DNA of 64,000 bases from Chryseobacterium foetidum (GTDB lineage: Bacteria > Bacteroidota > Bacteroidia > Flavobacteriales > Weeksellaceae), in the NCBI RefSeq assembly GCF_025457425.1, contig NZ_JAMXIA010000001.1:1798001-1862000 (forward strand). Reading direction: 5' to 3'. The notes below the pieces were generated by a model that saw only the letters and a program-made list of their open reading frames with translations, was not told where the DNA came from and made no database searches. The translations under genes and the position numbers were made by a program. Below, in pieces: positions 1 through 64,000 of the stretch. Each line of letters opens with the position of its first letter. Positions within the stretch are counted from its first letter, which is position 1.

Positions 1-1
1 C

Positions 2-1414
2 AACAATAATTCTGATATTACAACAGATATTTTCCTGAACGGCAGAAGCACAACAGATTACCTGAGTAACTCTGAAGGTCTGAGACAGGAAGTTTCGGCA
101 ACATATCAGAAAAAATTTGATGATAAAAACAAAAAGCTTGATTTCAAATTTACTTTCAACGACAGCGATTCTGAATTCAGCCAAAAAAACGCTGCCAATT
201 TATCGTTTTTCGATCTTGAAAATTCATCAAAATTCAACCTTTATAATTTTAAAGTAGATTATTCCCAACCATTGAAGATTTTAAATGAAGGGAAAATGAG
301 CTTTGGTGCACTTTACGATCAGCAGGATTTTCAGGCTTTGAACAGAAGTACCGTAAATCTTGATTACTCAAGACAGACACTTGCCGGATATTTGGAATTT
401 CAGGCTACATTGAAAAAATTTGATTTCATTGCCGGAGCAAGAGCCGAAAACTACGATATTTCAGGAATTACGAGAGCTTTAGACAATACGGGAACTTTAG
501 TACAGAAAGATTTGATTCCGTTTAAAAAGTTTAAAGTATTTCCGAATGCGAGTATTCAGTACAATTTGATGAAGCAGCTTTTTGCTAATTTAAACTATAA
601 TAAAAAAATCACGTTACCTAGTATTTCTGTCTTAAACCCAAACAACACGACTTTGGGAACAAGCGTTGTAACATCAAGCGGAAACCCAAATCTTCAGCCT
701 ACGATTTATGACAATGCAGAATTTAAAATCAGTGCTTTTGATTATGCATTCATCAGCTACAACACAAGTTGGGTGAAAGACCAGATTGTGCAGAGAATCA
801 CCAGAAACAATAACCTCATCAGCAATGAACAGGTGCAGGTGAACAGGTTGAGAACGCATAATTTTAATTTCGGTTTGCCGATTCCGTTTATGTTGTTTAA
901 TACGCCTTTCAGTGAGCTGATGAAGTTTAATGTAAATCCTGATAAAATGAATTTGCTTTATCTTTATGCAGGATACCAACTTCAGGAATTGCCGGATATC
1001 AAAACCAAAGGTTTTTGGGTGTACAGCATTATGGGACAGTTTATTCTTCCGAAAGATATTAGATTGCAGGCAAATTACAATATTTTAACTCCAAAAGGTA
1101 ATTATTTCTATTTTGAAATCGACAAACCTTTGAACAATGCTTTAGACATCACGGTTTCAAAGAAATTTATGAGTGACCGGCTGAATCTTTCACTTTATGC
1201 GAGAGATATTTTTAATCAGAACAAAAGTGTGCTCCTCGCCCGTTCAGTCGGTGGAACCGTTTTTACTTCAAACAAATTTGACAGCCGCAGCTTCGGAGTT
1301 TCAGTAAATTATAAAATCCCGACCAAAAACAAGTTGGCAAAAGAGGATCCGAATATGATCAAATCTACCAACCAGGGCGAAAGCAATGGTGGAATTTTGC
1401 AGCAGGGACAGTAA
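2..1414 (+). CDS. TonB-dependent receptor-like outer membrane beta-barrel protein, C-terminal part (5' end outside window)
   Basis: The reading frame is already open at the first base, so the gene is cut by the window edge; the apparent TTG start at 272 is internal. The 470 visible residues alternate aromatic and polar strands typical of the outer membrane beta-barrel family (OMP_b-brl_3) found in Bacteroidota TonB-dependent receptors, with segments such as YAGYQLQELP and the near-terminal VSVNYKIP strand. The last ~25 residues are a polar tail rich in N, Q and G rather than a terminal aromatic residue. No plug domain is visible because it would lie upstream. Substrate cannot be inferred. It ends at a bidirectional terminator shared with the convergent pseudouridine synthase gene. 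Confidence 0.82.
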   Translation, partial: NNNSDITTDIFLNGRSTTDYLSNSEGLRQEVSATYQKKFDDKNKKLDFKFTFNDSDSEFSQKNAANLSFFDLENSSKFNLYNFKVDYSQPLKILNEGKMSFGALYDQQDFQALNRSTVNLDYSRQTLAGYLEFQATLKKFDFIAGARAENYDISGITRALDNTGTLVQKDLIPFKKFKVFPNASIQYNLMKQLFANLNYNKKITLPSISVLNPNNTTLGTSVVTSSGNPNLQPTIYDNAEFKISAFDYAFISYNTSWVKDQIVQRITRNNNLISNEQVQVNRLRTHNFNFGLPIPFMLFNTPFSELMKFNVNPDKMNLLYLYAGYQLQELPDIKTKGFWVYSIMGQFILPKDIRLQANYNILTPKGNYFYFEIDKPLNNALDITVSKKFMSDRLNLSLYARDIFNQNKSVLLARSVGGTVFTSNKFDSRSFGVSVNYKIPTKNKLAKEDPNMIKSTNQGESNGGILQQGQ

Positions 1415-1416
1415 AT

Positions 1417-1456
1417 ATGAGTGATGAGTGATGAGTGATGAGTGATGAGTGATGAG
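1417..1456. repeat. 7-bp tandem repeat, about 5.7 copies of ATGAGTG
   Basis: Directly after the receptor stop codon the unit ATGAGTG is repeated five times plus a partial copy with no interruption. It is non-coding and lies before the terminator hairpin. Similar 7-mer runs occur after the stops of the genes ending at 37064 and 38697. Confidence 0.9.
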
Positions 1457-1491
1457 CAAAATTATTCAACACACTTATATTAACTTATTAA

Positions 1492-1522
1492 AAAAACGGT
1501 TTTGCAATACAAAACCGTTTTT
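1492..1522. terminator. Bidirectional rho-independent terminator
   Basis: Perfect 13-bp arms (AAAAACGGTTTTG / CAAAACCGTTTTT) enclose a 5-nt loop, with A-rich and T-rich flanks, so it can end transcription from both sides. It lies between the convergent receptor and pseudouridine synthase genes. Confidence 0.9.
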
Positions 1523-1549
1523 CTTTTTAATATCAATTTACTATTAAAC

Positions 1550-2227
1550 TTATTCGTCACAAGCCCGCCAAATCGCATCATTCTGCGGAACAGGAGCAAT
1601 TATTTCTACCTCTTCTTTTGTAACAGGGTGAATAAAGTTTAGTTTCCTTGCATGAAGATTAATTCCACCATCTGGATTTGAACGTGGCGCTCCATACTTT
1701 AAATCACCTTTTATCGGAACTCCCGTTTTTGATAATTGTGCCCGGATTTGATGATGTCTTCCTGTTTCCAAATCGATTTCCAGCAGAAGATAATTATCTA
1801 AAGTTTTGATGACGTTGTAAGTAAGAATCGATTCCTTAGCTCCTTCGGTAGCTTTTGGGAAAACAATGGCTTTATTATTTTTTTCGTTTTTCTGTAGATA
1901 ATGAACCAACCTTTGGCTTTGCGGAATCATCTCTTTAGCCACAACAGCCCAATAAGTCTTCTTTACCTCTCGGTTTTTGACCATTTGAGTCAATCTTGAC
2001 AAAGCTTTGGAAGTTTTAGCATAAATAACCAATCCCGAAGTCGGCCTGTCGATACGGTGAACCAAACCCAAAAAAACATTTCCGGGTTTGTTGTCTCTTT
2101 TTTTGATAAAATCTTTGATCAATTCCAATAAAGACAAATCACCTGTTTTATCACCCTGCACAAGCTGTCCCACTTTTTTATTGATGACTAAAAGATGGTT
2201 GTCCTCATAAACAATCTGCTCTTCCAT
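1550..2227 (-). CDS. RluA-family RNA pseudouridine synthase
   Basis: A 225-residue single-domain enzyme that isomerises uridine to pseudouridine in rRNA or tRNA. The family signature with the catalytic aspartate is visible at about residues 57-66 (HRIDRPTSGL), followed by the family motif GRHHQIRAQL near residue 155 and LHARKL near residue 192. No N-terminal S4 domain is present, so it is shorter than RluC/RluD. It starts at ATG 2227 and is followed upstream, with a 3-bp gap, by the small membrane protein gene and panB, suggesting a panB-orf109-rlu operon. The exact RNA target cannot be read from sequence. Confidence 0.88.
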   Translation of the reverse strand: MEEQIVYEDNHLLVINKKVGQLVQGDKTGDLSLLELIKDFIKKRDNKPGNVFLGLVHRIDRPTSGLVIYAKTSKALSRLTQMVKNREVKKTYWAVVAKEMIPQSQRLVHYLQKNEKNNKAIVFPKATEGAKESILTYNVIKTLDNYLLLEIDLETGRHHQIRAQLSKTGVPIKGDLKYGAPRSNPDGGINLHARKLNFIHPVTKEEVEIIAPVPQNDAIWRACDE

Positions 2228-2230
2228 AAA

Positions 2231-2560
2231 CTATCTTCCCTGATATGACCTGTTTGAAAAACTGATGATAATTCCTGCCAACAAACCTATTGTTTTGATA
2301 TAATTGAAAGAGGAATCATAAGGCAAAAATGCACCAATAATACATAATCCTGCAGCAGCATACATCGGGTAAACAAAATTTCTGTTACCTACAGAAGGAG
2401 CCTGCAGAATGAAACTGATTCCTACCAAAACGTAGAAAAGTCTTTTGGAAAGAAAATCATTAATATCTTGCGGAAAAATATGAAACCAACCTACTACAAG
2501 GCAAAGTAAAGCGACAATAGACAAGACTCCCTGAGCTGTCTGAAGATTATTTCCTCTCAT
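2231..2560 (-). CDS. Small conserved membrane protein, function unknown
   Basis: This 109-residue protein has about four hydrophobic segments (roughly residues 12-30, 38-52, 62-80, 86-103) and a short basic C-terminus. I do not recognise a named family. Its ATG overlaps the panB stop by one base (TAATG), indicating translational coupling, and it is followed after 3 bp by the pseudouridine synthase. Its position in this tight operon supports it being a real gene. Confidence 0.75.
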   Translation of the reverse strand: MRGNNLQTAQGVLSIVALLCLVVGWFHIFPQDINDFLSKRLFYVLVGISFILQAPSVGNRNFVYPMYAAAGLCIIGAFLPYDSSFNYIKTIGLLAGIIISFSNRSYQGR

Positions 2561-3375
2561 TAATAACTTTCATTTTGATTAGGAAAATCAGCCGACTTCA
2601 CATCTTTGACATATTGTGAAACCGCACCGGTAATTTCAGTATATAAATCTAAATATCTTCTCAAAAATTTCGGAGAGAAACCTTTATTCATACCAACCAT
2701 ATCGTGATACACCAAAACCTGTCCATCGCAATAAGGACCAGCTCCAATTCCGATCGTTGGAATTGATATACTTTCCGTCACCCTTTTAGCCAAATCTGCA
2801 GGGATTTTTTCTAAAACCACACCGAAACAGCCTAATTCCTCAAGCAATTTTGCATCACTAATCAGTTTTTCAGCTTCAGCTTCTTCTTTAGCTCGTACTT
2901 TATAGGTTCCGAACTGATAAATCGACTGAGGAGTCAATCCCAAATGCCCCATAATAGGAATTCCGGCATTGATGATTTTCTTGATTGATTTTGAAATTTC
3001 TTTTCCACCTTCAATTTTGATAGCATGAGCACCACCTTCTTTCATCATTCGTACGGCAGATTCCAAAGCCAGATCGGGATTACTCTGATAGGTTCCGAAC
3101 GGTAAATCGGCAATTACCAAAGCTCTCTCTACTCCTCTCACCACACTCTGAGTATGATAAATCATGTGATCCAAAGTAATTGGAAGGGTGGTTTCAAAAC
3201 CCGCCATCACATTTGCTGCCGAGTCGCCGATAAGGACGGTATCTACTCCACCGGCATCAACCATTTTTGCAGTGGTAAAATCGTAAGCGGTAAGCATGGT
3301 GATTTTCTCTTTGTCGAATTTCATTTTTCGCAAAGTTTCGGTCGTAACTCTCTTAATTTCAGAATGTACAGACAT
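2560..3375 (-). CDS. panB: 3-methyl-2-oxobutanoate hydroxymethyltransferase (ketopantoate synthesis)
   Basis: PanB transfers a hydroxymethyl group from 5,10-methylene-tetrahydrofolate to 2-oxoisovalerate, the first committed step of pantothenate and coenzyme A synthesis, in the cytoplasm. The 271-residue length is normal. Characteristic segments include [17 protein letters not shown] (residues 29-45), the metal-binding GDS motif near residue 51, IKIEGG, the GHLGLTPQS motif near residue 144 and GIGAG with the following glycine-rich turn near residue 210. The barrel fold and conserved blocks are intact. It is the first gene of an apparent three-gene operon; no other pantothenate gene lies nearby. 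Confidence 0.96.
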
Positions 3376-3433
3376 AATATGTTTCGGATTTAATGTTTAA
3401 GGTTTAAAGTTTAGCAGTCAACTTAAATAAATA

Positions 3434-3456
3434 AAAGTTCCAGAATCTGGAACTTT
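3434..3456 (-). terminator. Terminator hairpin after the Crp/Fnr regulator gene
   Basis: An 11-bp inverted repeat (AAAGTTCCAGA / TCTGGAACTTT) separated by one base, effectively a stem with a 3-5 nt loop, lies 19 bp after the regulator stop and is followed on the minus strand by a T-rich stretch. Confidence 0.7.
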
Positions 3457-3474
3457 AAGCTTTAATTGTAAGAT

Positions 3475-4188
3475 TTACAGAACGACATGTCCTAATTTCA
3501 TGAGTTTGTCGTGATTGAGAATTTTGATATTCCTGCCGTCCACTTCGATGAGCTGATCACCTTTAAATTCAGAAATCAGTCTGATAGCACTTTCGGTTGC
3601 TGTACCAATGATATTGGCAATTTCTTCTCTTGTCAAGGAAATTTTGATGAAACCTTCAGGATCTGTTCCTAATTTCTGTTCCAGCAAAATTAAAATCTCC
3701 GCAAGTCTCTCTCTGACAGTTTTCTGTGCTAAAAAAGTAATGGTATTTGAAGATTCTCCCAATTCGTAAGAAATTTTCTGAAGCATCACGAAAGAAAGCT
3801 GAGAGTCAACCTCCAAAAGATGCATGAAAATATCTGAAGGAAGAAAAGTACATTCGATATCGGTCATTGCTTCTGCTTTTGCCTGAAAATTTTCACCGCA
3901 AAGAAGAGCACGGTAACCGATGAGGTCACCTTCTTTTATAAATCTTAAAATCTGATCTTTACCGAAAGCTCCGGATTTTGATAATTTTGCGGCACCACTT
4001 TCGATGACGTAAATACCTTTAGGAATTTCTCCGTCCTCAAAAATGATATCGTGTTTTTGAAATGTAAATTTCTTTTTGGCATTGAAATATTTTTCGTAAT
4101 CTTTCTCTGAAAGCCTTTCTTTAAAAGACTGATCATTAAAAACTTTAGCAAATCTTTCTTCAATGACAACTTGTTGTTCCTGCGACAT
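3475..4188 (-). CDS. Crp/Fnr-family transcriptional regulator
   Basis: The 237-residue protein has an N-terminal cyclic-nucleotide-binding-like beta-roll (about residues 30-145) and a C-terminal winged helix (about 160-230) with the recognition region LTREEIANIIGTATESAIRLI. There is no N-terminal cysteine cluster as in Fnr, so it is unlikely to sense oxygen with a 4Fe-4S cluster; the effector is unknown. I chose ATG 4188 (MSQEQQ) because the longer frame to 4299 runs into the divergent ccoI gene and its extra residues look non-coding. It is divergent from the cbb3 oxidase cluster with an 84-bp gap, so it probably controls that cluster and itself. Confidence 0.88.
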   Translation of the reverse strand: MSQEQQVVIEERFAKVFNDQSFKERLSEKDYEKYFNAKKKFTFQKHDIIFEDGEIPKGIYVIESGAAKLSKSGAFGKDQILRFIKEGDLIGYRALLCGENFQAKAEAMTDIECTFLPSDIFMHLLEVDSQLSFVMLQKISYELGESSNTITFLAQKTVRERLAEILILLEQKLGTDPEGFIKISLTREEIANIIGTATESAIRLISEFKGDQLIEVDGRNIKILNHDKLMKLGHVVL

Positions 4189-4207
4189 TCTAATATGACA
4201 TTTATCA

Positions 4208-4239
4208 CAAAAATAGAACTTTTTAAATCGATAAACAAA
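4208..4239 (-). promoter_or_regulatory. Promoter of the Crp/Fnr regulator
   Basis: On the minus strand TTTG (4236-4239) is followed after 20 bp by TATTTTTG (4208-4215), matching the Bacteroidota -33/-7 pattern. The start codon lies 20 bp further on. Confidence 0.65.
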
Positions 4240-4250
4240 AAAAAATGTTA

Positions 4251-4258
4251 TAATTTTG
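4251..4258 (+). promoter_or_regulatory. Promoter -7 element of the ccoI operon
   Basis: TAATTTTG fits TAnnTTTG exactly and lies 14 bp before the ccoI ATG, implying a very short leader. No clear TTTG was found at -33, so an activator such as the divergent Crp/Fnr protein may be needed. Confidence 0.55.
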
Positions 4259-4272
4259 TAAGCCAATAATTT

Positions 4273-6654
4273 ATGAAGGTGAGCGAGAACTGTTTTCATT
4301 GTGGTCAGGAGATAGAAAAAGAGCGTATTTTATTTGATGAAAAGCTCTTTTGCTGTGCAGGATGTAAGTCTGTTTTTGAAATTCTGAACACCAACAATCT
4401 CGGTAATTTTTACGAACTCAACAAAAAAGCAGGGATCAGACCTGATGAAAATTCATCACAATTCGATTACCTCGACACCCCTGAAATTTTTGACCGTGTT
4501 GCCGATTTTTCTGAAGGAAACACCAGTCTTGTCACTTTCAGAATTCCTGTTATTCACTGCTCATCTTGCATTTGGCTTCTGGAAAGTCTGCATACCCTCA
4601 ACAAAGACATTCATTATTCTCAGGTCAATTTTACAAGAAAGACCCTGCAGGTTTCATTCAACCATAACGAATTAAAATTAAGTGATTTAGCTAAATTTTT
4701 AACGAATCTTGGATATAAACCCGCCATCAATCTCGAAACTGCCGAGAAAAATGAAGATCATTTAGATAAATCTTTACTGGTAAAACTGGCCATCGCAGGT
4801 TTCGCCTTCGGAAACGGAATGTTTTTAGCCTTCCCCGAGTACATCGGTGGTGAAGATTACTGGATGGATCATTACAAGGGATTATTCAGATTTCTGATGT
4901 TTCTGCTTTCCGTTCCTGTTGTATTTTATTCAGCTTCAGACTATTACAAATCCGCATGGTATGGTTTAAAAAATAAAATCGTCAATATCGATGTTCCGAT
5001 TGTGCTGGGAATTTTTGTATTGTTCGGACGAAGTATCTACGAAGTGGCAACCGATTACGGACCTGGATATTTTGACACCCTGTGCGGACTTTTATTCTTC
5101 ATGCTTTTAGGGAAAATCTTCCAGAAAAGAACCTACAGCTCTCTTTCTTACGACAGAGATTACAAATCTTTCTATCCGATTGCTGTTACCAAAGTTGATT
5201 TTCATGGAAAACAGGAAAATATTTTACTTTCTGAAATTAAAATCGGCGACAGAATTTTAGTTAGAAATCATGAAATTATTCCTGTTGATGCCATCTTAAT
5301 CAGCGGAAACGGAAATATCGACAACAGCTTTATCACTGGAGAAAGTGAAAGCATCAGCAAAAAAGCGGGCGACAAAATTTTTGCCGGAGGAAAACAAATC
5401 GGTTCTTCCCTTGAGCTTGAAGTGATTAAAAACGTCGATCAAAGTTACCTTACCCAACTTTGGAACAAAGAAGCCTTCAAAAAACACGAAACCGGACTTG
5501 ATACTTTAATCAACAACATCAGTAAATATTTCACTTTCATTATTTTAGGAATTGCACTGGTGGCCGGAATTTATTGGTATTTCATTGATTTGGAAACCAT
5601 GTTTCAGGTGATTTCAGCGGTTTTAATTATTGCCTGTCCTTGTGCCTTAGCCTTGTCTTCTCCGTTTACTTTTGGCCATATCATGAGAATTTTAGGCAGA
5701 AATAAATTCTATGTAAAAGACACATTAACGATTGAGAAAATTGCGAAAGTCAACACTTTGGTTTTTGATAAAACAGGAACCATAACGCACAGAAAAAAAT
5801 CCAACATCAGATACGAAGGCTCTGAAATTCAGGAATTTGATCTGCTGAACATTAAAAGTTTGCTTAAAAATTCAAATCACCCGCTGTCGAAATCACTATA
5901 TGAATTCTTAGACATCAAAGATGATTATTTTCCGGTAGACAATTTTGAAGAAATTTCAGGTAAGGGTTACGAAGCAAGTGTAAGAAGCAATGTTTACAAA
6001 ATTGGTTCTGCAAAATACAATAATCAAGAATCTAAAAATCTTGAAACCGCAGTTTACATCAGCAGGAACGATCAGTTCATCGGAAAATTTATTTTTAAAA
6101 ATGAATACCGTGAAAACCTTAAAAATCTCTTTAGAAAACTTACCAGTTATAAGATTTTTATTCTGAGCGGAGACAATTCTTCCGAGGAAAATCAGCTTCA
6201 GGAAATCATCCCGAATTACAGTTCGATGGCCTTCAATCAAAATCCGGAAGACAAACTCAATTACATTAAAAATCTTCAGGATCAGGGCTTGAAAGTAATC
6301 ATGTTGGGCGACGGATTAAACGATGCCGGAGCTTTAAAACAAAGCAACGTCGGAATTGCGATTTCTGACGACAGTAACAGCTTTACACCCTCTTCCGATG
6401 TGATTATGAACGGTGAAAAAGTTTCACAGTTAGACAATTATTTACAAGTCTGCAAAGGTTCAATTATGATTGTAAAACTCACCTTCCTGATCAGCTTTCT
6501 GTATAATGTCGTGGGTCTTACCTTTGCCGTAACCGGAAATATGAGTCCGCTTTTTGCGGCTTTGATTATGCCGGCGAGTTCGATCACCGTAATTTCGTTT
6601 ACCACAATTTCAACTTGGATTTTGGGACGGAAATATTTCCGTAAACAAGCTTAA
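4273..6654 (+). CDS. ccoI: Copper-translocating P-type ATPase of cbb3 oxidase assembly (CcoI/FixI)
   Basis: CcoI moves copper across the inner membrane for insertion into the CuB centre of cbb3 oxidase. The 793-residue protein begins with a four-cysteine metal-binding region (CxxC at residues 7-10, CCxxC at 27-31), then an HMA domain with CSSC (96-99). The P-type motifs follow: TGES (355-358), the metal-transport motif CPC (455-457), the phosphorylated aspartate in DKTGT (499), and GDGLNDAGAL near the C-terminus. About eight membrane segments are visible. It heads the oxidase cluster and is followed by ccoS after 108 bp that hold a possible second promoter. Confidence 0.95.
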   Translation: MKVSENCFHCGQEIEKERILFDEKLFCCAGCKSVFEILNTNNLGNFYELNKKAGIRPDENSSQFDYLDTPEIFDRVADFSEGNTSLVTFRIPVIHCSSCIWLLESLHTLNKDIHYSQVNFTRKTLQVSFNHNELKLSDLAKFLTNLGYKPAINLETAEKNEDHLDKSLLVKLAIAGFAFGNGMFLAFPEYIGGEDYWMDHYKGLFRFLMFLLSVPVVFYSASDYYKSAWYGLKNKIVNIDVPIVLGIFVLFGRSIYEVATDYGPGYFDTLCGLLFFMLLGKIFQKRTYSSLSYDRDYKSFYPIAVTKVDFHGKQENILLSEIKIGDRILVRNHEIIPVDAILISGNGNIDNSFITGESESISKKAGDKIFAGGKQIGSSLELEVIKNVDQSYLTQLWNKEAFKKHETGLDTLINNISKYFTFIILGIALVAGIYWYFIDLETMFQVISAVLIIACPCALALSSPFTFGHIMRILGRNKFYVKDTLTIEKIAKVNTLVFDKTGTITHRKKSNIRYEGSEIQEFDLLNIKSLLKNSNHPLSKSLYEFLDIKDDYFPVDNFEEISGKGYEASVRSNVYKIGSAKYNNQESKNLETAVYISRNDQFIGKFIFKNEYRENLKNLFRKLTSYKIFILSGDNSSEENQLQEIIPNYSSMAFNQNPEDKLNYIKNLQDQGLKVIMLGDGLNDAGALKQSNVGIAISDDSNSFTPSSDVIMNGEKVSQLDNYLQVCKGSIMIVKLTFLISFLYNVVGLTFAVTGNMSPLFAALIMPASSITVISFTTISTWILGRKYFRKQA

Positions 6655-6724
6655 AAAGCCTTATTTAGATTGGTTTTAAATTAGAGAAAGCCCGTATTTC
6701 GTGATAATTCTCATTATTTTTCCT

Positions 6725-6756
6725 TAATTTTGAACCCCGAAAAAGGGTTAATTTTG
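6725..6756 (+). promoter_or_regulatory. Possible internal promoter(s) before ccoS
   Basis: The 8-mer TAATTTTG occurs twice (6725-6732 and 6749-6756), each fitting TAnnTTTG. The second lies 6 bp before the ccoS ATG. Between them AACCC and GGGTT form a small inverted repeat. This could let the oxidase structural genes be expressed apart from ccoI. Confidence 0.45.
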
Positions 6757-6762
6757 TAGCAA

Positions 6763-6984
6763 ATGGATATTCTGTATTTAATGATCCTTTGCAGTGTTTC
6801 TTTAGCTGCAGTTTTTCTGGTAGTTTTTATCATCTATGCCAGAAAAGGACAGTTTGAAGATGACGAATCGCCCGCTGTAAGAATTCTTTTTGACTCTGGT
6901 GAAATCAAGGATAAAAAGAAAACACAGGACGAAGAAAAAGAGAAAGAGGAGATTAAAAATAAATTTGAAGATAAAAGTGAATAG
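6763..6984 (+). CDS. ccoS: cbb3-type cytochrome oxidase assembly protein CcoS
   Basis: This 73-residue protein has one N-terminal membrane helix (about residues 4-25) followed by ARKGQFEDDESPAVRILFD, the family signature, and a highly charged tail of lysine and glutamate. CcoS is needed for maturation of the cofactors of cbb3 oxidase. It lies directly between ccoI and the oxidase subunit genes, with only 5 bp to ccoNO. Confidence 0.92.
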   Translation: MDILYLMILCSVSLAAVFLVVFIIYARKGQFEDDESPAVRILFDSGEIKDKKKTQDEEKEKEEIKNKFEDKSE

Positions 6985-6989
6985 TTAAT

Positions 6990-9251
6990 ATGGAGACACA
7001 AAAGTTTAGTTATGACAACAATATTGTCCGTGCATTCCTTTACGCTACCATAATTTTTGGAATTATTGGTTTTACGTTTGGATTAACGGCAGCATTGATG
7101 CTTTTCTATCCTGAGCTTCCTGAGTTTTTGTTTGGTACTGATGATACAACCATCAACAGTCTGGCGTCAGGAAATATTCAGGGTTTAATGAATACGCAGG
7201 GCGCATTTGGTTTTGGAAGAATCAGAATGCTGCACACCACCACGGTGATCTTTGCCTTTGTCTGTAACATTGTTTACGTAGGGGTTTATTACTCTACACA
7301 GAGATTATTAAAGACAAGAATGTACAGCGATACGCTATCATGGATTCATTTCTGGACATGGCAGCTGATGATTGTAGCAGCTTTTATCACATTCTTTATG
7401 GGGATCAACACTTCAAAAGAATATGCTGAACACGAGTGGCCAATTGACATTCTTACAGGAGTTTCATGGCTGATCTTTGGGATCAACATGATAATGACCA
7501 TTAAAAAAAGGAGAGTACGTCACCTTTATGTAGCAATTTGGTTCTATCTGGGAACATGGATTGCTGTTCTTATGCTTCACATCTTCAATAATCTTGAGGT
7601 TCCTTTATCTTTTTCAGGATGGAAATCCTACTCTGCTTACGCAGGGGTAAAAGATGCTATCGTACAATGGTGGTATGGTCACAATGCCGTTGCATTTATC
7701 CTTACAACTCCTGTACTTGGTTTGATGTACTATTTCTTACCAAAAGCAGCAGACAGACCGGTATTCTCGTATAAACTTTCAATTATTCACTTCTGGTCAC
7801 TGATCTTCGTATACATCTGGGCTGGTCCTCACCACCTTCAGTATACAGCATTACCGGCTTGGGCACAGGCAGTGGGAACTGGTTTCTCAATCATGCTAAT
7901 CGCACCATCTTGGGGAGGAATGCTGAACGGGCTTCTTACATTAAGAGGTGCCTGGGATAAAGTAAGAGAAAATCCAATCTTGAAATTCTTCGTAGTGGCA
8001 GTTACCTGTTATGGTATGGCGACTTTCGAAGGACCTTTACTGGCAACAAAAAATATCAACAAAATCGGTCACTTTACCGACTGGGTAATTGGTCACGTTC
8101 ACTTAGGTGCATTAGGATGGAATGGTTTCATGGCATTCGGTGTAATCTACTATTTGGTACCAATTCTATGGAGAACTAAAATGTACTCAGTAAAACTAGC
8201 CAACTGGCATTTCTGGTTGGGTACTTTAGGTATTATTTTCTATGCTGTACCAATGTATATCGCAGGATTTACGCAAGGTTTGATGTGGAAGCAATTTAAT
8301 CCGGACGGAACGTTATTGTGGAAAAACTGGTTAGATACCGTTACTGCAATTATCCCTTACTACAAATTAAGATTTTTAGGAGGTTTATTCTATCTATCAG
8401 GAGGCTTACTTATGGTTGTGAATGTTTACATGACAGTAAGAAAAGGATCATTCCAGAAAGAAGTTCCTGCAGAAGCTCCGGCTTTGGCCAATATCAGCAA
8501 CAAAAGAAAAGAAGGAGAAGGTTTCCACCTTTGGTTGGAAAGAATGCCGATGTTACTTACAGTATTGTCATTGGTTACCATTTCAATCGGAAGTATGATC
8601 GAAATTATTCCTACTTTATCACTTAAGAAAAGTGTACCTACAATTTCTGCAGTGAAACCATATTCACCACTGGAACTTGAAGGTAGAGATTTATATATCC
8701 GTGAAGGCTGTAACGCCTGTCACTCTCAGATGGTAAGACCATTCCGAGATGAGATTGTAAGATTTAACGGTAAAAACGGACAGTACTCTAAAGCTGGGGA
8801 ATTTGTTTACGACAGACCTTTCCTCTGGGGATCAAAAAGAACCGGACCGGATTTGCACAGAGAAGGTGGTAAAAACCCGAGCTCATGGCATTACAAACAC
8901 ATGTACAACCCAAGATCTACATCAGCAGGTTCTATCATGCCGCGTTACCCATGGTTGATTTCAAACAATTTAGACAGATCTAAAATGGTTGATAAAATCA
9001 GATTTATGAAAGGTACTTATGACGTTCCTTACACAAAAGCTCAGATTGACTCTGCAGATAAATGGGCAGATAATCAAGCAGCAAAAATTGTAAGCGATAT
9101 CTTTGTAGAAGCTCCGGATTTGAAGGATGCCTATGCAAAAAGACCTAAAGGTGAGCTTGAGAAAAAAGAAATCATTGCTTTAATTTCTTACTTACAGAGA
9201 TTGGGTACTGATATCAAAACGACAGAAGTAAAAACAGCAAGTAATAACTAA
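6990..9251 (+). CDS. ccoNO: cbb3-type cytochrome c oxidase, fused subunits I and II (CcoN-CcoO)
   Basis: The 753-residue protein joins the catalytic haem-copper subunit CcoN (about residues 1-490, twelve or so membrane helices, with conserved histidines in WWYGHNAV, AGPHHLQY and GHVHLGALGWNG) to CcoO (about 530-753), a membrane-anchored c-type cytochrome with one haem site, CNACH at 574-578, and a distal methionine candidate in SIMPRYPW. The fusion is usual in Bacteroidota, while the two are separate genes in Proteobacteria. The enzyme reduces oxygen to water with high affinity while pumping protons. Confidence 0.97.
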   Translation: METQKFSYDNNIVRAFLYATIIFGIIGFTFGLTAALMLFYPELPEFLFGTDDTTINSLASGNIQGLMNTQGAFGFGRIRMLHTTTVIFAFVCNIVYVGVYYSTQRLLKTRMYSDTLSWIHFWTWQLMIVAAFITFFMGINTSKEYAEHEWPIDILTGVSWLIFGINMIMTIKKRRVRHLYVAIWFYLGTWIAVLMLHIFNNLEVPLSFSGWKSYSAYAGVKDAIVQWWYGHNAVAFILTTPVLGLMYYFLPKAADRPVFSYKLSIIHFWSLIFVYIWAGPHHLQYTALPAWAQAVGTGFSIMLIAPSWGGMLNGLLTLRGAWDKVRENPILKFFVVAVTCYGMATFEGPLLATKNINKIGHFTDWVIGHVHLGALGWNGFMAFGVIYYLVPILWRTKMYSVKLANWHFWLGTLGIIFYAVPMYIAGFTQGLMWKQFNPDGTLLWKNWLDTVTAIIPYYKLRFLGGLFYLSGGLLMVVNVYMTVRKGSFQKEVPAEAPALANISNKRKEGEGFHLWLERMPMLLTVLSLVTISIGSMIEIIPTLSLKKSVPTISAVKPYSPLELEGRDLYIREGCNACHSQMVRPFRDEIVRFNGKNGQYSKAGEFVYDRPFLWGSKRTGPDLHREGGKNPSSWHYKHMYNPRSTSAGSIMPRYPWLISNNLDRSKMVDKIRFMKGTYDVPYTKAQIDSADKWADNQAAKIVSDIFVEAPDLKDAYAKRPKGELEKKEIIALISYLQRLGTDIKTTEVKTASNN

Positions 9252-9266
9252 ACATTAAAATTAAAG

Positions 9267-9464
9267 ATGATTCCTCAGAATTTTAAAGACATCTTATCCA
9301 ACACGGACAACGTGGGGCTTTACCAGACATTGGCTTTGATCCTTTTTATTCTGTTTTTTGTATCTCTGATTATTTACGTTTTCAGTAAACCTAAAAAATA
9401 CTACAGAGAAGAAGAGCATGCACCGCTTGAGGATGACGAAGATGATTTTAATCTAAAAAATTAA
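9267..9464 (+). CDS. ccoQ: Small cbb3 oxidase subunit (CcoQ/FixQ-like)
   Basis: This 65-residue protein has one membrane helix (about residues 18-40), then FSKPKKYYREEEHAPLEDDEDDF, a charged acidic tail typical of CcoQ. It sits between ccoNO and ccoP with gaps of 15 and 10 bp. CcoQ stabilises the oxidase complex. The assignment rests on position, size and shape. Confidence 0.85.
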   Translation: MIPQNFKDILSNTDNVGLYQTLALILFILFFVSLIIYVFSKPKKYYREEEHAPLEDDEDDFNLKN

Positions 9465-9474
9465 ACAATTTATT

Positions 9475-10353
9475 ATGAAACAAAGAACGCCAGTTTTTGT
9501 AAATATTGCTATAATAATCGGCCTGCTTATTATTTTCTATTATCTGTTCGTTCAGAGTTATGCTTTCTTCAAGTCGCCGTATTTCTGGGGTACTGTAGTG
9601 ATCGGATCGATCATGGCTTATATTCACAGTGCACTTGGTGATTTGGTAGAGAACAATAAGTTTAAAAAACTTTCAGACGAAGAAAAGGCGGCTTACCTTG
9701 CTGAGAAAAAAGTTCCTTATTTCCAGAGATTATATGCTGCAGCATTCAAAAAGCAGTCTGACACTCAGGAAAAAGATATATTGATTGACCATGGTTTTGA
9801 CGGAATTATGGAGCTGGACAATCAGTTACCTAAATGGTGGGTAGGTTTATTCTGGTTTGGAACGGCATTTATGGTGCTTTACATTTCAGCATATGCATTC
9901 ACTGACTTCGCAAGCCCATTGAAAGAATATGAAGTTGAATACAGAGAGCAGGAAGCAAGCGTGGCTAAATTTTTAGCAGATCAGCCACCGGTGACGATCG
10001 AAAGTGCAGAATTTTCTGAAGATAACATTGCAGCAGGTGAAGAAGTTTTCAAAACCAACTGTGTATCTTGTCACTCAGAAGGTGGTAAAGGAGGTATCGG
10101 ACCAAACTTAACAGATAACTTCTGGCACAACCAGCCTGAAAAGACTTTGTTTAAAAACGTATTCCACATTGTAGAAAACGGTGTTACCGGAACTGCAATG
10201 CAGGCATGGGGTAAAAACGGTGTCCTTACAGGAAACGATATTCAGAACGTTGCAGCTTACGTATACTCTATTAACCAAATGAAGAAGCCAATTACTCCGG
10301 CAGAAGGTGGTGCACCTCCTTACGGTGATGAAGCTAAATGGGAAAAGAAATAG
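9475..10353 (+). CDS. ccoP: cbb3 oxidase subunit III, membrane-bound cytochrome c (CcoP), single haem
   Basis: The 292-residue protein has two N-terminal membrane helices (about 8-28 and 34-50), a loop, a third helix around residues 120-142 (WWVGLFWFGTAFMVLY) and a C-terminal cytochrome c domain with one haem motif, CVSCH at 196-200, and a candidate methionine ligand in GTAMQAWG. Proteobacterial CcoP normally carries two haems; only one CxxCH is visible here. It feeds electrons to CcoO and the CcoN haem-copper centre. It is preceded by ccoQ and followed by a hairpin before ccoG. Confidence 0.93.
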   Translation: MKQRTPVFVNIAIIIGLLIIFYYLFVQSYAFFKSPYFWGTVVIGSIMAYIHSALGDLVENNKFKKLSDEEKAAYLAEKKVPYFQRLYAAAFKKQSDTQEKDILIDHGFDGIMELDNQLPKWWVGLFWFGTAFMVLYISAYAFTDFASPLKEYEVEYREQEASVAKFLADQPPVTIESAEFSEDNIAAGEEVFKTNCVSCHSEGGKGGIGPNLTDNFWHNQPEKTLFKNVFHIVENGVTGTAMQAWGKNGVLTGNDIQNVAAYVYSINQMKKPITPAEGGAPPYGDEAKWEKK

Positions 10354-10383
10354 AAGTAGAAACTAACTGAAAAATATACAATG

Positions 10384-10448
10384 AAACATAATTTGTTATT
10401 AATTTAAAATCTTAAATCAAATAGCAAATTATGTTTTTCTTTTTTTAA
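10384..10448 (+). terminator. Hairpin between ccoP and ccoG (partial terminator or processing site)
   Basis: Perfect 12-bp arms (AAACATAATTTG at 10384-10395, CAAATTATGTTT at 10425-10436) enclose a 29-nt loop and are followed by a T-rich run to 10448, 11 bp before the ccoG start. It could reduce transcription into the assembly genes or stabilise the ccoNOQP message. Confidence 0.55.
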
Positions 10449-10459
10449 ATACAAAGCAA

Positions 10460-11914
10460 ATGTCAGACACAGAAGATATAGACGTACGCGGCGGGCAGGG
10501 GCAGGTAGTTGATCCCGAAACTTACAGAGATTCCATTGGAACAATGGAACAGTCTGGTAAGAGAAAATGGGTCTTTCCCAGAAAACCAAAAGGAAAATAT
10601 ACCAATTACAGAAATATCGTCAGCTATCTTTTACTGGTGATCTATTTTGCAGTTCCGTTTATCAAAATCAATGGAAATCCTTTTCTGCTTTTTAATGTCA
10701 TCGACAGAGAATTCTACATTGTTGGACAGCCATTCTTTCCTCAGGATTTTTTCATCCTTACGCTTGGCGCTATAGTTTCACTTATTTTCATCATCATTTT
10801 TACGATTGCATTCGGAAGAATTTTCTGCGGGTGGATTTGCCCTCAGACAATTTTTATGGAATCGGTTTTCCGTAAAATTGAGTATTGGATTGAAGGAGAC
10901 AGAAACAAGCAGATGAAACTCGACAGGCAGGAGTGGAACAGCGAAAAAATAATGAAGCGAAGCCTAAAGTGGTCGGTTTACGTTATTATTTCTCTTATTA
11001 TCACCCACATCATGTTTATGTACATTGTGGGATATGAAGAAGTTTTAGACATCGTCTCGCAGGGACCATTTGCCAATCTTACCAATTTTTTAGTGATGAT
11101 TCTCTTCACAGCAGCCTTTTACTTTGTTTTTGCATGGTTCAGAGAGCAGGTTTGTACATTGGTTTGTCCTTACGGAAGATTGCAGGGAGTTTTAATAGAT
11201 AAAGATACCATCAACGTTTTCTATGATTTTAAAAGAGGTGAAAACCGTTCTTCATGGAGAAAAGGTGAAGACAGAAAAGCGGCAGGAAAAGGCGACTGTA
11301 TCGACTGTCATCAGTGCGTTGTCGTTTGTCCGACCGGAATCGACATCCGTGACGGGCAGCAGCTGGAATGTGTAAACTGTACAGCCTGCATCGACGCCTG
11401 CGACGAGGTCATGGAAAAAGTGGGGCTTCCAAAAGGTCTCATCCGTTATGCTTCAGAAAACGAAATCGAAAACAATACGGAATTCAAATTTACAGGAAGG
11501 ATGAAAGGTTTAGCTGTAGTTTTGGTACTTTTGGTAGGGTTCTTAGGTTTTCTTTTATACAACCGCGGTGAGATGGAAGCAAAATTTATCAAGCCTGCAG
11601 GAAGCACTTACTTTGTAAGAGACGGCAAAATCAGCAATACGTATAACTATACTTTCCTCAACAAAACAAATGATAAAAAGATTGTTACCATTAAAGTAAT
11701 TGATCCTGCGCATGCCGAAGTAAACTTCAGTGTGACGCAGAAAATTACAGTTGAAAGAGACAAAATTTCAAAAGGTACCATCAGCATCAGTTTCCCCGAA
11801 AATGATATGAAACTTTCAAAACAGAACATCACCATCGGTGTTTATGATATGAAAGGAAATTTAATTGATTCTTATCAGACTTATTTCGAGGGACCATTTA
11901 AATTACAGTTTTAA
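10460..11914 (+). CDS. ccoG: Cytochrome c oxidase accessory protein CcoG (RdxA/FixG), 4Fe-4S membrane protein
   Basis: The 484-residue membrane ferredoxin-like protein is thought to reduce copper for cbb3 oxidase assembly. Visible are a CxxxCP motif in FCGWICPQ, a second in CTLVCPYG, and two 4Fe-4S clusters in CIDCHQCVVVCP and CVNCTACIDACD (about residues 277-315). Around these lie about five membrane helices, and the last ~120 residues form an extracytoplasmic immunoglobulin-like domain, as in the family. It is preceded by a hairpin and followed after 10 bp by ccoH. Confidence 0.95.
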   Translation: MSDTEDIDVRGGQGQVVDPETYRDSIGTMEQSGKRKWVFPRKPKGKYTNYRNIVSYLLLVIYFAVPFIKINGNPFLLFNVIDREFYIVGQPFFPQDFFILTLGAIVSLIFIIIFTIAFGRIFCGWICPQTIFMESVFRKIEYWIEGDRNKQMKLDRQEWNSEKIMKRSLKWSVYVIISLIITHIMFMYIVGYEEVLDIVSQGPFANLTNFLVMILFTAAFYFVFAWFREQVCTLVCPYGRLQGVLIDKDTINVFYDFKRGENRSSWRKGEDRKAAGKGDCIDCHQCVVVCPTGIDIRDGQQLECVNCTACIDACDEVMEKVGLPKGLIRYASENEIENNTEFKFTGRMKGLAVVLVLLVGFLGFLLYNRGEMEAKFIKPAGSTYFVRDGKISNTYNYTFLNKTNDKKIVTIKVIDPAHAEVNFSVTQKITVERDKISKGTISISFPENDMKLSKQNITIGVYDMKGNLIDSYQTYFEGPFKLQF

Positions 11915-11924
11915 AAAATTAACA

Positions 11925-12377
11925 ATGAAAAATCTTAGTTGGGGACACGGCGTAATGCTCGCACTTCTCGCATTTATAATATTCATACTTTCCATGCTCT
12001 TCTTATTTCCAAACGGACAGCAAAATTCCGAAATGGTTTCAGACAACTACTACGAAGAAGAACTGCTGTATCAGCAGGTGATTGATGCCAAAGGAAGAGC
12101 AGACAAACTCGTCAACAAGCCGGTTTACAGCCAAAACTCAAGTGGAATTACGATCAAATTTCCTGCAGACTACAACAACGGAAATGCAAGAATAAAATAT
12201 GTTCTGAACAGAACCGACGATAAAAATCTTGACGTAAAAAAAGATGCGGTTCTGGATGAGAACAAATCATTTACAATTCCTGCGAATCTGATGAAATTCG
12301 GAAGTTACACCCTGCGTCTTACATGGGTGAAAAATAACACAGAATACAGAATAGATTACGATGTAGCATGGAAATAG
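11925..12377 (+). CDS. ccoH: FixH/CcoH-family cbb3 oxidase assembly protein
   Basis: I take ATG 11925 (MKNLSWGHG) as the start, 10 bp after ccoG, rather than the longer frame from 11865 which overlaps ccoG. The 150-residue protein has one N-terminal membrane helix (about residues 8-29) followed by the conserved MVSDNYYEEELLYQQVIDA block and a beta-rich periplasmic domain, matching FixH. It assists oxidase assembly together with CcoI and CcoG. Its last ten bases overlap the start of the next gene. Confidence 0.9.
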   Translation: MKNLSWGHGVMLALLAFIIFILSMLFLFPNGQQNSEMVSDNYYEEELLYQQVIDAKGRADKLVNKPVYSQNSSGITIKFPADYNNGNARIKYVLNRTDDKNLDVKKDAVLDENKSFTIPANLMKFGSYTLRLTWVKNNTEYRIDYDVAWK

Positions 12378-13129
12378 CATTAATCATATCGGCTTTGGGA
12401 CTCGGCTTTGCGTCGGGCTTTCACTGCCTCGGTATGTGCGGCCCTATTGCCCTGTCGATGGGACTTACAAGAAAACAGGCAACCAACTATTATCTCCAGA
12501 ATCTTACTTATCAATTCGGGAGAATATTCACCTATTCACTTTTGGGAGCATTTTTAGGAATCATCGGTCAGGGATTTGAATTTGCCGGATTCCAAAAATA
12601 TCTCACAATTGGAGTTGGAATTTTGCTGATTATCATGGCACTGTTTTCTTTTGGTGGAAAAGATTTTGCCTCAAAAGTTCCATTTTTCTCTAAATTTCTA
12701 TATAAAGTTAAATACAACTTAGGAAAGCTTCTCCAAAAAGCAGATTACAGATCAAGATTTACGACCGGCTTACTTAACGGACTTTTACCTTGCGGAATGG
12801 TTTACATGGCCCTCACAGCAAGTCTTGCCAGCGGAGGGATCTGGCAGAGTGCAACCTTTATGGCAATTTTTGGATTGGGTACACTTCCATTTATGTTCAC
12901 CGTAGTTTTGGTTGGAAATTTAATGAATCAGAGTTTCAGAATTAAAGTTTTAAAACTGATTCCTATTGTAATGATTGTTTTGGGCGGTTTATTTATCTTA
13001 AGAGGTTTGGAACTCGGAATTCCTTATATCTCTCCAAATTCAGCAGCAATGAAAGTCTCTCCAGAGCATGACGTGAACTGTCACAATACAGATCCCAACC
13101 ATAAGCATAATCCGGAGACCTGTCATTAA
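12368..13129 (+). CDS. TauE/SafE (DsbD_2-like) membrane protein linked to cbb3 oxidase
   Basis: The 253-residue protein has about six membrane helices, an early GFHCLGMCGPIALSMGL motif (residues 17-33) and a matching NGLLPCGMVYMALTASL motif near residue 140, which is the pattern of the sulfite exporter-like family found beside ccoH in Bacteroidota. The cysteines in CLGMCGP and PCG suggest thiol or metal chemistry. The last 25 residues are rich in His, Asn and Cys (CHNTDPNHKHNPETCH), a plausible copper or other metal-binding tail. Its ATG overlaps the ccoH stop by 10 bp. A role in copper handling for oxidase assembly is an inference. Confidence 0.85.
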   Translation: MEIALIISALGLGFASGFHCLGMCGPIALSMGLTRKQATNYYLQNLTYQFGRIFTYSLLGAFLGIIGQGFEFAGFQKYLTIGVGILLIIMALFSFGGKDFASKVPFFSKFLYKVKYNLGKLLQKADYRSRFTTGLLNGLLPCGMVYMALTASLASGGIWQSATFMAIFGLGTLPFMFTVVLVGNLMNQSFRIKVLKLIPIVMIVLGGLFILRGLELGIPYISPNSAAMKVSPEHDVNCHNTDPNHKHNPETCH

Positions 13130-13272
13130 ACTTTAAAATTGTTGACAAGTTTTTCTGATGTGACCTAAAATTACTAAGTCATTTCCAAAACAGGTTTACT
13201 ATCTCTTTTGAGATGATGAACCATAAGACATGACAAACTTTATGGATTGAAAAATTAAGAATTTATACAAAC

Positions 13273-13309
13273 AAAAATGCCGTTTCAGTTTTTCCGAAAC
13301 GGCATTTTT
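13273..13309. terminator. Bidirectional rho-independent terminator
   Basis: Perfect 14-bp arms (AAAAATGCCGTTTC / GAAACGGCATTTTT) with a 9-nt loop lie between the convergent cbb3 cluster and fabF. Confidence 0.9.
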
Positions 13310-13322
13310 TAGTTTAAATGAC

Positions 13323-14564
13323 TTAGTAGAATTTCTTAAAAACCAGCGTTGCATTATGCCCGCCAAAACCAAAGGCATTGCTTAAAGCAAAATTAATATC
13401 TTTCTCCTTCGCTTCCCCGAAAACAATATTTACATCTGTCGGAATATTTTCATCGATTTTATGAAGATTAATCGTTGGCGGAATAATTCCTTTCTCAATT
13501 GCTTTTATAGTAAGAATTGCTTCTGCAGCCCCTGCCGCTCCCAGCAAGTGACCGGTCATTGATTTTGTTGCGCTGATATCTAAATTTTTACTTCCTTTAA
13601 ACAGTTTGCTGATGCCTTTCAGTTCCACCAAATCTCCCATCGGAGTAGATGTCGCGTGAGGATTCAGGTAATCAATATCTTCAACATTGGCTCCTGCTTC
13701 ATTTAATGCCAACTGCATCGCTTTTATGGCTCCTACTCCATCCGGATGTGGTGCAGTCATATGATACGCATCGGCTGTCATTGCAGCTCCTGCTAATTCT
13801 GCATAAATTTTCGCGCCTCTCGCTTTGGCATGCTCATATTCTTCCAAAACCAAAGCTCCGGCACCTTCTCCCATCACAAAACCATCGCGGTCTGCGTCAT
13901 ACGGTCGGCTTGCAGTGGCGAAATCATCATTTCTGGTAGACATTGCTTTCATAATCGAAAAACCACCTACCGATGCAGGCGTAATCGCTGCTTCTGATCC
14001 ACCGCTGATGATCACTTTTGCTTTTCCCAAACGGATGTAGTTGAAAGCATCCATAATTGCAGTATTTCCTGTCGCACATGCTGAAATAGTTGTGTAATTA
14101 ATTCCCTGAAGCCCAAATTTCATTGAAATCATTCCCGAAGCCATATTGGCAATAAATTTCGGAACAAAAAACGGATTGAAGCGTGGCGTTCCGTCGCCTT
14201 TTGTAAATTCCATTACTTCACTTTCGAAAGTCCACATTCCGCCCTGTCCGGTCCCCCAGATGACGCCGGTGTCAAAAGGATCCATTGTATCCAGTTCCAA
14301 ACCAGAATCTTTAATGGCTTCCGCTGACGAATACATGGCGTATTGTGAAAAAAGATCGCTTCTTTTTATTTCGTTGTGATTCAAATAAACTTTAGGATCA
14401 AAGTTTTTCACTTCACAGGCAAAGTTGAGTTTAAATTTTTCGGTATCGAAGTGAGTGATTCTGTTGGCTCCGCTCACGCCGTTGATGCTGTTTTGCCAGA
14501 ATTCTTCTACATTATTTCCCAATGGCGTCACGGCGCCCAATCCTGTAATGACAACTCTTTTCAT
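13323..14564 (-). CDS. fabF: Beta-ketoacyl-ACP synthase II
   Basis: FabF condenses acyl-ACP with malonyl-ACP in fatty-acid elongation. The 413-residue length is standard. The catalytic triad is visible: nucleophilic cysteine in ISACATGN (about residue 163), histidine in NPHATSTPMGD (about 303) and histidine in SMTGHLLGAAG (about 339), with the glycine-rich C-terminal FGFGGHNAT. The start MKRVVITGLGAVTPLGN is typical. It lies 75 bp downstream of the thioesterase gene on the same strand, so it may be co-transcribed with it and the TetR regulator, although the gap is larger than usual within an operon. Confidence 0.96.
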   Translation of the reverse strand: MKRVVITGLGAVTPLGNNVEEFWQNSINGVSGANRITHFDTEKFKLNFACEVKNFDPKVYLNHNEIKRSDLFSQYAMYSSAEAIKDSGLELDTMDPFDTGVIWGTGQGGMWTFESEVMEFTKGDGTPRFNPFFVPKFIANMASGMISMKFGLQGINYTTISACATGNTAIMDAFNYIRLGKAKVIISGGSEAAITPASVGGFSIMKAMSTRNDDFATASRPYDADRDGFVMGEGAGALVLEEYEHAKARGAKIYAELAGAAMTADAYHMTAPHPDGVGAIKAMQLALNEAGANVEDIDYLNPHATSTPMGDLVELKGISKLFKGSKNLDISATKSMTGHLLGAAGAAEAILTIKAIEKGIIPPTINLHKIDENIPTDVNIVFGEAKEKDINFALSNAFGFGGHNATLVFKKFY

Positions 14565-14639
14565 ATATTGAATAGTAAATTTTAATGTTTCAAAAATATC
14601 AGTTTTATTTTAAATTGATATTTAGCCTAAGCTTGTTTT

Positions 14640-15065
14640 TCAGCTATTAATTTTAAATAAATTAGAAGTTCCTCTTGCAATCAATCTTGTTTTGTCGGCA
14701 TTCCAGACTTCGCATTCTGCGTTGACAAACTGTTTTCCACGTTTGATGATTTTCGTTTCGGCCACAATCTTTTCATTCAGTTTTGCCGTTGAAAAATAAT
14801 CGATGCTGTTGTTGATGGTGACGATAAAATTATTTTCATTCAAAGAAAACATTGTAGCTCCGATGATGTCGTCAATGATTGCCGCAGTAATTCCACCGTG
14901 CATATTTCCCATTGGATTCAGCCACTCTTCTCTCACGGTGTACTGAAATTCAATCCTGCCTTCTTCCGCAGAAACAACCATTGGATTCAGCCATTTCATA
15001 AAAGGAGACGGCGAATCTGTAAATTCTTTTCCTGTAAATGATTGTAATGCCTTTAATTTATCCAT
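14640..15065 (-). CDS. PaaI-family hotdog-fold acyl-CoA thioesterase
   Basis: The 141-residue hotdog protein contains NPMGNMHGGITAAIIDDIIGATMF (residues 51-74), with the HGG motif and an acidic residue after it that serve in catalysis in the PaaI/YdiI group. Substrate is unknown, probably an acyl- or aryl-CoA. It is separated by 9 bp from the upstream TetR regulator, so the two form an operon, with fabF possibly a third member. Confidence 0.88.
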   Translation of the reverse strand: MDKLKALQSFTGKEFTDSPSPFMKWLNPMVVSAEEGRIEFQYTVREEWLNPMGNMHGGITAAIIDDIIGATMFSLNENNFIVTINNSIDYFSTAKLNEKIVAETKIIKRGKQFVNAECEVWNADKTRLIARGTSNLFKINS

Positions 15066-15074
15066 ATTTAATTT

Positions 15075-15680
15075 TTATGAAGGATTCTCTTTGATTTCTT
15101 TGTCGGTGAGTTCAAGAATTTTATCTAAAGCGAGCTTCAAATGTTTTTCATTTCCTGTGGTTTTAGACAACAAAATTCCGCCTTCGAGCAGGATAATGAA
15201 AAGTGATGCATAATCATCCGGATTGATTTCTATTCGAAACTCGCCGCTTTCCTGTCCGGTTGTGATGATATCGGAAATAGTTTTTATCCAAACCTCAAAT
15301 GATCGTTTTACCTGATTTTTCAGTTCCGGAAAAGTATCATCAGATTCTGTTGCAGCATTCATTAAAGGACATCCGCCACTTTGAAAAACAAATTTCCAGT
15401 TTTTCCTGTAGAAGGAAACGAACGCGTAAAGCTTATCAGTCATCGTTGGAAATTCATCGCTGAATGATCTTGAAAGATTTTTTCTAAGCACACCGGAATT
15501 GTATTTATAAACCTCAATCGCAACCTCATTTTTATTTTCAAAATTACCGTAAATGCTGCCTTTGGTTAAACCTGTAGCTTCGGTAATATCTGACAGAGAC
15601 GTAGAGAAATACCCTTTAGTATTAAATAAAGTAGCTGTTTTCTCGATGATAAACTGTCGGGTTTTCTCTGCTTTTGACAT
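15075..15680 (-). CDS. TetR/AcrR-family transcriptional regulator
   Basis: The 201-residue repressor has an N-terminal helix-turn-helix at about residues 20-50 (GYFSTSLSDITEATGLTKGSIYGNFENKNEV) with the KG(S/G)(I/L)Y(G/H)(N/H)F signature, and a helical ligand-binding domain. The QSGGCPLMNAA segment near residue 100 resembles the YxaF/LmrA-like C-terminal family. It leads an operon with the thioesterase. A 10-bp palindrome overlaps the expected -33 region of its promoter, so it probably represses itself; the ligand is unknown but the neighbours suggest a fatty acyl or aromatic compound. Confidence 0.92.
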   Translation of the reverse strand: MSKAEKTRQFIIEKTATLFNTKGYFSTSLSDITEATGLTKGSIYGNFENKNEVAIEVYKYNSGVLRKNLSRSFSDEFPTMTDKLYAFVSFYRKNWKFVFQSGGCPLMNAATESDDTFPELKNQVKRSFEVWIKTISDIITTGQESGEFRIEINPDDYASLFIILLEGGILLSKTTGNEKHLKLALDKILELTDKEIKENPS

Positions 15681-15701
15681 GATTTAAATCAAATTCTGGA
15701 G

Positions 15702-15709
15702 CAAAGATA
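15702..15709 (-). promoter_or_regulatory. Promoter -7 element of the tetR-thioesterase operon
   Basis: On the minus strand TATCTTTG matches TAnnTTTG and lies 21 bp before the tetR start codon, immediately downstream of the operator-like palindrome. Confidence 0.6.
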
Positions 15710-15714
15710 GTGAA

Positions 15715-15738
15715 AAAATATACCGATTGGTATATTTT
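15715..15738. promoter_or_regulatory. Operator-like palindrome for the adjacent TetR regulator
   Basis: Perfect 10-bp arms (AAAATATACC / GGTATATTTT) flank a GATT spacer, with the core TACCGATTGGTA. The palindrome sits 5 bp upstream of the -7 element, over the -33 region, where a bound TetR dimer would block transcription. Confidence 0.75.
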
Positions 15739-15781
15739 ATTTTTGTGAAATGGAAAAATACGCTTTATACCTTTAACTCTT

Positions 15782-16285
15782 TTATTCAAGCCTCCAATTA
15801 CTCAGGACTAATGTGATAATCACATCATTCCACATCTCAAAATTCATTAGTTTTGGTTTTATTGGGATTATAGTGGTGCTCAACCAATCTTTTTGACCAA
15901 CAACGTACATCATTGCATCATAATTCAAACTTTTGTTAAAAGGATTTTTGATCTCCAATATCATTTGCTGGTGCTCTCGTCCTTCGAAATCCTGATAAAA
16001 ACTAATTTCTATTGTTTTTGCAGGATTTCTATTGTTTTTAACAACCTTCATTGACGTAAACTTAGTCCCGTCGTCTTCTGTCTCAACAAAAAGTTTTTCA
16101 CCTGGATATATCTGCAGAACTCCCTCCTGAACAAAATACTTTGATTTCTTTACATCTTGCTGATAAAAATGGACAGAATCAACAGGTAGTTTTAATGTAA
16201 ATTCATCCCGAAACTCATTATCGATCTGTGCAAAAAATAACATTGGAAAAAAAATTATAAAAAATACAAAGAAGTTAATTTTCAT
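15782..16285 (-). CDS. Exported protein of unknown function
   Basis: The 167-residue protein begins with a signal peptide (KINFFVFFIIFFPMLFFAQ, cleavage expected after FAQ near residue 20), followed by a soluble beta-rich domain with many charged residues and KTIEISFYQDFEGREHQQM near residue 93. I do not recognise a family. The bases after its stop hold the tetR promoter on the same strand, and the upstream side is an AT-rich gap before osmC. Confidence 0.65.
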   Translation of the reverse strand: MKINFFVFFIIFFPMLFFAQIDNEFRDEFTLKLPVDSVHFYQQDVKKSKYFVQEGVLQIYPGEKLFVETEDDGTKFTSMKVVKNNRNPAKTIEISFYQDFEGREHQQMILEIKNPFNKSLNYDAMMYVVGQKDWLSTTIIPIKPKLMNFEMWNDVIITLVLSNWRLE

Positions 16286-16402
16286 GTTATTGGTTATTCA
16301 GTTTTGGTGGTAACAAAGATAGCACTCCAACGGAATGCTATCAATTATTGTTATAATTTTTCTAAATTAATCGCTTCTTGTGAGCAAATATTTGGTCAAA
16401 TA

Positions 16403-16822
16403 TCAATTTGCTAAAGTCGCAGTCAAACTGATCTCAAAACTAAAAGCCTGACTTACAGGGCAACCTTCTTCTGCGATTTTTGCATATTTCTGAAAATCTT
16501 CTTCCGAAATTCCCGGCACTTTTGCTGTTAAAGTCAATTCAGATTTTGTGATTTTTCCTGCTGCAGGATCCAGAGTGATCACTGATTTTGTAGTCAGCTC
16601 GTCTGGTGTAAAACCTGCCTGCGTTAATTCTGCACTGAGCTTCATCGTGAAACATCCTGCGTGAGCGGCTGCCAGTAATTCTTCAGGGTTGGTTCCCACA
16701 CCTTCCTCAAAACGGCTTCCGAAAGAATATTGAGTTTGGTTTAAAGTGGTGCTTTGTGTCGTGATGTGACCTTTTCCTTCTTTTACGGTACCGTTCCAAA
16801 CGGCTGTTGCGTTTCGTTTCAT
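16403..16822 (-). CDS. OsmC/Ohr-family organic hydroperoxide resistance protein
   Basis: The 139-residue protein resembles OsmC: start MKRNATAVWNGTVKEGKGHITTQS, TNPEELLAAAHAGCFTMKLS with the first redox cysteine at about residue 57, and EGCPVSQAF with the second at about residue 118. OsmC reduces organic hydroperoxides with thiols in the cytoplasm. It stands alone between an exported protein gene and a repeat-containing gap. Confidence 0.93.
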   Translation of the reverse strand: MKRNATAVWNGTVKEGKGHITTQSTTLNQTQYSFGSRFEEGVGTNPEELLAAAHAGCFTMKLSAELTQAGFTPDELTTKSVITLDPAAGKITKSELTLTAKVPGISEEDFQKYAKIAEEGCPVSQAFSFEISLTATLAN

Positions 16823-16945
16823 ATTAAAATATTTGATGTTTAAATTTCACATAAAGATACAAAATTGAAACCATGAATTTGGCATTGACTTTAAAAGTAA
16901 AAAAAGTTTTTTGAAAATCTTTTTCTATAAATGAATATGATTTTT

Positions 16946-17026
16946 AACCACAATGAACACGAAAGATTTCACAAGGCACACAAGGCATAGTGGCCTTAGT
17001 GAAAAATCTTTGTGCTCTTAGTGGTA
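16946..17026. repeat. Dispersed imperfect palindrome of the ACCACAA...GTGGT type
   Basis: Left end ACCACAATGAACACGAAAG and right end CTTTGTGCTCTTAGTGGT are imperfect reverse complements, enclosing CACAAGGC repeats. A related element spans 53273-53529. It lies in the 279-bp gap between osmC and the receptor gene, which otherwise holds only a terminator. Confidence 0.55.
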
Positions 17027-17050
17027 AAAATTAGTACCTCTATATAATTA

Positions 17051-17081
17051 AAAAAGCAGGTAATCAGAAATTACCCGCTTT
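17051..17081 (-). terminator. Terminator of the HMA-receptor operon
   Basis: Arms of 12 bp with one G-U pair (AAAGCAGGTAAT / ATTACCCGCTTT) and a CAGAA loop, followed on the minus strand by a T run, 20 bp after the receptor stop codon. Confidence 0.75.
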
Positions 17082-17101
17082 CATTTTTATATTTAGATCA
17101 A

Positions 17102-19789
17102 TTAGAAGCTTACATCAAGACCTACATAAATATTTGCTTTCATGATGGGTGCGTAAACCATTCCTCCGTCAAAATAATTACCGAAAGGATTTCTGAAATC
17201 TACAATCGCATTTTTCTGGTGATAGGAAGTCAGATTTTCTCCGCCCAGATACGCCCGTATTCTTTTATTGAAATTTCTGGAAATCTGCGCATTTAAAATC
17301 GCATAAGATTCTGAAAATCGACGAATCTGAAACTCGGCTGGATTGGATGATGTATCCGGAAGTCTTTGTTTACCAACCAGGTTCAGCGTTGTATCAAAAC
17401 TCCAGAAACCTTCATTTTTATTTTTGTTGGTGGCGTACGCAAGATTTACAAAACCTCTGTGCTTCGCCATAAACGGAACCTGTCTCCTTCCGTCAAGGTA
17501 ATCTGCCTGAACGTCGTAATATTTGTAAGCCAGTCTCACATCAAAATTTTTGAAAGGCGTAAAATCCCACTGCGTCTGGAATGAATTGGCGAAAGATTTT
17601 CCATTTAAATTATAGAAAACCAGTTGCTGAGGCGAGCGATCCAAATCTACCAAAACCTGATCCTGGAAATCTGTTCTGAAAAAATCAGCAACGATCGTCG
17701 ATTTTTTACCGAAAAGTTTGAATTCCTGCTGAAGGCTTGCTCCGTAATTCCATGCGATTTCAGGTTTTAAACCATAAATATTTCCGCCATTCTGGATGAT
17801 CTGAACATTTCTGTTGGAAGCAAAATACTGTTGGTTTTCCGCAAAAACGGAAGCTGTTCTGAAACCTCGTCCTGCCGATAATCGCAAAATCGTTTTTGGA
17901 GTAAAATCATATTTAAAATTCAATCTCGGTGTGAACTGCGTTCCTGCCAGATTGTGAAAATCAACGCGAGCTCCGGTAACCAAAGTATATTTTGCACCTG
18001 TCAATGTATATTCGGCGAAAGCTCCGGGTACAATTTCGTTTCTTTTAAAATCATCGGTCAGATAATTTTCTTTGTAACCATCGTACATAAAACTTGCACC
18101 AACTTTGTACTTGTGATTGGTATTTCCGATAATGCTTTCAAAGATTAAGTTTGAATAATAAGTCTGTTGCTGCCCGGAATAATTTCTAAGACCAAAAAAA
18201 CTGTCCTGCTGGTGGTAAACATATTGGTTCATCCATCCTAAGCTTTGGTAAGGTTTTCCTTTAAAAACATAACCTGTCTTATTCCAAACCTGAAATCTTG
18301 AGATGTCTATTCCTACTCCGTAAAGTGCCTGTTGATTTTGCGGAAGTTTCTTATCAAAACCGATTTGTCCTGCAGTTCTTTCGTCTTTCACAAAATTAAT
18401 TCCGAAGTGTGAACCGAATCCCGAATGCTCTAAATCATTGAAATTCAACAAATAAGCTGCATTAATCTGCGTTCCTTTCGGACGATCCAGAAATGTATCT
18501 TCATTCATATCGGTATCTCCAAAAGTTCCGTTCCCGTGAAGAAGAAAAGTCTGTGTCCAGTGATCATTGATAGGTTCTACATGCGTGATATTTGCTTCTG
18601 CTCTTCCGTTAAAATCAGCAAAAAGATTTAACGCCGTTTCCGATTTTTCAGAATGCTTGATGAGTTCTGTATTGATTTGTCCTGTAATGCTTTCATAGCC
18701 GTTCGTAACAGTACTTCCACCTTTGGTCAGTTGAATACTTTCAATCCACCTTCCCGGAATAAGATTTAATCCGTAAGCTGACGCAATTCCGCGAATTTCA
18801 GGTAATAATTCTTTGGTTAAACTGGTATATTTTTGATCTAAACCCAGCATTTTAAGCTGTTTAGTCCCAGTGACAGCATTGCTAAAAGATACATCAACAG
18901 TAGCATTGGTTTCAAAACTTTCGGATAGATTACAACAAGCCGCCTTCAAAAGTTCTTTGGAATCGATATTAAAAACCAAACCAGCCTCCTTTTTACTTAA
19001 AGAAGTTGCTGCTTTTGTCGCTGTAACGGTAACGCCGGCAATACTTTTTTCATTGTGAGCGTGATCATCGTGATCTCCGTTTCCTGCTTCTGTGTGCTCA
19101 CTTTTCTTTTCGTCTTCATCTGAATGCACTTTTGGATTGGCTTCACCGAAAGGAATTTCACGATCGTAAAGACAACAAGACGGCAATTTACTGTACACTG
19201 CGTCTGTCGTTTTGTACTTTTCATTATCATGTCCAACTTCTGCAATTTTCATTAAAATTTTATCTGCAGAAGTCTTTTTATCATCAAACTGAAGCTGAAC
19301 AGTTTGCTTTTCAGCATTCCATTCTGCAGAATCTGCGCCTGCATCTTTTGCTGCTTTTTCAATTCTCGCCTTACAAGATCCGCAGTTTCCTTTTACGAAA
19401 AATTCATTTTCACCCTTAGAATGATCGTGATCTTCTGCCGATACAGAAGGTGACTGTGAATCTCTCTGGTAATGACAGCAACCCGGTAGATTTTTGTAGG
19501 AATCATCGGTGGCTTTGTATTTCTCATTATCATGACCGGCTTCTGCGATTTTAAGCAAAATTTGATCTGGTGAAACATTTTCTTTGGTTTCAAAAGTCAA
19601 CGTCTGAGAGTCGATTGAGTAAACCGCACTTTTTGCACCCGCTTTTCTGGCTGTAGACTCAATTCTTTCTTTGCACATTTCGCAGTTTCCTTTGACCTTA
19701 AACTGGTTTTTGGAAAGATTCTGAGCGGATAGAAAAGTTGTAAATAGTATGAATGCGCCAAGAATAATCTTGGTAATATATAATTTCAT
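17102..19789 (-). CDS. TonB-dependent receptor with two N-terminal HMA metal-binding domains
   Basis: The 895-residue outer-membrane protein starts with a signal peptide (cleavage near SAQ, residue 23). Two tandem heavy-metal-associated domains follow, with CEMC (36-39) and CGSC (136-139); each ends in a GHDNEKYK...LPxCC block (CC at 104-105 and 205-206), so the unit of about 100 residues is duplicated. A His/Asp/Glu-rich linker (222-246) precedes a plug domain with ACCNLSESF and then a 22-strand-like barrel ending in VGLDVSF. HMA domains bind soft metals such as copper, and here they face the periplasm. It is the last gene of a three-gene operon. Copper import, or binding of a metal complex, is inferred. 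Confidence 0.88.
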   Translation of the reverse strand: MKLYITKIILGAFILFTTFLSAQNLSKNQFKVKGNCEMCKERIESTARKAGAKSAVYSIDSQTLTFETKENVSPDQILLKIAEAGHDNEKYKATDDSYKNLPGCCHYQRDSQSPSVSAEDHDHSKGENEFFVKGNCGSCKARIEKAAKDAGADSAEWNAEKQTVQLQFDDKKTSADKILMKIAEVGHDNEKYKTTDAVYSKLPSCCLYDREIPFGEANPKVHSDEDEKKSEHTEAGNGDHDDHAHNEKSIAGVTVTATKAATSLSKKEAGLVFNIDSKELLKAACCNLSESFETNATVDVSFSNAVTGTKQLKMLGLDQKYTSLTKELLPEIRGIASAYGLNLIPGRWIESIQLTKGGSTVTNGYESITGQINTELIKHSEKSETALNLFADFNGRAEANITHVEPINDHWTQTFLLHGNGTFGDTDMNEDTFLDRPKGTQINAAYLLNFNDLEHSGFGSHFGINFVKDERTAGQIGFDKKLPQNQQALYGVGIDISRFQVWNKTGYVFKGKPYQSLGWMNQYVYHQQDSFFGLRNYSGQQQTYYSNLIFESIIGNTNHKYKVGASFMYDGYKENYLTDDFKRNEIVPGAFAEYTLTGAKYTLVTGARVDFHNLAGTQFTPRLNFKYDFTPKTILRLSAGRGFRTASVFAENQQYFASNRNVQIIQNGGNIYGLKPEIAWNYGASLQQEFKLFGKKSTIVADFFRTDFQDQVLVDLDRSPQQLVFYNLNGKSFANSFQTQWDFTPFKNFDVRLAYKYYDVQADYLDGRRQVPFMAKHRGFVNLAYATNKNKNEGFWSFDTTLNLVGKQRLPDTSSNPAEFQIRRFSESYAILNAQISRNFNKRIRAYLGGENLTSYHQKNAIVDFRNPFGNYFDGGMVYAPIMKANIYVGLDVSF

Positions 19790-19892
19790 TTTGTTTAAAA
19801 TTTTGAATAATTGAATTAATGTAATTGATTAGAATGGCACAGCATAACATTCATTGGTAAATTGTTATACTGATACATTGCTACATTGATAA

Positions 19893-20258
19893 TTATCCAA
19901 GCTTTGGCGGTTGCCAAATTTCTTCTAAACTGTTTGAAATAAAAGGATCAGCATATTGAAACTGAATTTTTTGAATTGTGGAAAATGCCGGAATTTCCCA
20001 GAAATTGATTTTCGCAAAAGAATTTTCAACGAAAGTGTGACAGGTCATGCAGAACGAACAACAGTCGTCATTGCATGACTGATTGGATTTTTTTCCATCT
20101 TTAGAATCGTGATCTGCGTGATTTTTTTCGCAACATGATTCTGTTTTAGATTCTGTTTTGCAACAGTTTTCCTGTGAAGCCTGCGCATAGAAATTATCTT
20201 TAGGAATCAGAAAAATTCCTAAGCAGAAGATAATTAATAAAAGCTGGATTGGTTTCAC
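19893..20258 (-). CDS. Cys/His-rich exported protein, probable metal binder
   Basis: The 121-residue protein starts at GTG (a stop codon lies four codons upstream, so no longer start exists). A signal peptide or membrane anchor (residues 5-26) is followed by ENCCKTESKTESCCEKNHADHD and CNDDCCSFCMTCH, giving ten cysteines and several histidines within about 50 residues, then a soluble tail. I do not recognise a defined family. It lies 21 bp after the lipoprotein stop and 103 bp before the HMA receptor, so a shared role in periplasmic copper or other soft-metal binding is likely but inferred. Confidence 0.72.
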   Translation of the reverse strand: MKPIQLLLIIFCLGIFLIPKDNFYAQASQENCCKTESKTESCCEKNHADHDSKDGKKSNQSCNDDCCSFCMTCHTFVENSFAKINFWEIPAFSTIQKIQFQYADPFISNSLEEIWQPPKLG

Positions 20259-20279
20259 AGGGCAAATCTACAAAAATAA

Positions 20280-20936
20280 TTACAAAGGTGCACCCACAGC
20301 TTTCGCACAATCATGCCAAGGCTGTCCGTGTGCCGGATTCGTCGCCGGTTTAGATCCTGTATTCGCAACTACTGGTTGTGGAGCCGGAGTTGGTTGCGGT
20401 GCCTGAACCGGGACATTATTTTGAGCAGGTTGAGCTGCCGGTTTTGAACTTAATGGTTCTCCAACAGGGATATCGCATCTGTGACCAGGCTGACCGTGGG
20501 GAGGGTTCATTCCAGGAGCAGTTTTCACAGCTTTTCCACTGTTGTCGATTGCAATCTTTCCTGGACTTACCGAATTCGGATCGATATTGATGGTCTGTCC
20601 TCCGTTGACATTGATATTTTGATTTGAAGGAGCTGCACCTGGAGCCGGAGCCGAATTTAAAGGCTGACCAACAGGGATTTCACAACGGTGACCAGGTTGA
20701 CCGTGAGCAGGATTCAACATTCCCGCAGGTGCAGAAACTTGCTGTACACCCTGTGGCATTGCAGTATTGGTTGCTACACCTGCCTGATTCATCAAAGAAG
20801 CTTTTGGAGCATTACTAAGTCCCGCAGTAGGTTGCGGATTTCCATTTTCGTCTTTAAGATAAGTTGGTTTTTCATCTTTTTTACAGGATACTGCCAAAAA
20901 TGTTGCTGAAAATAATGCTAAAAATATATTTTTCAT
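20280..20936 (-). CDS. Lipoprotein with three HGQPxHxC repeats
   Basis: The 218-residue protein has a lipoprotein signal with lipobox cysteine C18 (LAVSCKKDE). The motif NPxHGQPGHRCxIPVGxPL occurs at residues 75-93 and 143-162, and a diverged copy (NPAHGQPWHDCAKAVGAPL) forms the very C-terminus at 200-218. Linkers are rich in P, A, N and Q. The H-x4-H-x-C spacing suggests metal ligation. The motif recurs in Bacteroidota proteins but I know of no assigned function. It is the first gene of the operon with the Cys-rich protein and the HMA receptor. Confidence 0.75.
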   Translation of the reverse strand: MKNIFLALFSATFLAVSCKKDEKPTYLKDENGNPQPTAGLSNAPKASLMNQAGVATNTAMPQGVQQVSAPAGMLNPAHGQPGHRCEIPVGQPLNSAPAPGAAPSNQNINVNGGQTINIDPNSVSPGKIAIDNSGKAVKTAPGMNPPHGQPGHRCDIPVGEPLSSKPAAQPAQNNVPVQAPQPTPAPQPVVANTGSKPATNPAHGQPWHDCAKAVGAPL

Positions 20937-20983
20937 AGGTTGATATCTGTTGTTTAAAGATTCAGTTTCAAATCCTTTGGAAA

Positions 20984-20991
20984 CAAAATTA
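20984..20991 (-). promoter_or_regulatory. Promoter -7 element of the lipoprotein-receptor operon
   Basis: On the minus strand TAATTTTG matches TAnnTTTG, 47 bp before the lipoprotein start. A TTG lies 24 bp upstream at 21016-21018, slightly far for a -33 element. Confidence 0.45.
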
Positions 20992-21046
20992 GCAAAACAT
21001 TTCGAAATGCTTTGCCAATTTATATTTAAAATTCTTTAAAAAACCT

Positions 21047-21733
21047 TTAGTTTTTCACTAAAAGTCTGAAACCTTCCCCGTGAACATTGATAATTTCTAA
21101 ACCATCGTCGTCTTTCAGCAGTTTACGAAGTTTGGCAATGTATACATCCATACTTCTAGCGGTAAAGTAGTTTTCTTTTTTCCAGATTTTTCTCAGTGCC
21201 AAATCTCTTGGCATAAAGTCGTTTCTGTGAAGACAAAGCAATTTCAGAAGCTCGTTTTCCTTTGGAGAAAGCTTATATTCGTTATCGCCCACTCTTAACT
21301 GTCTCAACATAGAGTCGAAGAAGATATTGCTGATTTTAAATTGCTCCTGCTCTTCATTTTCCAGCGTGGAACTTCTCTGAAGAATCGCTTTAATTTTATA
21401 CAAAAGCAACTCAGTATCAAATGGTTTTGTGATATAATCGTCTGCACCCAACTGGTAGCCTTTCAAAATATCTTCACGCATATTTCTTGCAGTAAGGAAA
21501 ATAATCGGCGTGTTTTTATCAATCTTTTTAACGTCTTCAGCTAATGAAAAACCGTCTTTTTTAGGCATCATTACATCAAAAATACAGATATCAAATTCGT
21601 TTTCTGTAAATTCTTTCAGTCCCTGCTCTCCATCGATTGCCAAAGTTACCTCGAAGTTGTTGATGGTAAGATAATCTTTCAGTACAGCGCCAAAACTCTG
21701 GTCGTCTTCTACTAATAATATTCTGTTGCTCAT
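21047..21733 (-). CDS. OmpR-family response regulator (RprY-like)
   Basis: The 228-residue protein has a receiver domain with acidic pocket EDD (9-11), phosphoacceptor D53 in FDVMMPKKDG, T79 in FLTARN and a conserved lysine in TKPFD near residue 103, followed by a winged-helix DNA-binding domain (about 130-225) ending in VHGEGFRLL. Size, neighbour order and similarity to the Bacteroides RprX/RprY pair suggest the same family, but the regulon is not visible here. The kinase gene lies 48 bp upstream on the same strand. Confidence 0.9.
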   Translation of the reverse strand: MSNRILLVEDDQSFGAVLKDYLTINNFEVTLAIDGEQGLKEFTENEFDICIFDVMMPKKDGFSLAEDVKKIDKNTPIIFLTARNMREDILKGYQLGADDYITKPFDTELLLYKIKAILQRSSTLENEEQEQFKISNIFFDSMLRQLRVGDNEYKLSPKENELLKLLCLHRNDFMPRDLALRKIWKKENYFTARSMDVYIAKLRKLLKDDDGLEIINVHGEGFRLLVKN

Positions 21734-21781
21734 ATTTTATTTTTTTTGTTTATTTTAAATTTTACTGATTGCTTTTATATT

Positions 21782-23329
21782 TTAAGCCATTGGAAGTTTG
21801 ATGATAAACGTACTTCCTTCACCTTTATTTGAATCTACAATGACCTGACCTTTGTGCAGTTCTACAATCTTTTTCACATAAGAAAGACCAAGCCCCTGCC
21901 CTTTTACGTTATGAATATTTCCGGTTTCTTCACGGAAGAATTTCTCGAAAATTTTCATTTTGTTCTGGGTTTCCATACCCATCCCTTTGTCGGAAATTTC
22001 AATCACATAAAAATTGCCTTCGTTTCGGGTTTTCACAAAGATATCAGGCGTATCCGGCGAATATTTATTGGCATTATCTAAAAGATTGACCAGCATATTC
22101 GAGATGTGGAATTCATCAATTTTGAAGGTATATTTTGTGGCATTAAATTCCTGTCTCAAACTCCCGTTCCGCTGTGCTACAATAAGATTGAATGATTCTG
22201 TAGTTGCTTTGATCAGTTCCCGTACGTTGGTTTCTTTGAGGAAAAGTTTGACTTCATTCCGTTCCAGTTTAGACATATTCAGAACGTTTTCTACCTGCTT
22301 TTTCATCCTTAAATTTTCCTGCTTAATCAATGCAGAATAATACCTCACTTTCTCAGGGTTGGTGGCTATTTTATCGTTCGCCAAAGAATCAGTAGCCACA
22401 GAAATGGTTGCCAGAGGCGTTTTAAACTCATGTGACATATTATTGATGAAATCGGTCTTTACTTCTGCCAGTTTCTTCTGACGCATCATGTAATTGATTG
22501 AGATAATGTAAATCCCTAAGATCGTAAGTAGCGAAAGAAAAGTTCCGAGAAGCATCGGCCAGTTATTCATTGCCAGAGAATATTCTTTTTTAGGGAAAAC
22601 CAAAGCTAAAGTGTAAAGCGTTCGGTCGTCGTTATCTGTAAATAAAGGATAGGAATAGCTGCTGCTTTCTTTTTTATCTTTAAAAATCTTCGTTTCAAGC
22701 TTGGTTGGCTTGCTGTTTTTATCTATCACTCCGAAACCGTACTCCGCCGTAATTCCTTTCATTCGCAACTCTTTGGAAATGACGGAATCAAGTGTTTTCT
22801 GATCTACTCTTTTGTTGATTGGGAGATTGTTTCCGTTTACCTTCACAAACTCTTTCATTGTATAATCGCCATTCTGAATATCCTGATTGATTTCAGCTGT
22901 GAGAGCTTCACGCTGCGAAGTATCCCGTTTTATCCTGTAAGCCGCATCATCACTGTATAATTTAGTAAGATTTAAAGTATCTCCCTTTTTTGAAAGAGGA
23001 AACTGAACTTTTTCTACCAAACTTTTAGAATAAACAATCTGTCTTTGACTTCCTGAATCCTCAACCTGCTGAATGGTCGTCAGAGTCGGCTGGTCTTTAT
23101 TGGCTAAAATATTATCTCTGAAACCTTTATAATCTTCATTAAGATATTTTTTCACTTCCAGATCAGAAACTGTCTTAGCGGAATTTTCTAAAACTGAATA
23201 TACTTTATTTGAAAAATCTTGTTCTAAGGCAGTATAATAACGCTTCAGCCAATAAAACTGGAGGGTGACAAAAACGATAAGAGAAATGGTCATGAAGACC
23301 GAAATTATAGGAATAAATTTATTATTCAT
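21782..23329 (-). CDS. Membrane sensor histidine kinase (RprX-like)
   Basis: The 515-residue kinase has an N-terminal membrane helix (residues 7-27), a periplasmic sensor region to about residue 258, a second helix (259-280), and a cytoplasmic kinase core. The H-box NMSHEFKTPL (about 297), N-box LLDNANKYS, G1 DKGMGME and G2 GQGLGLSYVKK are all intact. It phosphorylates the response regulator encoded 48 bp downstream. The signal is unknown. Length matches RprX of Bacteroides. Confidence 0.92.
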   Translation of the reverse strand: MNNKFIPIISVFMTISLIVFVTLQFYWLKRYYTALEQDFSNKVYSVLENSAKTVSDLEVKKYLNEDYKGFRDNILANKDQPTLTTIQQVEDSGSQRQIVYSKSLVEKVQFPLSKKGDTLNLTKLYSDDAAYRIKRDTSQREALTAEINQDIQNGDYTMKEFVKVNGNNLPINKRVDQKTLDSVISKELRMKGITAEYGFGVIDKNSKPTKLETKIFKDKKESSSYSYPLFTDNDDRTLYTLALVFPKKEYSLAMNNWPMLLGTFLSLLTILGIYIISINYMMRQKKLAEVKTDFINNMSHEFKTPLATISVATDSLANDKIATNPEKVRYYSALIKQENLRMKKQVENVLNMSKLERNEVKLFLKETNVRELIKATTESFNLIVAQRNGSLRQEFNATKYTFKIDEFHISNMLVNLLDNANKYSPDTPDIFVKTRNEGNFYVIEISDKGMGMETQNKMKIFEKFFREETGNIHNVKGQGLGLSYVKKIVELHKGQVIVDSNKGEGSTFIIKLPMA

Positions 23330-23516
23330 TACATAGCAGCGTTAAGAATGTTAAAAGTAAACATTTTAAGACTTTATAAACAAAATACAAGCCAATATAT
23401 TATGTAATTTATCTTAAAATTATGGATTTTAACATTTATTTATAAATTAAAGATTAAAATAAGATTAAAATTTGGTAAGAAAATTGGTGTTTTATTCTGA
23501 TTAAAAAGCAGGAACG

Positions 23517-24005
23517 ATGAGTAATGATATTATTTTCAACAAAGATTTTGACGAGAACACAGTGTATGTGTCTAAAATCTACGATGCAGATGTTAAAAAA
23601 GTTTGGGATCATTTCACAAAAGCTGAATTACTCGATCTATGGTGGGCTCCCAAACCGTGGAAATGCGAAACAGAGAGCATGGACTTTAAAGAAGGCGGAA
23701 CGTGGCTCTACTCGATGTTTGGTCCGGAAGGCGAAAGACATTATTCTCAGGTAAAATACGGAGAAATCACAGAAAACCGCAGCTTCGACGGGCTCGATTC
23801 TTTCTGCGATGAAAACGGAAATCTCAATCCCGATTTTCCCGAAGCAAAATGGCTCATAGGTTTTACCGGAGTGGAAGAAGGAACGAAAGTGACCGTCAAT
23901 ATCCACTTTCCATCAGAAGAAGATATGAGAAAACAGATAGAAATGGGTTTTGAGGAAGGTTTTAAAACCGGTTTGAATCAACTGGAGGAAATTCTTTCAA
24001 TTTGA
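23517..24005 (+). CDS. SRPBCC/AHSA1-domain protein
   Basis: The 162-residue protein has the START-like fold found in activator-of-Hsp90-ATPase homologues: VSKIYDADVKKVWDHFTKAELLDLWWAPKPW near the N-terminus and a central GTWLYSMFGPEG, ending in GFEEGFKTGLNQLEEIL. These proteins form a hydrophobic pocket; the ligand is unknown. It is a single gene divergent from the histidine kinase. Confidence 0.88.
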   Translation: MSNDIIFNKDFDENTVYVSKIYDADVKKVWDHFTKAELLDLWWAPKPWKCETESMDFKEGGTWLYSMFGPEGERHYSQVKYGEITENRSFDGLDSFCDENGNLNPDFPEAKWLIGFTGVEEGTKVTVNIHFPSEEDMRKQIEMGFEEGFKTGLNQLEEILSI

Positions 24006-24141
24006 AAATTTGATAATGTACCAATTTGAAAATTGAGAGAGACTTTATAAAAAATGGAAAGTAGTTTTTACTCTCCATTTCTTATTGTCAAATGAGCTCA
24101 TTTCTTATTTTCAAATTATCTCATTTTCAAATTTTCAAATT
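23999..24141. repeat. Inverted repeat spanning two convergent gene ends
   Basis: The 20-mer at 23999-24018 is repeated in reverse complement at 24122-24141 with one mismatch (AATTTGAAAATTTG... / ...CAAATTTTCAAATT). The arms reach into both convergent stop codons. Similar TTTGAAAATTTG words fill the gap. Confidence 0.6.
24052..24080. terminator. Terminator-like hairpin between convergent genes
   Basis: Arms AAATGGAAAGTA / TACTCTCCATTT (one G-U or A-C position) and a 5-nt loop, with A-rich and T-rich flanks. Confidence 0.55.
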
Positions 24142-24479
24142 AATTCCTCATCCTGAAAATACTGAATGATAGCCTTCTTCATCAAAAGCTGCTGCTCATT
24201 GGCTCTCAGTTCCGGAAGCCGCTCCAGTTCTTCCCAGTGTGGATATCCATCATCGTCGTAATGCGAAAATTTATAGTATCCGAAAGGTTCCAGCAATCTG
24301 CAGACTGCAATATGAATAAGATTCACCTTATCATCTTTGGTGTATTTCTGTTGCCCGCTTCCCAGCTCCTGCAGACCAATAAGAAATAAATAAGTTTCTA
24401 TGGGTGCATCTTTTTCGGTATCAAAAGTTTCTACAAAAAACTGCTGTATTTTTGCCCAATATTCTGCTTCGTTAACCAT
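24135..24479 (-). CDS. Conserved protein of unknown function
   Basis: The 114-residue soluble, acidic protein contains YLFLIGLQELGSGQQKYTKDDKVNLIHIAVCRLLEPFGYY and a C-terminal helical region. The pattern KDDKVNLIHIAVCRLL is conserved among flavobacterial proteins of unknown role as far as I recall; I cannot assign a function. Its start is one base after the stop of the oligopeptidase gene upstream, so the two are co-transcribed. Confidence 0.7.
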   Translation of the reverse strand: MVNEAEYWAKIQQFFVETFDTEKDAPIETYLFLIGLQELGSGQQKYTKDDKVNLIHIAVCRLLEPFGYYKFSHYDDDGYPHWEELERLPELRANEQQLLMKKAIIQYFQDEELI

Positions 24480-24480
24480 T

Positions 24481-26523
24481 TTATCTGCTTTCTAATTTTA
24501 AAATAAATGCATACTCCAGTGCATCTTCCTTCAATGATTCAAATCTTCCGCTGGCACCGCCGTGGCCGGCACTCATATCGGTTTTAAAGATCAGAATATT
24601 GTCATCTATTTTAAGTTCTCTCAGTTTTGCTGTCCATTTTGCAGGTTCCCAGTACTGAACCTGAGAATCGTGAAAACCTGTCGTAATCAGCATATTCGGA
24701 TAAGATTTCGCTTCTACATTATCGTACGGCGAATAGTCTTTCATATAATGATAATATTCTTCGTCATTAGGATTTCCCCATTCGTCATATTCTCCGGTCG
24801 TTAAAGGAATCGTTTCATCCAGCATCGTTGTAACCACGTCTACAAAAGGTACCTGAGCAACAATCCCGTTGAATAAAGCCGGTTCGTAATTAATGACAGC
24901 ACCTACTAAAAGTCCGCCTGCACTTCCTCCCATCGCATATAGATGTTGAGAAGAAGTGTAATTTTCTTTAACCAAATGCTTCGCAGCATCAATAAAATCA
25001 AAGAAAGTGTTTTTCTTTTCGAGCATTTTGCCTTCCTCATACCATTCTCTACCCAAATATTCTCCTCCACGGATGTGGGCGATGGCATAAATAAATCCAC
25101 GGTCTAAAATCGACAGTCTTACATTTGAAAAACTTGCATCAACAGTATGACCATAACTTCCGTAACCGTACATCAAAACGGGTGTTTCAGCAGATTTTAC
25201 TGTATCTTTATGATAAACCAACGAAATCGGAATTCCCGTTTCGCCATCTCTTGAATCTGCCCAAATTCTTTCTGAAACATAATTTTCAGGATTAAATTTT
25301 CCGCCTAAAACCTCCTGTTGCTTTAAAAGAACAGTGGTTTTTTCCTTCATATTGAATTCATAGGTCGAACCAGGCTGAGTAAGAGATGTATAGCCATAAC
25401 GTAAAACTTCAGTTTCAAATTCCAGATTTGTCCCGATGTACGCAGTATAAGTCGGATCTGAAAATGGCAGATAATAAGATTCCTGCGTCTTTTCGTCGAT
25501 AATTTTAATCTGCAAAAGTCCCTCCTCCCTTTCTTCGATGACAAGATAGTTTTTAAAAATCTCAAAACCTTCCAACAAGACTTCGGGACGGTGAGGGATG
25601 ACATCTACCCAGTTTTCCATTCCGCAATTGTCAATTTTTGTTTTTACAATTTTGAAATTGGTAGCATCGTCTGCGTTGGTAATAATGTAAAATTCATCTT
25701 CGTAATGCTCTACAGAATATTCCAGATCATCAATTCTTGGCTGAATGATTTTCCAGTCTGCAAAAACATCGCTTGCCGGAATAAATCTGTGCTCATCCGA
25801 AATCGTACTCGAGCTTGCAAGGAAAATATATTCTAAAGATTTCGTTTTAAAAACATTGACATCAAAAGTTTCATCTTCTTCATGAAAAATCAGAACATCT
25901 TCTGAAGAATCGGTTCCCAATTCATGTCTGTACACCTGAAAAGCCCTTAAGCTTTCATCTTTTCTGATGTAAAAAATATGTTTATTATCATTTGCCCAAA
26001 CCGCTTTTCCTGTGGTATTTTCAATTTTATCAGGAAGAGTTTCACCTGTTTTTAAATTTTTAAAATTGATGGTGTAAATTCTTCTGCTCACATTATCACT
26101 TGAGAAAGAAGTCAATTCGTTATTGGGAGAAACCGCAACGCTTCCGACTTCAAAATAATCCTGACCTTCTGCCAGAATATTGACATCCAAAAGAATTTCT
26201 TCCGGACTTTCTAACGTTTTATATTTTCTGCAGAAAATAGGATATTCTTTTCCTTCTTCATAGCGCACGATGTACCAGTATTCATTGAAAAGGTAGGGCA
26301 AAGACTCATCATCTTTCTTGTATCTGGCTTTCATTTCTTCGAAAAGCTCCTCCTGAAAGGCTTCAGTATCTTTCATTATGAAATCGGCGTAAGCATTTTC
26401 TTCGTTAAGATACTGTACAACCTCGGGATTTTCTCTTTCATTCATCCAGAAATAACTGTCAGTTCTTTTATCACCGTGTATTTCAAGGATTTTTTCTATT
26501 TTTTTTGCCTGTGGAGCTTTCAT
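24481..26523 (-). CDS. ptrB: Oligopeptidase B-type S9 family serine peptidase
   Basis: The 680-residue peptidase has an N-terminal seven-bladed propeller (about residues 70-400) and a C-terminal alpha/beta hydrolase domain. The catalytic serine is in GGSAGGLL (about residue 530), the aspartate in GFHDSQVQYW (about 617) and the histidine in AGHGGASGR (about 652). HRGGEYLGREWYEEGKM, a typical S9A block, precedes the serine. The enzyme cleaves short peptides after basic residues. No signal peptide is seen, so it acts in the cytoplasm. Confidence 0.94.
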   Translation of the reverse strand: MKAPQAKKIEKILEIHGDKRTDSYFWMNERENPEVVQYLNEENAYADFIMKDTEAFQEELFEEMKARYKKDDESLPYLFNEYWYIVRYEEGKEYPIFCRKYKTLESPEEILLDVNILAEGQDYFEVGSVAVSPNNELTSFSSDNVSRRIYTINFKNLKTGETLPDKIENTTGKAVWANDNKHIFYIRKDESLRAFQVYRHELGTDSSEDVLIFHEEDETFDVNVFKTKSLEYIFLASSSTISDEHRFIPASDVFADWKIIQPRIDDLEYSVEHYEDEFYIITNADDATNFKIVKTKIDNCGMENWVDVIPHRPEVLLEGFEIFKNYLVIEEREEGLLQIKIIDEKTQESYYLPFSDPTYTAYIGTNLEFETEVLRYGYTSLTQPGSTYEFNMKEKTTVLLKQQEVLGGKFNPENYVSERIWADSRDGETGIPISLVYHKDTVKSAETPVLMYGYGSYGHTVDASFSNVRLSILDRGFIYAIAHIRGGEYLGREWYEEGKMLEKKNTFFDFIDAAKHLVKENYTSSQHLYAMGGSAGGLLVGAVINYEPALFNGIVAQVPFVDVVTTMLDETIPLTTGEYDEWGNPNDEEYYHYMKDYSPYDNVEAKSYPNMLITTGFHDSQVQYWEPAKWTAKLRELKIDDNILIFKTDMSAGHGGASGRFESLKEDALEYAFILKLESR

Positions 26524-26594
26524 TTTGATTTTTTAAATGTGATTTAATATGAAAATGTTCAGTATTAAATTTCGTTCAAATTTAATTAAAAAAA

Positions 26595-26624
26595 AGCCAT
26601 CTTTCCTTTGCTTGAAAGACGGCT
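26595..26624 (-). terminator. Terminator after hemD
   Basis: Arms AGCCATCTTTC / GAAAGACGGCT with one G-U position and an 8-nt loop, then a T run on the minus strand, 26 bp after the hemD stop. Confidence 0.75.
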
Positions 26625-26649
26625 GTAATATTTTTTAATACTTCGCTTC

Positions 26650-27390
26650 TTATTTGTGAAGTGCCTTGATGTATTTTTCAAGTGCCATCGTCATGGATGG
26701 AGTTTCTTTTGTAGGCGCCATCAGATCAACTTTCAGTCCTGCTTCCTCAGCTGCTGCGGAAGTTGTGGGACCAAAAACACCTATTTTAGTTTCGTTCTGT
26801 ACAAAATCAGGAAAATTCTGCTGTAGAGATTTTATTCCCTGTGGGCTGAAGAAAATCAACATATCATAATCCTTGATTTTAATATCTGTAAGATCACTGC
26901 AAACAGTTCTGTACATGATAGCTCTCGTCCACTGTATATTGGCTGCATCTAAAGTTTTTGGGATTTCCGGCCCTAAAACATCCGAAGACGGCAACAAATA
27001 TTTCTCTGAAGGGAATTTTTTGAATAGAGGTGCAAGATCTGCAAAGTTTTTTTCGCCGAAGCTGATCTTTCTTTTTCTGTAGACAATATGCTTCTGAAGA
27101 TAATTGGCAATTGCCTCAGACTGGCAGATGTAACGCATTGTATCCGGCACAGTAAATCTTAATTCTTCTGCTAATCTGAAATAATGATCAACCGCATTTT
27201 TACTGGTGAAAATAATCCCCGTATACTGTGTAAGATCAATCTTCTGCGTTCTTAATTCTTTGTTATCTACTCCTTCGACGTGGATAAACGGACGGAAATC
27301 AATCTTAATCTTTTCCTTTTTCGCAATTTCCAGATATGGAGAAGACTCACTCGGAGCTGGTTGAGAAACCAATATAGACTTTATTCTCAT
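26650..27390 (-). CDS. hemD: Uroporphyrinogen-III synthase
   Basis: HemD closes and isomerises hydroxymethylbilane to uroporphyrinogen III in haem synthesis. The 246-residue protein shows the two-lobed pattern: VSQPAPSESSPYLEIAKK, then GIIFTSKNAVDHYFRL (about residues 58-73), a central swap region, LIFFSPQGIKSLQQNF (about 176-191) and GPTTSAAAEEAGLKVDLMA near the C-terminus. The family is poorly conserved, but these SxxAV and PQG/GPTTAxA blocks are diagnostic. It follows the DUF4271 gene by 12 bp, a pairing typical of Bacteroidota. Confidence 0.9.
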   Translation of the reverse strand: MRIKSILVSQPAPSESSPYLEIAKKEKIKIDFRPFIHVEGVDNKELRTQKIDLTQYTGIIFTSKNAVDHYFRLAEELRFTVPDTMRYICQSEAIANYLQKHIVYRKRKISFGEKNFADLAPLFKKFPSEKYLLPSSDVLGPEIPKTLDAANIQWTRAIMYRTVCSDLTDIKIKDYDMLIFFSPQGIKSLQQNFPDFVQNETKIGVFGPTTSAAAEEAGLKVDLMAPTKETPSMTMALEKYIKALHK

Positions 27391-27402
27391 CTTGTAGTTT
27401 TA

Positions 27403-28071
27403 TTAGAAAAATAAAAGTTTCCATAGCATCAAAAGAGGTGCTATTTGAAGGGTGCAAATATACAAAAATTTATAATACCATTTCTGTGGAAGTATATTAT
27501 TTTTATGAAACATATAAAACAACACCTTGAAAATGAACACAAAAGAAAATGCTACCACATAAATTTCAAACGCCTTATTCTTCTCAATGGGAAAATAATA
27601 ATGCGCAACACACAGCATCATCAGGAGAATACTGATTACAAACTGCATTTTGGTAGAAGTAAAATAGAAAATATTCCATTTTTTTCCGTCGCCAATGCTG
27701 TGATAAAGCAGGAAACCAAGGCTTGTGCGTATAAAATAAAACAGCGAGATCACCGCAAGAGTGTATCCAAACTTATTCAGATGAAAACCGAAAACCTGAT
27801 TCTCTGTAATAAATCTGGGAAGCACTGGTACATACTGCGAAATCAGAACAGACAGCACCAAAACAAAAACCACAGAAGTAATGATCCAGTTGGGAAGATT
27901 GTTGCTGGAATCGAAATATTTCTGAAAAAGAAAATCTTTCAGATTAGCCTGCCTTTCAATAACATTCATCATAAATATATAAAGAAAGATACATCCTAAC
28001 AATATAGAAATCACCCAATCAGTATTTTCGGGGATTCTTACAGGGTCTACAAAAGTCTGTGATAATGGCAA
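27403..28071 (-). CDS. DUF4271-family membrane protein
   Basis: The 222-residue protein has about six membrane helices and the block NIFYFTSTKMQFVISILLMMLCVAHYYF typical of DUF4271. The start is TTG 28071; an in-frame stop lies seven codons upstream and the next ATG (in FMMNVIERQ) would remove the first helix, so TTG seems right. A -7-like TAATTTTG lies just upstream, implying a very short or absent leader. It precedes hemD by 12 bp. Function unknown. Confidence 0.82.
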   Translation of the reverse strand: MPLSQTFVDPVRIPENTDWVISILLGCIFLYIFMMNVIERQANLKDFLFQKYFDSSNNLPNWIITSVVFVLVLSVLISQYVPVLPRFITENQVFGFHLNKFGYTLAVISLFYFIRTSLGFLLYHSIGDGKKWNIFYFTSTKMQFVISILLMMLCVAHYYFPIEKNKAFEIYVVAFSFVFIFKVLFYMFHKNNILPQKWYYKFLYICTLQIAPLLMLWKLLFF

Positions 28072-28128
28072 ACGAATTTTTTTGCAAAATTATAGATTAT
28101 TTTGTAGAAAATAGAAAGTCTAAAAAAC

Positions 28129-28136
28129 TATCTTTG
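28129..28136 (+). promoter_or_regulatory. Promoter -7 element of the glycosyltransferase operon
   Basis: TATCTTTG matches TAnnTTTG and lies 9 bp before the start codon; a TTTG at 28101-28104 is 24 bp upstream, slightly long for a -33 element. Confidence 0.55.
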
Positions 28137-28145
28137 CAAACTGAA

Positions 28146-28862
28146 ATGAAAAAACTCGTTATCATCCCCACGTACAACGAAAAGGAAAATATTAAACAGA
28201 TAATTTCCGCTGTTTTTGCATTGGAGGAGGAGTTTCACATTCTCGTGGTAGACGATTCTTCACCCGATGGCACGGCAGATATTGTGAGAGATTTACAGAA
28301 AGAATTTCCACACACACTTCATATTTCCGTCAGAAAAGTGAAAGACGGCTTAGGGAAAGCCTATATCCATGGTTTCAAATGGGCGATTCAGAATCAGTAC
28401 GATTATATTTTTGAGATGGATGCCGATTTTTCTCATAATCCTGAAGATTTACCTAAACTTTTTGAAGCCTGCAAAAATGCCGACATGGCCATCGGTTCGC
28501 GTTATTCAAAAGGTGTAAACGTGGTCAATTGGCCGATGGGAAGGGTATTGCTTTCCTATTTCGCTTCAAAATATGTGCGTTTTGTTTTAGGTTTGCCTAT
28601 TCATGATACAACAGCAGGATTTGTATGCTTTTCAAGAAAAGTTTTGGAAGAAATCGGTTTGGACAATGTTAAATTAAAAGGATACGGCTTTCAGATTGAA
28701 ATGAAATTCAGAACTTTGAAGAAAGGTTTTAAAATCGTTGAAGTTCCTATCATCTTCACCAACAGAATTTTGGGAGAAAGCAAAATGAACGGCGGAATCA
28801 TTCACGAAGCTGTTTTTGGAGTCTTAAATTTAAAATGGAAATCTATAATCGGTAGGTTATGA
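28146..28862 (+). CDS. Polyprenol monophosphomannose synthase-like glycosyltransferase (GT2)
   Basis: I place the start at ATG 28146 (MKKLVIIPTYNEKENI), 29 codons inside the longest frame, because the upstream part overlaps the divergent gene's promoter and lacks conservation. The 238-residue GT2 enzyme has PTYNEKEN at its N-terminus, DDSSPDGTAD (about residues 37-46), the catalytic/metal EMDADFSH (about 91-98), GSRYSKG and DTTAGFVCF. Such enzymes transfer a sugar from GDP- or UDP-sugar to polyprenyl phosphate at the membrane. No membrane segment is seen. It overlaps the next gene by 4 bp. Confidence 0.9.
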   Translation: MKKLVIIPTYNEKENIKQIISAVFALEEEFHILVVDDSSPDGTADIVRDLQKEFPHTLHISVRKVKDGLGKAYIHGFKWAIQNQYDYIFEMDADFSHNPEDLPKLFEACKNADMAIGSRYSKGVNVVNWPMGRVLLSYFASKYVRFVLGLPIHDTTAGFVCFSRKVLEEIGLDNVKLKGYGFQIEMKFRTLKKGFKIVEVPIIFTNRILGESKMNGGIIHEAVFGVLNLKWKSIIGRL

Positions 28863-29227
28863 AGAAGATATTTTGTTTTTTTATTTTTCTGATATTATTT
28901 TCATGTAAAAAATACATCGATAAACCAAAAAATCTTATCGACAAGGAAACAATGGCCGAATTAATGGCAGAAATGGCCATCAACGATCAGGTAAGTTTCA
29001 TGTATCAGGGAAAAAATCTTGAGAGCGGAACCCGTTTTATCCTTAAAAATTACAATATAAAAGCTGATGATTTTGTTGAAAGCTACAAATATTACGTAGT
29101 TAACCAAAAAATGAAAGACATTGTAGAAGATGCCCAGAAAATCCTGCTTGAAAAAGATCCAAAAGCCGAAAAACATGTAAAGGCCAAACTGAAAAGCAAT
29201 CAGAACGTCCCTAATTTCGCAAGATAA
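28859..29227 (+). CDS. DUF4296-family lipoprotein
   Basis: The 122-residue protein starts with a lipoprotein signal (lipobox LILFSC, cysteine at about residue 16) and has the helical DUF4296 pattern: LIDKETMAELMAEMAINDQVSF and YKYYVVNQKMKDIVEDAQK. Function is unknown. It overlaps the glycosyltransferase by 4 bp and precedes tgt by 56 bp; this order is common in Flavobacteriia. Confidence 0.85.
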   Translation: MKKIFCFFIFLILFSCKKYIDKPKNLIDKETMAELMAEMAINDQVSFMYQGKNLESGTRFILKNYNIKADDFVESYKYYVVNQKMKDIVEDAQKILLEKDPKAEKHVKAKLKSNQNVPNFAR

Positions 29228-29283
29228 TTTCACGGAGTTTTAAATTTCATCTTTCAAAAATTATTTAGATTTAAAAAATATAA

Positions 29284-30414
29284 ATGAGTTTCTTTAGTAT
29301 AGAAAAAACCTCTCAGGGCAAAGCAAGAGCCGGCGAACTGACTACTGCACACGGAAAAGTTCAGGCTCCCATTTTTATGCCTGTAGGAACTGTTGCCAGC
29401 GTAAAAACAGTGCACCAGAGAGAGTTAAAAGAAGATATAAAAGCACAGATCATCCTCGGAAATACGTATCACCTATACCTACGTCCCGGAATGGAAGTGA
29501 TGCAGGCAGCAGGCGGTCTTCATAAATTTATGAACTGGGACCTTCCTATTCTTACAGACTCAGGCGGTTTTCAGGTTTTTTCGCTTTCTGGGACGAGAAA
29601 AATGTCTGAAGAAGGCGTGAAATTCAAATCCCATATCGACGGTAGCGTTCATTTATTCACTCCTGAAAAATCTATGGAAATTCAGAGACAGATCGGAGCT
29701 GATATTTTCATGGCTTTCGATGAATGCGTTGCCTATCCTGAAGAATACAATCAGGTAAAACAATCTATGGAAATGACGCACCGCTGGCTGAAAAGATGCA
29801 TGAACTGGAATGAACAAAATCCTGAACTCTACGGCCACAAGCAAACATTTTTCCCGATTGTACAGGGTTCCACTTTTTCAGACTTAAGAAAAATTTCTGC
29901 GGAAGTTATTTCTGAAGCCGGAGCTGAAGGAAATGCGATTGGAGGACTCTCAGTTGGCGAACCTGAAGAAGAAATGTACAGAATTACCGACGAGGTGACA
30001 GACATTCTCCCAAAAGAAAAACCAAGATATTTAATGGGAGTAGGAACTCCATGGAATATTTTGGAATCCATCGGACTTGGAATTGACATGATGGACTGCG
30101 TAATGCCAACCAGAAATGCCAGAAACGCAATGCTTTTCACATGGCAGGGCGTTATGAACATGAAAAATGAAAAATGGAAGCAGGATTTTTCTCCGCTGGA
30201 CGAGTTTGGGACAAGTTTTGTTGACCGTGAATATTCCAAAGCTTATGTAAGACATTTATTTGTTTCAAAAGAATATCTTGCAAAGCAGATTGCATCTGTT
30301 CATAACCTTGCGTTCTATTTAGATTTGGTAAAAGTGGCAAGAGAACATATTTTGGCAGGAGATTTCTACGAGTGGAAAAACTCTGTAATGCCTGTTTTAA
30401 GACAAAGACTTTAA
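29284..30414 (+). CDS. tgt: Queuine tRNA-ribosyltransferase lacking the zinc-binding cysteines
   Basis: TGT exchanges guanine 34 for preQ1 in tRNAs with GUN anticodons. The 376-residue length is normal. Catalytic DSGGFQVFSL (about residue 93), GGLSVGEP, and the nucleophilic D271 in DCVMPTRNARN are present. The usual C-x-C-x2-C zinc motif is replaced by residues G309, S311 and D314 (in LDEFGTSFVDREY), while the fourth ligand position H340, with the expected 26-residue spacing, is kept. The frame is intact, so the enzyme likely folds without this zinc. It lies upstream of lptF/G. Confidence 0.94.
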   Translation: MSFFSIEKTSQGKARAGELTTAHGKVQAPIFMPVGTVASVKTVHQRELKEDIKAQIILGNTYHLYLRPGMEVMQAAGGLHKFMNWDLPILTDSGGFQVFSLSGTRKMSEEGVKFKSHIDGSVHLFTPEKSMEIQRQIGADIFMAFDECVAYPEEYNQVKQSMEMTHRWLKRCMNWNEQNPELYGHKQTFFPIVQGSTFSDLRKISAEVISEAGAEGNAIGGLSVGEPEEEMYRITDEVTDILPKEKPRYLMGVGTPWNILESIGLGIDMMDCVMPTRNARNAMLFTWQGVMNMKNEKWKQDFSPLDEFGTSFVDREYSKAYVRHLFVSKEYLAKQIASVHNLAFYLDLVKVAREHILAGDFYEWKNSVMPVLRQRL

Positions 30415-30425
30415 AAATATCATCA

Positions 30426-31538
30426 ATGCTGAAAATTGTAGACAGATATATCGTCAGAAAATACCTTGGGACATTCAGTTTCATGCTTATTTTGCTGTCT
30501 ATTGTGGTTTTGGTAATTGATGTACAGCAGAAAATCCCAAGAATTGAAAATGCCACAGCGGTAGATCCAAAACTGAATCTTACATATTTTTTGATTCACT
30601 TTTACCCATTCTGGATTATCAATCTTGTGGTGACTTTCCTCGCGATTCTTGTTTTTATTTCGGTAATTTACTTCACTTCGAGAATGGCCAACAATACGGA
30701 AATTGTAGCCATTATCAGCAGCGGCGCAAGTTTTCACAGGTTTGCAAAGCCATATCTTCTCACATCCTTATTTATTGCTCTGATTTCGCTTACGGTAAAT
30801 CACCTCGTATTACCCTGGGCCAACATGAAGAAAAATGAGCTGGAAGCATACACCTACAATGCGGCGAAAAAAGATAAAATTCTCGGCACCGCGCCAGTTT
30901 CGGCACAATTAAGCAAAACTGAATATATTTTTGTGAATTCATGGAACAAAAAAGAAAACAGCGGTTATGGATTTGCCTATCAGAAGTTTGATAAAAACCG
31001 AAAACTTGTCTACGAATTAAAGGCCAATGATGTTCTCTGGGATGTAAAAAAGAAACAGTTTGTTCTGAACAGTTACATGGAAAAAACCGTTAATAAAAAC
31101 GACACTCAAAAACTTGCCAATGGCTATGAAATAAGAAAAAGTTACGGTCAGGCTCCTGAAGAACTTTTCCCAAATCAGCTTCTAGGACAGAATAAACCGA
31201 CACCTGAACTTTTAGATTTCATCAACCGTGAAAAACAGAAAGGAAACAGCAATTTAAATTCACATCTCAATGAGCTTCATCAGAGAACTGCGATGCCGGT
31301 TGCCATTGTTTTACTTACTTTTTTAGCGCTTTCTTTAGCCTCACAAAAGAAAAGAGGTGGCTTGGGTGTAAATCTTGCCATCGGAATCTCACTCGCTTTC
31401 GTTTTCGTATTTTCATTTGAAGCATTAAAAGTAGTTTCAGAAAACAAGGCAATTTCTCCGGCACTGGCGATGTGGTTACCCAACATTGCTTTTTTTCCTT
31501 TAACGCTTTATCTTTATCTGAAAAGAGCCAATCAGTAA
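30426..31538 (+). CDS. LptF/LptG-family lipopolysaccharide export permease
   Basis: I use ATG 30426 (MLKIVDRYIVRKYLGTF), 11 bp after tgt, instead of the longer frame that overlaps tgt. The 370-residue protein has three N-terminal membrane helices, a periplasmic beta-jellyroll of about 180 residues and three C-terminal helices (AMPVAIVLLTFLALSLAS onward), the YjgP/YjgQ layout. It extracts lipopolysaccharide from the inner membrane with LptB. Which of the two subunits it is cannot be decided. It overlaps the convergent birA by 7 bp. Confidence 0.9.
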   Translation: MLKIVDRYIVRKYLGTFSFMLILLSIVVLVIDVQQKIPRIENATAVDPKLNLTYFLIHFYPFWIINLVVTFLAILVFISVIYFTSRMANNTEIVAIISSGASFHRFAKPYLLTSLFIALISLTVNHLVLPWANMKKNELEAYTYNAAKKDKILGTAPVSAQLSKTEYIFVNSWNKKENSGYGFAYQKFDKNRKLVYELKANDVLWDVKKKQFVLNSYMEKTVNKNDTQKLANGYEIRKSYGQAPEELFPNQLLGQNKPTPELLDFINREKQKGNSNLNSHLNELHQRTAMPVAIVLLTFLALSLASQKKRGGLGVNLAIGISLAFVFVFSFEALKVVSENKAISPALAMWLPNIAFFPLTLYLYLKRANQ

Positions 31539-32245
31539 AGAAGTTTTATCTCTTTATGATAAAATTTCTGCATTCCGCCCTCAAATTCGATATGAATTTC
31601 ACCATTTGCATCAGCACAACGGATGATGCCATTTTGTCTGATTCCATCCTTTTCAAAAACAGAGATTTCATCTTTTTTAAATAAGTTTTCATTAAACCTA
31701 CTTAAAATATCAGTTTCAGATGGAATTGATTTTAAATTTTCAACCATAAATTCATGGAAATTTTCAGAAAATTCTTTGAGATCGAATGTTTTGGAAGTCT
31801 GCGTTAAAACAGATCCTGCCGTGCTTATATCATCAAAATCCTCCTGCAGAACATTAATTCCGATACCGATGATGAAATATTGGTTTCCATTAATTTTTTT
31901 CTTTTCCAAAAGAATTCCGCACACTTTTTTATTCTGAATGATCACATCGTTAGGCCATTTAATTTTCACAGATTTATCCGTCAGATTGGCAAGAAAATGT
32001 CTAACTAAAACTGCGGTATAATAATTGAACAAGAAATCGGAGACTTTTACAGACTCACAGTTCACTGCGATACTGTAAGCCAGATTTTTACCTGCCACTG
32101 ATTTCCATGAATTTCCGTACTGCCCGCGACCTTTCGTTTGATTAAAACTACAGACGGCAATAAAATTTGAATCCGGATAAAGTAAAAATGAAGCTGCTTC
32201 GTCATTAGTAGAAGAGCAGTGATCAAGATAAATGAGGCCTTCCAT
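31532..32245 (-). CDS. birA: Biotin--acetyl-CoA-carboxylase ligase, monofunctional
   Basis: The 237-residue enzyme attaches biotin to the biotin carboxyl carrier protein. Motifs are STNDEAA at the N-terminus, the nucleotide/biotin loop KGRGQYGNSW (about residues 38-47, with the usual GRGR changed to GRGQ), IKWPNDVI (about 98-105), and GIGINV (about 127-132). No N-terminal DNA-binding domain is present, so it is not a repressor. It is divergent from rsfS. Confidence 0.93.
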   Translation of the reverse strand: MEGLIYLDHCSSTNDEAASFLLYPDSNFIAVCSFNQTKGRGQYGNSWKSVAGKNLAYSIAVNCESVKVSDFLFNYYTAVLVRHFLANLTDKSVKIKWPNDVIIQNKKVCGILLEKKKINGNQYFIIGIGINVLQEDFDDISTAGSVLTQTSKTFDLKEFSENFHEFMVENLKSIPSETDILSRFNENLFKKDEISVFEKDGIRQNGIIRCADANGEIHIEFEGGMQKFYHKEIKLLY

Positions 32246-32305
32246 TTAAGAAAAATTTATGACTAATTGGACGGCTAAAGTAAGTCTAAAGTAAAAGAAA
32301 AACAA

Positions 32306-32313
32306 TAAATTTG
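32306..32313 (+). promoter_or_regulatory. Promoter -7 element of the rsfS-ftsH operon
   Basis: TAAATTTG matches TAnnTTTG and lies 19 bp before the rsfS start. No clear -33 TTTG is at the right spacing. Confidence 0.5.
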
Positions 32314-32332
32314 CAGATTATAGTACTTTTTA

Positions 32333-32701
32333 ATGAGCAACACGACAGAAAAACAACAATTAATAGATAAAATAGTAGAAGCTATTCAGGATGTAAAAGG
32401 AGAAGATGTAATGATCTTTGATTTAACAAAAATCGAAAACTCGGTAGCCGAAACTTTTATTATATGCAGCGGAAATTCCAACACTCAGGTATCTGCTTTG
32501 GCAGGATCCATCGAGAAAAAGGTTCGTAACGACCTACAGGACAGACCATGGCACGTAGAAGGTACAGAAAACGCGATGTGGGTTTTGGTAGACTACGTAA
32601 GCGTGGTTGTACATATTTTCCAGAAAGAAACACGTGAATATTACGATATCGAAGAACTTTGGGGAGACGCTGTGATTACGAGAATCGAAAACGCAATCTA
32701 A
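32333..32701 (+). CDS. rsfS: Ribosome silencing factor RsfS
   Basis: The 122-residue protein binds ribosomal protein uL14 and prevents subunit joining in starvation. Family features are DLTKIENSVAETFIICSGNSNTQVSALAGSIEKKV and GTENAMWVLVDYVSVVVHIFQKETREYYDIEELWGDA, the latter nearly invariant. It is followed after 17 bp by ftsH in the same operon. Confidence 0.95.
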   Translation: MSNTTEKQQLIDKIVEAIQDVKGEDVMIFDLTKIENSVAETFIICSGNSNTQVSALAGSIEKKVRNDLQDRPWHVEGTENAMWVLVDYVSVVVHIFQKETREYYDIEELWGDAVITRIENAI

Positions 32702-32718
32702 ATTTTTAAAAGCAATAA

Positions 32719-34731
32719 ATGAATAATAAAGGATTTAACTGGTTTTTTCCTATAGCCATTATCGCGCTTTTGCTGTTCTTTGCTTCCAATTTTTTATCGG
32801 AAGGAAACAGCAAAACCATCAATGAAGACACCTTCTTCAGAGAGATGCAGGCAGGGAAAGTTCAGAAAGTTGAAATTAACAAGCAGACTGAGAAGGCTGA
32901 TGTATTTTTAACCAAAGAAGCAAAAACACAGACGGTAGAAAAGAAAGACAACAATCCATTCTCAGGTTCTTTGGGAATGTCTGCAAAGCCGGATTATGTT
33001 GTAAAATATGGTGACTTAAAGCTTTTTCTTGAAAAATTTGACGCTTTAAAAGGTCAGAATCCGGCATTAAAAACAACGAAAGATTACGCTGAAGGCGAAA
33101 GCCCGTTTGCGGGAATTCTGATCAATGTTTTAATTTGGGTAACTGTTTTAGGACTATTCTATTTCATCCTTTTCAGAAAGATGGGTGGCGGAGGCGGCCC
33201 TGGCGGACAGATATTCTCAATCGGGAAATCAAGAGCCAAGCTTTTTGACGAAAAAGAAAAAATTCAGACTACATTTAAAGATGTGGCAGGTCTTGAAGGA
33301 GCTAAGGAAGAAGTACAGGAAGTAGTAGATTTTCTTAAAAATTCTGAAAAATATACAAAACTGGGAGGTAAAATTCCTAAAGGTGTTCTTCTGGTAGGTC
33401 CTCCGGGAACAGGTAAAACATTATTGGCAAAAGCCGTTGCAGGTGAAGCTAAAGTACCTTTCTTCTCACTTTCAGGTTCAGACTTTGTGGAGATGTTTGT
33501 AGGGGTTGGAGCTTCAAGGGTGAGAGATCTTTTTGCTCAGGCTAAAGCCAAATCTCCGGCAATCATCTTCATTGATGAGATTGATGCCATCGGTAGAGCA
33601 AGAGGTAAAAACAACTTCTCCGGCGGAAACGACGAAAGAGAAAACACGTTGAACCAGCTTTTAACTGAAATGGACGGTTTCGGAACAGACGTTAACGTGA
33701 TCGTGATGGCTGCAACTAACAGAGCTGATATTTTAGATAAAGCCTTGATGAGAGCAGGACGTTTCGACCGTTCGGTTTATGTAGATCTTCCGGAACTGCA
33801 CGAAAGAAAAGAAATTTTCGAGGTTCATTTAAGTAAAATTAAACTGGATGATACTGTAGACCGTGAATTCCTTGCCAAGCAAACTCCTGGATTCAGTGGT
33901 GCTGATATTGCCAATGTTTGTAATGAAGCAGCATTGATCGCAGCGAGAAACAGCCATACTTCAGTTACAAAACAGGATTTCCTTGACGCTGTAGACAGAA
34001 TCATCGGTGGTCTTGAAAAGAAAAACATGGCGATCAAGCCATCAGAAAAAAGAAGAGTAGCTTATCATGAAGCAGGTCACGCAACCATCTCATGGTTGGT
34101 TGAGCACGCGTCACCACTTTTAAAAGTAACCATTGTTCCGAGAGGAAGATCTTTGGGAGCTGCCTGGTATTTACCTGAAGAAAGACAGCTGACAACTACT
34201 GAGCAGATGCTTGACGAAATGTGTGCTACATTGGGAGGTAGAGCAGCTGAGCAGGTTATTTTCAATAACATCTCAACGGGCGCACTTTCTGATCTTGAAA
34301 CAGTGACGAAAAGAGCTCAGGCGATGGTAACCATCTACGGATTGAGTCCTAACATCGGTAATATTTCTTACTACGACAGTACGGGACAGTCTGAATACAA
34401 CTTTGGAAAACCATATTCTGAACAAACTGCAAGTAAAATTGACCTTGAGATAAAATCTATAATCGAGAATCAATATGACAGAGCGGTGCAGATTTTGACT
34501 GAAAACAAGGACAAACTGGATGCTTTGGCCAACAAACTTCTGGAGAAAGAAGTGATTTTCAGAGAAGATCTGGAGGATGTTTTTGGAAAAAGAGCATGGG
34601 ATCCGGAACTTACTGAGAAACCGGTGACGAATACCATCGCAAATGCGAAAGAACCTTCAGAGGAAATTCTAATCAAAGATAAAGAACAAGACAGTGAAAC
34701 TCAGGCACCTGAAAGCCCGGCACAACTGTAG
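32719..34731 (+). CDS. ftsH: ATP-dependent zinc metalloprotease FtsH
   Basis: The 670-residue membrane AAA protease degrades misfolded membrane and regulatory proteins. Two membrane helices (about residues 5-24 and 131-150) flank a periplasmic domain. The AAA module has Walker A GPPGTGKT (227-234), Walker [12 protein letters not shown], and the second region of homology with MRAGRFDR; the pore motif FVG lies in [12 protein letters not shown]. The zinc site HEAGH is at 450-454. The C-terminal 50 residues are an acidic tail. It is co-transcribed with rsfS and ends at a terminator. Confidence 0.97.
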
Positions 34732-34754
34732 AATTCTTTTAAATAAATTTTATG

Positions 34755-34787
34755 AAAACCCGGCAGCGCAAAACTGTTGGGTTTTTT
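34755..34787 (+). terminator. Terminator after ftsH
   Basis: Arms AAAACCCGGCAG / CTGTTGGGTTTT (two G-U pairs), 7-nt loop and a T run. Confidence 0.75.
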
Positions 34788-34865
34788 AACATTTATGCGT
34801 ATATTTCTCATTAGTTCTATATTAATTTTTTACTTTTGTATTAAGTTGACTAAAAATAAATTAAG

Positions 34866-35444
34866 TTGAGTTTATTCAAGAAAATTGTAAGCAAACTTAC
34901 CAATCAGCCTGAAAATGATGAAAAGCAGAGTTTGGAAAAGCTGGGAGATTCGCTGAAAAACGCAGATCTCGACTATAAATTCGCACAGCTTTTCACACAC
35001 TCAGGTGGATTTTTTAATTATTGCGCAGACGAAGCCGAAGCATTACAGACTCTTAATCAGATTGTGAAGATTGAGGGAGTCAACAATATTTTCTGTTGTG
35101 ACAAAGACCTGCAAAACTTCCTTAACGTTGTAAAGACCAACTTTACTCCTGAATTGCAGCATGCCAACGATGCCGCTTTTATCACCTGCGAATATCTGAT
35201 TGCCTTCGATGGCAGAATTATGCTTTCAGCCAACAATATTCTACATTATCATTCTTCCAAACTTCCGGAGAAAATCATTATCATGGCCAATGTATCCCAA
35301 ATCGTGAGCAATCTGAATGACGCCATGGGAAAAATCAAAAGAAACGGAAACATAAAAAACCTTACCTCCATCAGCGGCGGTCAGAATAAACTGGATGCAA
35401 CTGCTCCGAACAATAAACTTTTCCTGCTTCTCCTTGAAGACTAA
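34866..35444 (+). CDS. LUD-domain protein (LutC/YkgG-like)
   Basis: The 192-residue protein starts at TTG 34866 (MSLFKKIVSKL) and has a LUD fold: GVNNIFCCDKDLQNFL, then DAAFITCEYLIAFDGRIMLSA and LPEKIIIMANVSQIV. LUD proteins include lactate-utilisation subunit LutC, but this stand-alone version is of unknown function and is conserved between ftsH and cdsA in Bacteroidota. It is followed by cdsA after 25 bp. Confidence 0.82.
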   Translation: MSLFKKIVSKLTNQPENDEKQSLEKLGDSLKNADLDYKFAQLFTHSGGFFNYCADEAEALQTLNQIVKIEGVNNIFCCDKDLQNFLNVVKTNFTPELQHANDAAFITCEYLIAFDGRIMLSANNILHYHSSKLPEKIIIMANVSQIVSNLNDAMGKIKRNGNIKNLTSISGGQNKLDATAPNNKLFLLLLED

Positions 35445-35469
35445 AGCAGAACTGTAAACTCAGAAAATT

Positions 35470-36342
35470 TTGGACAAAAATCTTATTCAGAGAACCCTCT
35501 CGGGGATTATTTACATCGCAATTATTATCTTGTGTACCACACCCTTCGGTGCACAGCTTATCAACAACATTTCGCCAGACCTGGCAAAACAGCAGTATCT
35601 TTATTACGGTTTAATTACTTTGCTGTTAACCGTTGGAACCTGGGAATGCATCAAAATCATGAAGTTTGGAAACGGCTACGAAAAATGGATCGTTTTCCCC
35701 ATAGTGGCCATCATCTATTATATTTTCTCCAAAAGATATTTTCAGCACGGCTTTTATTTTGATTTCAGACTTCCTGATATTCTTGCGATTGCTTTGGTGG
35801 GGATCGCGGCAATTACTTTATTTAAATTTGCATCCGAACTGTATTTTGACAGCGGGAAACTCATCTTCACGGTCATTTACGTGGCACTTCCCTTTTGCTT
35901 TGCGCTGGGACTTCCCAAATATTCATCATACGAACAGACTTTTTCGCTGGAAGTGATCTTTCTCTTCATTCTCATCTGGAGCAGCGATACTTTTGCGTAC
36001 ATCGCAGGAAGGCTTTTCGGGAAACATAAAATGGCACCCAAAATTTCACCTAAGAAAACGTGGGAAGGTTATATCGGAGGAGTAGTTTTAACTTTAATTT
36101 TATCCTATTTCGTTGAAAAATATCAGCCTCAACTGAGAGGAAACTGGATGGTTGTAGGGTTTTTGGTAGCTTTATTTGCTCCCCTCGGAGATTTGGTGGA
36201 GAGCCAGCTTAAAAGAACCTTCGGTGTGAAAGACAGCGGAAATATCATCCCGGGACATGGCGGCGTATTAGACAGACTCGACAGTTTTTTAATCTGCGCG
36301 CCTGTCGTATATTTGTACTTTATTATTGAAAAATTTATTTAA
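35470..36342 (+). CDS. cdsA: Phosphatidate cytidylyltransferase (CDP-diacylglycerol synthase)
   Basis: The 290-residue integral membrane enzyme makes CDP-diacylglycerol from CTP and phosphatidic acid. About eight helices are visible, and the family signature is complete: SDTFAYIAGRLFGKHKMAPKISPKKTWEG (about residues 177-205) with the C-terminal DLVESQLKR and KDSGNIIPGHGGVLDRLDS. The start is TTG 35470. The product feeds the psd gene 68 bp downstream via phosphatidylserine. Confidence 0.96.
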   Translation: MDKNLIQRTLSGIIYIAIIILCTTPFGAQLINNISPDLAKQQYLYYGLITLLLTVGTWECIKIMKFGNGYEKWIVFPIVAIIYYIFSKRYFQHGFYFDFRLPDILAIALVGIAAITLFKFASELYFDSGKLIFTVIYVALPFCFALGLPKYSSYEQTFSLEVIFLFILIWSSDTFAYIAGRLFGKHKMAPKISPKKTWEGYIGGVVLTLILSYFVEKYQPQLRGNWMVVGFLVALFAPLGDLVESQLKRTFGVKDSGNIIPGHGGVLDRLDSFLICAPVVYLYFIIEKFI

Positions 36343-36410
36343 ACTCTAAACTGTCGTCATCTATCTTATATTTGACGATGCTTTAAACCCTTAAAAGAAA
36401 AAATCTGATT

Positions 36411-37064
36411 ATGAAATTACACAAGGAATCCAAAGGCACCATCGCTGTTGCCAGCATTGTATTTATTGCTGTTGCAGGTGTTTCGATATATTTTCTTGAA
36501 ATGTGGTCTTTGCTGATCATCGTTCCTGTTCTGATTATTTACGGACTGGTTTTTTGGTTTTTCAGGGTTCCAAACCGTGACATTCAGGATCATGTGGAAA
36601 ATGTAATCGCTCCCGTTGACGGAAAAGTGGTGATGATCAAAGAAGTGGTAGAAACAGAGTTTATAAAAGAAGCCTGTATACAGATTTCTATTTTTATGTC
36701 ACCTTTAAATGTGCATATCTGCCGTTTCCCGGTTTCAGGAAATGTGATTTATAAAAAGTATCATCCCGGAAAATATTTGGTGGCATGGCACGAAAAATCT
36801 TCTACAGAAAACGAAAGAACAACCGTTGCCGTGGAAAGTTTAACCAAACATAAAGTCGTATTCAGGCAGATTGCGGGATATGTTGCAAGAAGAATTGTAT
36901 TCTACTGTAGCGAAGGCGATCAGGCTAAAGCAGGACACGAATTCGGTTTCATCAAGTTCGGTTCAAGAATGGATATTTTTCTCCCAATGGATACCGAAAT
37001 CATCTGTAAAATTGGTGATAAAACCAAAGGCGGTCTTGATGTGATTGCGAAGATGAGGGATTAG
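36411..37064 (+). CDS. psd: Phosphatidylserine decarboxylase proenzyme, short type
   Basis: The 217-residue protein is the short Psd type that produces phosphatidylethanolamine. Two N-terminal membrane helices (about 12-48) are followed by the conserved APVDGKV, IFMSPLNVHICRFPVSG and the self-cleavage site FGSRMDIFLP (Gly-Ser at about residues 183-184), where the serine becomes the pyruvoyl group. It lies just downstream of cdsA, so the two catalyse linked steps of phospholipid synthesis. Confidence 0.94.
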   Translation: MKLHKESKGTIAVASIVFIAVAGVSIYFLEMWSLLIIVPVLIIYGLVFWFFRVPNRDIQDHVENVIAPVDGKVVMIKEVVETEFIKEACIQISIFMSPLNVHICRFPVSGNVIYKKYHPGKYLVAWHEKSSTENERTTVAVESLTKHKVVFRQIAGYVARRIVFYCSEGDQAKAGHEFGFIKFGSRMDIFLPMDTEIICKIGDKTKGGLDVIAKMRD

Positions 37065-37065
37065 A

Positions 37066-37130
37066 GAGATGGAAGATGGAAGCGGGGAGATGGAAGATGA
37101 TTGATGAATGATCATTGATGATTGATAAAT
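37066..37130. repeat. Short GATGGAA / GATGATT-type repeats after psd
   Basis: GAGATGGAAGATGGAAG units followed by TGATTGATGAATGATCATTGATGATTGAT. It is non-coding. The rest of this 304-bp gap holds a weak terminator-like hairpin near 37148-37180 (GATCAGG...CTCTGATTTTT) and the promoter of the next gene. Confidence 0.6.
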
Positions 37131-37334
37131 AATTCAGTATATATAAAAAAGATCAGGGTTTACGGGCTCTGATTTTTTTTTGCTTTAATGTTGATTAGGG
37201 TTTCAAATTAAATATAATTTAAACTAAGGTTTTAATTAAATAATTATTTAGAAATTATTAAACATTTTTTTAAATATGTTGCAATTTTAATACTCATTAA
37301 ATACTTTTTTCAGCAATTATCACATTTAAAATCG

Positions 37335-37342
37335 TAGTTTTG
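37335..37342 (+). promoter_or_regulatory. Promoter -7 element of the PNGase F-like gene
   Basis: TAGTTTTG matches TAnnTTTG and lies 26 bp before the start codon. Confidence 0.5.
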
Positions 37343-37368
37343 ATTTCAAATCAAAAATCTAATAATTA

Positions 37369-38697
37369 ATGAAAAGACTTCTACTCGCTTTTCTGGCTTT
37401 CGCCGGAATTTCTCAGACTCATGCCCAAACTACCATCAACGTTTATTCTGCAATAGTTTTTTATGACGGCTACGCTACCAACGTATCAAACCCAGTTCCT
37501 GCAAATGTCATTCGGCTTGCCAATTACAGATATGCAAAAAAACTGACGGATGCTGAACTGAACACCTTTCAGAATAAAATTCAGATGAATGTGAGCATCG
37601 GTGCTCTATGTGATAACTACGACAGAATCGGAGGTGTGCATATTGCTTTCGTTCCTAAAAATCAGGCTACTTACACTTTGAGCGATCCGGGAGTAAAACG
37701 CATCGAAATCGGCAGATACATTACGCCGTTTATGAATAAAAACATAAATCCTACCTCTGTACCTTATACTTATGAGGTTAATAATCTCTACAATATTTTC
37801 AGCAATACTGTTTTAAGAGCGGCTTACGACATTTATGTGGAACTCGATGTCTTTGGCGTTCCTTATGCTGCCAATACGCAGGTTGCAGGATGTGCTAACA
37901 GAAATGATGTTTTTGCAGGCACCTTAAACTTTGTAACATCTAACGACCCAACGGTGGTTAATACTTTTAATAATCTACTTCCACTACTTGATTCCAACGA
38001 ACTGAACAATTACAACAATACAGATCAGCCAGGGCAAACCGTAAGACTTATCAATTTTAATTTAAGTCAAAGCACTGATAATGCTAAGTTTTTCATCATT
38101 ACTTCTCCGCACGGTGCCGGTACAAATGGTGAAGAATATGTAAGAAGGCAGAATTTTGTTTCTCTGGATAATGCGCAGGTACTCACATTTACTCCCGGAG
38201 GGAAATCATGTGAACCATACAGACAATACAACACCCAAGGCAATGGAATCTATGGACCATATGTACAGACTACCCAGTGGTGGACTGCGTGGAACAATTG
38301 GTGTCCGGGAGATGCTGTTCCCATCAGAACTTTTACAGCCGCTACTATCTCGGCAGGAAGTCATACGATAAAATATGAAGTTCCAACCGCCGTTTTCTAT
38401 GGCCAGGATGGCAGAATCGTGCTTTCAATTTATATGCAAAGCACCAATCAGGCATTGTCTGTAAAAGAAGTTTCTACAGTGGACGTTTCTATCTACCCTA
38501 ATCCTACAGCTGATTATGTTAATTTAAAATCAGATAAAAAAGTACAGAACATCATCATCTATTCTTTAGACGGAAGAAAGATCGATGAAGTGAGAGATTC
38601 AAAAATAGACCTCACCTCTTATCCATCAGGAACATATTTACTGGATATTTCTCTTGAAGGCGGAACGCAGTTTAAGCATAAGGTGATCAGGAAGTAA
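37369..38697 (+). CDS. Secreted PNGase F-like protein with type IX sorting domain
   Basis: The 442-residue protein has a signal peptide (cleavage after HAQ, residue 20) and a C-terminal type IX secretion sorting domain (about 373-442, SIYPNPTADYV... KVIRK). Between lie two jellyroll segments matching peptide-N-glycosidase F: CDNYDRIGGVHI (81-92; D85 aligns with catalytic Asp60), EIGRYITPF (113-121), GEEYVRRQ (254-261; Glu near the position of Glu206) and WCPGDAVPIR (311-320). The loop that carries Glu118 in PNGase F appears to be missing, so deglycosylation activity is uncertain. Probably secreted and surface-anchored or released. Confidence 0.8.
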   Translation: MKRLLLAFLAFAGISQTHAQTTINVYSAIVFYDGYATNVSNPVPANVIRLANYRYAKKLTDAELNTFQNKIQMNVSIGALCDNYDRIGGVHIAFVPKNQATYTLSDPGVKRIEIGRYITPFMNKNINPTSVPYTYEVNNLYNIFSNTVLRAAYDIYVELDVFGVPYAANTQVAGCANRNDVFAGTLNFVTSNDPTVVNTFNNLLPLLDSNELNNYNNTDQPGQTVRLINFNLSQSTDNAKFFIITSPHGAGTNGEEYVRRQNFVSLDNAQVLTFTPGGKSCEPYRQYNTQGNGIYGPYVQTTQWWTAWNNWCPGDAVPIRTFTAATISAGSHTIKYEVPTAVFYGQDGRIVLSIYMQSTNQALSVKEVSTVDVSIYPNPTADYVNLKSDKKVQNIIIYSLDGRKIDEVRDSKIDLTSYPSGTYLLDISLEGGTQFKHKVIRK

Positions 38698-38703
38698 GTG
38701 TTG

Positions 38704-38731
38704 GATGATTGATGATTGATGATTGATGTTT
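38704..38731. repeat. 7-bp tandem repeat GATGATT, about four copies
   Basis: Three exact copies of GATGATT and one variant (GATGTTT) lie 6 bp after the stop codon, just before a terminator. Confidence 0.8.
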
Positions 38732-38765
38732 GATGCGGGAGGCGGAAAATAAATACTTAAACAAA

Positions 38766-38796
38766 AAATCAGAGTTTTTAGGCTCTGATTTTTTGT
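38766..38796. terminator. Terminator after the PNGase F-like gene
   Basis: Arms AAAATCAGAG / CTCTGATTTT with a TTTTTAGG-like loop and a T run. It lies between convergent genes and is A/T-flanked on both sides. Confidence 0.75.
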
Positions 38797-38911
38797 TTTT
38801 GCTTGACGCGTGCTATTTTAGCTTTATGGCTTCTGGAAATCAATACTTTTTTATCCAGGTTAACATTTATATTACAATACAATCTTGATTTACAATCGCA
38901 ATAACAAATTC

Positions 38912-39631
38912 TTACTTACTTTTCTTCACAAACTTATAGGCATGTTGAGCTGTTTTCAGGATATAAAGACCATCCGAAAGAGCAGTAATATCAACACCTT
39001 TATTCTGATCATAAACCTGTTTTAGAACCAACTTCCCCTGTAAGTCATAAATAGAGCACACTTCATTTGCTTTGAAATTACTAAGTCTGATGAAATCTGC
39101 AGATGGATTCGGATAGAGCTGAATTTTATGACTATCTGCATTCACCTCATGGGTCGATAATGTTGCCGATGTGATGTTAAAAGTAGTTGAAAAATTATTC
39201 AGATTGCTGTAGTTACCGTTCTGAAAAGCAATGGATGCAGGCTGATTGCTGGCTGCAGCAGAAGGATTCATCACGTTTTTAATGACCACCTTGATGGCAG
39301 TACCTTGTGGTAAAGCCTGCTCAATATCGATTTTAAGTTCGCTCCCAAAATCCCTGAGATATGCTGCGGTTTCAGTATTCGATCCGTTCAGGAATACATC
39401 TACATTGGCTACATTCGCAGGTGAAGCATTTGCAGTAAATGCCGGAAGTGTAGAACCTGGAACAACGTAGGCAGAAACAGCATTCCACGTCTCTCCTCCT
39501 GCACCGGCAACAAGATTGAAAGTGTAAGTAGTTGCAGTACCCGCAACGGTAGATGTAGATGAAATTGAATTTTGAGCATTTGCAATCGCCGCAAAGGATA
39601 AGAAAGATCCAATAAGTAGTTTTTTAATCAT
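38912..39631 (-). CDS. Small secreted protein with type IX sorting domain
   Basis: The 239-residue protein has a signal peptide (cleavage after NAQ, residue 20), a beta-rich middle domain of about 140 residues that I do not recognise, and a C-terminal sorting domain (about 168-239, IQLYPNPSADFIRL... YKFVKKSK) for type IX secretion. It is alone on its strand, facing the PNGase F-like gene. Confidence 0.82.
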   Translation of the reverse strand: MIKKLLIGSFLSFAAIANAQNSISSTSTVAGTATTYTFNLVAGAGGETWNAVSAYVVPGSTLPAFTANASPANVANVDVFLNGSNTETAAYLRDFGSELKIDIEQALPQGTAIKVVIKNVMNPSAAASNQPASIAFQNGNYSNLNNFSTTFNITSATLSTHEVNADSHKIQLYPNPSADFIRLSNFKANEVCSIYDLQGKLVLKQVYDQNKGVDITALSDGLYILKTAQHAYKFVKKSK

Positions 39632-39654
39632 AATATTTTTTATAGAATTTCCGG

Positions 39655-39662
39655 CAAAAGTA
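39655..39662 (-). promoter_or_regulatory. Promoter -7 element of the small secreted protein gene
   Basis: On the minus strand TACTTTTG matches TAnnTTTG, 24 bp before the start codon. The remaining gap to 40055 shows no other gene or strong structure. Confidence 0.5.
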
Positions 39663-40055
39663 AATGATTAAATGGAAGATCTGTAATTATCATATACCCA
39701 AGTGTAATGATAAAAAACAGATGATTTTACTTGTTTTAAATGGTCGGTTAAAGATGCAGAACCGGACTTTAATGAAACTGCGAAAATTACAGAATTAATT
39801 TTTGTGACTTTGACAAAGCAGCTAAAATTTGACTGTATGTTATTAGCTTTTCCTGTCTTGAAATTAGGGCAGATTTTGTTTTGTGGAGCATATATTCAGG
39901 ATTTTCAGAAAACACGGAGAGAAGACTCGGACAAAATTCAAAATTTTATTTAGATGTTATAGAACAGTAGTCTATGTAAAGAAGCAGAAAAACAGAGCCA
40001 ACAGTGAAAATATACCGAAAAGATGTTGGATAAGACAGGTGAAAATTCCCGAGAA

Positions 40056-40880
40056 TTACATATCCAGGGGACTTTGAATTTTTCTGATCTTTAAATCTGT
40101 GATATGAGTGTAAATTTGGGTGGTAATTACGCTGTTATGACCCAAAAGCTCCTGAATATATCTGATATCTGTCCCGTTTTCTATTAGATGCGTCGCAAAA
40201 CTATGGCGAAGAATATGAGGAGTCACTAATTTTTGAATTTTAGCTCTCACAGCGCTTTGTTTAACAATTTGCTGAACACTTCTGGGAGAATATTTCTCAT
40301 TAGCATTTCCTTCAAAAAGATAGGTTTTTGGCGAATATTTTTTGAAATATTCTCTTAGCAAAGGCAAAACTGATTGTGGAAGCATTACGTATCGATCTTT
40401 CTTTCCTTTAGACTGAATAATCGATATTCTGCCAGATTTTGAATCTATATCTGTAATTTTCATATTAATCAATTCACTTACCCGAAGACCGCAGCCATAC
40501 AAAAGACTGATCATCGATTTATGCTTCAGATTCTCAGTGAGACTGATCATTTTTAATATCTCTTCTTTGCTGAGATATTTTGGCAGGGTATGTTCTACTC
40601 TTTTAGGATAAAGATGTGATAGAGACAGTTTTTTATTAAAAATCATTTCGTAAAATAATTTTATGCTTCCTAAAATGTGTTTCTGAAATGATTGTGAAAT
40701 ACTTTTCTCTTTAATTTCGTTGTGTAGATATTTCTCTATTATAACTTCATCAACATCCTCTATAGCAACATGATTAATTGCATTAAAAAATGTAGCCAAA
40801 GTAGAAATATAAGTTTTGATTGTGGAATCGCTATATCTGGCGACTTCGAGTTTCTGTCTGAAAATTTGAGAGTATTTCAT
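40056..40880 (-). CDS. Tyrosine recombinase of an integron-like cassette array
   Basis: The 274-residue recombinase has an N-terminal SAM-like core-binding domain (residues 3-90) and a catalytic domain with R133 (GCGLRVSEL), K158 (SKGKKDR), H222 and R225 (TPHILRHSFATHL), H248 (LLGHNS) and nucleophile Y257 (TTQIYTH). It ends in IQSPLDM, like the SPLD end of IntI integrases, but the extra IntI domain before the HxLRHSFAT box is absent. It is transcribed away from four cassettes separated by attC-like palindromes, with an attI-like site 134-182 bp from its start. A chromosomal XerC/D role is less likely given this context. It probably integrates and excises the cassettes; this is inference. Confidence 0.9.
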   Translation of the reverse strand: MKYSQIFRQKLEVARYSDSTIKTYISTLATFFNAINHVAIEDVDEVIIEKYLHNEIKEKSISQSFQKHILGSIKLFYEMIFNKKLSLSHLYPKRVEHTLPKYLSKEEILKMISLTENLKHKSMISLLYGCGLRVSELINMKITDIDSKSGRISIIQSKGKKDRYVMLPQSVLPLLREYFKKYSPKTYLFEGNANEKYSPRSVQQIVKQSAVRAKIQKLVTPHILRHSFATHLIENGTDIRYIQELLGHNSVITTQIYTHITDLKIRKIQSPLDM

Positions 40881-40896
40881 TACTGTGTGTTTTGGT

Positions 40897-40904
40897 CAAA
40901 AATA
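40897..40904 (-). promoter_or_regulatory. Promoter -7 element of the recombinase gene
   Basis: On the minus strand TATTTTTG matches TAnnTTTG, 16 bp before the start codon. TTTG at 40922-40925 lies 17 bp upstream. Confidence 0.5.
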
Positions 40905-41014
40905 CTAAACATTCGCCAATCCAAAAAATATTTTTTTAAATTGTTTTTGCAAATTATTAAAAATCAATCAACAAAAGCAACATCTTTTTAAAACAGAAAA
41001 ATAGCTTTACGAAA

Positions 41015-41062
41015 GTTATATACATTGGATTGACGCAATGCGTAAATTTGGAAGTTACCAGC
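41015..41062 (+). other. attI-like site, first insertion point of the cassette array
   Basis: The region between the recombinase and the first cassette ends in GTTACCAGC (41054-41062), whose exact reverse complement GCTGGTAAC closes cassette 1 at 41719-41727. A second core-like GTTATAT is at 41015-41021, and ACGCA/TGCGT arms lie between (41033-41043). By analogy with integrons the crossover would be between G41054 and T41055. Confidence 0.7.
41043..41050 (+). promoter_or_regulatory. Cassette promoter (Pc-like) -7 element abutting the insertion point
   Basis: TAAATTTG matches TAnnTTTG and ends 4 bp before the crossover base, so transcription would start at the first bases of whatever cassette is inserted. 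Cassettes 1 and 2 have no promoter of their own that I can see. No perfect -33 TTTG is present. Confidence 0.55.
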
Positions 41063-41846
41063 AAGCATAAACGACAGAACCAATAACAAACAAAACTACA
41101 AATATGAACTTCGACTTTGCAGAGCTAATAAATTCCGACCTTGAAAATCTTGACTTTGGTAAAGCCATAAATACTGCGCAAAAAGAACTTGAAAAAATCA
41201 CTAAAACAGAATTTCACGACATTGTTGGTAAAACATTTACAAATCCAATCGACGATTTAGTAAATTGGATTGACAGTTTTTACAAAGAAATTTCAAAGAA
41301 AATTCAAATCAAAACAATGTACTTTGAAATGAACGAATTTGACATAAATACAGACGTTTGGTATATAGACGGGATAGCTTATAAAGAAGACGGCGGACTT
41401 GACCTTGAAGATATGGAATGGCTTTCAGACTGCAAAAGAGATGTAATGACAACCAAAGAATTTGTGTTAAGTGGTTACGAGAAATTTCAAACGTTATTTG
41501 AAACGATTGAAGAAAAGGAAGAAAATGGCGAATGGACAGATGAAATGCAAGATGCAAGAGATTGGTGTGAACAAATTATAATTTCAAGATTTATGGAATT
41601 AATGAAGAAAGCTCACGAAACTGCGAAACAACGAAAACTAGCTTGGGGAAATATATCAATTTATTTTACCGAACACGCCTATGACTTTATAGTTAAATCA
41701 GACGTATAAAAAATGCCAGCTGGTAACAAGGGTTTTGCAATAGTGGGGCGAAACTGCAAAGTTCAACGGTAGTTCTTCGGTTCAACTTTTGTACAAAATT
41801 GAAGATTTTCGCTTCGATTGCCCCACCATCGCAAAGCCCCGAGAAG
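41055..41846 (+). mobile_element. Integron-like cassette 1
   Basis: The cassette runs from the crossover base after G41054 to G41846 at the end of its attC-like site. It carries one gene (41104-41709). Its opening GTTACCAGC and closing GCTGGTAAC are exact reverse complements over 9 bp. Confidence 0.75.
41104..41709 (+). CDS. Cassette-encoded protein of unknown function
   Basis: The 201-residue protein is strongly acidic, soluble and mostly helical, with NWIDSFYKEISKKIQIKTMYFEMNEFDINTDVWYIDG in its first half and a C-terminal SIYFTEHAYDFIVKSDV. I do not recognise a family. The first ATG (41104) lies 49 bp inside the cassette without a promoter of its own. Its stop is 9 bp before the attC-like site, the compact layout expected of an integron cassette. 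Confidence 0.72.
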   Translation: MNFDFAELINSDLENLDFGKAINTAQKELEKITKTEFHDIVGKTFTNPIDDLVNWIDSFYKEISKKIQIKTMYFEMNEFDINTDVWYIDGIAYKEDGGLDLEDMEWLSDCKRDVMTTKEFVLSGYEKFQTLFETIEEKEENGEWTDEMQDARDWCEQIIISRFMELMKKAHETAKQRKLAWGNISIYFTEHAYDFIVKSDV

Positions 41847-41855
41847 TTAGCTGAT
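41719..41855 (+). repeat. attC-like site 1 (137 bp imperfect palindrome)
   Basis: Starts with GCTGGTAAC and ends with GTTAGCTGAT. Inner arms TTTTGCAATAGTGGGGC and GCCCCACCATCGCAAAG pair almost fully, and the middle holds a TTGTACAA-centred hairpin. Eight base differences separate about 121 bases of it from attC-like site 3. Crossover would be G41846/T41847. Confidence 0.8.
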
Positions 41856-42621
41856 ATTTTCACAAACTGAATTCTAATGTTAGAAGAAGAACTAAAAGAC
41901 CAAATATTAAACACTAAAGTCAATTATCTCAATGGTTATCTTGCTGCGTTGGGTTTGTTGAATTCTTATTCAATTATTGGGGTAAACTGCAAATTATACA
42001 TTTTCAATTTTTCAGCTGGAGATATCAAAAAATGTATCCAAAATAATGCCTATCAGCTTTTTGGTGTTTATCCAAATGATTGGGTTGTTGAAATTGAGAA
42101 GATAAATGATTGGGAAATCAAACTTAAAAATGAATTAAACGCGTCTACAAAACGTAGAATACCAATTGAAGCTGATAAACTCATAGCAAATCAACTAAAT
42201 TATTCTGAAAATGATTTAACCCGAGATTTAATTTATCAAACAAAATATGTAAACGAATATTTTGTTCTTATGTTAAAGAATGAATTTGTTATTAATGATA
42301 TTGATGTTTATGAAGTTTTTGTGAAAAATGTTGGTGCATCATACAAAATTATCGGTATCGATTTAATATTTGAAATAGAGCCAACTAAAATATTATATCT
42401 TCAAATTACAGGAACCGCCTAATAAAAACATCAGCTAACATAGTATTGCCAAAAGCGGGGCTGAAAGTCCAAACTTCAACATTTGTACTTCTGTTCCGCA
42501 AAAACCATTTTTTTTTTGCTTTGAAAAATGTAAATTAGCAAAAAAAAATGGTTTTGCTAACTGCGGTGCGAATTTCAGCTTTTGTGCTTCGATTTCCCCG
42601 CCTTCGGCAATACTTTTTCCG
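41847..42621 (+). mobile_element. Integron-like cassette 2
   Basis: Begins after G41846; opening GTTAGCTGAT (41846-41855) and closing ATCAGCTAAC (42430-42439) are exact reverse complements over 10 bp. It holds one gene (41877-42422), stop 7 bp before the attC-like site. Confidence 0.75.
41877..42422 (+). CDS. Cassette-encoded protein of unknown function
   Basis: The 181-residue soluble protein begins MLEEELKDQILNTKVNYLNGYLAALGLLNSYSIIGVNC and contains KLIANQLNYSENDLTRDLIYQTKYVNEYFVLML and a C-terminal GIDLIFEIEPTKILYLQITGTA, suggesting an alpha/beta fold. I know no family for it. It starts 22 bp after the attC-like site and lacks a visible promoter. Local AT content is higher than in the surrounding core genes. 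Confidence 0.7.
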   Translation: MLEEELKDQILNTKVNYLNGYLAALGLLNSYSIIGVNCKLYIFNFSAGDIKKCIQNNAYQLFGVYPNDWVVEIEKINDWEIKLKNELNASTKRRIPIEADKLIANQLNYSENDLTRDLIYQTKYVNEYFVLMLKNEFVINDIDVYEVFVKNVGASYKIIGIDLIFEIEPTKILYLQITGTA

Positions 42622-42634
42622 TTGTCTGCAATAT
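42430..42634 (+). repeat. attC-like site 2 (about 205 bp imperfect palindrome)
   Basis: Starts with ATCAGCTAAC and ends with GTTGTCTGCAATAT. Outer arms AGTATTGCC / GGCAATACT (9 bp) and GCGGGG / CCCCGC (6 bp) are perfect; the centre holds a second stem made of CAAAACCATTTTTTTT and its complement. It is longer than sites 1 and 3 but shares the phrases TTCAACATTTGTAC and TTTTGTGCTTCGATT. Confidence 0.8.
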
Positions 42635-42970
42635 TTTTTTTCAAATCTACCCTATCGAATTTTCTGAAATTGAATTTAACTGAAGTTCCGAAAATGAATA
42701 TTCTAAATTTTGAAAATCAAAATCGAGAAGTCTAAATTGAAAATTCTTGAGAACTGACAATTTGAATTTAACGAAAAAAGAAAAAACTGAAAACTGAAAA
42801 TTAACAAGGAATTGATGGACAAAAAACTTGACTGAAAAATAACTTTGAAACAACAAACTGACGAAAAACGAAATTTAACAGAAAAATAAACCGCTGAATT
42901 TCTGCTTCTTTAAATCGAAATGAACGCACGAAATTTCCGATTCGACTGAATAAAAAATACTACAGATAAC
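42622..42970 (+). mobile_element. Integron-like cassette 3, no convincing gene
   Basis: Begins after G42621 with TTGTCTG and ends with CAGATAAC; over 14 bp the two ends pair with three transition mismatches. The 340-bp body is A-rich and full of GAAAATTGAATTTAAC-like words. The only ORF (69 codons on the minus strand) is low-complexity and I reject it. Its attC-like site is split by the IS110 element and resumes at 44205. Confidence 0.6.
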
Positions 42971-42996
42971 ATGAACTGTGTAAAAAACCAAACATT

Positions 42997-43974
42997 TTAG
43001 GCACTTTTTACAATAAAATTATCCAGGTACGCTGTTTTGTTTTTTACTACCCCAAATACAATCTTGAGCAGCTTGTTGCACACTGCAATTACAGCTGCTT
43101 TTTTGTTTTTTCCTTTCTCTACCAGTCGGTCAAAAAGGGTCCTACATTGAGCATTGGTCTTCTTCGCATTTAGGGCACACATGTACAGAATATGGCGCAA
43201 CTGTTTTCCGCCCTGTTTGCAGATACGGATCCGTCCACGGATGCTGCTTCCGCTCCGATATTCTGTGGGACTTAGCCCCGCATAAGAGATCAGTTGTTTA
43301 TACGAATTCATGTCTTTAAAACCTTGGGTATAGATGATCAGTTCTGCTGCAGCTCTTCTTCCAATACCCTTTACGCTGGTAACCAATTTCAACATTTCTG
43401 CTTCCCAGGCAATGAGTTTCTGTTGCAGAATTATCTCTAAATTCTGCTTCTCTTCCCGAAGTTTTTTGATGATTTTCTCAAAGCTTTTTTCAATCGTTTT
43501 TGTGTCAAAAGGACACTTTTTAATGCTGTGAATCTGATTGCTGAACTTGGTAATTTCTTTCGTCAGATCATGGATCGCATTATTTAAAGAACGGCACTCA
43601 AAGTACTCTGTATCGGGCATTGCGTAAATTTCCGGTCGGCGTTCAACACCGTATTCATAGATTCGTTTCGCATCTTTTTTGTCTGATTTATTGCGTTCCA
43701 AATGCATCTGGATGTAGCGCTTGATCTGCAGCGCATTCACAACACTGAAAGCAATATTCTGTTCCTTTAAAAAGAAAATCAAATGCAGGTGATAAACTCC
43801 CGTAGCTTCCATCACAAAGTGAGTTTCCCGGCCTGCTGATCGGATCATTTTCCGAAATCCGGTAACCGTATTTGTGACCTGTAAATGTTGAAGAACTCCT
43901 TCTTTATTTTTAAAATAAAGATCTAACGTCTCGCTGGAAACATCAATACCGCAGTAGTTGTTTTTTTCTTCCAT
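42997..43974 (-). CDS. IS110-family transposase (RNA-guided recombinase type)
   Basis: The 325-residue transposase has the N-terminal RuvC-like DEDD domain (D11 in GIDVSSE, E56 in VMEATGVYH, D98 and D101 in SDKKDAKRIYEYG) and the C-terminal Tnp20 domain with SVKGIGRRAAAELI, AGLSPTEYRSGSSIRGRIRICKQGGKQLRHILYMCALNA. A catalytic serine is expected in RSGSSIRG (241-244). The frame is intact, so the element may be active. IS110 enzymes use a bridge RNA to choose donor and target. Confidence 0.95.
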   Translation of the reverse strand: MEEKNNYCGIDVSSETLDLYFKNKEGVLQHLQVTNTVTGFRKMIRSAGRETHFVMEATGVYHLHLIFFLKEQNIAFSVVNALQIKRYIQMHLERNKSDKKDAKRIYEYGVERRPEIYAMPDTEYFECRSLNNAIHDLTKEITKFSNQIHSIKKCPFDTKTIEKSFEKIIKKLREEKQNLEIILQQKLIAWEAEMLKLVTSVKGIGRRAAAELIIYTQGFKDMNSYKQLISYAGLSPTEYRSGSSIRGRIRICKQGGKQLRHILYMCALNAKKTNAQCRTLFDRLVEKGKNKKAAVIAVCNKLLKIVFGVVKNKTAYLDNFIVKSA

Positions 43975-44204
43975 TTTTTATACTTTTATTCTTTCTTGAG
44001 AGAACAATTCTTGACTGCAACCAACGATCCTAACACGAACTTTATGTTCAAATAAACTGTACGGTTTCGAGCAAGAAAATGAGCAGGGATAATCATGTTA
44101 GTGAAGCTTAAATGCTTAAAGGGTTTGCCTATCTTATTCTGCTCATTTGTTCTTTCTTTTTTATAGTTTAATATTTAATAAATTTAAGGAATTGCAAACA
44201 TAGG
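43975..44204 (-). ncRNA. Candidate bridge RNA region of the IS110 element
   Basis: IS110-group elements encode their guide RNA in the non-coding end upstream of the recombinase. This 230-bp segment has no ORF and contains AAAGGGTTTGCC (44118-44129, plus strand), sharing AAGGGTTT with the target half-site that follows the insertion (44205 onward). This fits a target-binding loop. The fold and RNA ends have not been determined. Confidence 0.5.
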
Positions 44205-44331
44205 AAGGGTTTTGCAATAGTGGGGCGAAACTGCAAAGTTCAACGGCAATTCTTCAGTTCAACATTTGTACAAAATTGAAGATTTGTGCTTCGATTGCCC
44301 CACCATCGCAAAGCCCCGAAACGTTGTGCGT
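44205..44331 (+). repeat. attC-like site 3, right part (left part CAGATAAC at 42963-42970)
   Basis: Resumes with AAGGGTTTTGCAATAGTGG and ends with GTTGTGCGT (44323-44331). It has the same inner arms and TTGTACAA centre as site 1. Crossover would be G44323/T44324. Joined to 42957-42970 it would be a complete site. Confidence 0.8.
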
Positions 44332-44408
44332 CAGCATTTCCGACCACTACCTAAAGTTTGACATCAGACTAAAATTATATCTTCATAACTTTTTGACGTA
44401 AAATACTT

Positions 44409-44437
44409 GTTTCCTAAATAAGAAACTTTTATCTTTG
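44409..44437 (+). promoter_or_regulatory. Promoter and operator-like palindrome of the toxin-antitoxin operon
   Basis: TTG (44407-44409) is followed after 20 bp by TATCTTTG (44430-44437). Between them GTTTC (44409-44413) and GAAAC (44422-44426) form an 18-bp palindrome where the HTH antitoxin could bind and repress. The toxin start is 18 bp downstream. Confidence 0.55.
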
Positions 44438-44455
44438 CTTAAAAATTAACATTGA

Positions 44456-44803
44456 ATGGACGAATATAAATTTCGGGTTCAGTTTTTAGAAGAAGCGAAA
44501 GGCTTTTTGGATGAACTTGACGAAAAAGCGAGGGATAAAATTGTTTACAATATTTGGAAAGCCCGAAGCACAAACGACAAGGAACTTTTCAAAAAATTGC
44601 AAGACGAAATTTGGGAATTTAGAACAAAATTCAACAAAACTTATTATCGGCTTTTTGCATTTTGGGACAAGACCGACAAAACTGATACATTTGTAATTTC
44701 AACGCACGGACTGATTAAGAAAACAGACAAAATTCCAAAAAGCGAAATTGAAAAAGCAGAAAAATTAAGAGAAAAGTATTTTAACGAGAAAAATAAAAAG
44801 TAA
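44456..44803 (+). CDS. HigB/RelE-type toxin (Gp49-like)
   Basis: The 115-residue basic protein has the Gp49-like RelE-superfamily pattern: VQFLEEAKGFLDELDEKARDKIVYNIWKA, ELFKKLQDEIWEFRTKFNKTYYRLFAFWD and STHGLIKKTDKIPKSEIEKAEKLREKYF, the last being typical of host-inhibition-of-growth mRNA interferases. It precedes its antitoxin, the HigBA order, with a one-base overlap (TAATG). Toxin-antitoxin pairs are common in integron arrays, where they discourage loss of cassettes. Confidence 0.9.
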   Translation: MDEYKFRVQFLEEAKGFLDELDEKARDKIVYNIWKARSTNDKELFKKLQDEIWEFRTKFNKTYYRLFAFWDKTDKTDTFVISTHGLIKKTDKIPKSEIEKAEKLREKYFNEKNKK

Positions 44804-45111
44804 TGAAGACATATAATTTAGAAGACTTGACCGACAAATATATCGGTAAAAAAGGAACAAAAAAGCGTGACGAATTTGAAAACGAACTACGTCTTGACTT
44901 ATTAGGACAAGCTATCAAACAAGCTCGACAAGAACGAAACTTGACACAAGAAGAATTGGGCGAACTTGTTGGCGTGAAAAAAGCACAAATTTCTAAAATT
45001 GAGAACAGTACAACTGACGCAAGATTTACAACAATTTTGAAAGTTTTTGAAGCTCTGGGAGCGAAAGTGAATTTTAACGTAGAACTAAACAACCGTAAAT
45101 TGGCATACTAA
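44803..45111 (+). CDS. HigA-type antitoxin with XRE helix-turn-helix
   Basis: The 102-residue protein has an N-terminal toxin-binding region and an HTH_3 domain (about residues 33-90): LGQAIKQARQERNLTQEELGELVGVKKAQISKIENSTTDARFTTILKVFEALGAKV. It neutralises the toxin encoded just upstream and probably represses the operon at the palindrome near 44417. Its stop is 13 bp before the closing core of the cassette. Confidence 0.92.
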   Translation: MKTYNLEDLTDKYIGKKGTKKRDEFENELRLDLLGQAIKQARQERNLTQEELGELVGVKKAQISKIENSTTDARFTTILKVFEALGAKVNFNVELNNRKLAY

Positions 45112-45133
45112 AAAACTATGCCGAACGCACAAC

Positions 45134-45176
45134 ATAAACTGTGTAAAAAACCAAACACTTTAGGCACTTTCACAAT
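45134..45176 (-). mobile_element. IS110 end remnant in attC-like site 4
   Basis: ATAAACTGTGTAAAAAACC and onward to CACAATA is about 90% identical to the IS110 end at 42971-43015, including the region of the transposase stop codon. It begins directly after the AAC of cassette 4, the same position as in site 3. The rest of the element and of the attC-like site is gone, leaving core chromosome from about 45180. Confidence 0.75.
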
Positions 45177-45186
45177 AGCAAATCAA

Positions 45187-45534
45187 TCACTTCACAAACT
45201 TCTTTACCTCATCAATCAATCCCAAAATCAAATCAACAGGCAAATCTTCTTCCATATCCAAAAGCAGAATTTTAAACTTTTTTCTGCCTTCACTGATGAG
45301 AAGAGGATGATCTAATCTGTCGCCATGATAGAAACTTACATAATGTTGCTGATGCTTCTTGCTGAAATAAAAGTAGCAGAGCATTTTCTTTTTAAATTTA
45401 AAGAAAGGCAAACCGAAGCTGAGGGTTTCGGTGATTTTTTCGCTATCTGAAGCGAGAATTTTCTGGCGCAAAAAAAGAAGAGCACTACGTTCAGGCTCAT
45501 CGATTCTGAAATAGTACTCTTCTAATGGATTCAT
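45187..45534 (-). CDS. DUF1801-family protein (YdhG-like)
   Basis: The 115-residue protein has NPLEEYYFRIDEPERSALLFLRQKILASD and ETLSFGLPFFKFKKKMLCYFYFSKK followed by a YVSFYHG strand, the DUF1801 pattern. It may bind iron or a small ligand; its function is not established. It marks the return to ordinary chromosome after the cassette array. Confidence 0.82.
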   Translation of the reverse strand: MNPLEEYYFRIDEPERSALLFLRQKILASDSEKITETLSFGLPFFKFKKKMLCYFYFSKKHQQHYVSFYHGDRLDHPLLISEGRKKFKILLLDMEEDLPVDLILGLIDEVKKFVK

Positions 45535-45669
45535 TGTGGCTGTTGGCTTTTGGCTGTTAGCTATTGGCTTTTCAATTACGCATTATAATGTAAAGTATGC
45601 TTAATGAATATCTTCAGATGTTTCCTTAAAAAAGCTTAACAACTTATACATCTTAATGTTTCAAATCAA

Positions 45670-47499
45670 TTACTCAAAATTCTGCAGTTCAACCAGCTTG
45701 TTGTACATTCCTTTTTTGGCGATAAGATCGTGGTGATTTCCCTGTTCTACGATTTTCCCTTTCTCCATAACGACGATCCAGTCGGCTTTTTGGATGGTGG
45801 AAAGACGGTGGGCGATCACCAGTGAAGTTCGGTTCTGCATCATATTTTCTAAGGCAATCTGTACAAATCTTTCAGATTCTGTATCTAAAGCTGAAGTTGC
45901 TTCATCCAAAATCATAATTGGTGGATTTTTAAGAACCGCTCTTGCAATTGAAATCCTTTGCTTCTGTCCGCCTGAAAGTTTTCCTCCTGCTTCACCGATG
46001 CTCGTTTCATACTGCTTCGGAAGATCCATAATGAAATCATGGGCATTGGCAATCTTTGCCGCTTCCTGAATTTCCTCTAAGGTTGCATCAGGTTTACCTA
46101 AAGAAATATTATTTCTGATGGAGTCGTTAAAGAGAATATTATCCTGTGTAACGAGTCCGAAAAGCTTTCTGTAGTTGGAAAGTTTAATGTTTTTAATGTT
46201 TTCTCCATCCAAAAGAACTTCACCGTTATCTACGTCGTAAAATCTTGTTATCAGATTGGCAAGTGTGCTTTTTCCACTACCACTCTGCCCTACGAGAGCA
46301 ACAGTTTTACCTTTCGGAATTGACAATGAGAAGTCCTTCAGAACATCTCTGTCTTCATATCCGAAAGTGATGTTTTTAAACTCTACATTTTGCTTGAAAT
46401 CATTAATTTCTTTAGCATCTTTTTCTTCTTTGATGTCATAAGTTGCATCAAGAATATCAAAAATTCTCTTTGCAGAAACTTCCCCTTTCTGCATATTTGA
46501 AATAGCAGAAGAAAGTGATTTTAATGGCTGTAAAATGGTATAAAATAGACCAATATAAACGATAAATTCACTTCCGGAAAGCCCCTCTCCTTTTATGGCA
46601 AGACGACCTCCGAAATATACAATCATACCAATCGTGATGGCTCCCAAAAGTTCACTGACAGGCGATGCCAATGCTTTCTTTTTAAATAATCTCAGTGACA
46701 GAAAACGTATTTTATTGAGTACATCATCAAATCTTTTTTTGATTTGAGGCGATGCATCAAAAATTTTAATAATCTTTAAACCTACCAAAGTTTCATCAAC
46801 GAAAGAGTACATTTTACCCAATTCGTTCTGAGCTTCTCCTGTGTCTTTTTTCAAACTTTTACCAATGATCGAAATTAATGTTCCCATGATCGGAAAAACT
46901 ATTAAAGTAAAAATCGTGAGCTGAAAATTGGAATAAAGCAAATACGCCATTGTAATGATAATGACGATAGGCGAACGGATCAAATCAATTAAACTGTTCA
47001 GGATATTAGATTCAACTTCTCCTACATCTGAGGTAATTCTTGCAAAAACATCCCCTTTTCTGGAGTTTGTAAAAAATGAAACAGGAAGATCTAAAATCTT
47101 ATCATGCAGCTGAATTCTGAAGTCTCTCGAAACACCGGTTCTTGAAAATGTAAGATAAAATTCTGAAAAATAGCTGAAAATATTCCTTAAAAAGAACATC
47201 GTAATAAACATGATGCAGGTAATCAGAAGAATATATTCCGCTCCCTTTTCTATTTCAAGCTGTTGAATAAAATAATTAAAACTCTCCGAGAGGAAACTTC
47301 CCACAGACTCAATCCCTTCATACACAGGCTTACTGTCTATCTTTTTTCCATCTTTTTTAAAAAGGATGTTCAGCACAGGCATGAAAAAAAGCATGGCAAC
47401 AATGTTGAAGATCGCATAGAGAACGTTGAAGAAAATACCTGCTGCAATAGATTTTTTATACGGAAGTATATTGTCGATTGCCCGTTTATAATAATTCAT
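45670..47499 (-). CDS. MsbA-like ABC transporter, fused permease and ATPase
   Basis: The 609-residue half-transporter has six membrane helices (within residues 15-330) and a nucleotide-binding domain with Walker A GQSGSGKST (about 402-410), Q-loop VTQDNIL, signature LSGGQKQR, Walker B MILDEATSALD and the H-loop IAHRLS. The family exports lipid A, other lipids or drugs, working as a homodimer. Being an exporter with both domains in one chain, MsbA is the best guess, but substrate is not proved. Confidence 0.92.
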   Translation of the reverse strand: MNYYKRAIDNILPYKKSIAAGIFFNVLYAIFNIVAMLFFMPVLNILFKKDGKKIDSKPVYEGIESVGSFLSESFNYFIQQLEIEKGAEYILLITCIMFITMFFLRNIFSYFSEFYLTFSRTGVSRDFRIQLHDKILDLPVSFFTNSRKGDVFARITSDVGEVESNILNSLIDLIRSPIVIIITMAYLLYSNFQLTIFTLIVFPIMGTLISIIGKSLKKDTGEAQNELGKMYSFVDETLVGLKIIKIFDASPQIKKRFDDVLNKIRFLSLRLFKKKALASPVSELLGAITIGMIVYFGGRLAIKGEGLSGSEFIVYIGLFYTILQPLKSLSSAISNMQKGEVSAKRIFDILDATYDIKEEKDAKEINDFKQNVEFKNITFGYEDRDVLKDFSLSIPKGKTVALVGQSGSGKSTLANLITRFYDVDNGEVLLDGENIKNIKLSNYRKLFGLVTQDNILFNDSIRNNISLGKPDATLEEIQEAAKIANAHDFIMDLPKQYETSIGEAGGKLSGGQKQRISIARAVLKNPPIMILDEATSALDTESERFVQIALENMMQNRTSLVIAHRLSTIQKADWIVVMEKGKIVEQGNHHDLIAKKGMYNKLVELQNFE

Positions 47500-47549
47500 T
47501 AAATATTAAAATTAATCCACAAAAATAGGGAATTTAAAAAGAAGACGTT

Positions 47550-48473
47550 TTAATTCAGTTTTACTTTACTGTTGTATTTTGGTGCAAACGTTTTTGGGGT
47601 GAGCTTTTCTATTGTTTTGGCAAAATTATTAATGATATTGGTCATGTTGTCTACATCAACGATAGAAAAATCGTCATTCACCTGATGGTAGTGTTTAATT
47701 TTAGACATATCTGCTGTAGAAAACGAATGGGCAATAATTTTCTTTTTAGCATAGCTTACATTGTCACTTCTGTAAAACAACTGTTGTTTAGCGTAAGGAT
47801 CCGGATAAATTTTAATCATTCCGTCTGCGTGATGATTAAACAAATCTGCAAGGTCTGAAAACTCATCTCCTGTCATAAACATTGCGTTTTTACCAAATTC
47901 AGATTCTGTAGCAATCATTTCAAAATTGAAAAGTGCTGCCAGATTTTTATTGATTTTCTCCATTCCTTTATCTGCCGCAAGTGCTGTTGAACCTAAAAGT
48001 CCTGCTTCCTCTCCGTTAAAAGCCATGAAAACCATGGAGAATTCCGGTTTTTTATCTTTAAAATATTCAGAAATACTCACCAATGCTGCAATTCCGCTGG
48101 CGTCGTCGTCTGCACCATTGTAGATATTATCGCCTTTATCATCATTGGTTCCTATGTGATCGAAGTGACCGGAGAATCCCAGCATTTTTTCAGATGTACC
48201 TTTCTTAATTCCACAGACATTATAAACCGTTTGCCCTTTGTACTGAAAAGGAACGAGGTAAGAATCGCCAAAACAGTAATCAAGCTTATTTTCTTTAAAT
48301 AATTTTGAAATATAATTGGCTGCCTGCTCATTTTCGGGAGTTCCTATGAGACGGCCTTTCATCTCGTCGGAAGCCAACCTTGTAACAATGGTTTTTACAG
48401 TTCCCTGGCTCACGGCCTGTGCAAAACTTAAAACTGAAAAGAATGATAGTGCTAATACTGATAACTTTTTCAT
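47550..48473 (-). CDS. Exported M28-family zinc aminopeptidase
   Basis: The 307-residue protein has a signal peptide (cleavage near FAQA, residue 19). Zinc ligands are visible in SGHFDHIG (His at about residue 101), NGADDDASG (bridging Asp), NGEEAGLLGS (catalytic Glu and metal Glu, about 154-155) and a later histidine in AHSFSTADMSKIKHYHQVNDDF. M28 enzymes remove N-terminal residues from peptides. It acts in the periplasm or outside the cell. It is 50 bp upstream of the ABC exporter on the same strand. Confidence 0.9.
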   Translation of the reverse strand: MKKLSVLALSFFSVLSFAQAVSQGTVKTIVTRLASDEMKGRLIGTPENEQAANYISKLFKENKLDYCFGDSYLVPFQYKGQTVYNVCGIKKGTSEKMLGFSGHFDHIGTNDDKGDNIYNGADDDASGIAALVSISEYFKDKKPEFSMVFMAFNGEEAGLLGSTALAADKGMEKINKNLAALFNFEMIATESEFGKNAMFMTGDEFSDLADLFNHHADGMIKIYPDPYAKQQLFYRSDNVSYAKKKIIAHSFSTADMSKIKHYHQVNDDFSIVDVDNMTNIINNFAKTIEKLTPKTFAPKYNSKVKLN

Positions 48474-48619
48474 AATACTGTTTTATTGGAATATTAGACG
48501 CAAGATAAAATGTTTTGTTTCAATTTTAACAATCTTTCTACAATTTGATCAAAAATTTAGCATAAAAAAACAGCCTTCCAATAAGGAAAGCTGTTCTCAC
48601 TCAAAAAATCATTGTCTGG

Positions 48620-49009
48620 CTAACGCAGTCTGTCTACAGATTTCACGAGCCTCTCGTCTTTTTTGATGTAAATGTTGGCAATAGCCAGACAGATTACAGC
48701 AATAAACGGGAAAATCGGCTCAATACCCTTCTCAGGAAAATCTATTCCTCCGGGTAAGTTTAGCAGCCAGTACAGCAATACACCAATCAACAAAGCGTTT
48801 ATAACGATGCTGATGTTATTCAGCATGATTTGTCTTGTTCTGTTTTTAAAGCTGAAAATACTCAAAGCACCGACAATTACTAAAATTGCAGATACAATTT
48901 TTATCAATGGAAACGTTCCGAAAACTTCTGCATCCTGACCTGTAATAAACAGGAAAACAGGTGCTAAAGTAGCAAGTAATATCCAGATGGTCTGTATTCT
49001 TTGTAGCAT
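48620..49009 (-). CDS. DUF4293-family membrane protein
   Basis: I start at ATG 49009 (MLQRIQTIWILLATLAPV), the conserved family start, rather than at 49051. The 129-residue protein has four membrane helices and a charged end (YIKKDERLVKSVDRLR). Function unknown. It is divergent from rho, an arrangement common in Bacteroidota, and shares a promoter region with it. Confidence 0.85.
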   Translation of the reverse strand: MLQRIQTIWILLATLAPVFLFITGQDAEVFGTFPLIKIVSAILVIVGALSIFSFKNRTRQIMLNNISIVINALLIGVLLYWLLNLPGGIDFPEKGIEPIFPFIAVICLAIANIYIKKDERLVKSVDRLR

Positions 49010-49026
49010 AAACTTTAAAATCAGGA

Positions 49027-49057
49027 CAAAAATAGCATAAATTTTGCACAATTCAAA
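49027..49057 (-). promoter_or_regulatory. Promoter of the DUF4293 gene
   Basis: On the minus strand TTTG (49054-49057) is followed after 19 bp by TATTTTTG (49027-49034). Confidence 0.65.
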
Positions 49058-49073
49058 AATAAGTGTAGATTTG
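49043..49073 (+). promoter_or_regulatory. Promoter of rho
   Basis: TTTG (49043-49046), 19-bp spacer, TAGATTTG (49066-49073). It overlaps the oppositely oriented DUF4293 promoter, so the two polymerases would compete. An untranslated leader of about 75 nt follows, where Rho autoregulation could act. Confidence 0.7.
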
Positions 49074-49154
49074 CATCATACAATTACCCTTGAAAACAAA
49101 AGTCACCGGACTTACTTTTCTTACTTACAATAAATTACATTTTTTACATTAAAT

Positions 49155-51002
49155 ATGTTTAACATAGAAACGTTAAGGTCAAAATCCGTAACGGAGTTGA
49201 CTAAAATCCTGAGAGATTTGGGCGTTAAAGTTGCAAGAAACAGCACAGATAATGATAAAATCTTTGCCGTACTTGACTTTCAGGCGTCTAATCCTAAAGT
49301 GGCAAAAGATTACTTCAACACCACAGAAACTACAGCAGACAGTACTCCAGCTTCAACTACTGAAGAAACCACCGCGGAAAAACCTGCGAAAGCTCCTGCC
49401 AAAAAGCCTGCAGCCAAAAAAGCACCTGCGAAACCAAAAACTCCTGCAGCTGCAAAAGCAGAACCTCAGGAAGTGAAAGCAGAAGAACCTACAGCACAAA
49501 CTGATCAAAAAACAGAAACGGCACAGCCTGAAATTTCAGCAGCAGAAGTATCCGAAAACGATCAGGCAAATAGGAAAAAAAGAAGAAGGCTGCCTTCGGA
49601 AAACAGCCAGCCTCAAAATACCGAGAGCAACACGGAAGAAAACACAGAATCTTCTGAACCAAAAGCTCCTCAACAAAATACGCCACAAGAGGAAAGACCT
49701 AGAAAACCTGTACATCCTCAACATTCTAAAGGGCAAAATCAACAACGGAACCAAAATCCAAATCAAAACCCTAATCAGAATCAAAACCAGCATCAACAGC
49801 AACAGCAAAATCAAAATCAGAATAATCAGCACCAAAACAGAAATCAGGACAGACCTGAGGAAGTGGAGCAGAAAAAAGAGTTTAGTTTTGACGGCCTGGT
49901 AAGCATTGAAGGTGTTCTTGAAATTTTACCGGATAACTACGGATTCCTGCGTTCATCAGACTTCTCTTACATTTCTTCACCGGACGATGTGTATGTTTCA
50001 ACTGCACAGATCAGAAATTTCGGACTGAAAACCGGAGATAACGTAAAAGGAATCGTAAGACTGCCTAAAGAAGGTGAAAAATATTTTTCTCTGTTAAAAC
50101 CTACAGAAGTTAACGGACGTGATTTGGCATTTATCAAAGACCGTGTTGCTTTTGAATACCTTACACCCCTTTTCCCTGAAGAGAAATTTAATCTTGCAGG
50201 AAAAGGAGCAACGATCTCCACAAGAATTGTAGATCTTTTTGCCCCAATCGGAAAAGGCCAGAGAGCGATGATTGTTGCCCAGCCAAAAACGGGTAAAACG
50301 ATGCTTTTGAAAGATATTGCGAATTCTATCGCAAGCAACCACCCGGAAGTTTACATGATGGTACTTTTGATCGACGAACGTCCTGAAGAAGTTACCGATA
50401 TGGAAAGAAGTGTAAATGCGGAAGTAATCGCTTCTACATTTGACGAAGCTGCAGACAAACACGTAAAAGTAGCCAATCTGGTTTTAGCCAAAGCCCAAAG
50501 AATGGTAGAATGTGGACATGATGTTGTGATTCTTTTAGATTCCATTACAAGATTGGCAAGAGCTTACAACACAGTAACTCCGGCATCAGGAAAAGTACTT
50601 TCCGGAGGTGTGGATGCCAACGCACTTCACAAACCGAAAAGATTCTTCGGAGCTGCAAGAAAGATTGAAGGCGGAGGATCTTTAACGATTATCGCTACAG
50701 CTTTAATTGACACAGGTTCTAAAATGGACGAGGTAATCTTTGAAGAATTTAAAGGTACCGGAAACATGGAACTTCAACTGGACAGAAAAATTGCCAACAG
50801 AAGAATTTATCCTGCGATTGATTTGGTTGCATCAAGCACCCGTCGTGATGATCTTCTTTTAGATGAAAACACCTCGCAGAGAATGTGGATTTTCAGAAAA
50901 TTCCTTTCTGAAATGAATCCTGTGGAAGCCATGGATTTTGTGAATAAAAACATCAAAGGAACGATCAGCAATGAAGAATTCCTGATGTCGATGAACAGAT
51001 AA
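49155..51002 (+). CDS. rho: Transcription termination factor Rho with long disordered insert
   Basis: The 615-residue Rho is about 200 residues longer than the E. coli protein. Residues 1-50 form the Rho_N helical domain. Residues ~55-240 are disordered: Ala/Lys/Pro-rich at 75-110, a basic KKRRR patch at 141-145 and a Gln/Asn-rich run at 185-233. The RNA-binding cold-shock domain follows (about 245-320, with DNYGFLRS), then the helicase with P-loop QPKTGKT (376-382) and conserved [13 protein letters not shown] and [21 protein letters not shown]. It acts as a hexamer. The insert type is common in Bacteroidota. Confidence 0.96.
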
Positions 51003-51022
51003 TTTTCAGTTAAAAAAATATT

Positions 51023-51057
51023 TAAGGCACATACTCAAAAAGTTTGTGCTTTTTTTA
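51023..51057 (+). terminator. Weak terminator-like hairpin after rho
   Basis: GCACA (51027-51031) and TGTGC (51045-51049) with a T run after; the stem is short. Confidence 0.45.
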
Positions 51058-51167
51058 TTTCAGCAAGTCGAATCATCAATGTTAAAGATTTATTAAAATA
51101 ATCCGTAATTTTTGATAATGGCTTAAATATTGGCTAAATTTGGGTAATAACATTAAAAAATATAATT

Positions 51168-51764
51168 ATGTCATTTGAATTACCACAACTAGGTTATGCT
51201 TACGATGCTTTAGAGCCGACTATTGATGCAAAAACAATGGAGATTCACCACTCGAAGCACCACCAGGCGTATATCGACAATTTAAATAAAGCAATTGAAG
51301 GTACTGAGCTTGCAGACAAATCTATCGAAGAAATCTGCAAAACAGGAACTGACAAACCTGCAGTAAGAAATAACGGAGGCGGACACTTTAACCACTCATT
51401 ATTTTGGGAAATTCTTACTCCTGGTGGTAGCAATGAGCCTGTAGGATTGGTTAGAAACGCTATCGAAAATTATGGTGGATTAGAAAAATTCAAGACTGAT
51501 TTTTCTGAAGCTGCTAAAACAAGATTCGGATCTGGATGGGCCTGGTTGGTTAAGAATGAAGATGGTTCTGTTTCTGTAACTTCTACGCCAAATCAGGACA
51601 ACCCTTTGATGCCTGTTGCAGACATTAAAGGAACTCCGGTTTTAGGATTGGATGTTTGGGAGCACGCTTATTACTTAAACTACCAAAACAGAAGACCTGA
51701 TTATGTTTCAGCGTTTTTCTCTGTTGTAAACTGGGATAAAGTGGAGGAATTATTCAACAAATAA
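51168..51764 (+). CDS. sodB: Iron/manganese superoxide dismutase
   Basis: The 198-residue enzyme turns superoxide into hydrogen peroxide and oxygen. Metal ligands are H27 (MEIHHSKHH), H76 ([10 protein letters not shown]), and the Asp and His of [11 protein letters not shown] (about 160-165). Sequence alone does not settle iron or manganese use: [10 protein letters not shown] with a following Leu-Thr-Pro-Gly-Gly is nearer the manganese/cambialistic type. No signal peptide, so it is cytoplasmic. It is a single gene flanked by a strong terminator. Confidence 0.95.
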
Positions 51765-51780
51765 TCTTCAACAATTCATA

Positions 51781-51815
51781 AAAAAGGTTCAGAATTAATT
51801 TTCTGAACCTTTTTT
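51781..51815. terminator. Strong terminator after sod
   Basis: Perfect 14-bp arms (AAAAAGGTTCAGAA / TTCTGAACCTTTTT), TTAATT loop and a T run. Confidence 0.9.
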
Positions 51816-51905
51816 TATTTTAGTATTTACATTTAATCATTAAACAAAATTCAACAATTAAATAAGAGTTTACTTTTCAGCCAAAAGCCAACTGCCAGAA
51901 GCCTC

Positions 51906-52664
51906 CTAAGCTTTATTCAGCCACTCCGATTTTGAAAGATAATTCTGATCCGGATAATAAATAAAAAGAAGATTTCTTCCTTTGATTGTATTGATGATCG
52001 GCTGAGTCAAATCTCTAGGAACCGCCGGACAGCCCCAGCTTCTTCCTATTCTTTTATGCGTTGCGGCAAAATCTTCGCTCACGTAATCTGCACCATGCAT
52101 CACGATGGCTCTTCTGTAAGCCGCATCATTAAAACCTTTGTCCATCCCAAGAAGTTTTAAGGAATATCCGTTTCCACCGTTGTAGGTGGCATCAGTGATA
52201 TAAAAACCCATGCTGCTTTGTAAAGAACTGTCGGTATTCGAAAAATTGGTGGCAAATTCTTCACCCGTGTTTTTTCCGTGGGCTACAAGAGAATTAAACA
52301 GCACTTTCTTATCGTTCAGATCAATCACCCAAAGCCTTTTCGTATTGGATGACATAGAAAAATCGCAAACAGTAAGCAAATGTGAATTTTCATTAAGTAG
52401 ACCCGCCTTTTTCATATTTTCAAAACCAGTCAGCGCTTTGGAGAACACTTCAAAATTCAATTCATGTTCAGGCGCGAAAGCAATAGATTTGTAAAGTTCT
52501 TCGGAAGTTGATGTTTCAGATTTTTCTGATGATTTCAGATTAACAATCTTTTCAGATTTTTTTTCTTCACTCATTTTAAAATTTTCTTTTTTATCTGCTG
52601 GAGAAAGATAAAACGAGGTCGTCACTACATACACTACACTTAATACACTATACAATAACTTCAT
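51906..52664 (-). CDS. Exported L,D-transpeptidase-like protein (YkuD_2 type)
   Basis: The 252-residue protein has an N-terminal membrane or signal segment (residues 3-20), a Ser/Lys/Glu-rich linker to about residue 60, and a catalytic domain with VIDLNDKKVLFNSLVAHGKN, a histidine in RAIVMHGADY (about 190) and the catalytic cysteine in RSWGCPAVPRDL (about 216). It probably cross-links or trims peptidoglycan in the periplasm. It is a single gene. Confidence 0.88.
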   Translation of the reverse strand: MKLLYSVLSVVYVVTTSFYLSPADKKENFKMSEEKKSEKIVNLKSSEKSETSTSEELYKSIAFAPEHELNFEVFSKALTGFENMKKAGLLNENSHLLTVCDFSMSSNTKRLWVIDLNDKKVLFNSLVAHGKNTGEEFATNFSNTDSSLQSSMGFYITDATYNGGNGYSLKLLGMDKGFNDAAYRRAIVMHGADYVSEDFAATHKRIGRSWGCPAVPRDLTQPIINTIKGRNLLFIYYPDQNYLSKSEWLNKA

Positions 52665-52782
52665 TCAATATTATGTTAAATTAAAATTGCGGAGACAAAT
52701 TTATAAAAACATAATTATCAAATACTTAACATTGGAATAGTTTAACTCAATTTAAGAAACATTAACAACCGGAAAAAGTGAA

Positions 52783-53232
52783 TTATTTCCCTGATTCTGA
52801 ATCCCCTACAAACTCCAGACTTATAGAATTCATGCAGTATCGCGTGCCTGTGGGAGCCGGCCCGTCATTGAAAACATGACCCAAATGAGAATCACAACGT
52901 TTGCAAACAACTTCTATTCTTTCCATACCGTGAGAAGAATCCCGATTATATTTTACTCCGTTTTTATCAGCTTCAAAAAAACTTGGCCATCCGCAGCTGC
53001 TCATAAATTTCTGGTTGGAACGGAAGAGATGATTCCCACAAACGGCACAGTAATATTCTCCGGGCTCATCAAACTCATTGTATTTTCCTGTAAAAGGTCT
53101 TTCTGTGGCGGCTTCACGTGAAATCGCATACAATTCTGGTGAAAGAATTTTTCTCCATTCGTCATTGGAAATATTCAGTTTTTCAGTTTCTGTTCTTGAG
53201 TAATATGGATTGTTTTTTGCTTGGTCTTGCAT
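52783..53232 (-). CDS. msrB: Peptide-methionine (R)-S-oxide reductase
   Basis: The 149-residue enzyme reduces methionine R-sulfoxide in proteins. It has the zinc-binding cysteines C62 and C65 (CAVC) and C110 and C113 (CKRC), the substrate motif CGWPSFFEA (80-88), LGHVFNDGP and the catalytic C133 in RYCMNSISLEF. No signal peptide, so it is cytoplasmic and not a fusion with MsrA. Confidence 0.96.
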   Translation of the reverse strand: MQDQAKNNPYYSRTETEKLNISNDEWRKILSPELYAISREAATERPFTGKYNEFDEPGEYYCAVCGNHLFRSNQKFMSSCGWPSFFEADKNGVKYNRDSSHGMERIEVVCKRCDSHLGHVFNDGPAPTGTRYCMNSISLEFVGDSESGK

Positions 53233-53272
53233 AAGATTTAATTTAAAAATTGATTTTATTAACGCAAATATT

Positions 53273-53529
53273 TAACCACAAATCGAAGATTCGACGAAGT
53301 CAAAAGGCACAAAAGTCATTTTCTCTGTTTAGTGCTGTCGTAATTCAGTTTTTAAAGTTCACAAAATGTAATAGTTAAAATTAGATAACGCTGATAAACT
53401 TATCACCTAAAAACTTAGTGCGAAATGTTAAGATTTAAACATTAAATAATGCAAAAGACTTATTTGATCTTTTCACCGTTCACTTATAAACTTAAATTTC
53501 AACTATACCTTTTGTGACTTTTGTGGTAA
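53273..53529. repeat. Imperfect long palindrome of the ACCACAA...TTGTGGT type
   Basis: The gap between msrB and DUF445 begins with AACCACAAATCGAAG and ends with CTTTTGTGACTTTTGTGGT, whose complement resembles the first arm. It is related to the element at 16946-17026. A -7-like TAAATTTG lies at 53549-53556. Confidence 0.45.
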
Positions 53530-53561
53530 AATACAATACCAAATTTACTAAATTTGAGGAT

Positions 53562-54806
53562 ATGAATGATGAACTGAAAAGAAAACAACTCAATAAATAC
53601 AAGGCTTTTGCTACGGGACTCTTTGTTTTGATGGCAATTATCTTCGTTGTTACCACTATTTTACAGAAGACCCACGATTCTCATTGGATCGGCTACGTCC
53701 GTGCTTTTTCTGAAGCAGCAATGGTAGGCGCTTTGGCAGATTGGTTTGCGGTGACAGCACTTTTCCGTCATCCGCTCGGGTTGCCGATTCCGCATACAAA
53801 TCTGATTGAAAACAGTAAAGAAAAACTGGGAGATAATCTGGGAAGTTTCGTGGTTTCTAATTTCCTTTCGCCTCAAACCATCCGTCCTTATATTCAGAAA
53901 ATCAAAATATCCAACTTTGTGGGAGAATGGCTGACGAAAGAAAGAAATCAGGAAGTTTTGATTAAAAATCTTTCGGATATAATCTTGGATATTCTGAATA
54001 AACTGGATGATGCTGAAGTCAGCCGTTTTATCAGTAAAAAAGTGAGCGAAATGACCGATGATATTCAGCTGAATAAAATTTTAGGCAACGGAATCATATA
54101 TCTTTTAGACAAAAACGACCATCAGAAAATCGTAACCAATCTTTCAAAACAAATCAAAGAATATTTGATTGAAAATGATGAGATGATTAAAGAAAGGGTG
54201 AAAAAAGGAAGTTATTCTTTCATTCCATCTTTTGTAGACAAAAAAATTGCTGAGAAAATTGCAAGCGGGCTATCTGATTTCTTCCGCGAAATAGAGGAAG
54301 ATACCAACCACGAAATCAGAACTTTAATTACAGAAAAAATTTATGAGTTTTCAAATGATTTAAAAGAAGATCCAAAGTGGATTGATGAGTTTAAAAGCAT
54401 TAAGAACGATTTTTTAAACAATCAAAAGCTTGATGAATACGCAAATGACATCTGGGTTTCAATTAAAAAAACATTGAGTACCGAACTTCAGGAAGAAGAA
54501 TCTTCATTGAAAAAATACATTACCAAAAACCTCAACGAGTTTTCTGAAAACTTAAAAACCGACGAAAAACTTCAGAATAAAATCGACAACTGGGTGAGAG
54601 TAACGGCCTACAAATACATTCTGAAAAATACGCACCAAGCCGGAAACCTCATCAGTTCCACCGTCGGAAACTGGCAGGGCAAAGAACTGAGTGAAAAACT
54701 TGAATTAGAAGTCGGTAAAGACCTGCAGTTCATTCGTGTGAACGGAACTTTGGTTGGCGGTTTGGTGGGATTGATTATTTATACTATTTCGCATTTTTTT
54801 ATTTAA
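53562..54806 (+). CDS. DUF445-family membrane protein
   Basis: I start at ATG 53562 (MNDELKRKQLNKYKAF), not the GTG at 53514, because the family begins there; the -7-like TAAATTTG ends only 5 bp upstream, so the mRNA may be almost leaderless. The 414-residue protein has an N-terminal helix (FATGLFVLMAIIFVVTTIL), VRAFSEAAMVGALADWFAVTALFRHPLGLPIPHTNLIE (the DUF445 signature), a long helical domain and a C-terminal helix LVGGLVGLIIYTISHFF. Function is not known. Confidence 0.88.
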   Translation: MNDELKRKQLNKYKAFATGLFVLMAIIFVVTTILQKTHDSHWIGYVRAFSEAAMVGALADWFAVTALFRHPLGLPIPHTNLIENSKEKLGDNLGSFVVSNFLSPQTIRPYIQKIKISNFVGEWLTKERNQEVLIKNLSDIILDILNKLDDAEVSRFISKKVSEMTDDIQLNKILGNGIIYLLDKNDHQKIVTNLSKQIKEYLIENDEMIKERVKKGSYSFIPSFVDKKIAEKIASGLSDFFREIEEDTNHEIRTLITEKIYEFSNDLKEDPKWIDEFKSIKNDFLNNQKLDEYANDIWVSIKKTLSTELQEEESSLKKYITKNLNEFSENLKTDEKLQNKIDNWVRVTAYKYILKNTHQAGNLISSTVGNWQGKELSEKLELEVGKDLQFIRVNGTLVGGLVGLIIYTISHFFI

Positions 54807-54936
54807 AATTCTCACGCAGATTGAGCAGATTTTTACAGATCATTTAATTTTACGATCTGTTAAGTCAATCTGGAGACTTTAAAAACAAAAAATCAAAACC
54901 TCATCGATTTTGCTTTTTTATCTTGTCTTTAAGTTT

Positions 54937-56391
54937 TTATATTTCGTTTATCCACAGGTAAATATCCTGTTCAGAAGGAATATTGATTTTTTTTCTCAGT
55001 CTGCTTTTTCGGGTTTGCACGGTTCTTACCGTGACGAAAGTATAATCAGCAATATCTTTTGTAGAAAAATTGAGTTTTAGTAAAGCACAAAACCGCAAAT
55101 CTTCACTGTTGATTTCGGGATATAATTCTTTTAAATTTTCGGTAAATTCGGGGTAAACTTCCTGGAAACGGGTTAGAAATTCGGGTTTGTTTTCTTTGGC
55201 CAATTGCACAATTTCTTCGAAGGATTCATTCACTTTTTGTTTTAAATCTTGGTTTTCTATTTCTTTTTCTTGAATTATGATTTCTTTATCTTTTGCCTCT
55301 TCAACATATTTCTTGCGAGTGAGAAGCCATGTAATAAAAAATAAAATGAGGGATATCAAAAAGATAATATAGAGGCTTGTTTTAGATTCTTCTTCGGCCA
55401 TTTTATTTTCCTTCAGAACTTTTTTTAAAGGAATTTCTTGATTTCTCTTTTTTATCACTTCTATACTGTCATTGATGAAAGTATATTTTTCCAGATATTC
55501 TTTTTCCTTTTTCCCGTCGCCAATTGCTTTGTAGGCTTCGTAGAGCAGTTTGTAATCTTCTTTAATTTCGCTGGGGTTATTAATTTTTTTATAGATTTTA
55601 AGAGATTCATTGTAAAAAGAAATGGCTTTTTCATAATCCTTTTGATAAAAATGATATCTACCGTTCATTCTTTCCACCAACGCTTTTTGGAACTCCCGAA
55701 ATGAGCCTTCATCATACAGCTTTTCTCCTAAGTCAAGATAATATCTTGCTGAATCTGATTTTTTCTCATACAGTATAAAATATTTTGCAAGCCGCACCGA
55801 CGTATAAGGACTCCGATAATAGTAGTGGGCTTTTTGCGCATCTTTATAATACGACTTGTACATGTTTTTCTTTTCATAAAGAAACCCTCTTGAACTATAC
55901 ATATATTCAAGATCTTTATTTTCACCTTTTATGACTTCTAAAATTGAAATGGCTTTGCCATAATTTTCCAATGCAAGCGATTCATAATCTAAATAATCAT
56001 AATTTCTTGCATATTGGGCATAGATTTTTGCCTCTATAAGTGGATTTTTAAAGCTTTTATTGGTAGCTTCTGCAAGCTCAAGATATTCAAAACTTTCTTT
56101 TATTCTGTAAAGCGTCATGCAAATATTTGCGGCAACTACATAAGCTTCACTTTTTCCTTTTTTATCATTTAAAGATTCATAATTTTTAATGACTTTTTTA
56201 CATAAAAGTAAAGATTTTTCCACCTCTGCCGAACCTCTTAATCTTGGAATTTCTTTTTGCAATAAAGAATCTGTTTCTTTTTTTGAAATTTGGGAAAAGC
56301 AAAAATTGACAACAAAAAGCAGTACAAAAATGAATTTGAACCTTGATGGTATGAAAGAAGTTGGTGCTTTTTTAGAAAACATAAGTCTCAA
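54937..56391 (-). CDS. TPR sensor with a C-terminal LuxR-like helix-turn-helix, membrane-anchored
   Basis: The 484-residue protein has a signal or membrane segment (residues 18-34), a periplasmic TPR domain (about 40-310), a membrane helix (about 342-362), a coiled coil (EAKDKEIIIQEKEIENQDLKQ) and a cytoplasmic LuxR-type HTH at the end (LKLNFSTKDIADYTFVTVRTVQTRKSRLRKKI). Such Bacteroidota proteins link an outside signal to transcription in one chain. The signal is unknown. It lies downstream of three exported-protein genes on the same strand and might control them. Confidence 0.85.
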   Translation of the reverse strand: MRLMFSKKAPTSFIPSRFKFIFVLLFVVNFCFSQISKKETDSLLQKEIPRLRGSAEVEKSLLLCKKVIKNYESLNDKKGKSEAYVVAANICMTLYRIKESFEYLELAEATNKSFKNPLIEAKIYAQYARNYDYLDYESLALENYGKAISILEVIKGENKDLEYMYSSRGFLYEKKNMYKSYYKDAQKAHYYYRSPYTSVRLAKYFILYEKKSDSARYYLDLGEKLYDEGSFREFQKALVERMNGRYHFYQKDYEKAISFYNESLKIYKKINNPSEIKEDYKLLYEAYKAIGDGKKEKEYLEKYTFINDSIEVIKKRNQEIPLKKVLKENKMAEEESKTSLYIIFLISLILFFITWLLTRKKYVEEAKDKEIIIQEKEIENQDLKQKVNESFEEIVQLAKENKPEFLTRFQEVYPEFTENLKELYPEINSEDLRFCALLKLNFSTKDIADYTFVTVRTVQTRKSRLRKKINIPSEQDIYLWINEI

Positions 56392-56474
56392 AATTACTAA
56401 AATAGGATATAAATTAAAAAAAACCGACCAATTTTAATGGCCGGTTGATAACATTTTTTTATGTTTTTATTAAA

Positions 56475-57044
56475 TTAAGGCTTCCAAAACGTCCATTTTT
56501 GCCCGTTAAAAACAATCAATCGGTGTTTATCCGATGTTGCTCCTTTCAAAAAAGCCATCATTCCCGGAGAAGGATTTTTGATGGTCGCATAACTGGAAAC
56601 TATTGGCAAAACCATTGCTTTGTCGGAGGATTCCAACACCAAAACGCCTTCTGTAGATGTAGTTGCATTTCCGATAATGGCTTTTGCTCCCGCTATATCT
56701 GCAAGTGGGGCAGCTTGCGGATCTTTTACCAAAGCTTCTACCGCAGAAGAATATCCAGATTCTACGCTGAGGTCGCTCCAACCTGTGTTTTCGTTTTTTA
56801 CTTTTACTTTGTACTGCCCTGTCGCAGAAACATCAAAAATTAAAGTTCCGCCTTTGGCATCGTTGGCGCCTGTGGGTACGGTTTCTACATAAGGAAGAAT
56901 AATTCCCTTATCGTCATCTGTCCCGAATTCCAATAAAACGGAAGTGCTGCTGACATTTCCTGCTGAATTTGTTGCCCCAATTCTTACCTGCGAAAAAGCA
57001 AGTGCAGATATGGATAGCGTGAGTGTAATTACTATTTTTTTCAT
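56475..57044 (-). CDS. Exported protein of unknown function
   Basis: The 189-residue protein has a signal peptide (cleavage after AFSQ, residue 19), then GATNSAGNVSSTSVLLEFGTDDDKGIILPYVETVP and a C-terminal MMAFLKGATSDKHRLIVFNGQKWTFW. Its tail (VGM/PGMMxF...) resembles the C-terminal part of the larger neighbour at 57112-59439. It is probably surface-exposed or secreted. I do not recognise a defined family. Confidence 0.75.
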   Translation of the reverse strand: MKKIVITLTLSISALAFSQVRIGATNSAGNVSSTSVLLEFGTDDDKGIILPYVETVPTGANDAKGGTLIFDVSATGQYKVKVKNENTGWSDLSVESGYSSAVEALVKDPQAAPLADIAGAKAIIGNATTSTEGVLVLESSDKAMVLPIVSSYATIKNPSPGMMAFLKGATSDKHRLIVFNGQKWTFWKP

Positions 57045-57111
57045 AATTTTTTCTTTTTTAAGTAACCTTTTGAAAGTTGGAATTTAGTTTTGATTAAATT
57101 ATCCGTCATTA

Positions 57112-59439
57112 TTAAGGGCAACCTTGAGTGTTGAAGCATTTCCAACCTTCACCTGTCCCCGGTCCTGTATAGATTTTCAGACAGCCTTTGCCACTATCTG
57201 CAAAAGTATCAAATACCATCATTCCCACAACTGGATTGGTAATCTTGTTTATGTGGTTGATTGCAGAACTTTGTGCAGGATCGCTCGTCATTCGGGTAAT
57301 CACAAAACCTTTACTTTTACTTTCCAAAACGGTGAAAGCAGAGTTTTTGTTCATTGGCCAATCGCTTGCTGTATTATTTGTTCCTGAACTTGTTTTTCCT
57401 GCTCTTCCAAGAGTTGTGATACCGTGTTTCACCGGGTACGTTGCTCCTGTAACCAAGGTTGGGTCTTCATAACAAACTGCGCAATATTCGCCGGCAATTT
57501 TGGAAATGGTGTACGCTCCCTGCATCGCATCATCAGTGAATTCAAATACAACACGTGATACTTTTTTTCCGTGAAAATTAACATTCACAGTTCCTTCGCG
57601 TGTTCCAGAGGCAGCTTCAAAAACAACAGGATATTGAGCATCATAAAAACTGTTGCCAGAAACGCCAATATTTGCAGGGTTATAAATAGAGTAATTTGCA
57701 GGTGTTAAGGTAATGAGGCTGTTGTTTTCATCATAAGCATTTACCTTTACCCTATCGCCATAGTCTATATCGCTTAATGTGAATGATAACAAACTAATTG
57801 GTGTATTAAAAGACAGCGTACTCACAATTTTTTGTGATTCCGGAAGCCCAGATGATTGATTATGTCCTATTTGAATACCGGTTTCGCCATTATAATGATC
57901 ATCCGAAATTCTATTGGGAGTAAACAAAGATGCAGCCAAGGTAGTTGTATGGGTAAGACTCAATCTGTTATTTCCGATGCTGATATTGTTGTTGGCAAAT
58001 ACAGCTTCGGATTTTGCAGTTCCGTTATTGTATGGGGTTAAATTTGCCATTACTACAGGACAGCCATTTGCGTTTGTAATGGTAATTCTTCCATCTTCTA
58101 CCTCACCTCCAAATACAGAACCTGTTGGGAGTATGATATCTGCATTGTTTTTAGCAATTCTTAATCTGTAATAGGTTTCCCCAGCAGAAAGTCCAGATAA
58201 TCCTGACCAGCTTAGAATGGCATTTGTTGCACCATTTGGTACAGCCACTGATACAGCTTCGGAAGCATCGAAAGTTCCGTTTCTATTAAAATCGATCCAA
58301 CCTCTCAATGTTGCGCCAGTTCCTGTAGAATTTACTACCGGTACCGTGATTGTATAAGTGTTAGTAGCTGTAGTAAGTGCGGGAAATACCATACTGTTTT
58401 CATCATTTATATTATTATTGTCATCACCGTTTGCATCGGCATTAGGATAAGCGTCGAATTCTAAATCTATTGTGCTGCCAATCATTAGTGATGCGGTATT
58501 GTTTGTAGCATCATACTGAGAAGCGGTGTGACGAGGTCCGTTTGAAGAAAGCAAGGTTTTATAGCTATCGGGTGCATCTCCGAAATCAGATATTGCAAAA
58601 GGATTCAGTGGGTAAGCACAACTTGCCAAATCTCCTTGCCCTCCCATTGGAGATATATTTCCTATTTCTGAAACGGTAAAATTGTTATTCATACGGAACA
58701 ATTTCGTTCCGTTAGAAATATATAATTCTCCTGCCGAATTGAAAGAAATACCATTTGGATTTTCCCCCATATTTTGCTTCAGAACCTGCTCTAATACCAA
58801 AGGTGTAGACCCCATACTTGTTTGCGGAACTGCACTTTTTACTCTAAACACATACGCTGTTGGTGAACCGTTGCCACCTGCTAAAATCCATAAGTTGCCA
58901 TTTCCATCCATTGCAATATCACCACCGGCATTGTCATTCAAAAGGGTATTAAGGCTAACTCCGTTTTGATTGACATAGTTACTAGCTATGGTTGCCCATG
59001 TATTATTGGTAATGCTATAATATTTCAAAACATTGGTCGAAGTTATTGCATAATATCCCAGTCCATCATTGGTTGCCGTACCTCTAAAAATTGTTCCGGT
59101 AGTTCCTGCTAAAGTTGCGTACGTATTGGTAGTAGGATCATAACTTACAAATGTATTATTTGTGGAAGCGGTTCCTTGAACCTGAACGTAATAAAATTTA
59201 CCCGTTGCATTGCTATATCCTAAAGCATTCGGGCCGTTTGTACCTGTTGGTGTTGCCGGATGTGGTGTGGTATTGATGACTGTGCCTAATGCGGCAGAAG
59301 TTAGCGGATTACTAAATGCTCTTATCTCCCCAGTTGTAGCACTTAAACTATAAGTTTTCCCTTCGCAATCAAATTGAGCATGTCCGAGATTAAAACTGAT
59401 TAACTGAAAAATCAGTATCAAAAAAAAATTTGTTTTCAT
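57112..59439 (-). CDS. Large secreted protein with GEVED domain
   Basis: The 775-residue protein has a signal peptide (cleavage near AQF, residue 22). An N-terminal half (about 25-280) resembles repeated beta-propeller blades (GALGYSNATGKFYYVQV, GGDIAMDGNGNLWILAGG). A GEVED domain follows (about 285-455: ISDFGDAPDSYKTL...GWIDFNRNGTFDASEAV...GEVEDGRITI). The last ~130 residues end in GKGCLKIYTGPGTGEGWKCFNTQGCP. No type IX sorting domain is seen at the very end. Substrate or ligand unknown. Confidence 0.82.
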   Translation of the reverse strand: MKTNFFLILIFQLISFNLGHAQFDCEGKTYSLSATTGEIRAFSNPLTSAALGTVINTTPHPATPTGTNGPNALGYSNATGKFYYVQVQGTASTNNTFVSYDPTTNTYATLAGTTGTIFRGTATNDGLGYYAITSTNVLKYYSITNNTWATIASNYVNQNGVSLNTLLNDNAGGDIAMDGNGNLWILAGGNGSPTAYVFRVKSAVPQTSMGSTPLVLEQVLKQNMGENPNGISFNSAGELYISNGTKLFRMNNNFTVSEIGNISPMGGQGDLASCAYPLNPFAISDFGDAPDSYKTLLSSNGPRHTASQYDATNNTASLMIGSTIDLEFDAYPNADANGDDNNNINDENSMVFPALTTATNTYTITVPVVNSTGTGATLRGWIDFNRNGTFDASEAVSVAVPNGATNAILSWSGLSGLSAGETYYRLRIAKNNADIILPTGSVFGGEVEDGRITITNANGCPVVMANLTPYNNGTAKSEAVFANNNISIGNNRLSLTHTTTLAASLFTPNRISDDHYNGETGIQIGHNQSSGLPESQKIVSTLSFNTPISLLSFTLSDIDYGDRVKVNAYDENNSLITLTPANYSIYNPANIGVSGNSFYDAQYPVVFEAASGTREGTVNVNFHGKKVSRVVFEFTDDAMQGAYTISKIAGEYCAVCYEDPTLVTGATYPVKHGITTLGRAGKTSSGTNNTASDWPMNKNSAFTVLESKSKGFVITRMTSDPAQSSAINHINKITNPVVGMMVFDTFADSGKGCLKIYTGPGTGEGWKCFNTQGCP

Positions 59440-59675
59440 TAAAAATTGTATAATTATTTGTGTATTTTATTGTAAAATTGATTGCTTATTGCCTTACTTT
59501 TTATTAATAGATCTTTCTTTTCTACAACAATTTGTTTTTCCAAAATCAATAATGCTTGGAAACTATATTTAGAGAGTTAACTAAGAATAAATCTCAAACT
59601 AAATACATCTCAAAAATTTATCTTCTTTACTAACAGAAAAAAATTAAGTGAAGTATTAAAAAAATATCAAAGAAT

Positions 59676-60305
59676 TTACGAAAGAGATGGCGGCGGTCTT
59701 ACCGGGAAAGCAGATTTATTCTGAACCGTAAGAATTCCTGCTCTTTTAAAATGTTCCGATGCCAACTTAATCTCTCTAAAAGAAAAAGAAGTTTTGTAAC
59801 CTTCGGAACGATTGATTTGTTTCGCATAGGTTGGCTGAAAATGCTCAGTAAAAGTAGAAATTTTCCCTATGAAAGTAAAGCGTTTTTCTAGTTTAGAAGT
59901 AGAAAATGTAAGTTTGTAGAAAGAAGGATTATCTTTTTTAGGAGCAATTTTTTCCTGAACCTTTTTTGCCGATTGCTTTTGGGCAATATGTAAAACGGAT
60001 TGTTTTTTCGGCTCGGGCTTTATATTTTTTGAAGGAAGAATTTCTACAATTTCATAATTTTCAGAAGATTCGAGATTAGAAATTTTAACCCCCGAAGAAA
60101 TGTAAATTTTACTTTTTGGGGAAGATACAGCTAAAGAATCTGGTTTCGAAACCAAAATCTCTTTTTCACCATAAACAGAAGTTCCGGCAGAAATAAAAAT
60201 CTGAGCTTGAAAACTCTGAACAAGAAAAAACAAAAAGACATAGAACAATTTACTCGTAAAAAGTAAACTGTGCCAATATTTGCCATCATTTGTGTTTTTG
60301 CTCAT
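59676..60305 (-). CDS. Exported or membrane-anchored protein of unknown function
   Basis: I start at ATG 60305 (MSKNTNDGKYW), because the longer frame from 60362 adds residues unlike a signal. The 209-residue protein has a hydrophobic segment (about residues 15-33, LFYVFLFFLVQSFQAQ) that looks like a signal peptide, then a Lys/Ser-rich region and a C-terminal RPPPSLS. I do not recognise a family. The 59440-59675 gap holds no gene and little structure. Confidence 0.62.
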   Translation of the reverse strand: MSKNTNDGKYWHSLLFTSKLFYVFLFFLVQSFQAQIFISAGTSVYGEKEILVSKPDSLAVSSPKSKIYISSGVKISNLESSENYEIVEILPSKNIKPEPKKQSVLHIAQKQSAKKVQEKIAPKKDNPSFYKLTFSTSKLEKRFTFIGKISTFTEHFQPTYAKQINRSEGYKTSFSFREIKLASEHFKRAGILTVQNKSAFPVRPPPSLS

Positions 60306-60488
60306 ATTGTGTTTTTCGTAAAGCAAAGAGAATAAAAACCTATAGAAAATACAAAAAAACACCTACGACACAGATACGCAAAAGTTACAGATATTTAAAA
60401 TTCAATCTGTTACAAAAAAAAATGAGCACCTCATCAGATAAGGTGCTCTATTCAATTTACCAGATAAATTTATTAGAAGACAGTATTT

Positions 60489-61526
60489 CTATCTGGAGAT
60501 CCTACCCGCTCTCGTCAAAATTTCTTTATTAATACCGTTAATCAACTGTGGACCTTCGTAGATAAAACCTGTATACAGCTGAACCAAAGTCGCCCCTGCA
60601 TTCAGTTTTTCAATCGCATCTTTTGCAGAGTGAATTCCACCGACTCCAATGATTGGGAACGCACGGTTGCTTTTATCCGAAAGATATTTAATCATTTTTG
60701 TACTGCGCTCACGGATAGGTTTTCCACTCAAACCACCGTTTCCGATTTGCTCTAAAGTTTCTGCAGAAGTTTTCAGGTTTTCTCTGTTGACTGATGTATT
60801 TGAAACTACAATTCCATCGATTTTTGTATCGGCAATAAGTTCAATAATCTCGTCTAATTGCTGATTGTTTAAGTCCGGAGCGATTTTTAGAAGGATCGGT
60901 TTTGGATTTACTTTAGTTTGATTAATTCCTTTCACGGCTGTTATCAACTCTCTCAGGTATTCGACATCTTCCAGTTTTGCGTGGCTGCCAACGTTGGGAC
61001 AACTTACATTCAGTACAAAATAATCTACGTAAGGATGCAGACCTTCAAAACAGTCAAGATAATCCTGTGTATAGTTTTCCGGCGTTGTATCGGTGTTTTT
61101 TCCGATGTTTCCACCGATGATGATTTTTCCTTTGTTGCCTTTCAGTTTTTGAATCGCTGCCTGCAAACCATCATTGTTGAAACCCATTCTGTTGATGATT
61201 CCACCATCTTCGATGAGACGGAATAGTCTTTTCTTAGGATTTCCGGCCTGAGCTTTTGGCGTTACCGTTCCTATTTCTACAAATCCAAATCCTAGATCAC
61301 CTAATTCATTGAATAAAACTGCATTTTTATCAAAACCAGCTGCCAACCCAACCGGATTTTTAAATTTCAATCCGAAAACTTCTCTCTCAAGACGTTTATC
61401 TTCAATAGGTTTCGGAAGGAATAATTTGGTAAGAAACCCGAAATTTTTGAGCATCGAAAAAGTAAAGTGGTGTACTTCTTCAGGATCAAATTTGAAAAGA
61501 ATTGGGCGAATGAGCGATTTGTACAT
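60489..61526 (-). CDS. pyrD: Dihydroorotate dehydrogenase, quinone type, with cysteine at the base position
   Basis: PyrD oxidises dihydroorotate to orotate in pyrimidine synthesis. The N-terminal extension ([31 protein letters not shown]) is that of class 2, membrane-bound, quinone-linked enzymes. FMN-binding and active-site motifs are [46 protein letters not shown] and IGVGGI. The catalytic base in class 2 is usually Ser in NxSSPN, but here it is C176 in NVSCPNVG, as in class 1. Confidence 0.93.
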
Positions 61527-61837
61527 TGAAAAAAAGTTTTACAAAAATAATCATTTTAAAATTAACGGATTATTGATGTAGGATACTTTTTCTCGAATAT
61601 GAATTTTACGAATTCTTTTACGAGTTATGGAAATCTGCACGATCTGTAAAATTTGCATGAGAATTTATCGCAAAGTTTATTAGCAAACTTTTTATTTTAA
61701 GAGACAAAGGCAAATAAAATTTGCTTCACGAAGCGTGAACGTTAGCTTACTGATCAACTTGCTGATCATTCTTTATTCCTTGAGGTTGTAAAAATGAATA
61801 TAAAACTTTGCGTTAAAAAAGCTACTGCTGAAAATTC

Positions 61838-61938
61838 GTCACTTCGAGTAACGCAGCAAAGCGGAGTGTATCGAGAAGTTTGCGCGATGTTCTCGATACA
61901 TTTTTCTCCATTTCATTACGAAAAACACTCGAACTGAC
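61838..61938. repeat. Nested palindromic intergenic element
   Basis: Outer arms GTCACTTCGAGT (61838-61849) and ACTCGAACTGAC (61927-61938) pair with one mismatch; inner arms TGTATCGAGAA (61867-61877) and TTCTCGATACA (61890-61900) are perfect. It lies in the 428-bp gap between pyrD and the TruC-like gene, which otherwise has only a second short repeat near 61741-61770 (ACGAAGCGTGAACG, GATCAACTTGCTGATC). Confidence 0.6.
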
Positions 61939-61954
61939 GGAAATTTTGTTACAA

Positions 61955-62650
61955 TTACAGATATACACTCAAATCGAGTTTCAGAATATCCCCTACTCTT
62001 TTGAAATCTTCATCAACCGTTGCGTTCAAGGTAATTTTTTCATTTGAAATAGGATGATTGAAAGCCAATTGATGCGCGTGCAGTGTCATTTTTGAAATGC
62101 CAAAAGTTTCAAGCCACAATTTGTTTTGCTTGTTGCAGCCGTGTTTTCTACAGCCTAAAATGGGATGCAGAATATGTTTAAAATGTTTTCTCAACTGATG
62201 AAACCGTCCTGTCTCTGGAATCGCTTCTACCAGACAATATCTTGAAGTCTGATGTTTTAAAAAAGGCAAATCTATTTCTGAAGTCTGTAACCGACGATAA
62301 TATGTAACCGCGTTCTGCTTAATTTCATTTTCATTCACCAAATCGTAATCGATGGTTTCTTCATCTTTCGCCCAGCCACGAAGAATGGCGATGTATCGCT
62401 TTTCAACCTTTTTCTCTTCAAACTGAGTGCTCATAAGTCGCAAAGTGTCTTTATCTAAAGTGAAAAGCAGAACGCCTGAAGTTTTTCTGTCTAATCGGTG
62501 AACAGGATACACTTTTTGTCCGATCTGTTTTCTCAGTTCCTGAATTGCGTAAGTGTCTGCCTCTCCGGAATAGAAAGATTTATGAACCAGGAGTCCGCTG
62601 GGTTTGTTGATGGCAATAAGATGTTCGTCGCGATACAGAATTTCTAACAT
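61955..62650 (-). CDS. truC: TruC-like tRNA pseudouridine synthase
   Basis: The 231-residue protein aligns well with E. coli TruC, which modifies U65 of tRNA: MLEILYRDEHLIAINKPSGLLVH, the catalytic HRLDRKTSGVLL (about 51-62), QFEEKKVEKRYIAILRGW, AIPETGRFHQLRKHFKHILHPILG and LHAHQLAFNHP. The usual GDxxHGD is GCRKHGC here. It is a single gene on this strand, 26 bp downstream of DUF4177. Confidence 0.88.
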   Translation of the reverse strand: MLEILYRDEHLIAINKPSGLLVHKSFYSGEADTYAIQELRKQIGQKVYPVHRLDRKTSGVLLFTLDKDTLRLMSTQFEEKKVEKRYIAILRGWAKDEETIDYDLVNENEIKQNAVTYYRRLQTSEIDLPFLKHQTSRYCLVEAIPETGRFHQLRKHFKHILHPILGCRKHGCNKQNKLWLETFGISKMTLHAHQLAFNHPISNEKITLNATVDEDFKRVGDILKLDLSVYL

Positions 62651-62676
62651 TCCGCAAAACTAAGGATAAATTAGTT

Positions 62677-62871
62677 TTACAACTCTCTTTTAAAAGTATA
62701 AATAACACCGTAAAAGGTTCCTCCGTAATCCCTGCTTTCTGCGACCACCAATTCCCAGCCTTCACTTCCGTGTTGATTTAAAATCTTATCAATTTCAACA
62801 GGATCATATTTGGTTCCCCAAAATCCTTTCGGTTCAATAATAACTGTTTTATACTCGAATCTTTTTTTCAT
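62677..62871 (-). CDS. DUF4177-family small protein
   Basis: The 64-residue protein begins MKKRFEYKTVIIEPKGFWGT and contains DPVEIDKILNQHGSEGWELVVAESRD, the DUF4177 pattern. Its function is unknown. It precedes truC by 26 bp and may be co-transcribed. Confidence 0.85.
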   Translation of the reverse strand: MKKRFEYKTVIIEPKGFWGTKYDPVEIDKILNQHGSEGWELVVAESRDYGGTFYGVIYTFKREL

Positions 62872-62924
62872 AATACATTTCTATTCAGCTTTAAATTTAA
62901 AATAATTAATTGAAATTTAGACGT

Positions 62925-62957
62925 AAACCTAACGGGTTTCAGAAACCCGTTAAGTTT
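62925..62957. repeat. AAACCTAACGGGTTT palindrome, copy 1
   Basis: Arms AAACCTAACGGGTTTC and GAAACCCGTTAAGTTT pair with one mismatch. A near-identical copy lies at 63748-63780 and a variant at 63829-63862. Confidence 0.7.
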
Positions 62958-63159
62958 TGTATTTTTATTCATAAGTTTAAAAGTGCAACTACTTATTTAG
63001 TTGAGTCCTCCTTTTCTTTAAACACTTCTCAGATTCTACAGTAGAAGCTTTTTCATGCCTAAAAAAAAAAGAATTACAAATCTCCTTCAGATGAAAAAAT
63101 TAACATTTTATCCTTACTGATAATTGATTATTTTATTTATCATTGCAAAAAATAAAATT

Positions 63160-63684
63160 ATGAAAAACTTCAGTTTAATATTACTCACATTGCTGTTGTC
63201 ATCGAATCTTTTTTCGCAAACGACTGATACTTTGAGTTTAGGCAAAACAGGCAGAGAATTTTTCATCAAGGGAAACCAGAAATATAAGGCATCTGAATAC
63301 AAAAGCGTTTTTACCAATCAGGAAGCTTTGGCTTACATGAAAAAATCACGTACCAACAATGCTGTTTCTCAGGTTTTTGGGATAATGGGCGGCGGATTGG
63401 TCGGATGGGGACTGGCTTCTGCAATCAGCGGAAAAAAAACAGTGCAAAATGGTGTGGTAATTAAAGAACAGGCAAAAGGTGGCTGGGGATTAGTTGGTGC
63501 CGGCGTTGGATTAATCGGTATCGCAATTCCTTTTGCAATTGGTTCTTCTAAAAACCTTAAAAATGCTGTTAAAACCCAGAATGAAGCTGACAGAAGAGGC
63601 AACGAATCTCAAAAGACTCATGCCAACAGATTTTACAAACTTGAAATTGGCGGAAACGGAGTTGGATTAAGTTATAATTTCTAA
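63160..63684 (+). CDS. Exported glycine-rich protein with two membrane segments
   Basis: I start at ATG 63160 (MKNFSLILLTLLL), giving a signal peptide with cleavage after LFSQ (residue 20). The 174-residue protein has two hydrophobic glycine-rich segments (GIMGGGLVGWGLASAI and GLVGAGVGLIGIAIPFAIG) and a C-terminal KLEIGGNGVGLSYNF that looks like a last outer-membrane strand. Function unknown. Confidence 0.75.
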   Translation: MKNFSLILLTLLLSSNLFSQTTDTLSLGKTGREFFIKGNQKYKASEYKSVFTNQEALAYMKKSRTNNAVSQVFGIMGGGLVGWGLASAISGKKTVQNGVVIKEQAKGGWGLVGAGVGLIGIAIPFAIGSSKNLKNAVKTQNEADRRGNESQKTHANRFYKLEIGGNGVGLSYNF

Positions 63685-63693
63685 AAATAATGT

Positions 63694-63720
63694 AAAGCGG
63701 TTTTTTTAAACTGCTTTTTT
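63694..63720 (+). terminator. Terminator after the glycine-rich protein gene
   Basis: Arms AAAGCGGTTT / AAACTGCTTT (one G-U pair), TTTT loop and a T run. Confidence 0.75.
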
Positions 63721-63747
63721 ATTCCTTATTAAAATATTGCATGATCT

Positions 63748-63780
63748 AAACCTAACGGGTTTTCGAAACCCGTTAGGTTT
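63748..63780. repeat. AAACCTAACGGGTTT palindrome, copy 2
   Basis: Perfect 15-bp arms AAACCTAACGGGTTT / AAACCCGTTAGGTTT with a 3-nt loop. Confidence 0.75.
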
Positions 63781-63828
63781 GGAAGTATGCTTTTGTAAAA
63801 TTGGGATTTTAATTTTTGAGCTGTCGCT

Positions 63829-63862
63829 AAACCTCATAGATTTTTGAAACCTATGAGGTTTT
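63829..63862. repeat. AAACCTCATAG palindrome, variant copy 3
   Basis: Arms AAACCTCATAGATTT / AAACCTATGAGGTTT pair with one mismatch; same frame of AAACCT...AGGTTT as copies 1 and 2. Confidence 0.65.
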
Positions 63863-63904
63863 CTTTGGAAAAATTACAGTTGTTCATAAACGTAATTTTC
63901 TCCA

Positions 63905-63997
63905 TAGCCCTGATGGGAACGGCATCCTTTTTTGTGGCGGATGCAACGAAGTGGAGACCGCCACAAAAAAGATACAGTGGACAGCAGGTTCCCGGCT
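63905..63997. other. Strong nested stem-loop at the window end, candidate structured RNA
   Basis: AGCC and GGCT (63905, 63994), GGGAAC and GTTCCC (63915-63920, 63988-63993), and a perfect 14-bp inner stem (63927-63940 with 63958-63971, CTTTTTTGTGGCGG) enclose a 17-nt loop. I recall closely similar segments in other flavobacterial genomes; it may correspond to the Flavo-1 RNA motif, but I cannot confirm this. The window ends 3 bases later. Confidence 0.5.
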
Positions 63998-64000
63998 CCT

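What the first reader, a model, noticed from the sequence alone, without database searches (positions are those of the whole stretch)
40056..45176. Integron-like gene cassette array run by a short tyrosine recombinase
A recombinase gene faces away from four cassettes, all on the plus strand and all separated by 137-205 bp imperfect palindromes. Cassette genes sit tightly between the sites, two have no promoter, and one is a toxin-antitoxin pair. This is the full logic of an integron (recombinase, primary site, promoter, cassettes, palindromic sites), but the recombinase is not a classical IntI and the core sequence is not GTTRRRY. It may be a separate integron lineage in Bacteroidota. The layout and complementarity are read from the sequence; the mechanism is inferred.
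Basis: partly seen in the sequence, partly recalled or inferred. Interest (0 to 1): 0.95.

Follow-up and report, generated by a model that had tools for sequence, protein, structure and literature searches.

The report
Second kind of bacterial gene-cassette collector
This stretch of a Weeksellaceae genome holds a row of small genes, each ending in a palindromic DNA site that is predicted to fold, beside a recombinase that likely captures and swaps them: an integron-like system without the classical integron enzyme, whose sites also follow resistance genes such as tet(X) in related bacteria.

Summary
A covariance model of the site finds the same kind of site beside 15 of 18 related recombinases. 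Cassettes bounded by model-called sites have matching ends in 42 of 57 cases against 6% by chance, and in 21 of 33 when both bounding sites lie outside the training set. An attI-like sequence of one of two kinds abuts the first cassette in 15 of 16 loci. One 1208-bp cassette, tet(X), is 100% identical in genomes of two genera. The strongest test: a published, unexplained integration of aph(3')-IVb in Riemerella anatipestifer (PMC13148043) moved 27 bp + gene + 140 bp. My predicted cassette has the same total of 956 bp, and relE-like, HTH and cation-efflux genes stand in that order within at least 37 such sites of a genome I infer to be R. anatipestifer. The recombinase lacks the IntI I2 insertion and lies outside the IntI clade. 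It works like an integron but is not one by definition. That this enzyme moves the cassettes is inferred, not shown.

The parts
40056..40880 (-). short tyrosine recombinase, 274 aa, RKHRHY residues conserved, ends in SPLDM; no I2 insertion
   Evidence: NF040815 234 bits (cut-off 220), TIGR02249 209 bits (cut-off 265); residues invariant in 24 aligned sequences; gap against IntI4; model without an extra helix there
40979..41056 (+). attI-like sequence, 173 bp from the recombinase start, ends at GTT
   Evidence: a like sequence abuts the first cassette in relatives, 15 of 16 loci in two sequence kinds; repeated without recombinase at the second array, L060
41054..41727 (+). cassette 1 (ORF 41104-41709, no Pfam or NCBIfam match)
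   Evidence: ends GTTACCAGC / GTTACCAGC
41725..41848 (+). attC-like site 1, 124 bp
   Evidence: 69.1 bits, E 6e-13; DNA folds
41846..42439 (+). cassette 2 (ORF 41877-42422, no Pfam or NCBIfam match)
   Evidence: ends GTTAGCTGAT / GTTAGCTGAT
42437..42623 (+). attC-like site 2, long class, 187 bp
   Evidence: 60.6 bits; bottom strand fold z -5.8
42621..42970 (+). cassette 3, no plus-strand ORF of 60 aa or more
   Evidence: ends GTTGTCTG / GTTATCTG
42968..44325 (+). attC-like site 3, interrupted: AAC at 42968-42970, rest 44205-44325
   Evidence: 60.7 bits for the right part
42971..44204 (-). IS110-family element inserted directly after AAC of site 3 (transposase 42997-43974)
   Evidence: NF033542 187 bits; all 4 left ends of this element found in the genome follow a cassette-end AAC
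44323..45133 (+). cassette 4: toxin (44456-44803, Gp49 family) and antitoxin (44803-45111, HTH_3)
   Evidence: ends GTTGTGCGT / GTTGTGCGT; 69% identical to the TA cassette of an R. anatipestifer plasmid
45131..45177 (+). site 4 cut short: AAC followed by an IS110 left-end remnant
   Evidence: repeat D10 (95%)

Best explanation
This is an integron-like gene-cassette platform of Bacteroidota: cassettes with matching ends lie in a row from an attI-like sequence, cassettes end in palindromic attC-like sites, and a short IntI/XerA-type tyrosine recombinase encoded beside the array likely excises and inserts them. Shown by sequence: recombinase, attI-like sequence, cassettes, sites, covarying stems, own-end matching, variable content at one locus, and identical cassettes in different arrays. 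Shown by a published experiment that gave no mechanism: a DNA segment of exactly the length of one such cassette entered a chromosome without homology, next to genes that stand in an array of these sites. Inferred: the enzyme cuts between G and TT of GTTR; the bottom strand of the circular cassette folds into the hairpin that is recombined; strand choice rests on conserved A.C mismatches of the top strand that become T.G wobble pairs on the bottom strand. Untested: the promoter that reads the cassettes, and the recombination itself with this enzyme.
For: Site model R1: 96.6% of cells paired, 16 of 17 pairs with changes on both sides, 0 of 500 shuffles reach the covariation score. R1 hits beside 15 of 18 related recombinases on the expected strand, and none in 17.9 kb round five other tyrosine recombinases of the own genome. 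Own-end match of at least 6/7 in 42 of 57 cassettes, 5.7% of 2992 cross-locus pairs, at most 12 in 10,000 permutations; 21 of 33 when neither bounding site was used in training. attI-like sequence at 15 of 16 loci. Shared flanks but different cassettes at one locus; homology stops at GTT. Identical 1208-bp and duplicated 911-bp cassettes, encoding Tet(X) and AadS. 55 of 59 cassettes have their longest ORF on the plus strand, median 35 bp from the start and 16 bp from the end. Bottom strand more stable in 35 of 40 circular-form sites. Published integration segment 27 bp + gene + 140 bp (PMC13148043, section 11 read) equals the predicted cassette of 956 bp, and genes of the kinds named at the target stand in an array of the same sites.
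Against: No direct assay links this recombinase to the reaction. The genome inferred to be R. anatipestifer (G052) has its array far from its recombinase (no site in the 19 kb fetched round it). The second array of the own genome and 7 of the 10 site-bearing stretches (1 to 12 sites each, picked by me) have no recombinase within the stretch; L211 has a broken remnant. In the own genus: 24 genomes with site only, 6 with both, 6 with recombinase only. 15 of 57 cassettes do not reach 6/7, 12 of 33 outside the training set. R1 was trained on sites first picked for inverted repeats and matching ends, and 7 of 28 candidates out of register were dropped, so the pair counts lean towards the structure. 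Single-site folding z-scores on 141-146 nt are only -1.8 to -2.5. Three of 18 relatives have no site (L065, L073 at a contig end, L074). The window's own array looks decayed: two of four sites are hit by IS110.
Confidence: 0.87

Rival explanations
1. The array is a true cassette array, but another recombinase acting in trans (host XerC/XerD or an unlinked relative) moves the cassettes, and this gene is a neighbour.
For: Sites without a recombinase in the same stretch: L060, L206-L210, L212, L214 and the genome inferred to be R. anatipestifer.
Against: Recombinase beside sites in 15 of 18 relatives, 142-198 bp from the first cassette in 15 of 16 loci; G052 does encode a relative elsewhere (68% identical to that of L030); the own genome's other recombinase loci, XerD- and XerC-like among them, have no sites.
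Confidence: 0.09
2. It is an ordinary integron with a divergent IntI.
For: Same layout; TIGR02249 matches at 209 bits; C-terminal SPLD shared with IntI; Foldseek finds the integron integrase 2a3v with the highest TM-score to the model among the ten best rows (0.71).
Against: Score under the 265-bit cut-off; I2 insertion absent; 13 IntI form one clade at 100/100 without it; GTTRRRY in 6 of 90.
Confidence: 0.06
3. The palindromes are passive repeats (MITE- or REP-like) that happen to separate genes, with no cassette exchange.
For: Like sequence also occurs in genomes without the recombinase at E<=1e-60; IS110 sits in it.
Against: Own-end matching, identical cassettes in unlike neighbourhoods, attI-like start, and the published one-cassette integration.
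Confidence: 0.02
4. Same platform and enzyme, but the sites recombine as ordinary double-stranded DNA rather than as a folded bottom strand.
For: The I2 helix held to give IntI single-strand recombination (PMC7790495 passages) is absent; site lengths fall into tight classes, 80 of 97 sites at 120-126 bp and 11 at 184-188 bp.
Against: Strong covariation of the stems and bottom-strand stability bias.
Confidence: 0.3

Closest known systems
Integrons (IntI, attI, attC cassettes)
   Same: Layout, cassette geometry, GTTR core shared by cassette start and end, hairpin site with bottom-strand bias, resistance genes among the cassettes, long arrays.
   Different: Recombinase lacks the I2 insertion, scores under the IntI cut-off and lies outside the IntI clade; sites mostly 120-126 or 184-188 bp with a fixed 9 bp + 4x4 + 6 bp stem and A.C mismatches; core not GTTRRRY; co-directional recombinase in some Bacteroidota.
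XerA-type tyrosine recombinases (NF040815; solved 5hxy, 4a8e)
   Same: Length, domains, catalytic residues; best PDB matches by sequence and best E-value by fold (5hxy); score over the NF040815 cut-off.
   Different: Linked to attI-like and attC-like cassette arrays; carries the SPLD tail seen in IntI.
Homology-independent uptake of aph(3')-IVb, lnu(H) and blaRATA in R. anatipestifer (PMC13148043, section 11 and passages read)
   Same: The segment that integrated has the bounds of one cassette of this system with its attC-like end; the paper itself notes an attC-like fold of the 140 bp.
   Different: The section read names no recombinase, array or attI and reports no mobile element found in the flanking 100 kb.
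IS1111-attC elements that insert into integron attC sites (recalled, no call)
   Same: A transposable element of the wider IS110 group sits in the recombination sites.
   Different: Here an element matching NF033542 (IS110) lies directly after AAC in 4 of 4 places.

Membership tests
Integron | IntI integrase over the curated model cut-off (TIGR02249, 265 bits) | tested here: not met
   209 bits; five array-linked relatives 188-206; positive controls L151 and L168 at 389 and 449
Integron | I2 alpha-helix insertion of IntI | tested here: not met
   query 179-201 spans IntI4 181-246; insertion columns empty in the short recombinases; the predicted model (pLDDT 88) has no helix between residues 183 and 198
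Integron | recombinase belongs to the IntI clade | tested here: not met
   13 IntI one clade 100/100; array-linked short recombinases plus IntI as one clade p-AU 0.042
Integron | integrase gene beside and facing away from the array | tested here: met
   window and 15 of 18 relatives
Integron | attI at a fixed place before the first cassette | tested here: met
   15 of 16 loci, 142-198 bp from the recombinase start, in two sequence kinds
Integron | cassettes whose 3' site pairs with their own start | tested here: met
   42 of 57, 21 of 33 outside training; the own pairing is best of 24 in the window
Integron | core GTTRRRY | tested here: not met
   6 of 90; GTTR 87 of 90
Integron | folded bottom strand of attC favoured, through extrahelical bases | tested here: inconclusive
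   bottom strand more stable in 35 of 40, with A.C to T.G mismatches at fixed places; extrahelical bases were not searched for systematically
Integron | cassette promoter Pc | not tested
   no promoter scan was run
Integron | integrase catalyses attI x attC recombination | not testable with these tools
   needs a bench assay
XerA-type recombinase (NF040815) | score over the curated cut-off of 220 bits | tested here: met
   234 bits; but some array-linked relatives fall below, e.g. 208 and 196

The most novel reading that the evidence does not exclude
A second integron lineage, built on an integrase that never had the I2 helix, runs cassette arrays across Bacteroidota, with at least 37 sites in one chromosome; it selects the bottom strand by an A.C/T.G mismatch code instead of extrahelical bases, and it is the home in which tet(X), aadS, lnu(H) and aph(3')-IVb were cassettes before other elements carried tet(X) into Acinetobacter and Escherichia.
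Probability: 0.55. Interest if true: 0.97.

Novelty: new variant of a known kind. Interest (0 to 1): 0.93.

Why it matters
Integrons are the textbook route by which bacteria collect resistance genes, and single-strand cassette capture is held to depend on the I2 helix of IntI (PMC7790495 passages). IntegronFinder 2.0 reports one complete integron in Bacteroidetes proper, in Salinibacter (PMC9024848 passages). A platform without I2 in this phylum would make the origin of integrons testable. It would also explain an open puzzle in R. anatipestifer, where genes enter the chromosome without homology, and it offers a source for mobile tet(X). The cassette-end rule and the site model give a ready way to look for such arrays.

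Tried and rejected
Arm-palindrome scan with a high threshold found nothing; with a low threshold it had about as many hits in shuffled sequence (10 on the plus strand of L061, 16, 4 and 5 in three shuffles). Only adding the cassette-end rule separated signal from noise (126 links, 0 in shuffled; arrays are seen on both strands, so about half as many are distinct).

MAFFT of whole sites misaligned the repetitive middle, so the model was built on arms with the middle masked.

Whole-genome search with the site model is insensitive: 17 of 246 genomes, own genome missed although it has the sites; not used for co-occurrence. The DNA query was used instead; it sees only sites like site 1.

Rfam: no match up to E 1 in 39000-46000. 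No hit of site 1 in the phage collection.

Considered and rejected: passive repeats; a plain XerA neighbour gene; a classical IntI (see rivals). For pHH1107 (L203) I looked for a matching end of the tet(X3) cassette: its start GTTATGTGCC is there after tpnF, its end matches only in part and its site is cut short. For lnu(H) in L099 the site follows the gene directly but no matching start was seen in the 140 bases printed. In the Klebsiella stretch L204 no site matched.

Literature: 10 searches (search listings) showed no paper that describes this recombinase with cassette arrays; most subscription journals and preprints are not held. Papers opened: PMC8138268, PMC9024848, PMC7790495, PMC10100655, PMC13277301 (passages), PMC13148043 (passages and section 11).
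Full report
What was checked. The window was read at 39000-47000, with ORFs and repeats over 36000-50000. The recombinase (40056-40880, minus) passes NF040815 (234 bits, cut-off 220) and falls short of the integron integrase model TIGR02249 (209 bits, cut-off 265). To its right lie four cassettes on the plus strand. Each starts with GTTR and ends with a stretch whose reverse complement repeats its own start: GTTACCAGC/GTTACCAGC, GTTAGCTGAT/GTTAGCTGAT, GTTGTCTG/GTTATCTG, GTTGTGCGT/GTTGTGCGT; of 24 pairings the own one is best. Cassettes 1 and 2 hold one main ORF each without a Pfam or NCBIfam match, cassette 3 has no plus-strand ORF of 60 aa or more, cassette 4 is a Gp49 toxin with an HTH antitoxin. 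Between them are sites of 124 and 187 bp; the third is split by IS110 and the fourth is cut short by an IS110-end remnant.

Relatives. A protein search over 246 genomes of the family gave 95 with a match at E<=1e-60. Stretches of up to 20 kb round the 18 best relatives and two stretches of the own genome were taken. Sites with matching cassette ends were found by a script. Forty sites were put in one register, 28 were non-redundant, 7 of these out of register were dropped, and 21 went into the model. Over these, 96.6% of cells pair and 16 of 17 pairs show changes on both sides; no shuffle of 500 reaches the paired percentage or the covariation score (26 of 500 reach the number of further pair types), and slid structures give 37-44%. 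Because sites had been picked for inverted repeats, the pairing itself is partly selected; the fixed register and the sequence change of the stems are not.

Model search. In the window and 20 stretches R1 gave 74 matches at E<=0.1, of which 66 are distinct places at E<0.001 once the overlap of window and L061 is removed. 15 of the 18 relatives have sites on the side away from the recombinase; L065, L073 (contig end) and L074 have none. Five other tyrosine-recombinase loci of the own genome have none, and 139 kb of own genome, window included, gives only the three window sites at E<0.1. An independent search for linked cassette ends adds L104, L109, L111, L118 and L130 and recovers an array beside a true IntI in Pseudoalteromonas (L151, 389 bits) as a positive control; 126 links, none in shuffled sequence, each array being seen on both strands.

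Cassette ends. From 97 model-called sites (matches at E>=0.001 were dropped) 57 neighbouring pairs define cassettes. In 42 of 57 the seven bases after GTT match the own end in at least six places, against 5.7% of 2992 pairs from different loci; no permutation of 10,000 exceeded 12. Where neither bounding site had been used to train the model it is 21 of 33. Sites cluster at 120-126 bp (80 of 97) and 184-188 bp (11 of 97). 55 of 59 cassettes have the longest ORF on the plus strand, for these at a median of 35 bp after the start and 16 bp before the end.

attI. Before the first cassette lies an attI-like sequence that ends exactly at GTT, in 15 of 16 loci (not L064), 142-198 bp from the recombinase start. 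By eye it comes in two kinds, one with GCAATGCGT in 10 loci and another in L072 and L076-L079. The own genome has a second array near 742-751 kb with the first kind and no recombinase in the stretch.

Movement. L061 (this locus) and L062 share 180 bp of the left flank, recombinase and attI-like sequence; the homology stops at the cassette start, the cassettes are unlike apart from the sites, and homology resumes behind the array over 2.8 kb. L063 and L064 share recombinase and attI-like sequence but no flank in the stretches. A 1208-bp cassette is 100% identical in L077 (twice) and L079, from different genera; a 911-bp cassette occurs twice in L079. They encode Tet(X) (NF033111, 862 bits) and AadS (NF033387, 519 bits).

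Published experiment. PMC13148043 (section 11 and passages read) reports that aph(3')-IVb enters R. anatipestifer ATCC 11845 without homology, consistently with 27 bp before and 140 bp behind the gene, at a place flanked by relE, hthR and cdf; the authors note an attC-like fold and leave the mechanism open. The record of an RCAD0416 plasmid, a strain they name, NZ_CP073240.1, has 12 plus-strand sites by R1 and two weak minus-strand echoes. An APH(3') gene of the stated 262 aa (16558-17346) lies between sites 16407-16531 and 17363-17487; the cassette ends match over GTTGGTGGC. The predicted cassette is 956 bases (28+789+139), the reported segment 27+789+140, also 956; a shift of one base is expected because GTT is at both ends. 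An unnamed family genome, G052, holds that plasmid's toxin-antitoxin cassette at 100% and is therefore, I infer, R. anatipestifer. Its chromosome has at least 37 sites over about 39 kb across the contig ends (the 10,000-base overlap of the contig ends was counted once), 15 of 15 cassettes checked have at least 6/7 matching ends, and a Gp49/HTH pair, a site and a cation-efflux gene stand in the order relE, hthR, cdf named in the paper's figure legend. Its recombinase is elsewhere, with no site in the 19 kb fetched round it.

Strand bias. Position 11 of the cassette is A opposite C in 37 of 42 cassettes, and two inner positions, read in one fixed register, are A opposite C in 22 and 17 of 35 sites; on the bottom strand these are T.G wobble pairs. 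Folded in the circular form, the bottom strand is the more stable in 35 of 40 sites, by 2.7 kcal/mol on average. That this sets the recombining strand is inference.

Enzyme. Against IntI4 (2a3v) the query runs from 179 to 201 where IntI has 181 to 246; the insertion columns are empty in the short recombinases. The predicted model (pLDDT 88, weak at residues 251-257) has no helix between residues 183 and 198; by fold the best E-value is XerA 5hxy and the highest TM-score among the ten best rows is the integron integrase 2a3v (0.71). In a tree of 56 rows, 13 IntI form one clade (100/100) without them; the array-linked short ones as one clade are not rejected (p-AU 0.44), and together with IntI weakly rejected (0.042, a group named after seeing the tree). 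True IntI occur in 84 of 296 genomes of the phylum, one of them in the same class, none listed in the own order.

Distribution. In 246 family genomes, recombinase at E<=1e-60 and a site like site 1 occur together in 54, recombinase only 41, site only 41, neither 110 (odds ratio 3.5, p 4e-6); in the own genus both 6, recombinase only 6, site only 24. So linkage is real but loose, as with integrase-less cassette arrays. Of ten site-bearing stretches that I picked (1 to 12 sites each), two have the recombinase beside the array, one a broken remnant, seven none within the stretch.

Resistance cassettes. lnu(H) on an Empedobacter plasmid is followed at once by a site. The tet(X) cassette with its site is covered end to end in an Empedobacter and a Riemerella plasmid; 291 plasmid records match (30 listed), and 5 of the 6 listed Acinetobacter rows (Tet(X3), Tet(X5)) begin at the first base of the cassette. 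In pHH1107 tet(X3) follows tpnF, a 46% relative of this recombinase, and is followed by the first arm of a site. That these genes began as cassettes here is inference.

IS110. The left end of the window's IS110 occurs four times in the genome, each time directly after the AAC of a cassette end.

Verdict. It works like an integron; by definition it is not one, since I2, the IntI cut-off, the IntI clade and GTTRRRY were tested and not met. I found no description in ten searches of the held library.

Noticed in passing
window 42971-44204, 45134-45177; L060 4953-6185, 13002-13047: An IS110-family element and its remnants sit directly after the AAC of cassette ends in 4 of 4 places in the genome, so it seems to home on these sites.
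   Followed up: partly
L060 4300-13001 (own genome near 742-751 kb): Second cassette array with the same attI-like sequence but no recombinase in the stretch, with a long multigene segment between two of its sites.
   Followed up: partly
L203 10001-12260 (pHH1107): tpnF, a 46% relative of this recombinase, precedes tet(X3), whose start matches the tet(X) cassette and which is followed by a truncated site arm.
   Followed up: partly
L204 10001-11763 (Klebsiella plasmid): A 42% relative of the recombinase lies just before blaVEB-3; no site matched the model there.
   Followed up: partly
L102, L110, L116, L121, L136: In other Bacteroidota the recombinase points the same way as the array and lies before it, unlike the divergent layout here.
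   Followed up: no
L118 15289-17497 (Rufibacter): Linked sites of only 56-59 bp, shorter than here, beside a short recombinase.
   Followed up: no
site lengths over 97 sites: Lengths fall mostly into two tight classes about 62 bp apart, near six helical turns; the reason is unknown.
   Followed up: no
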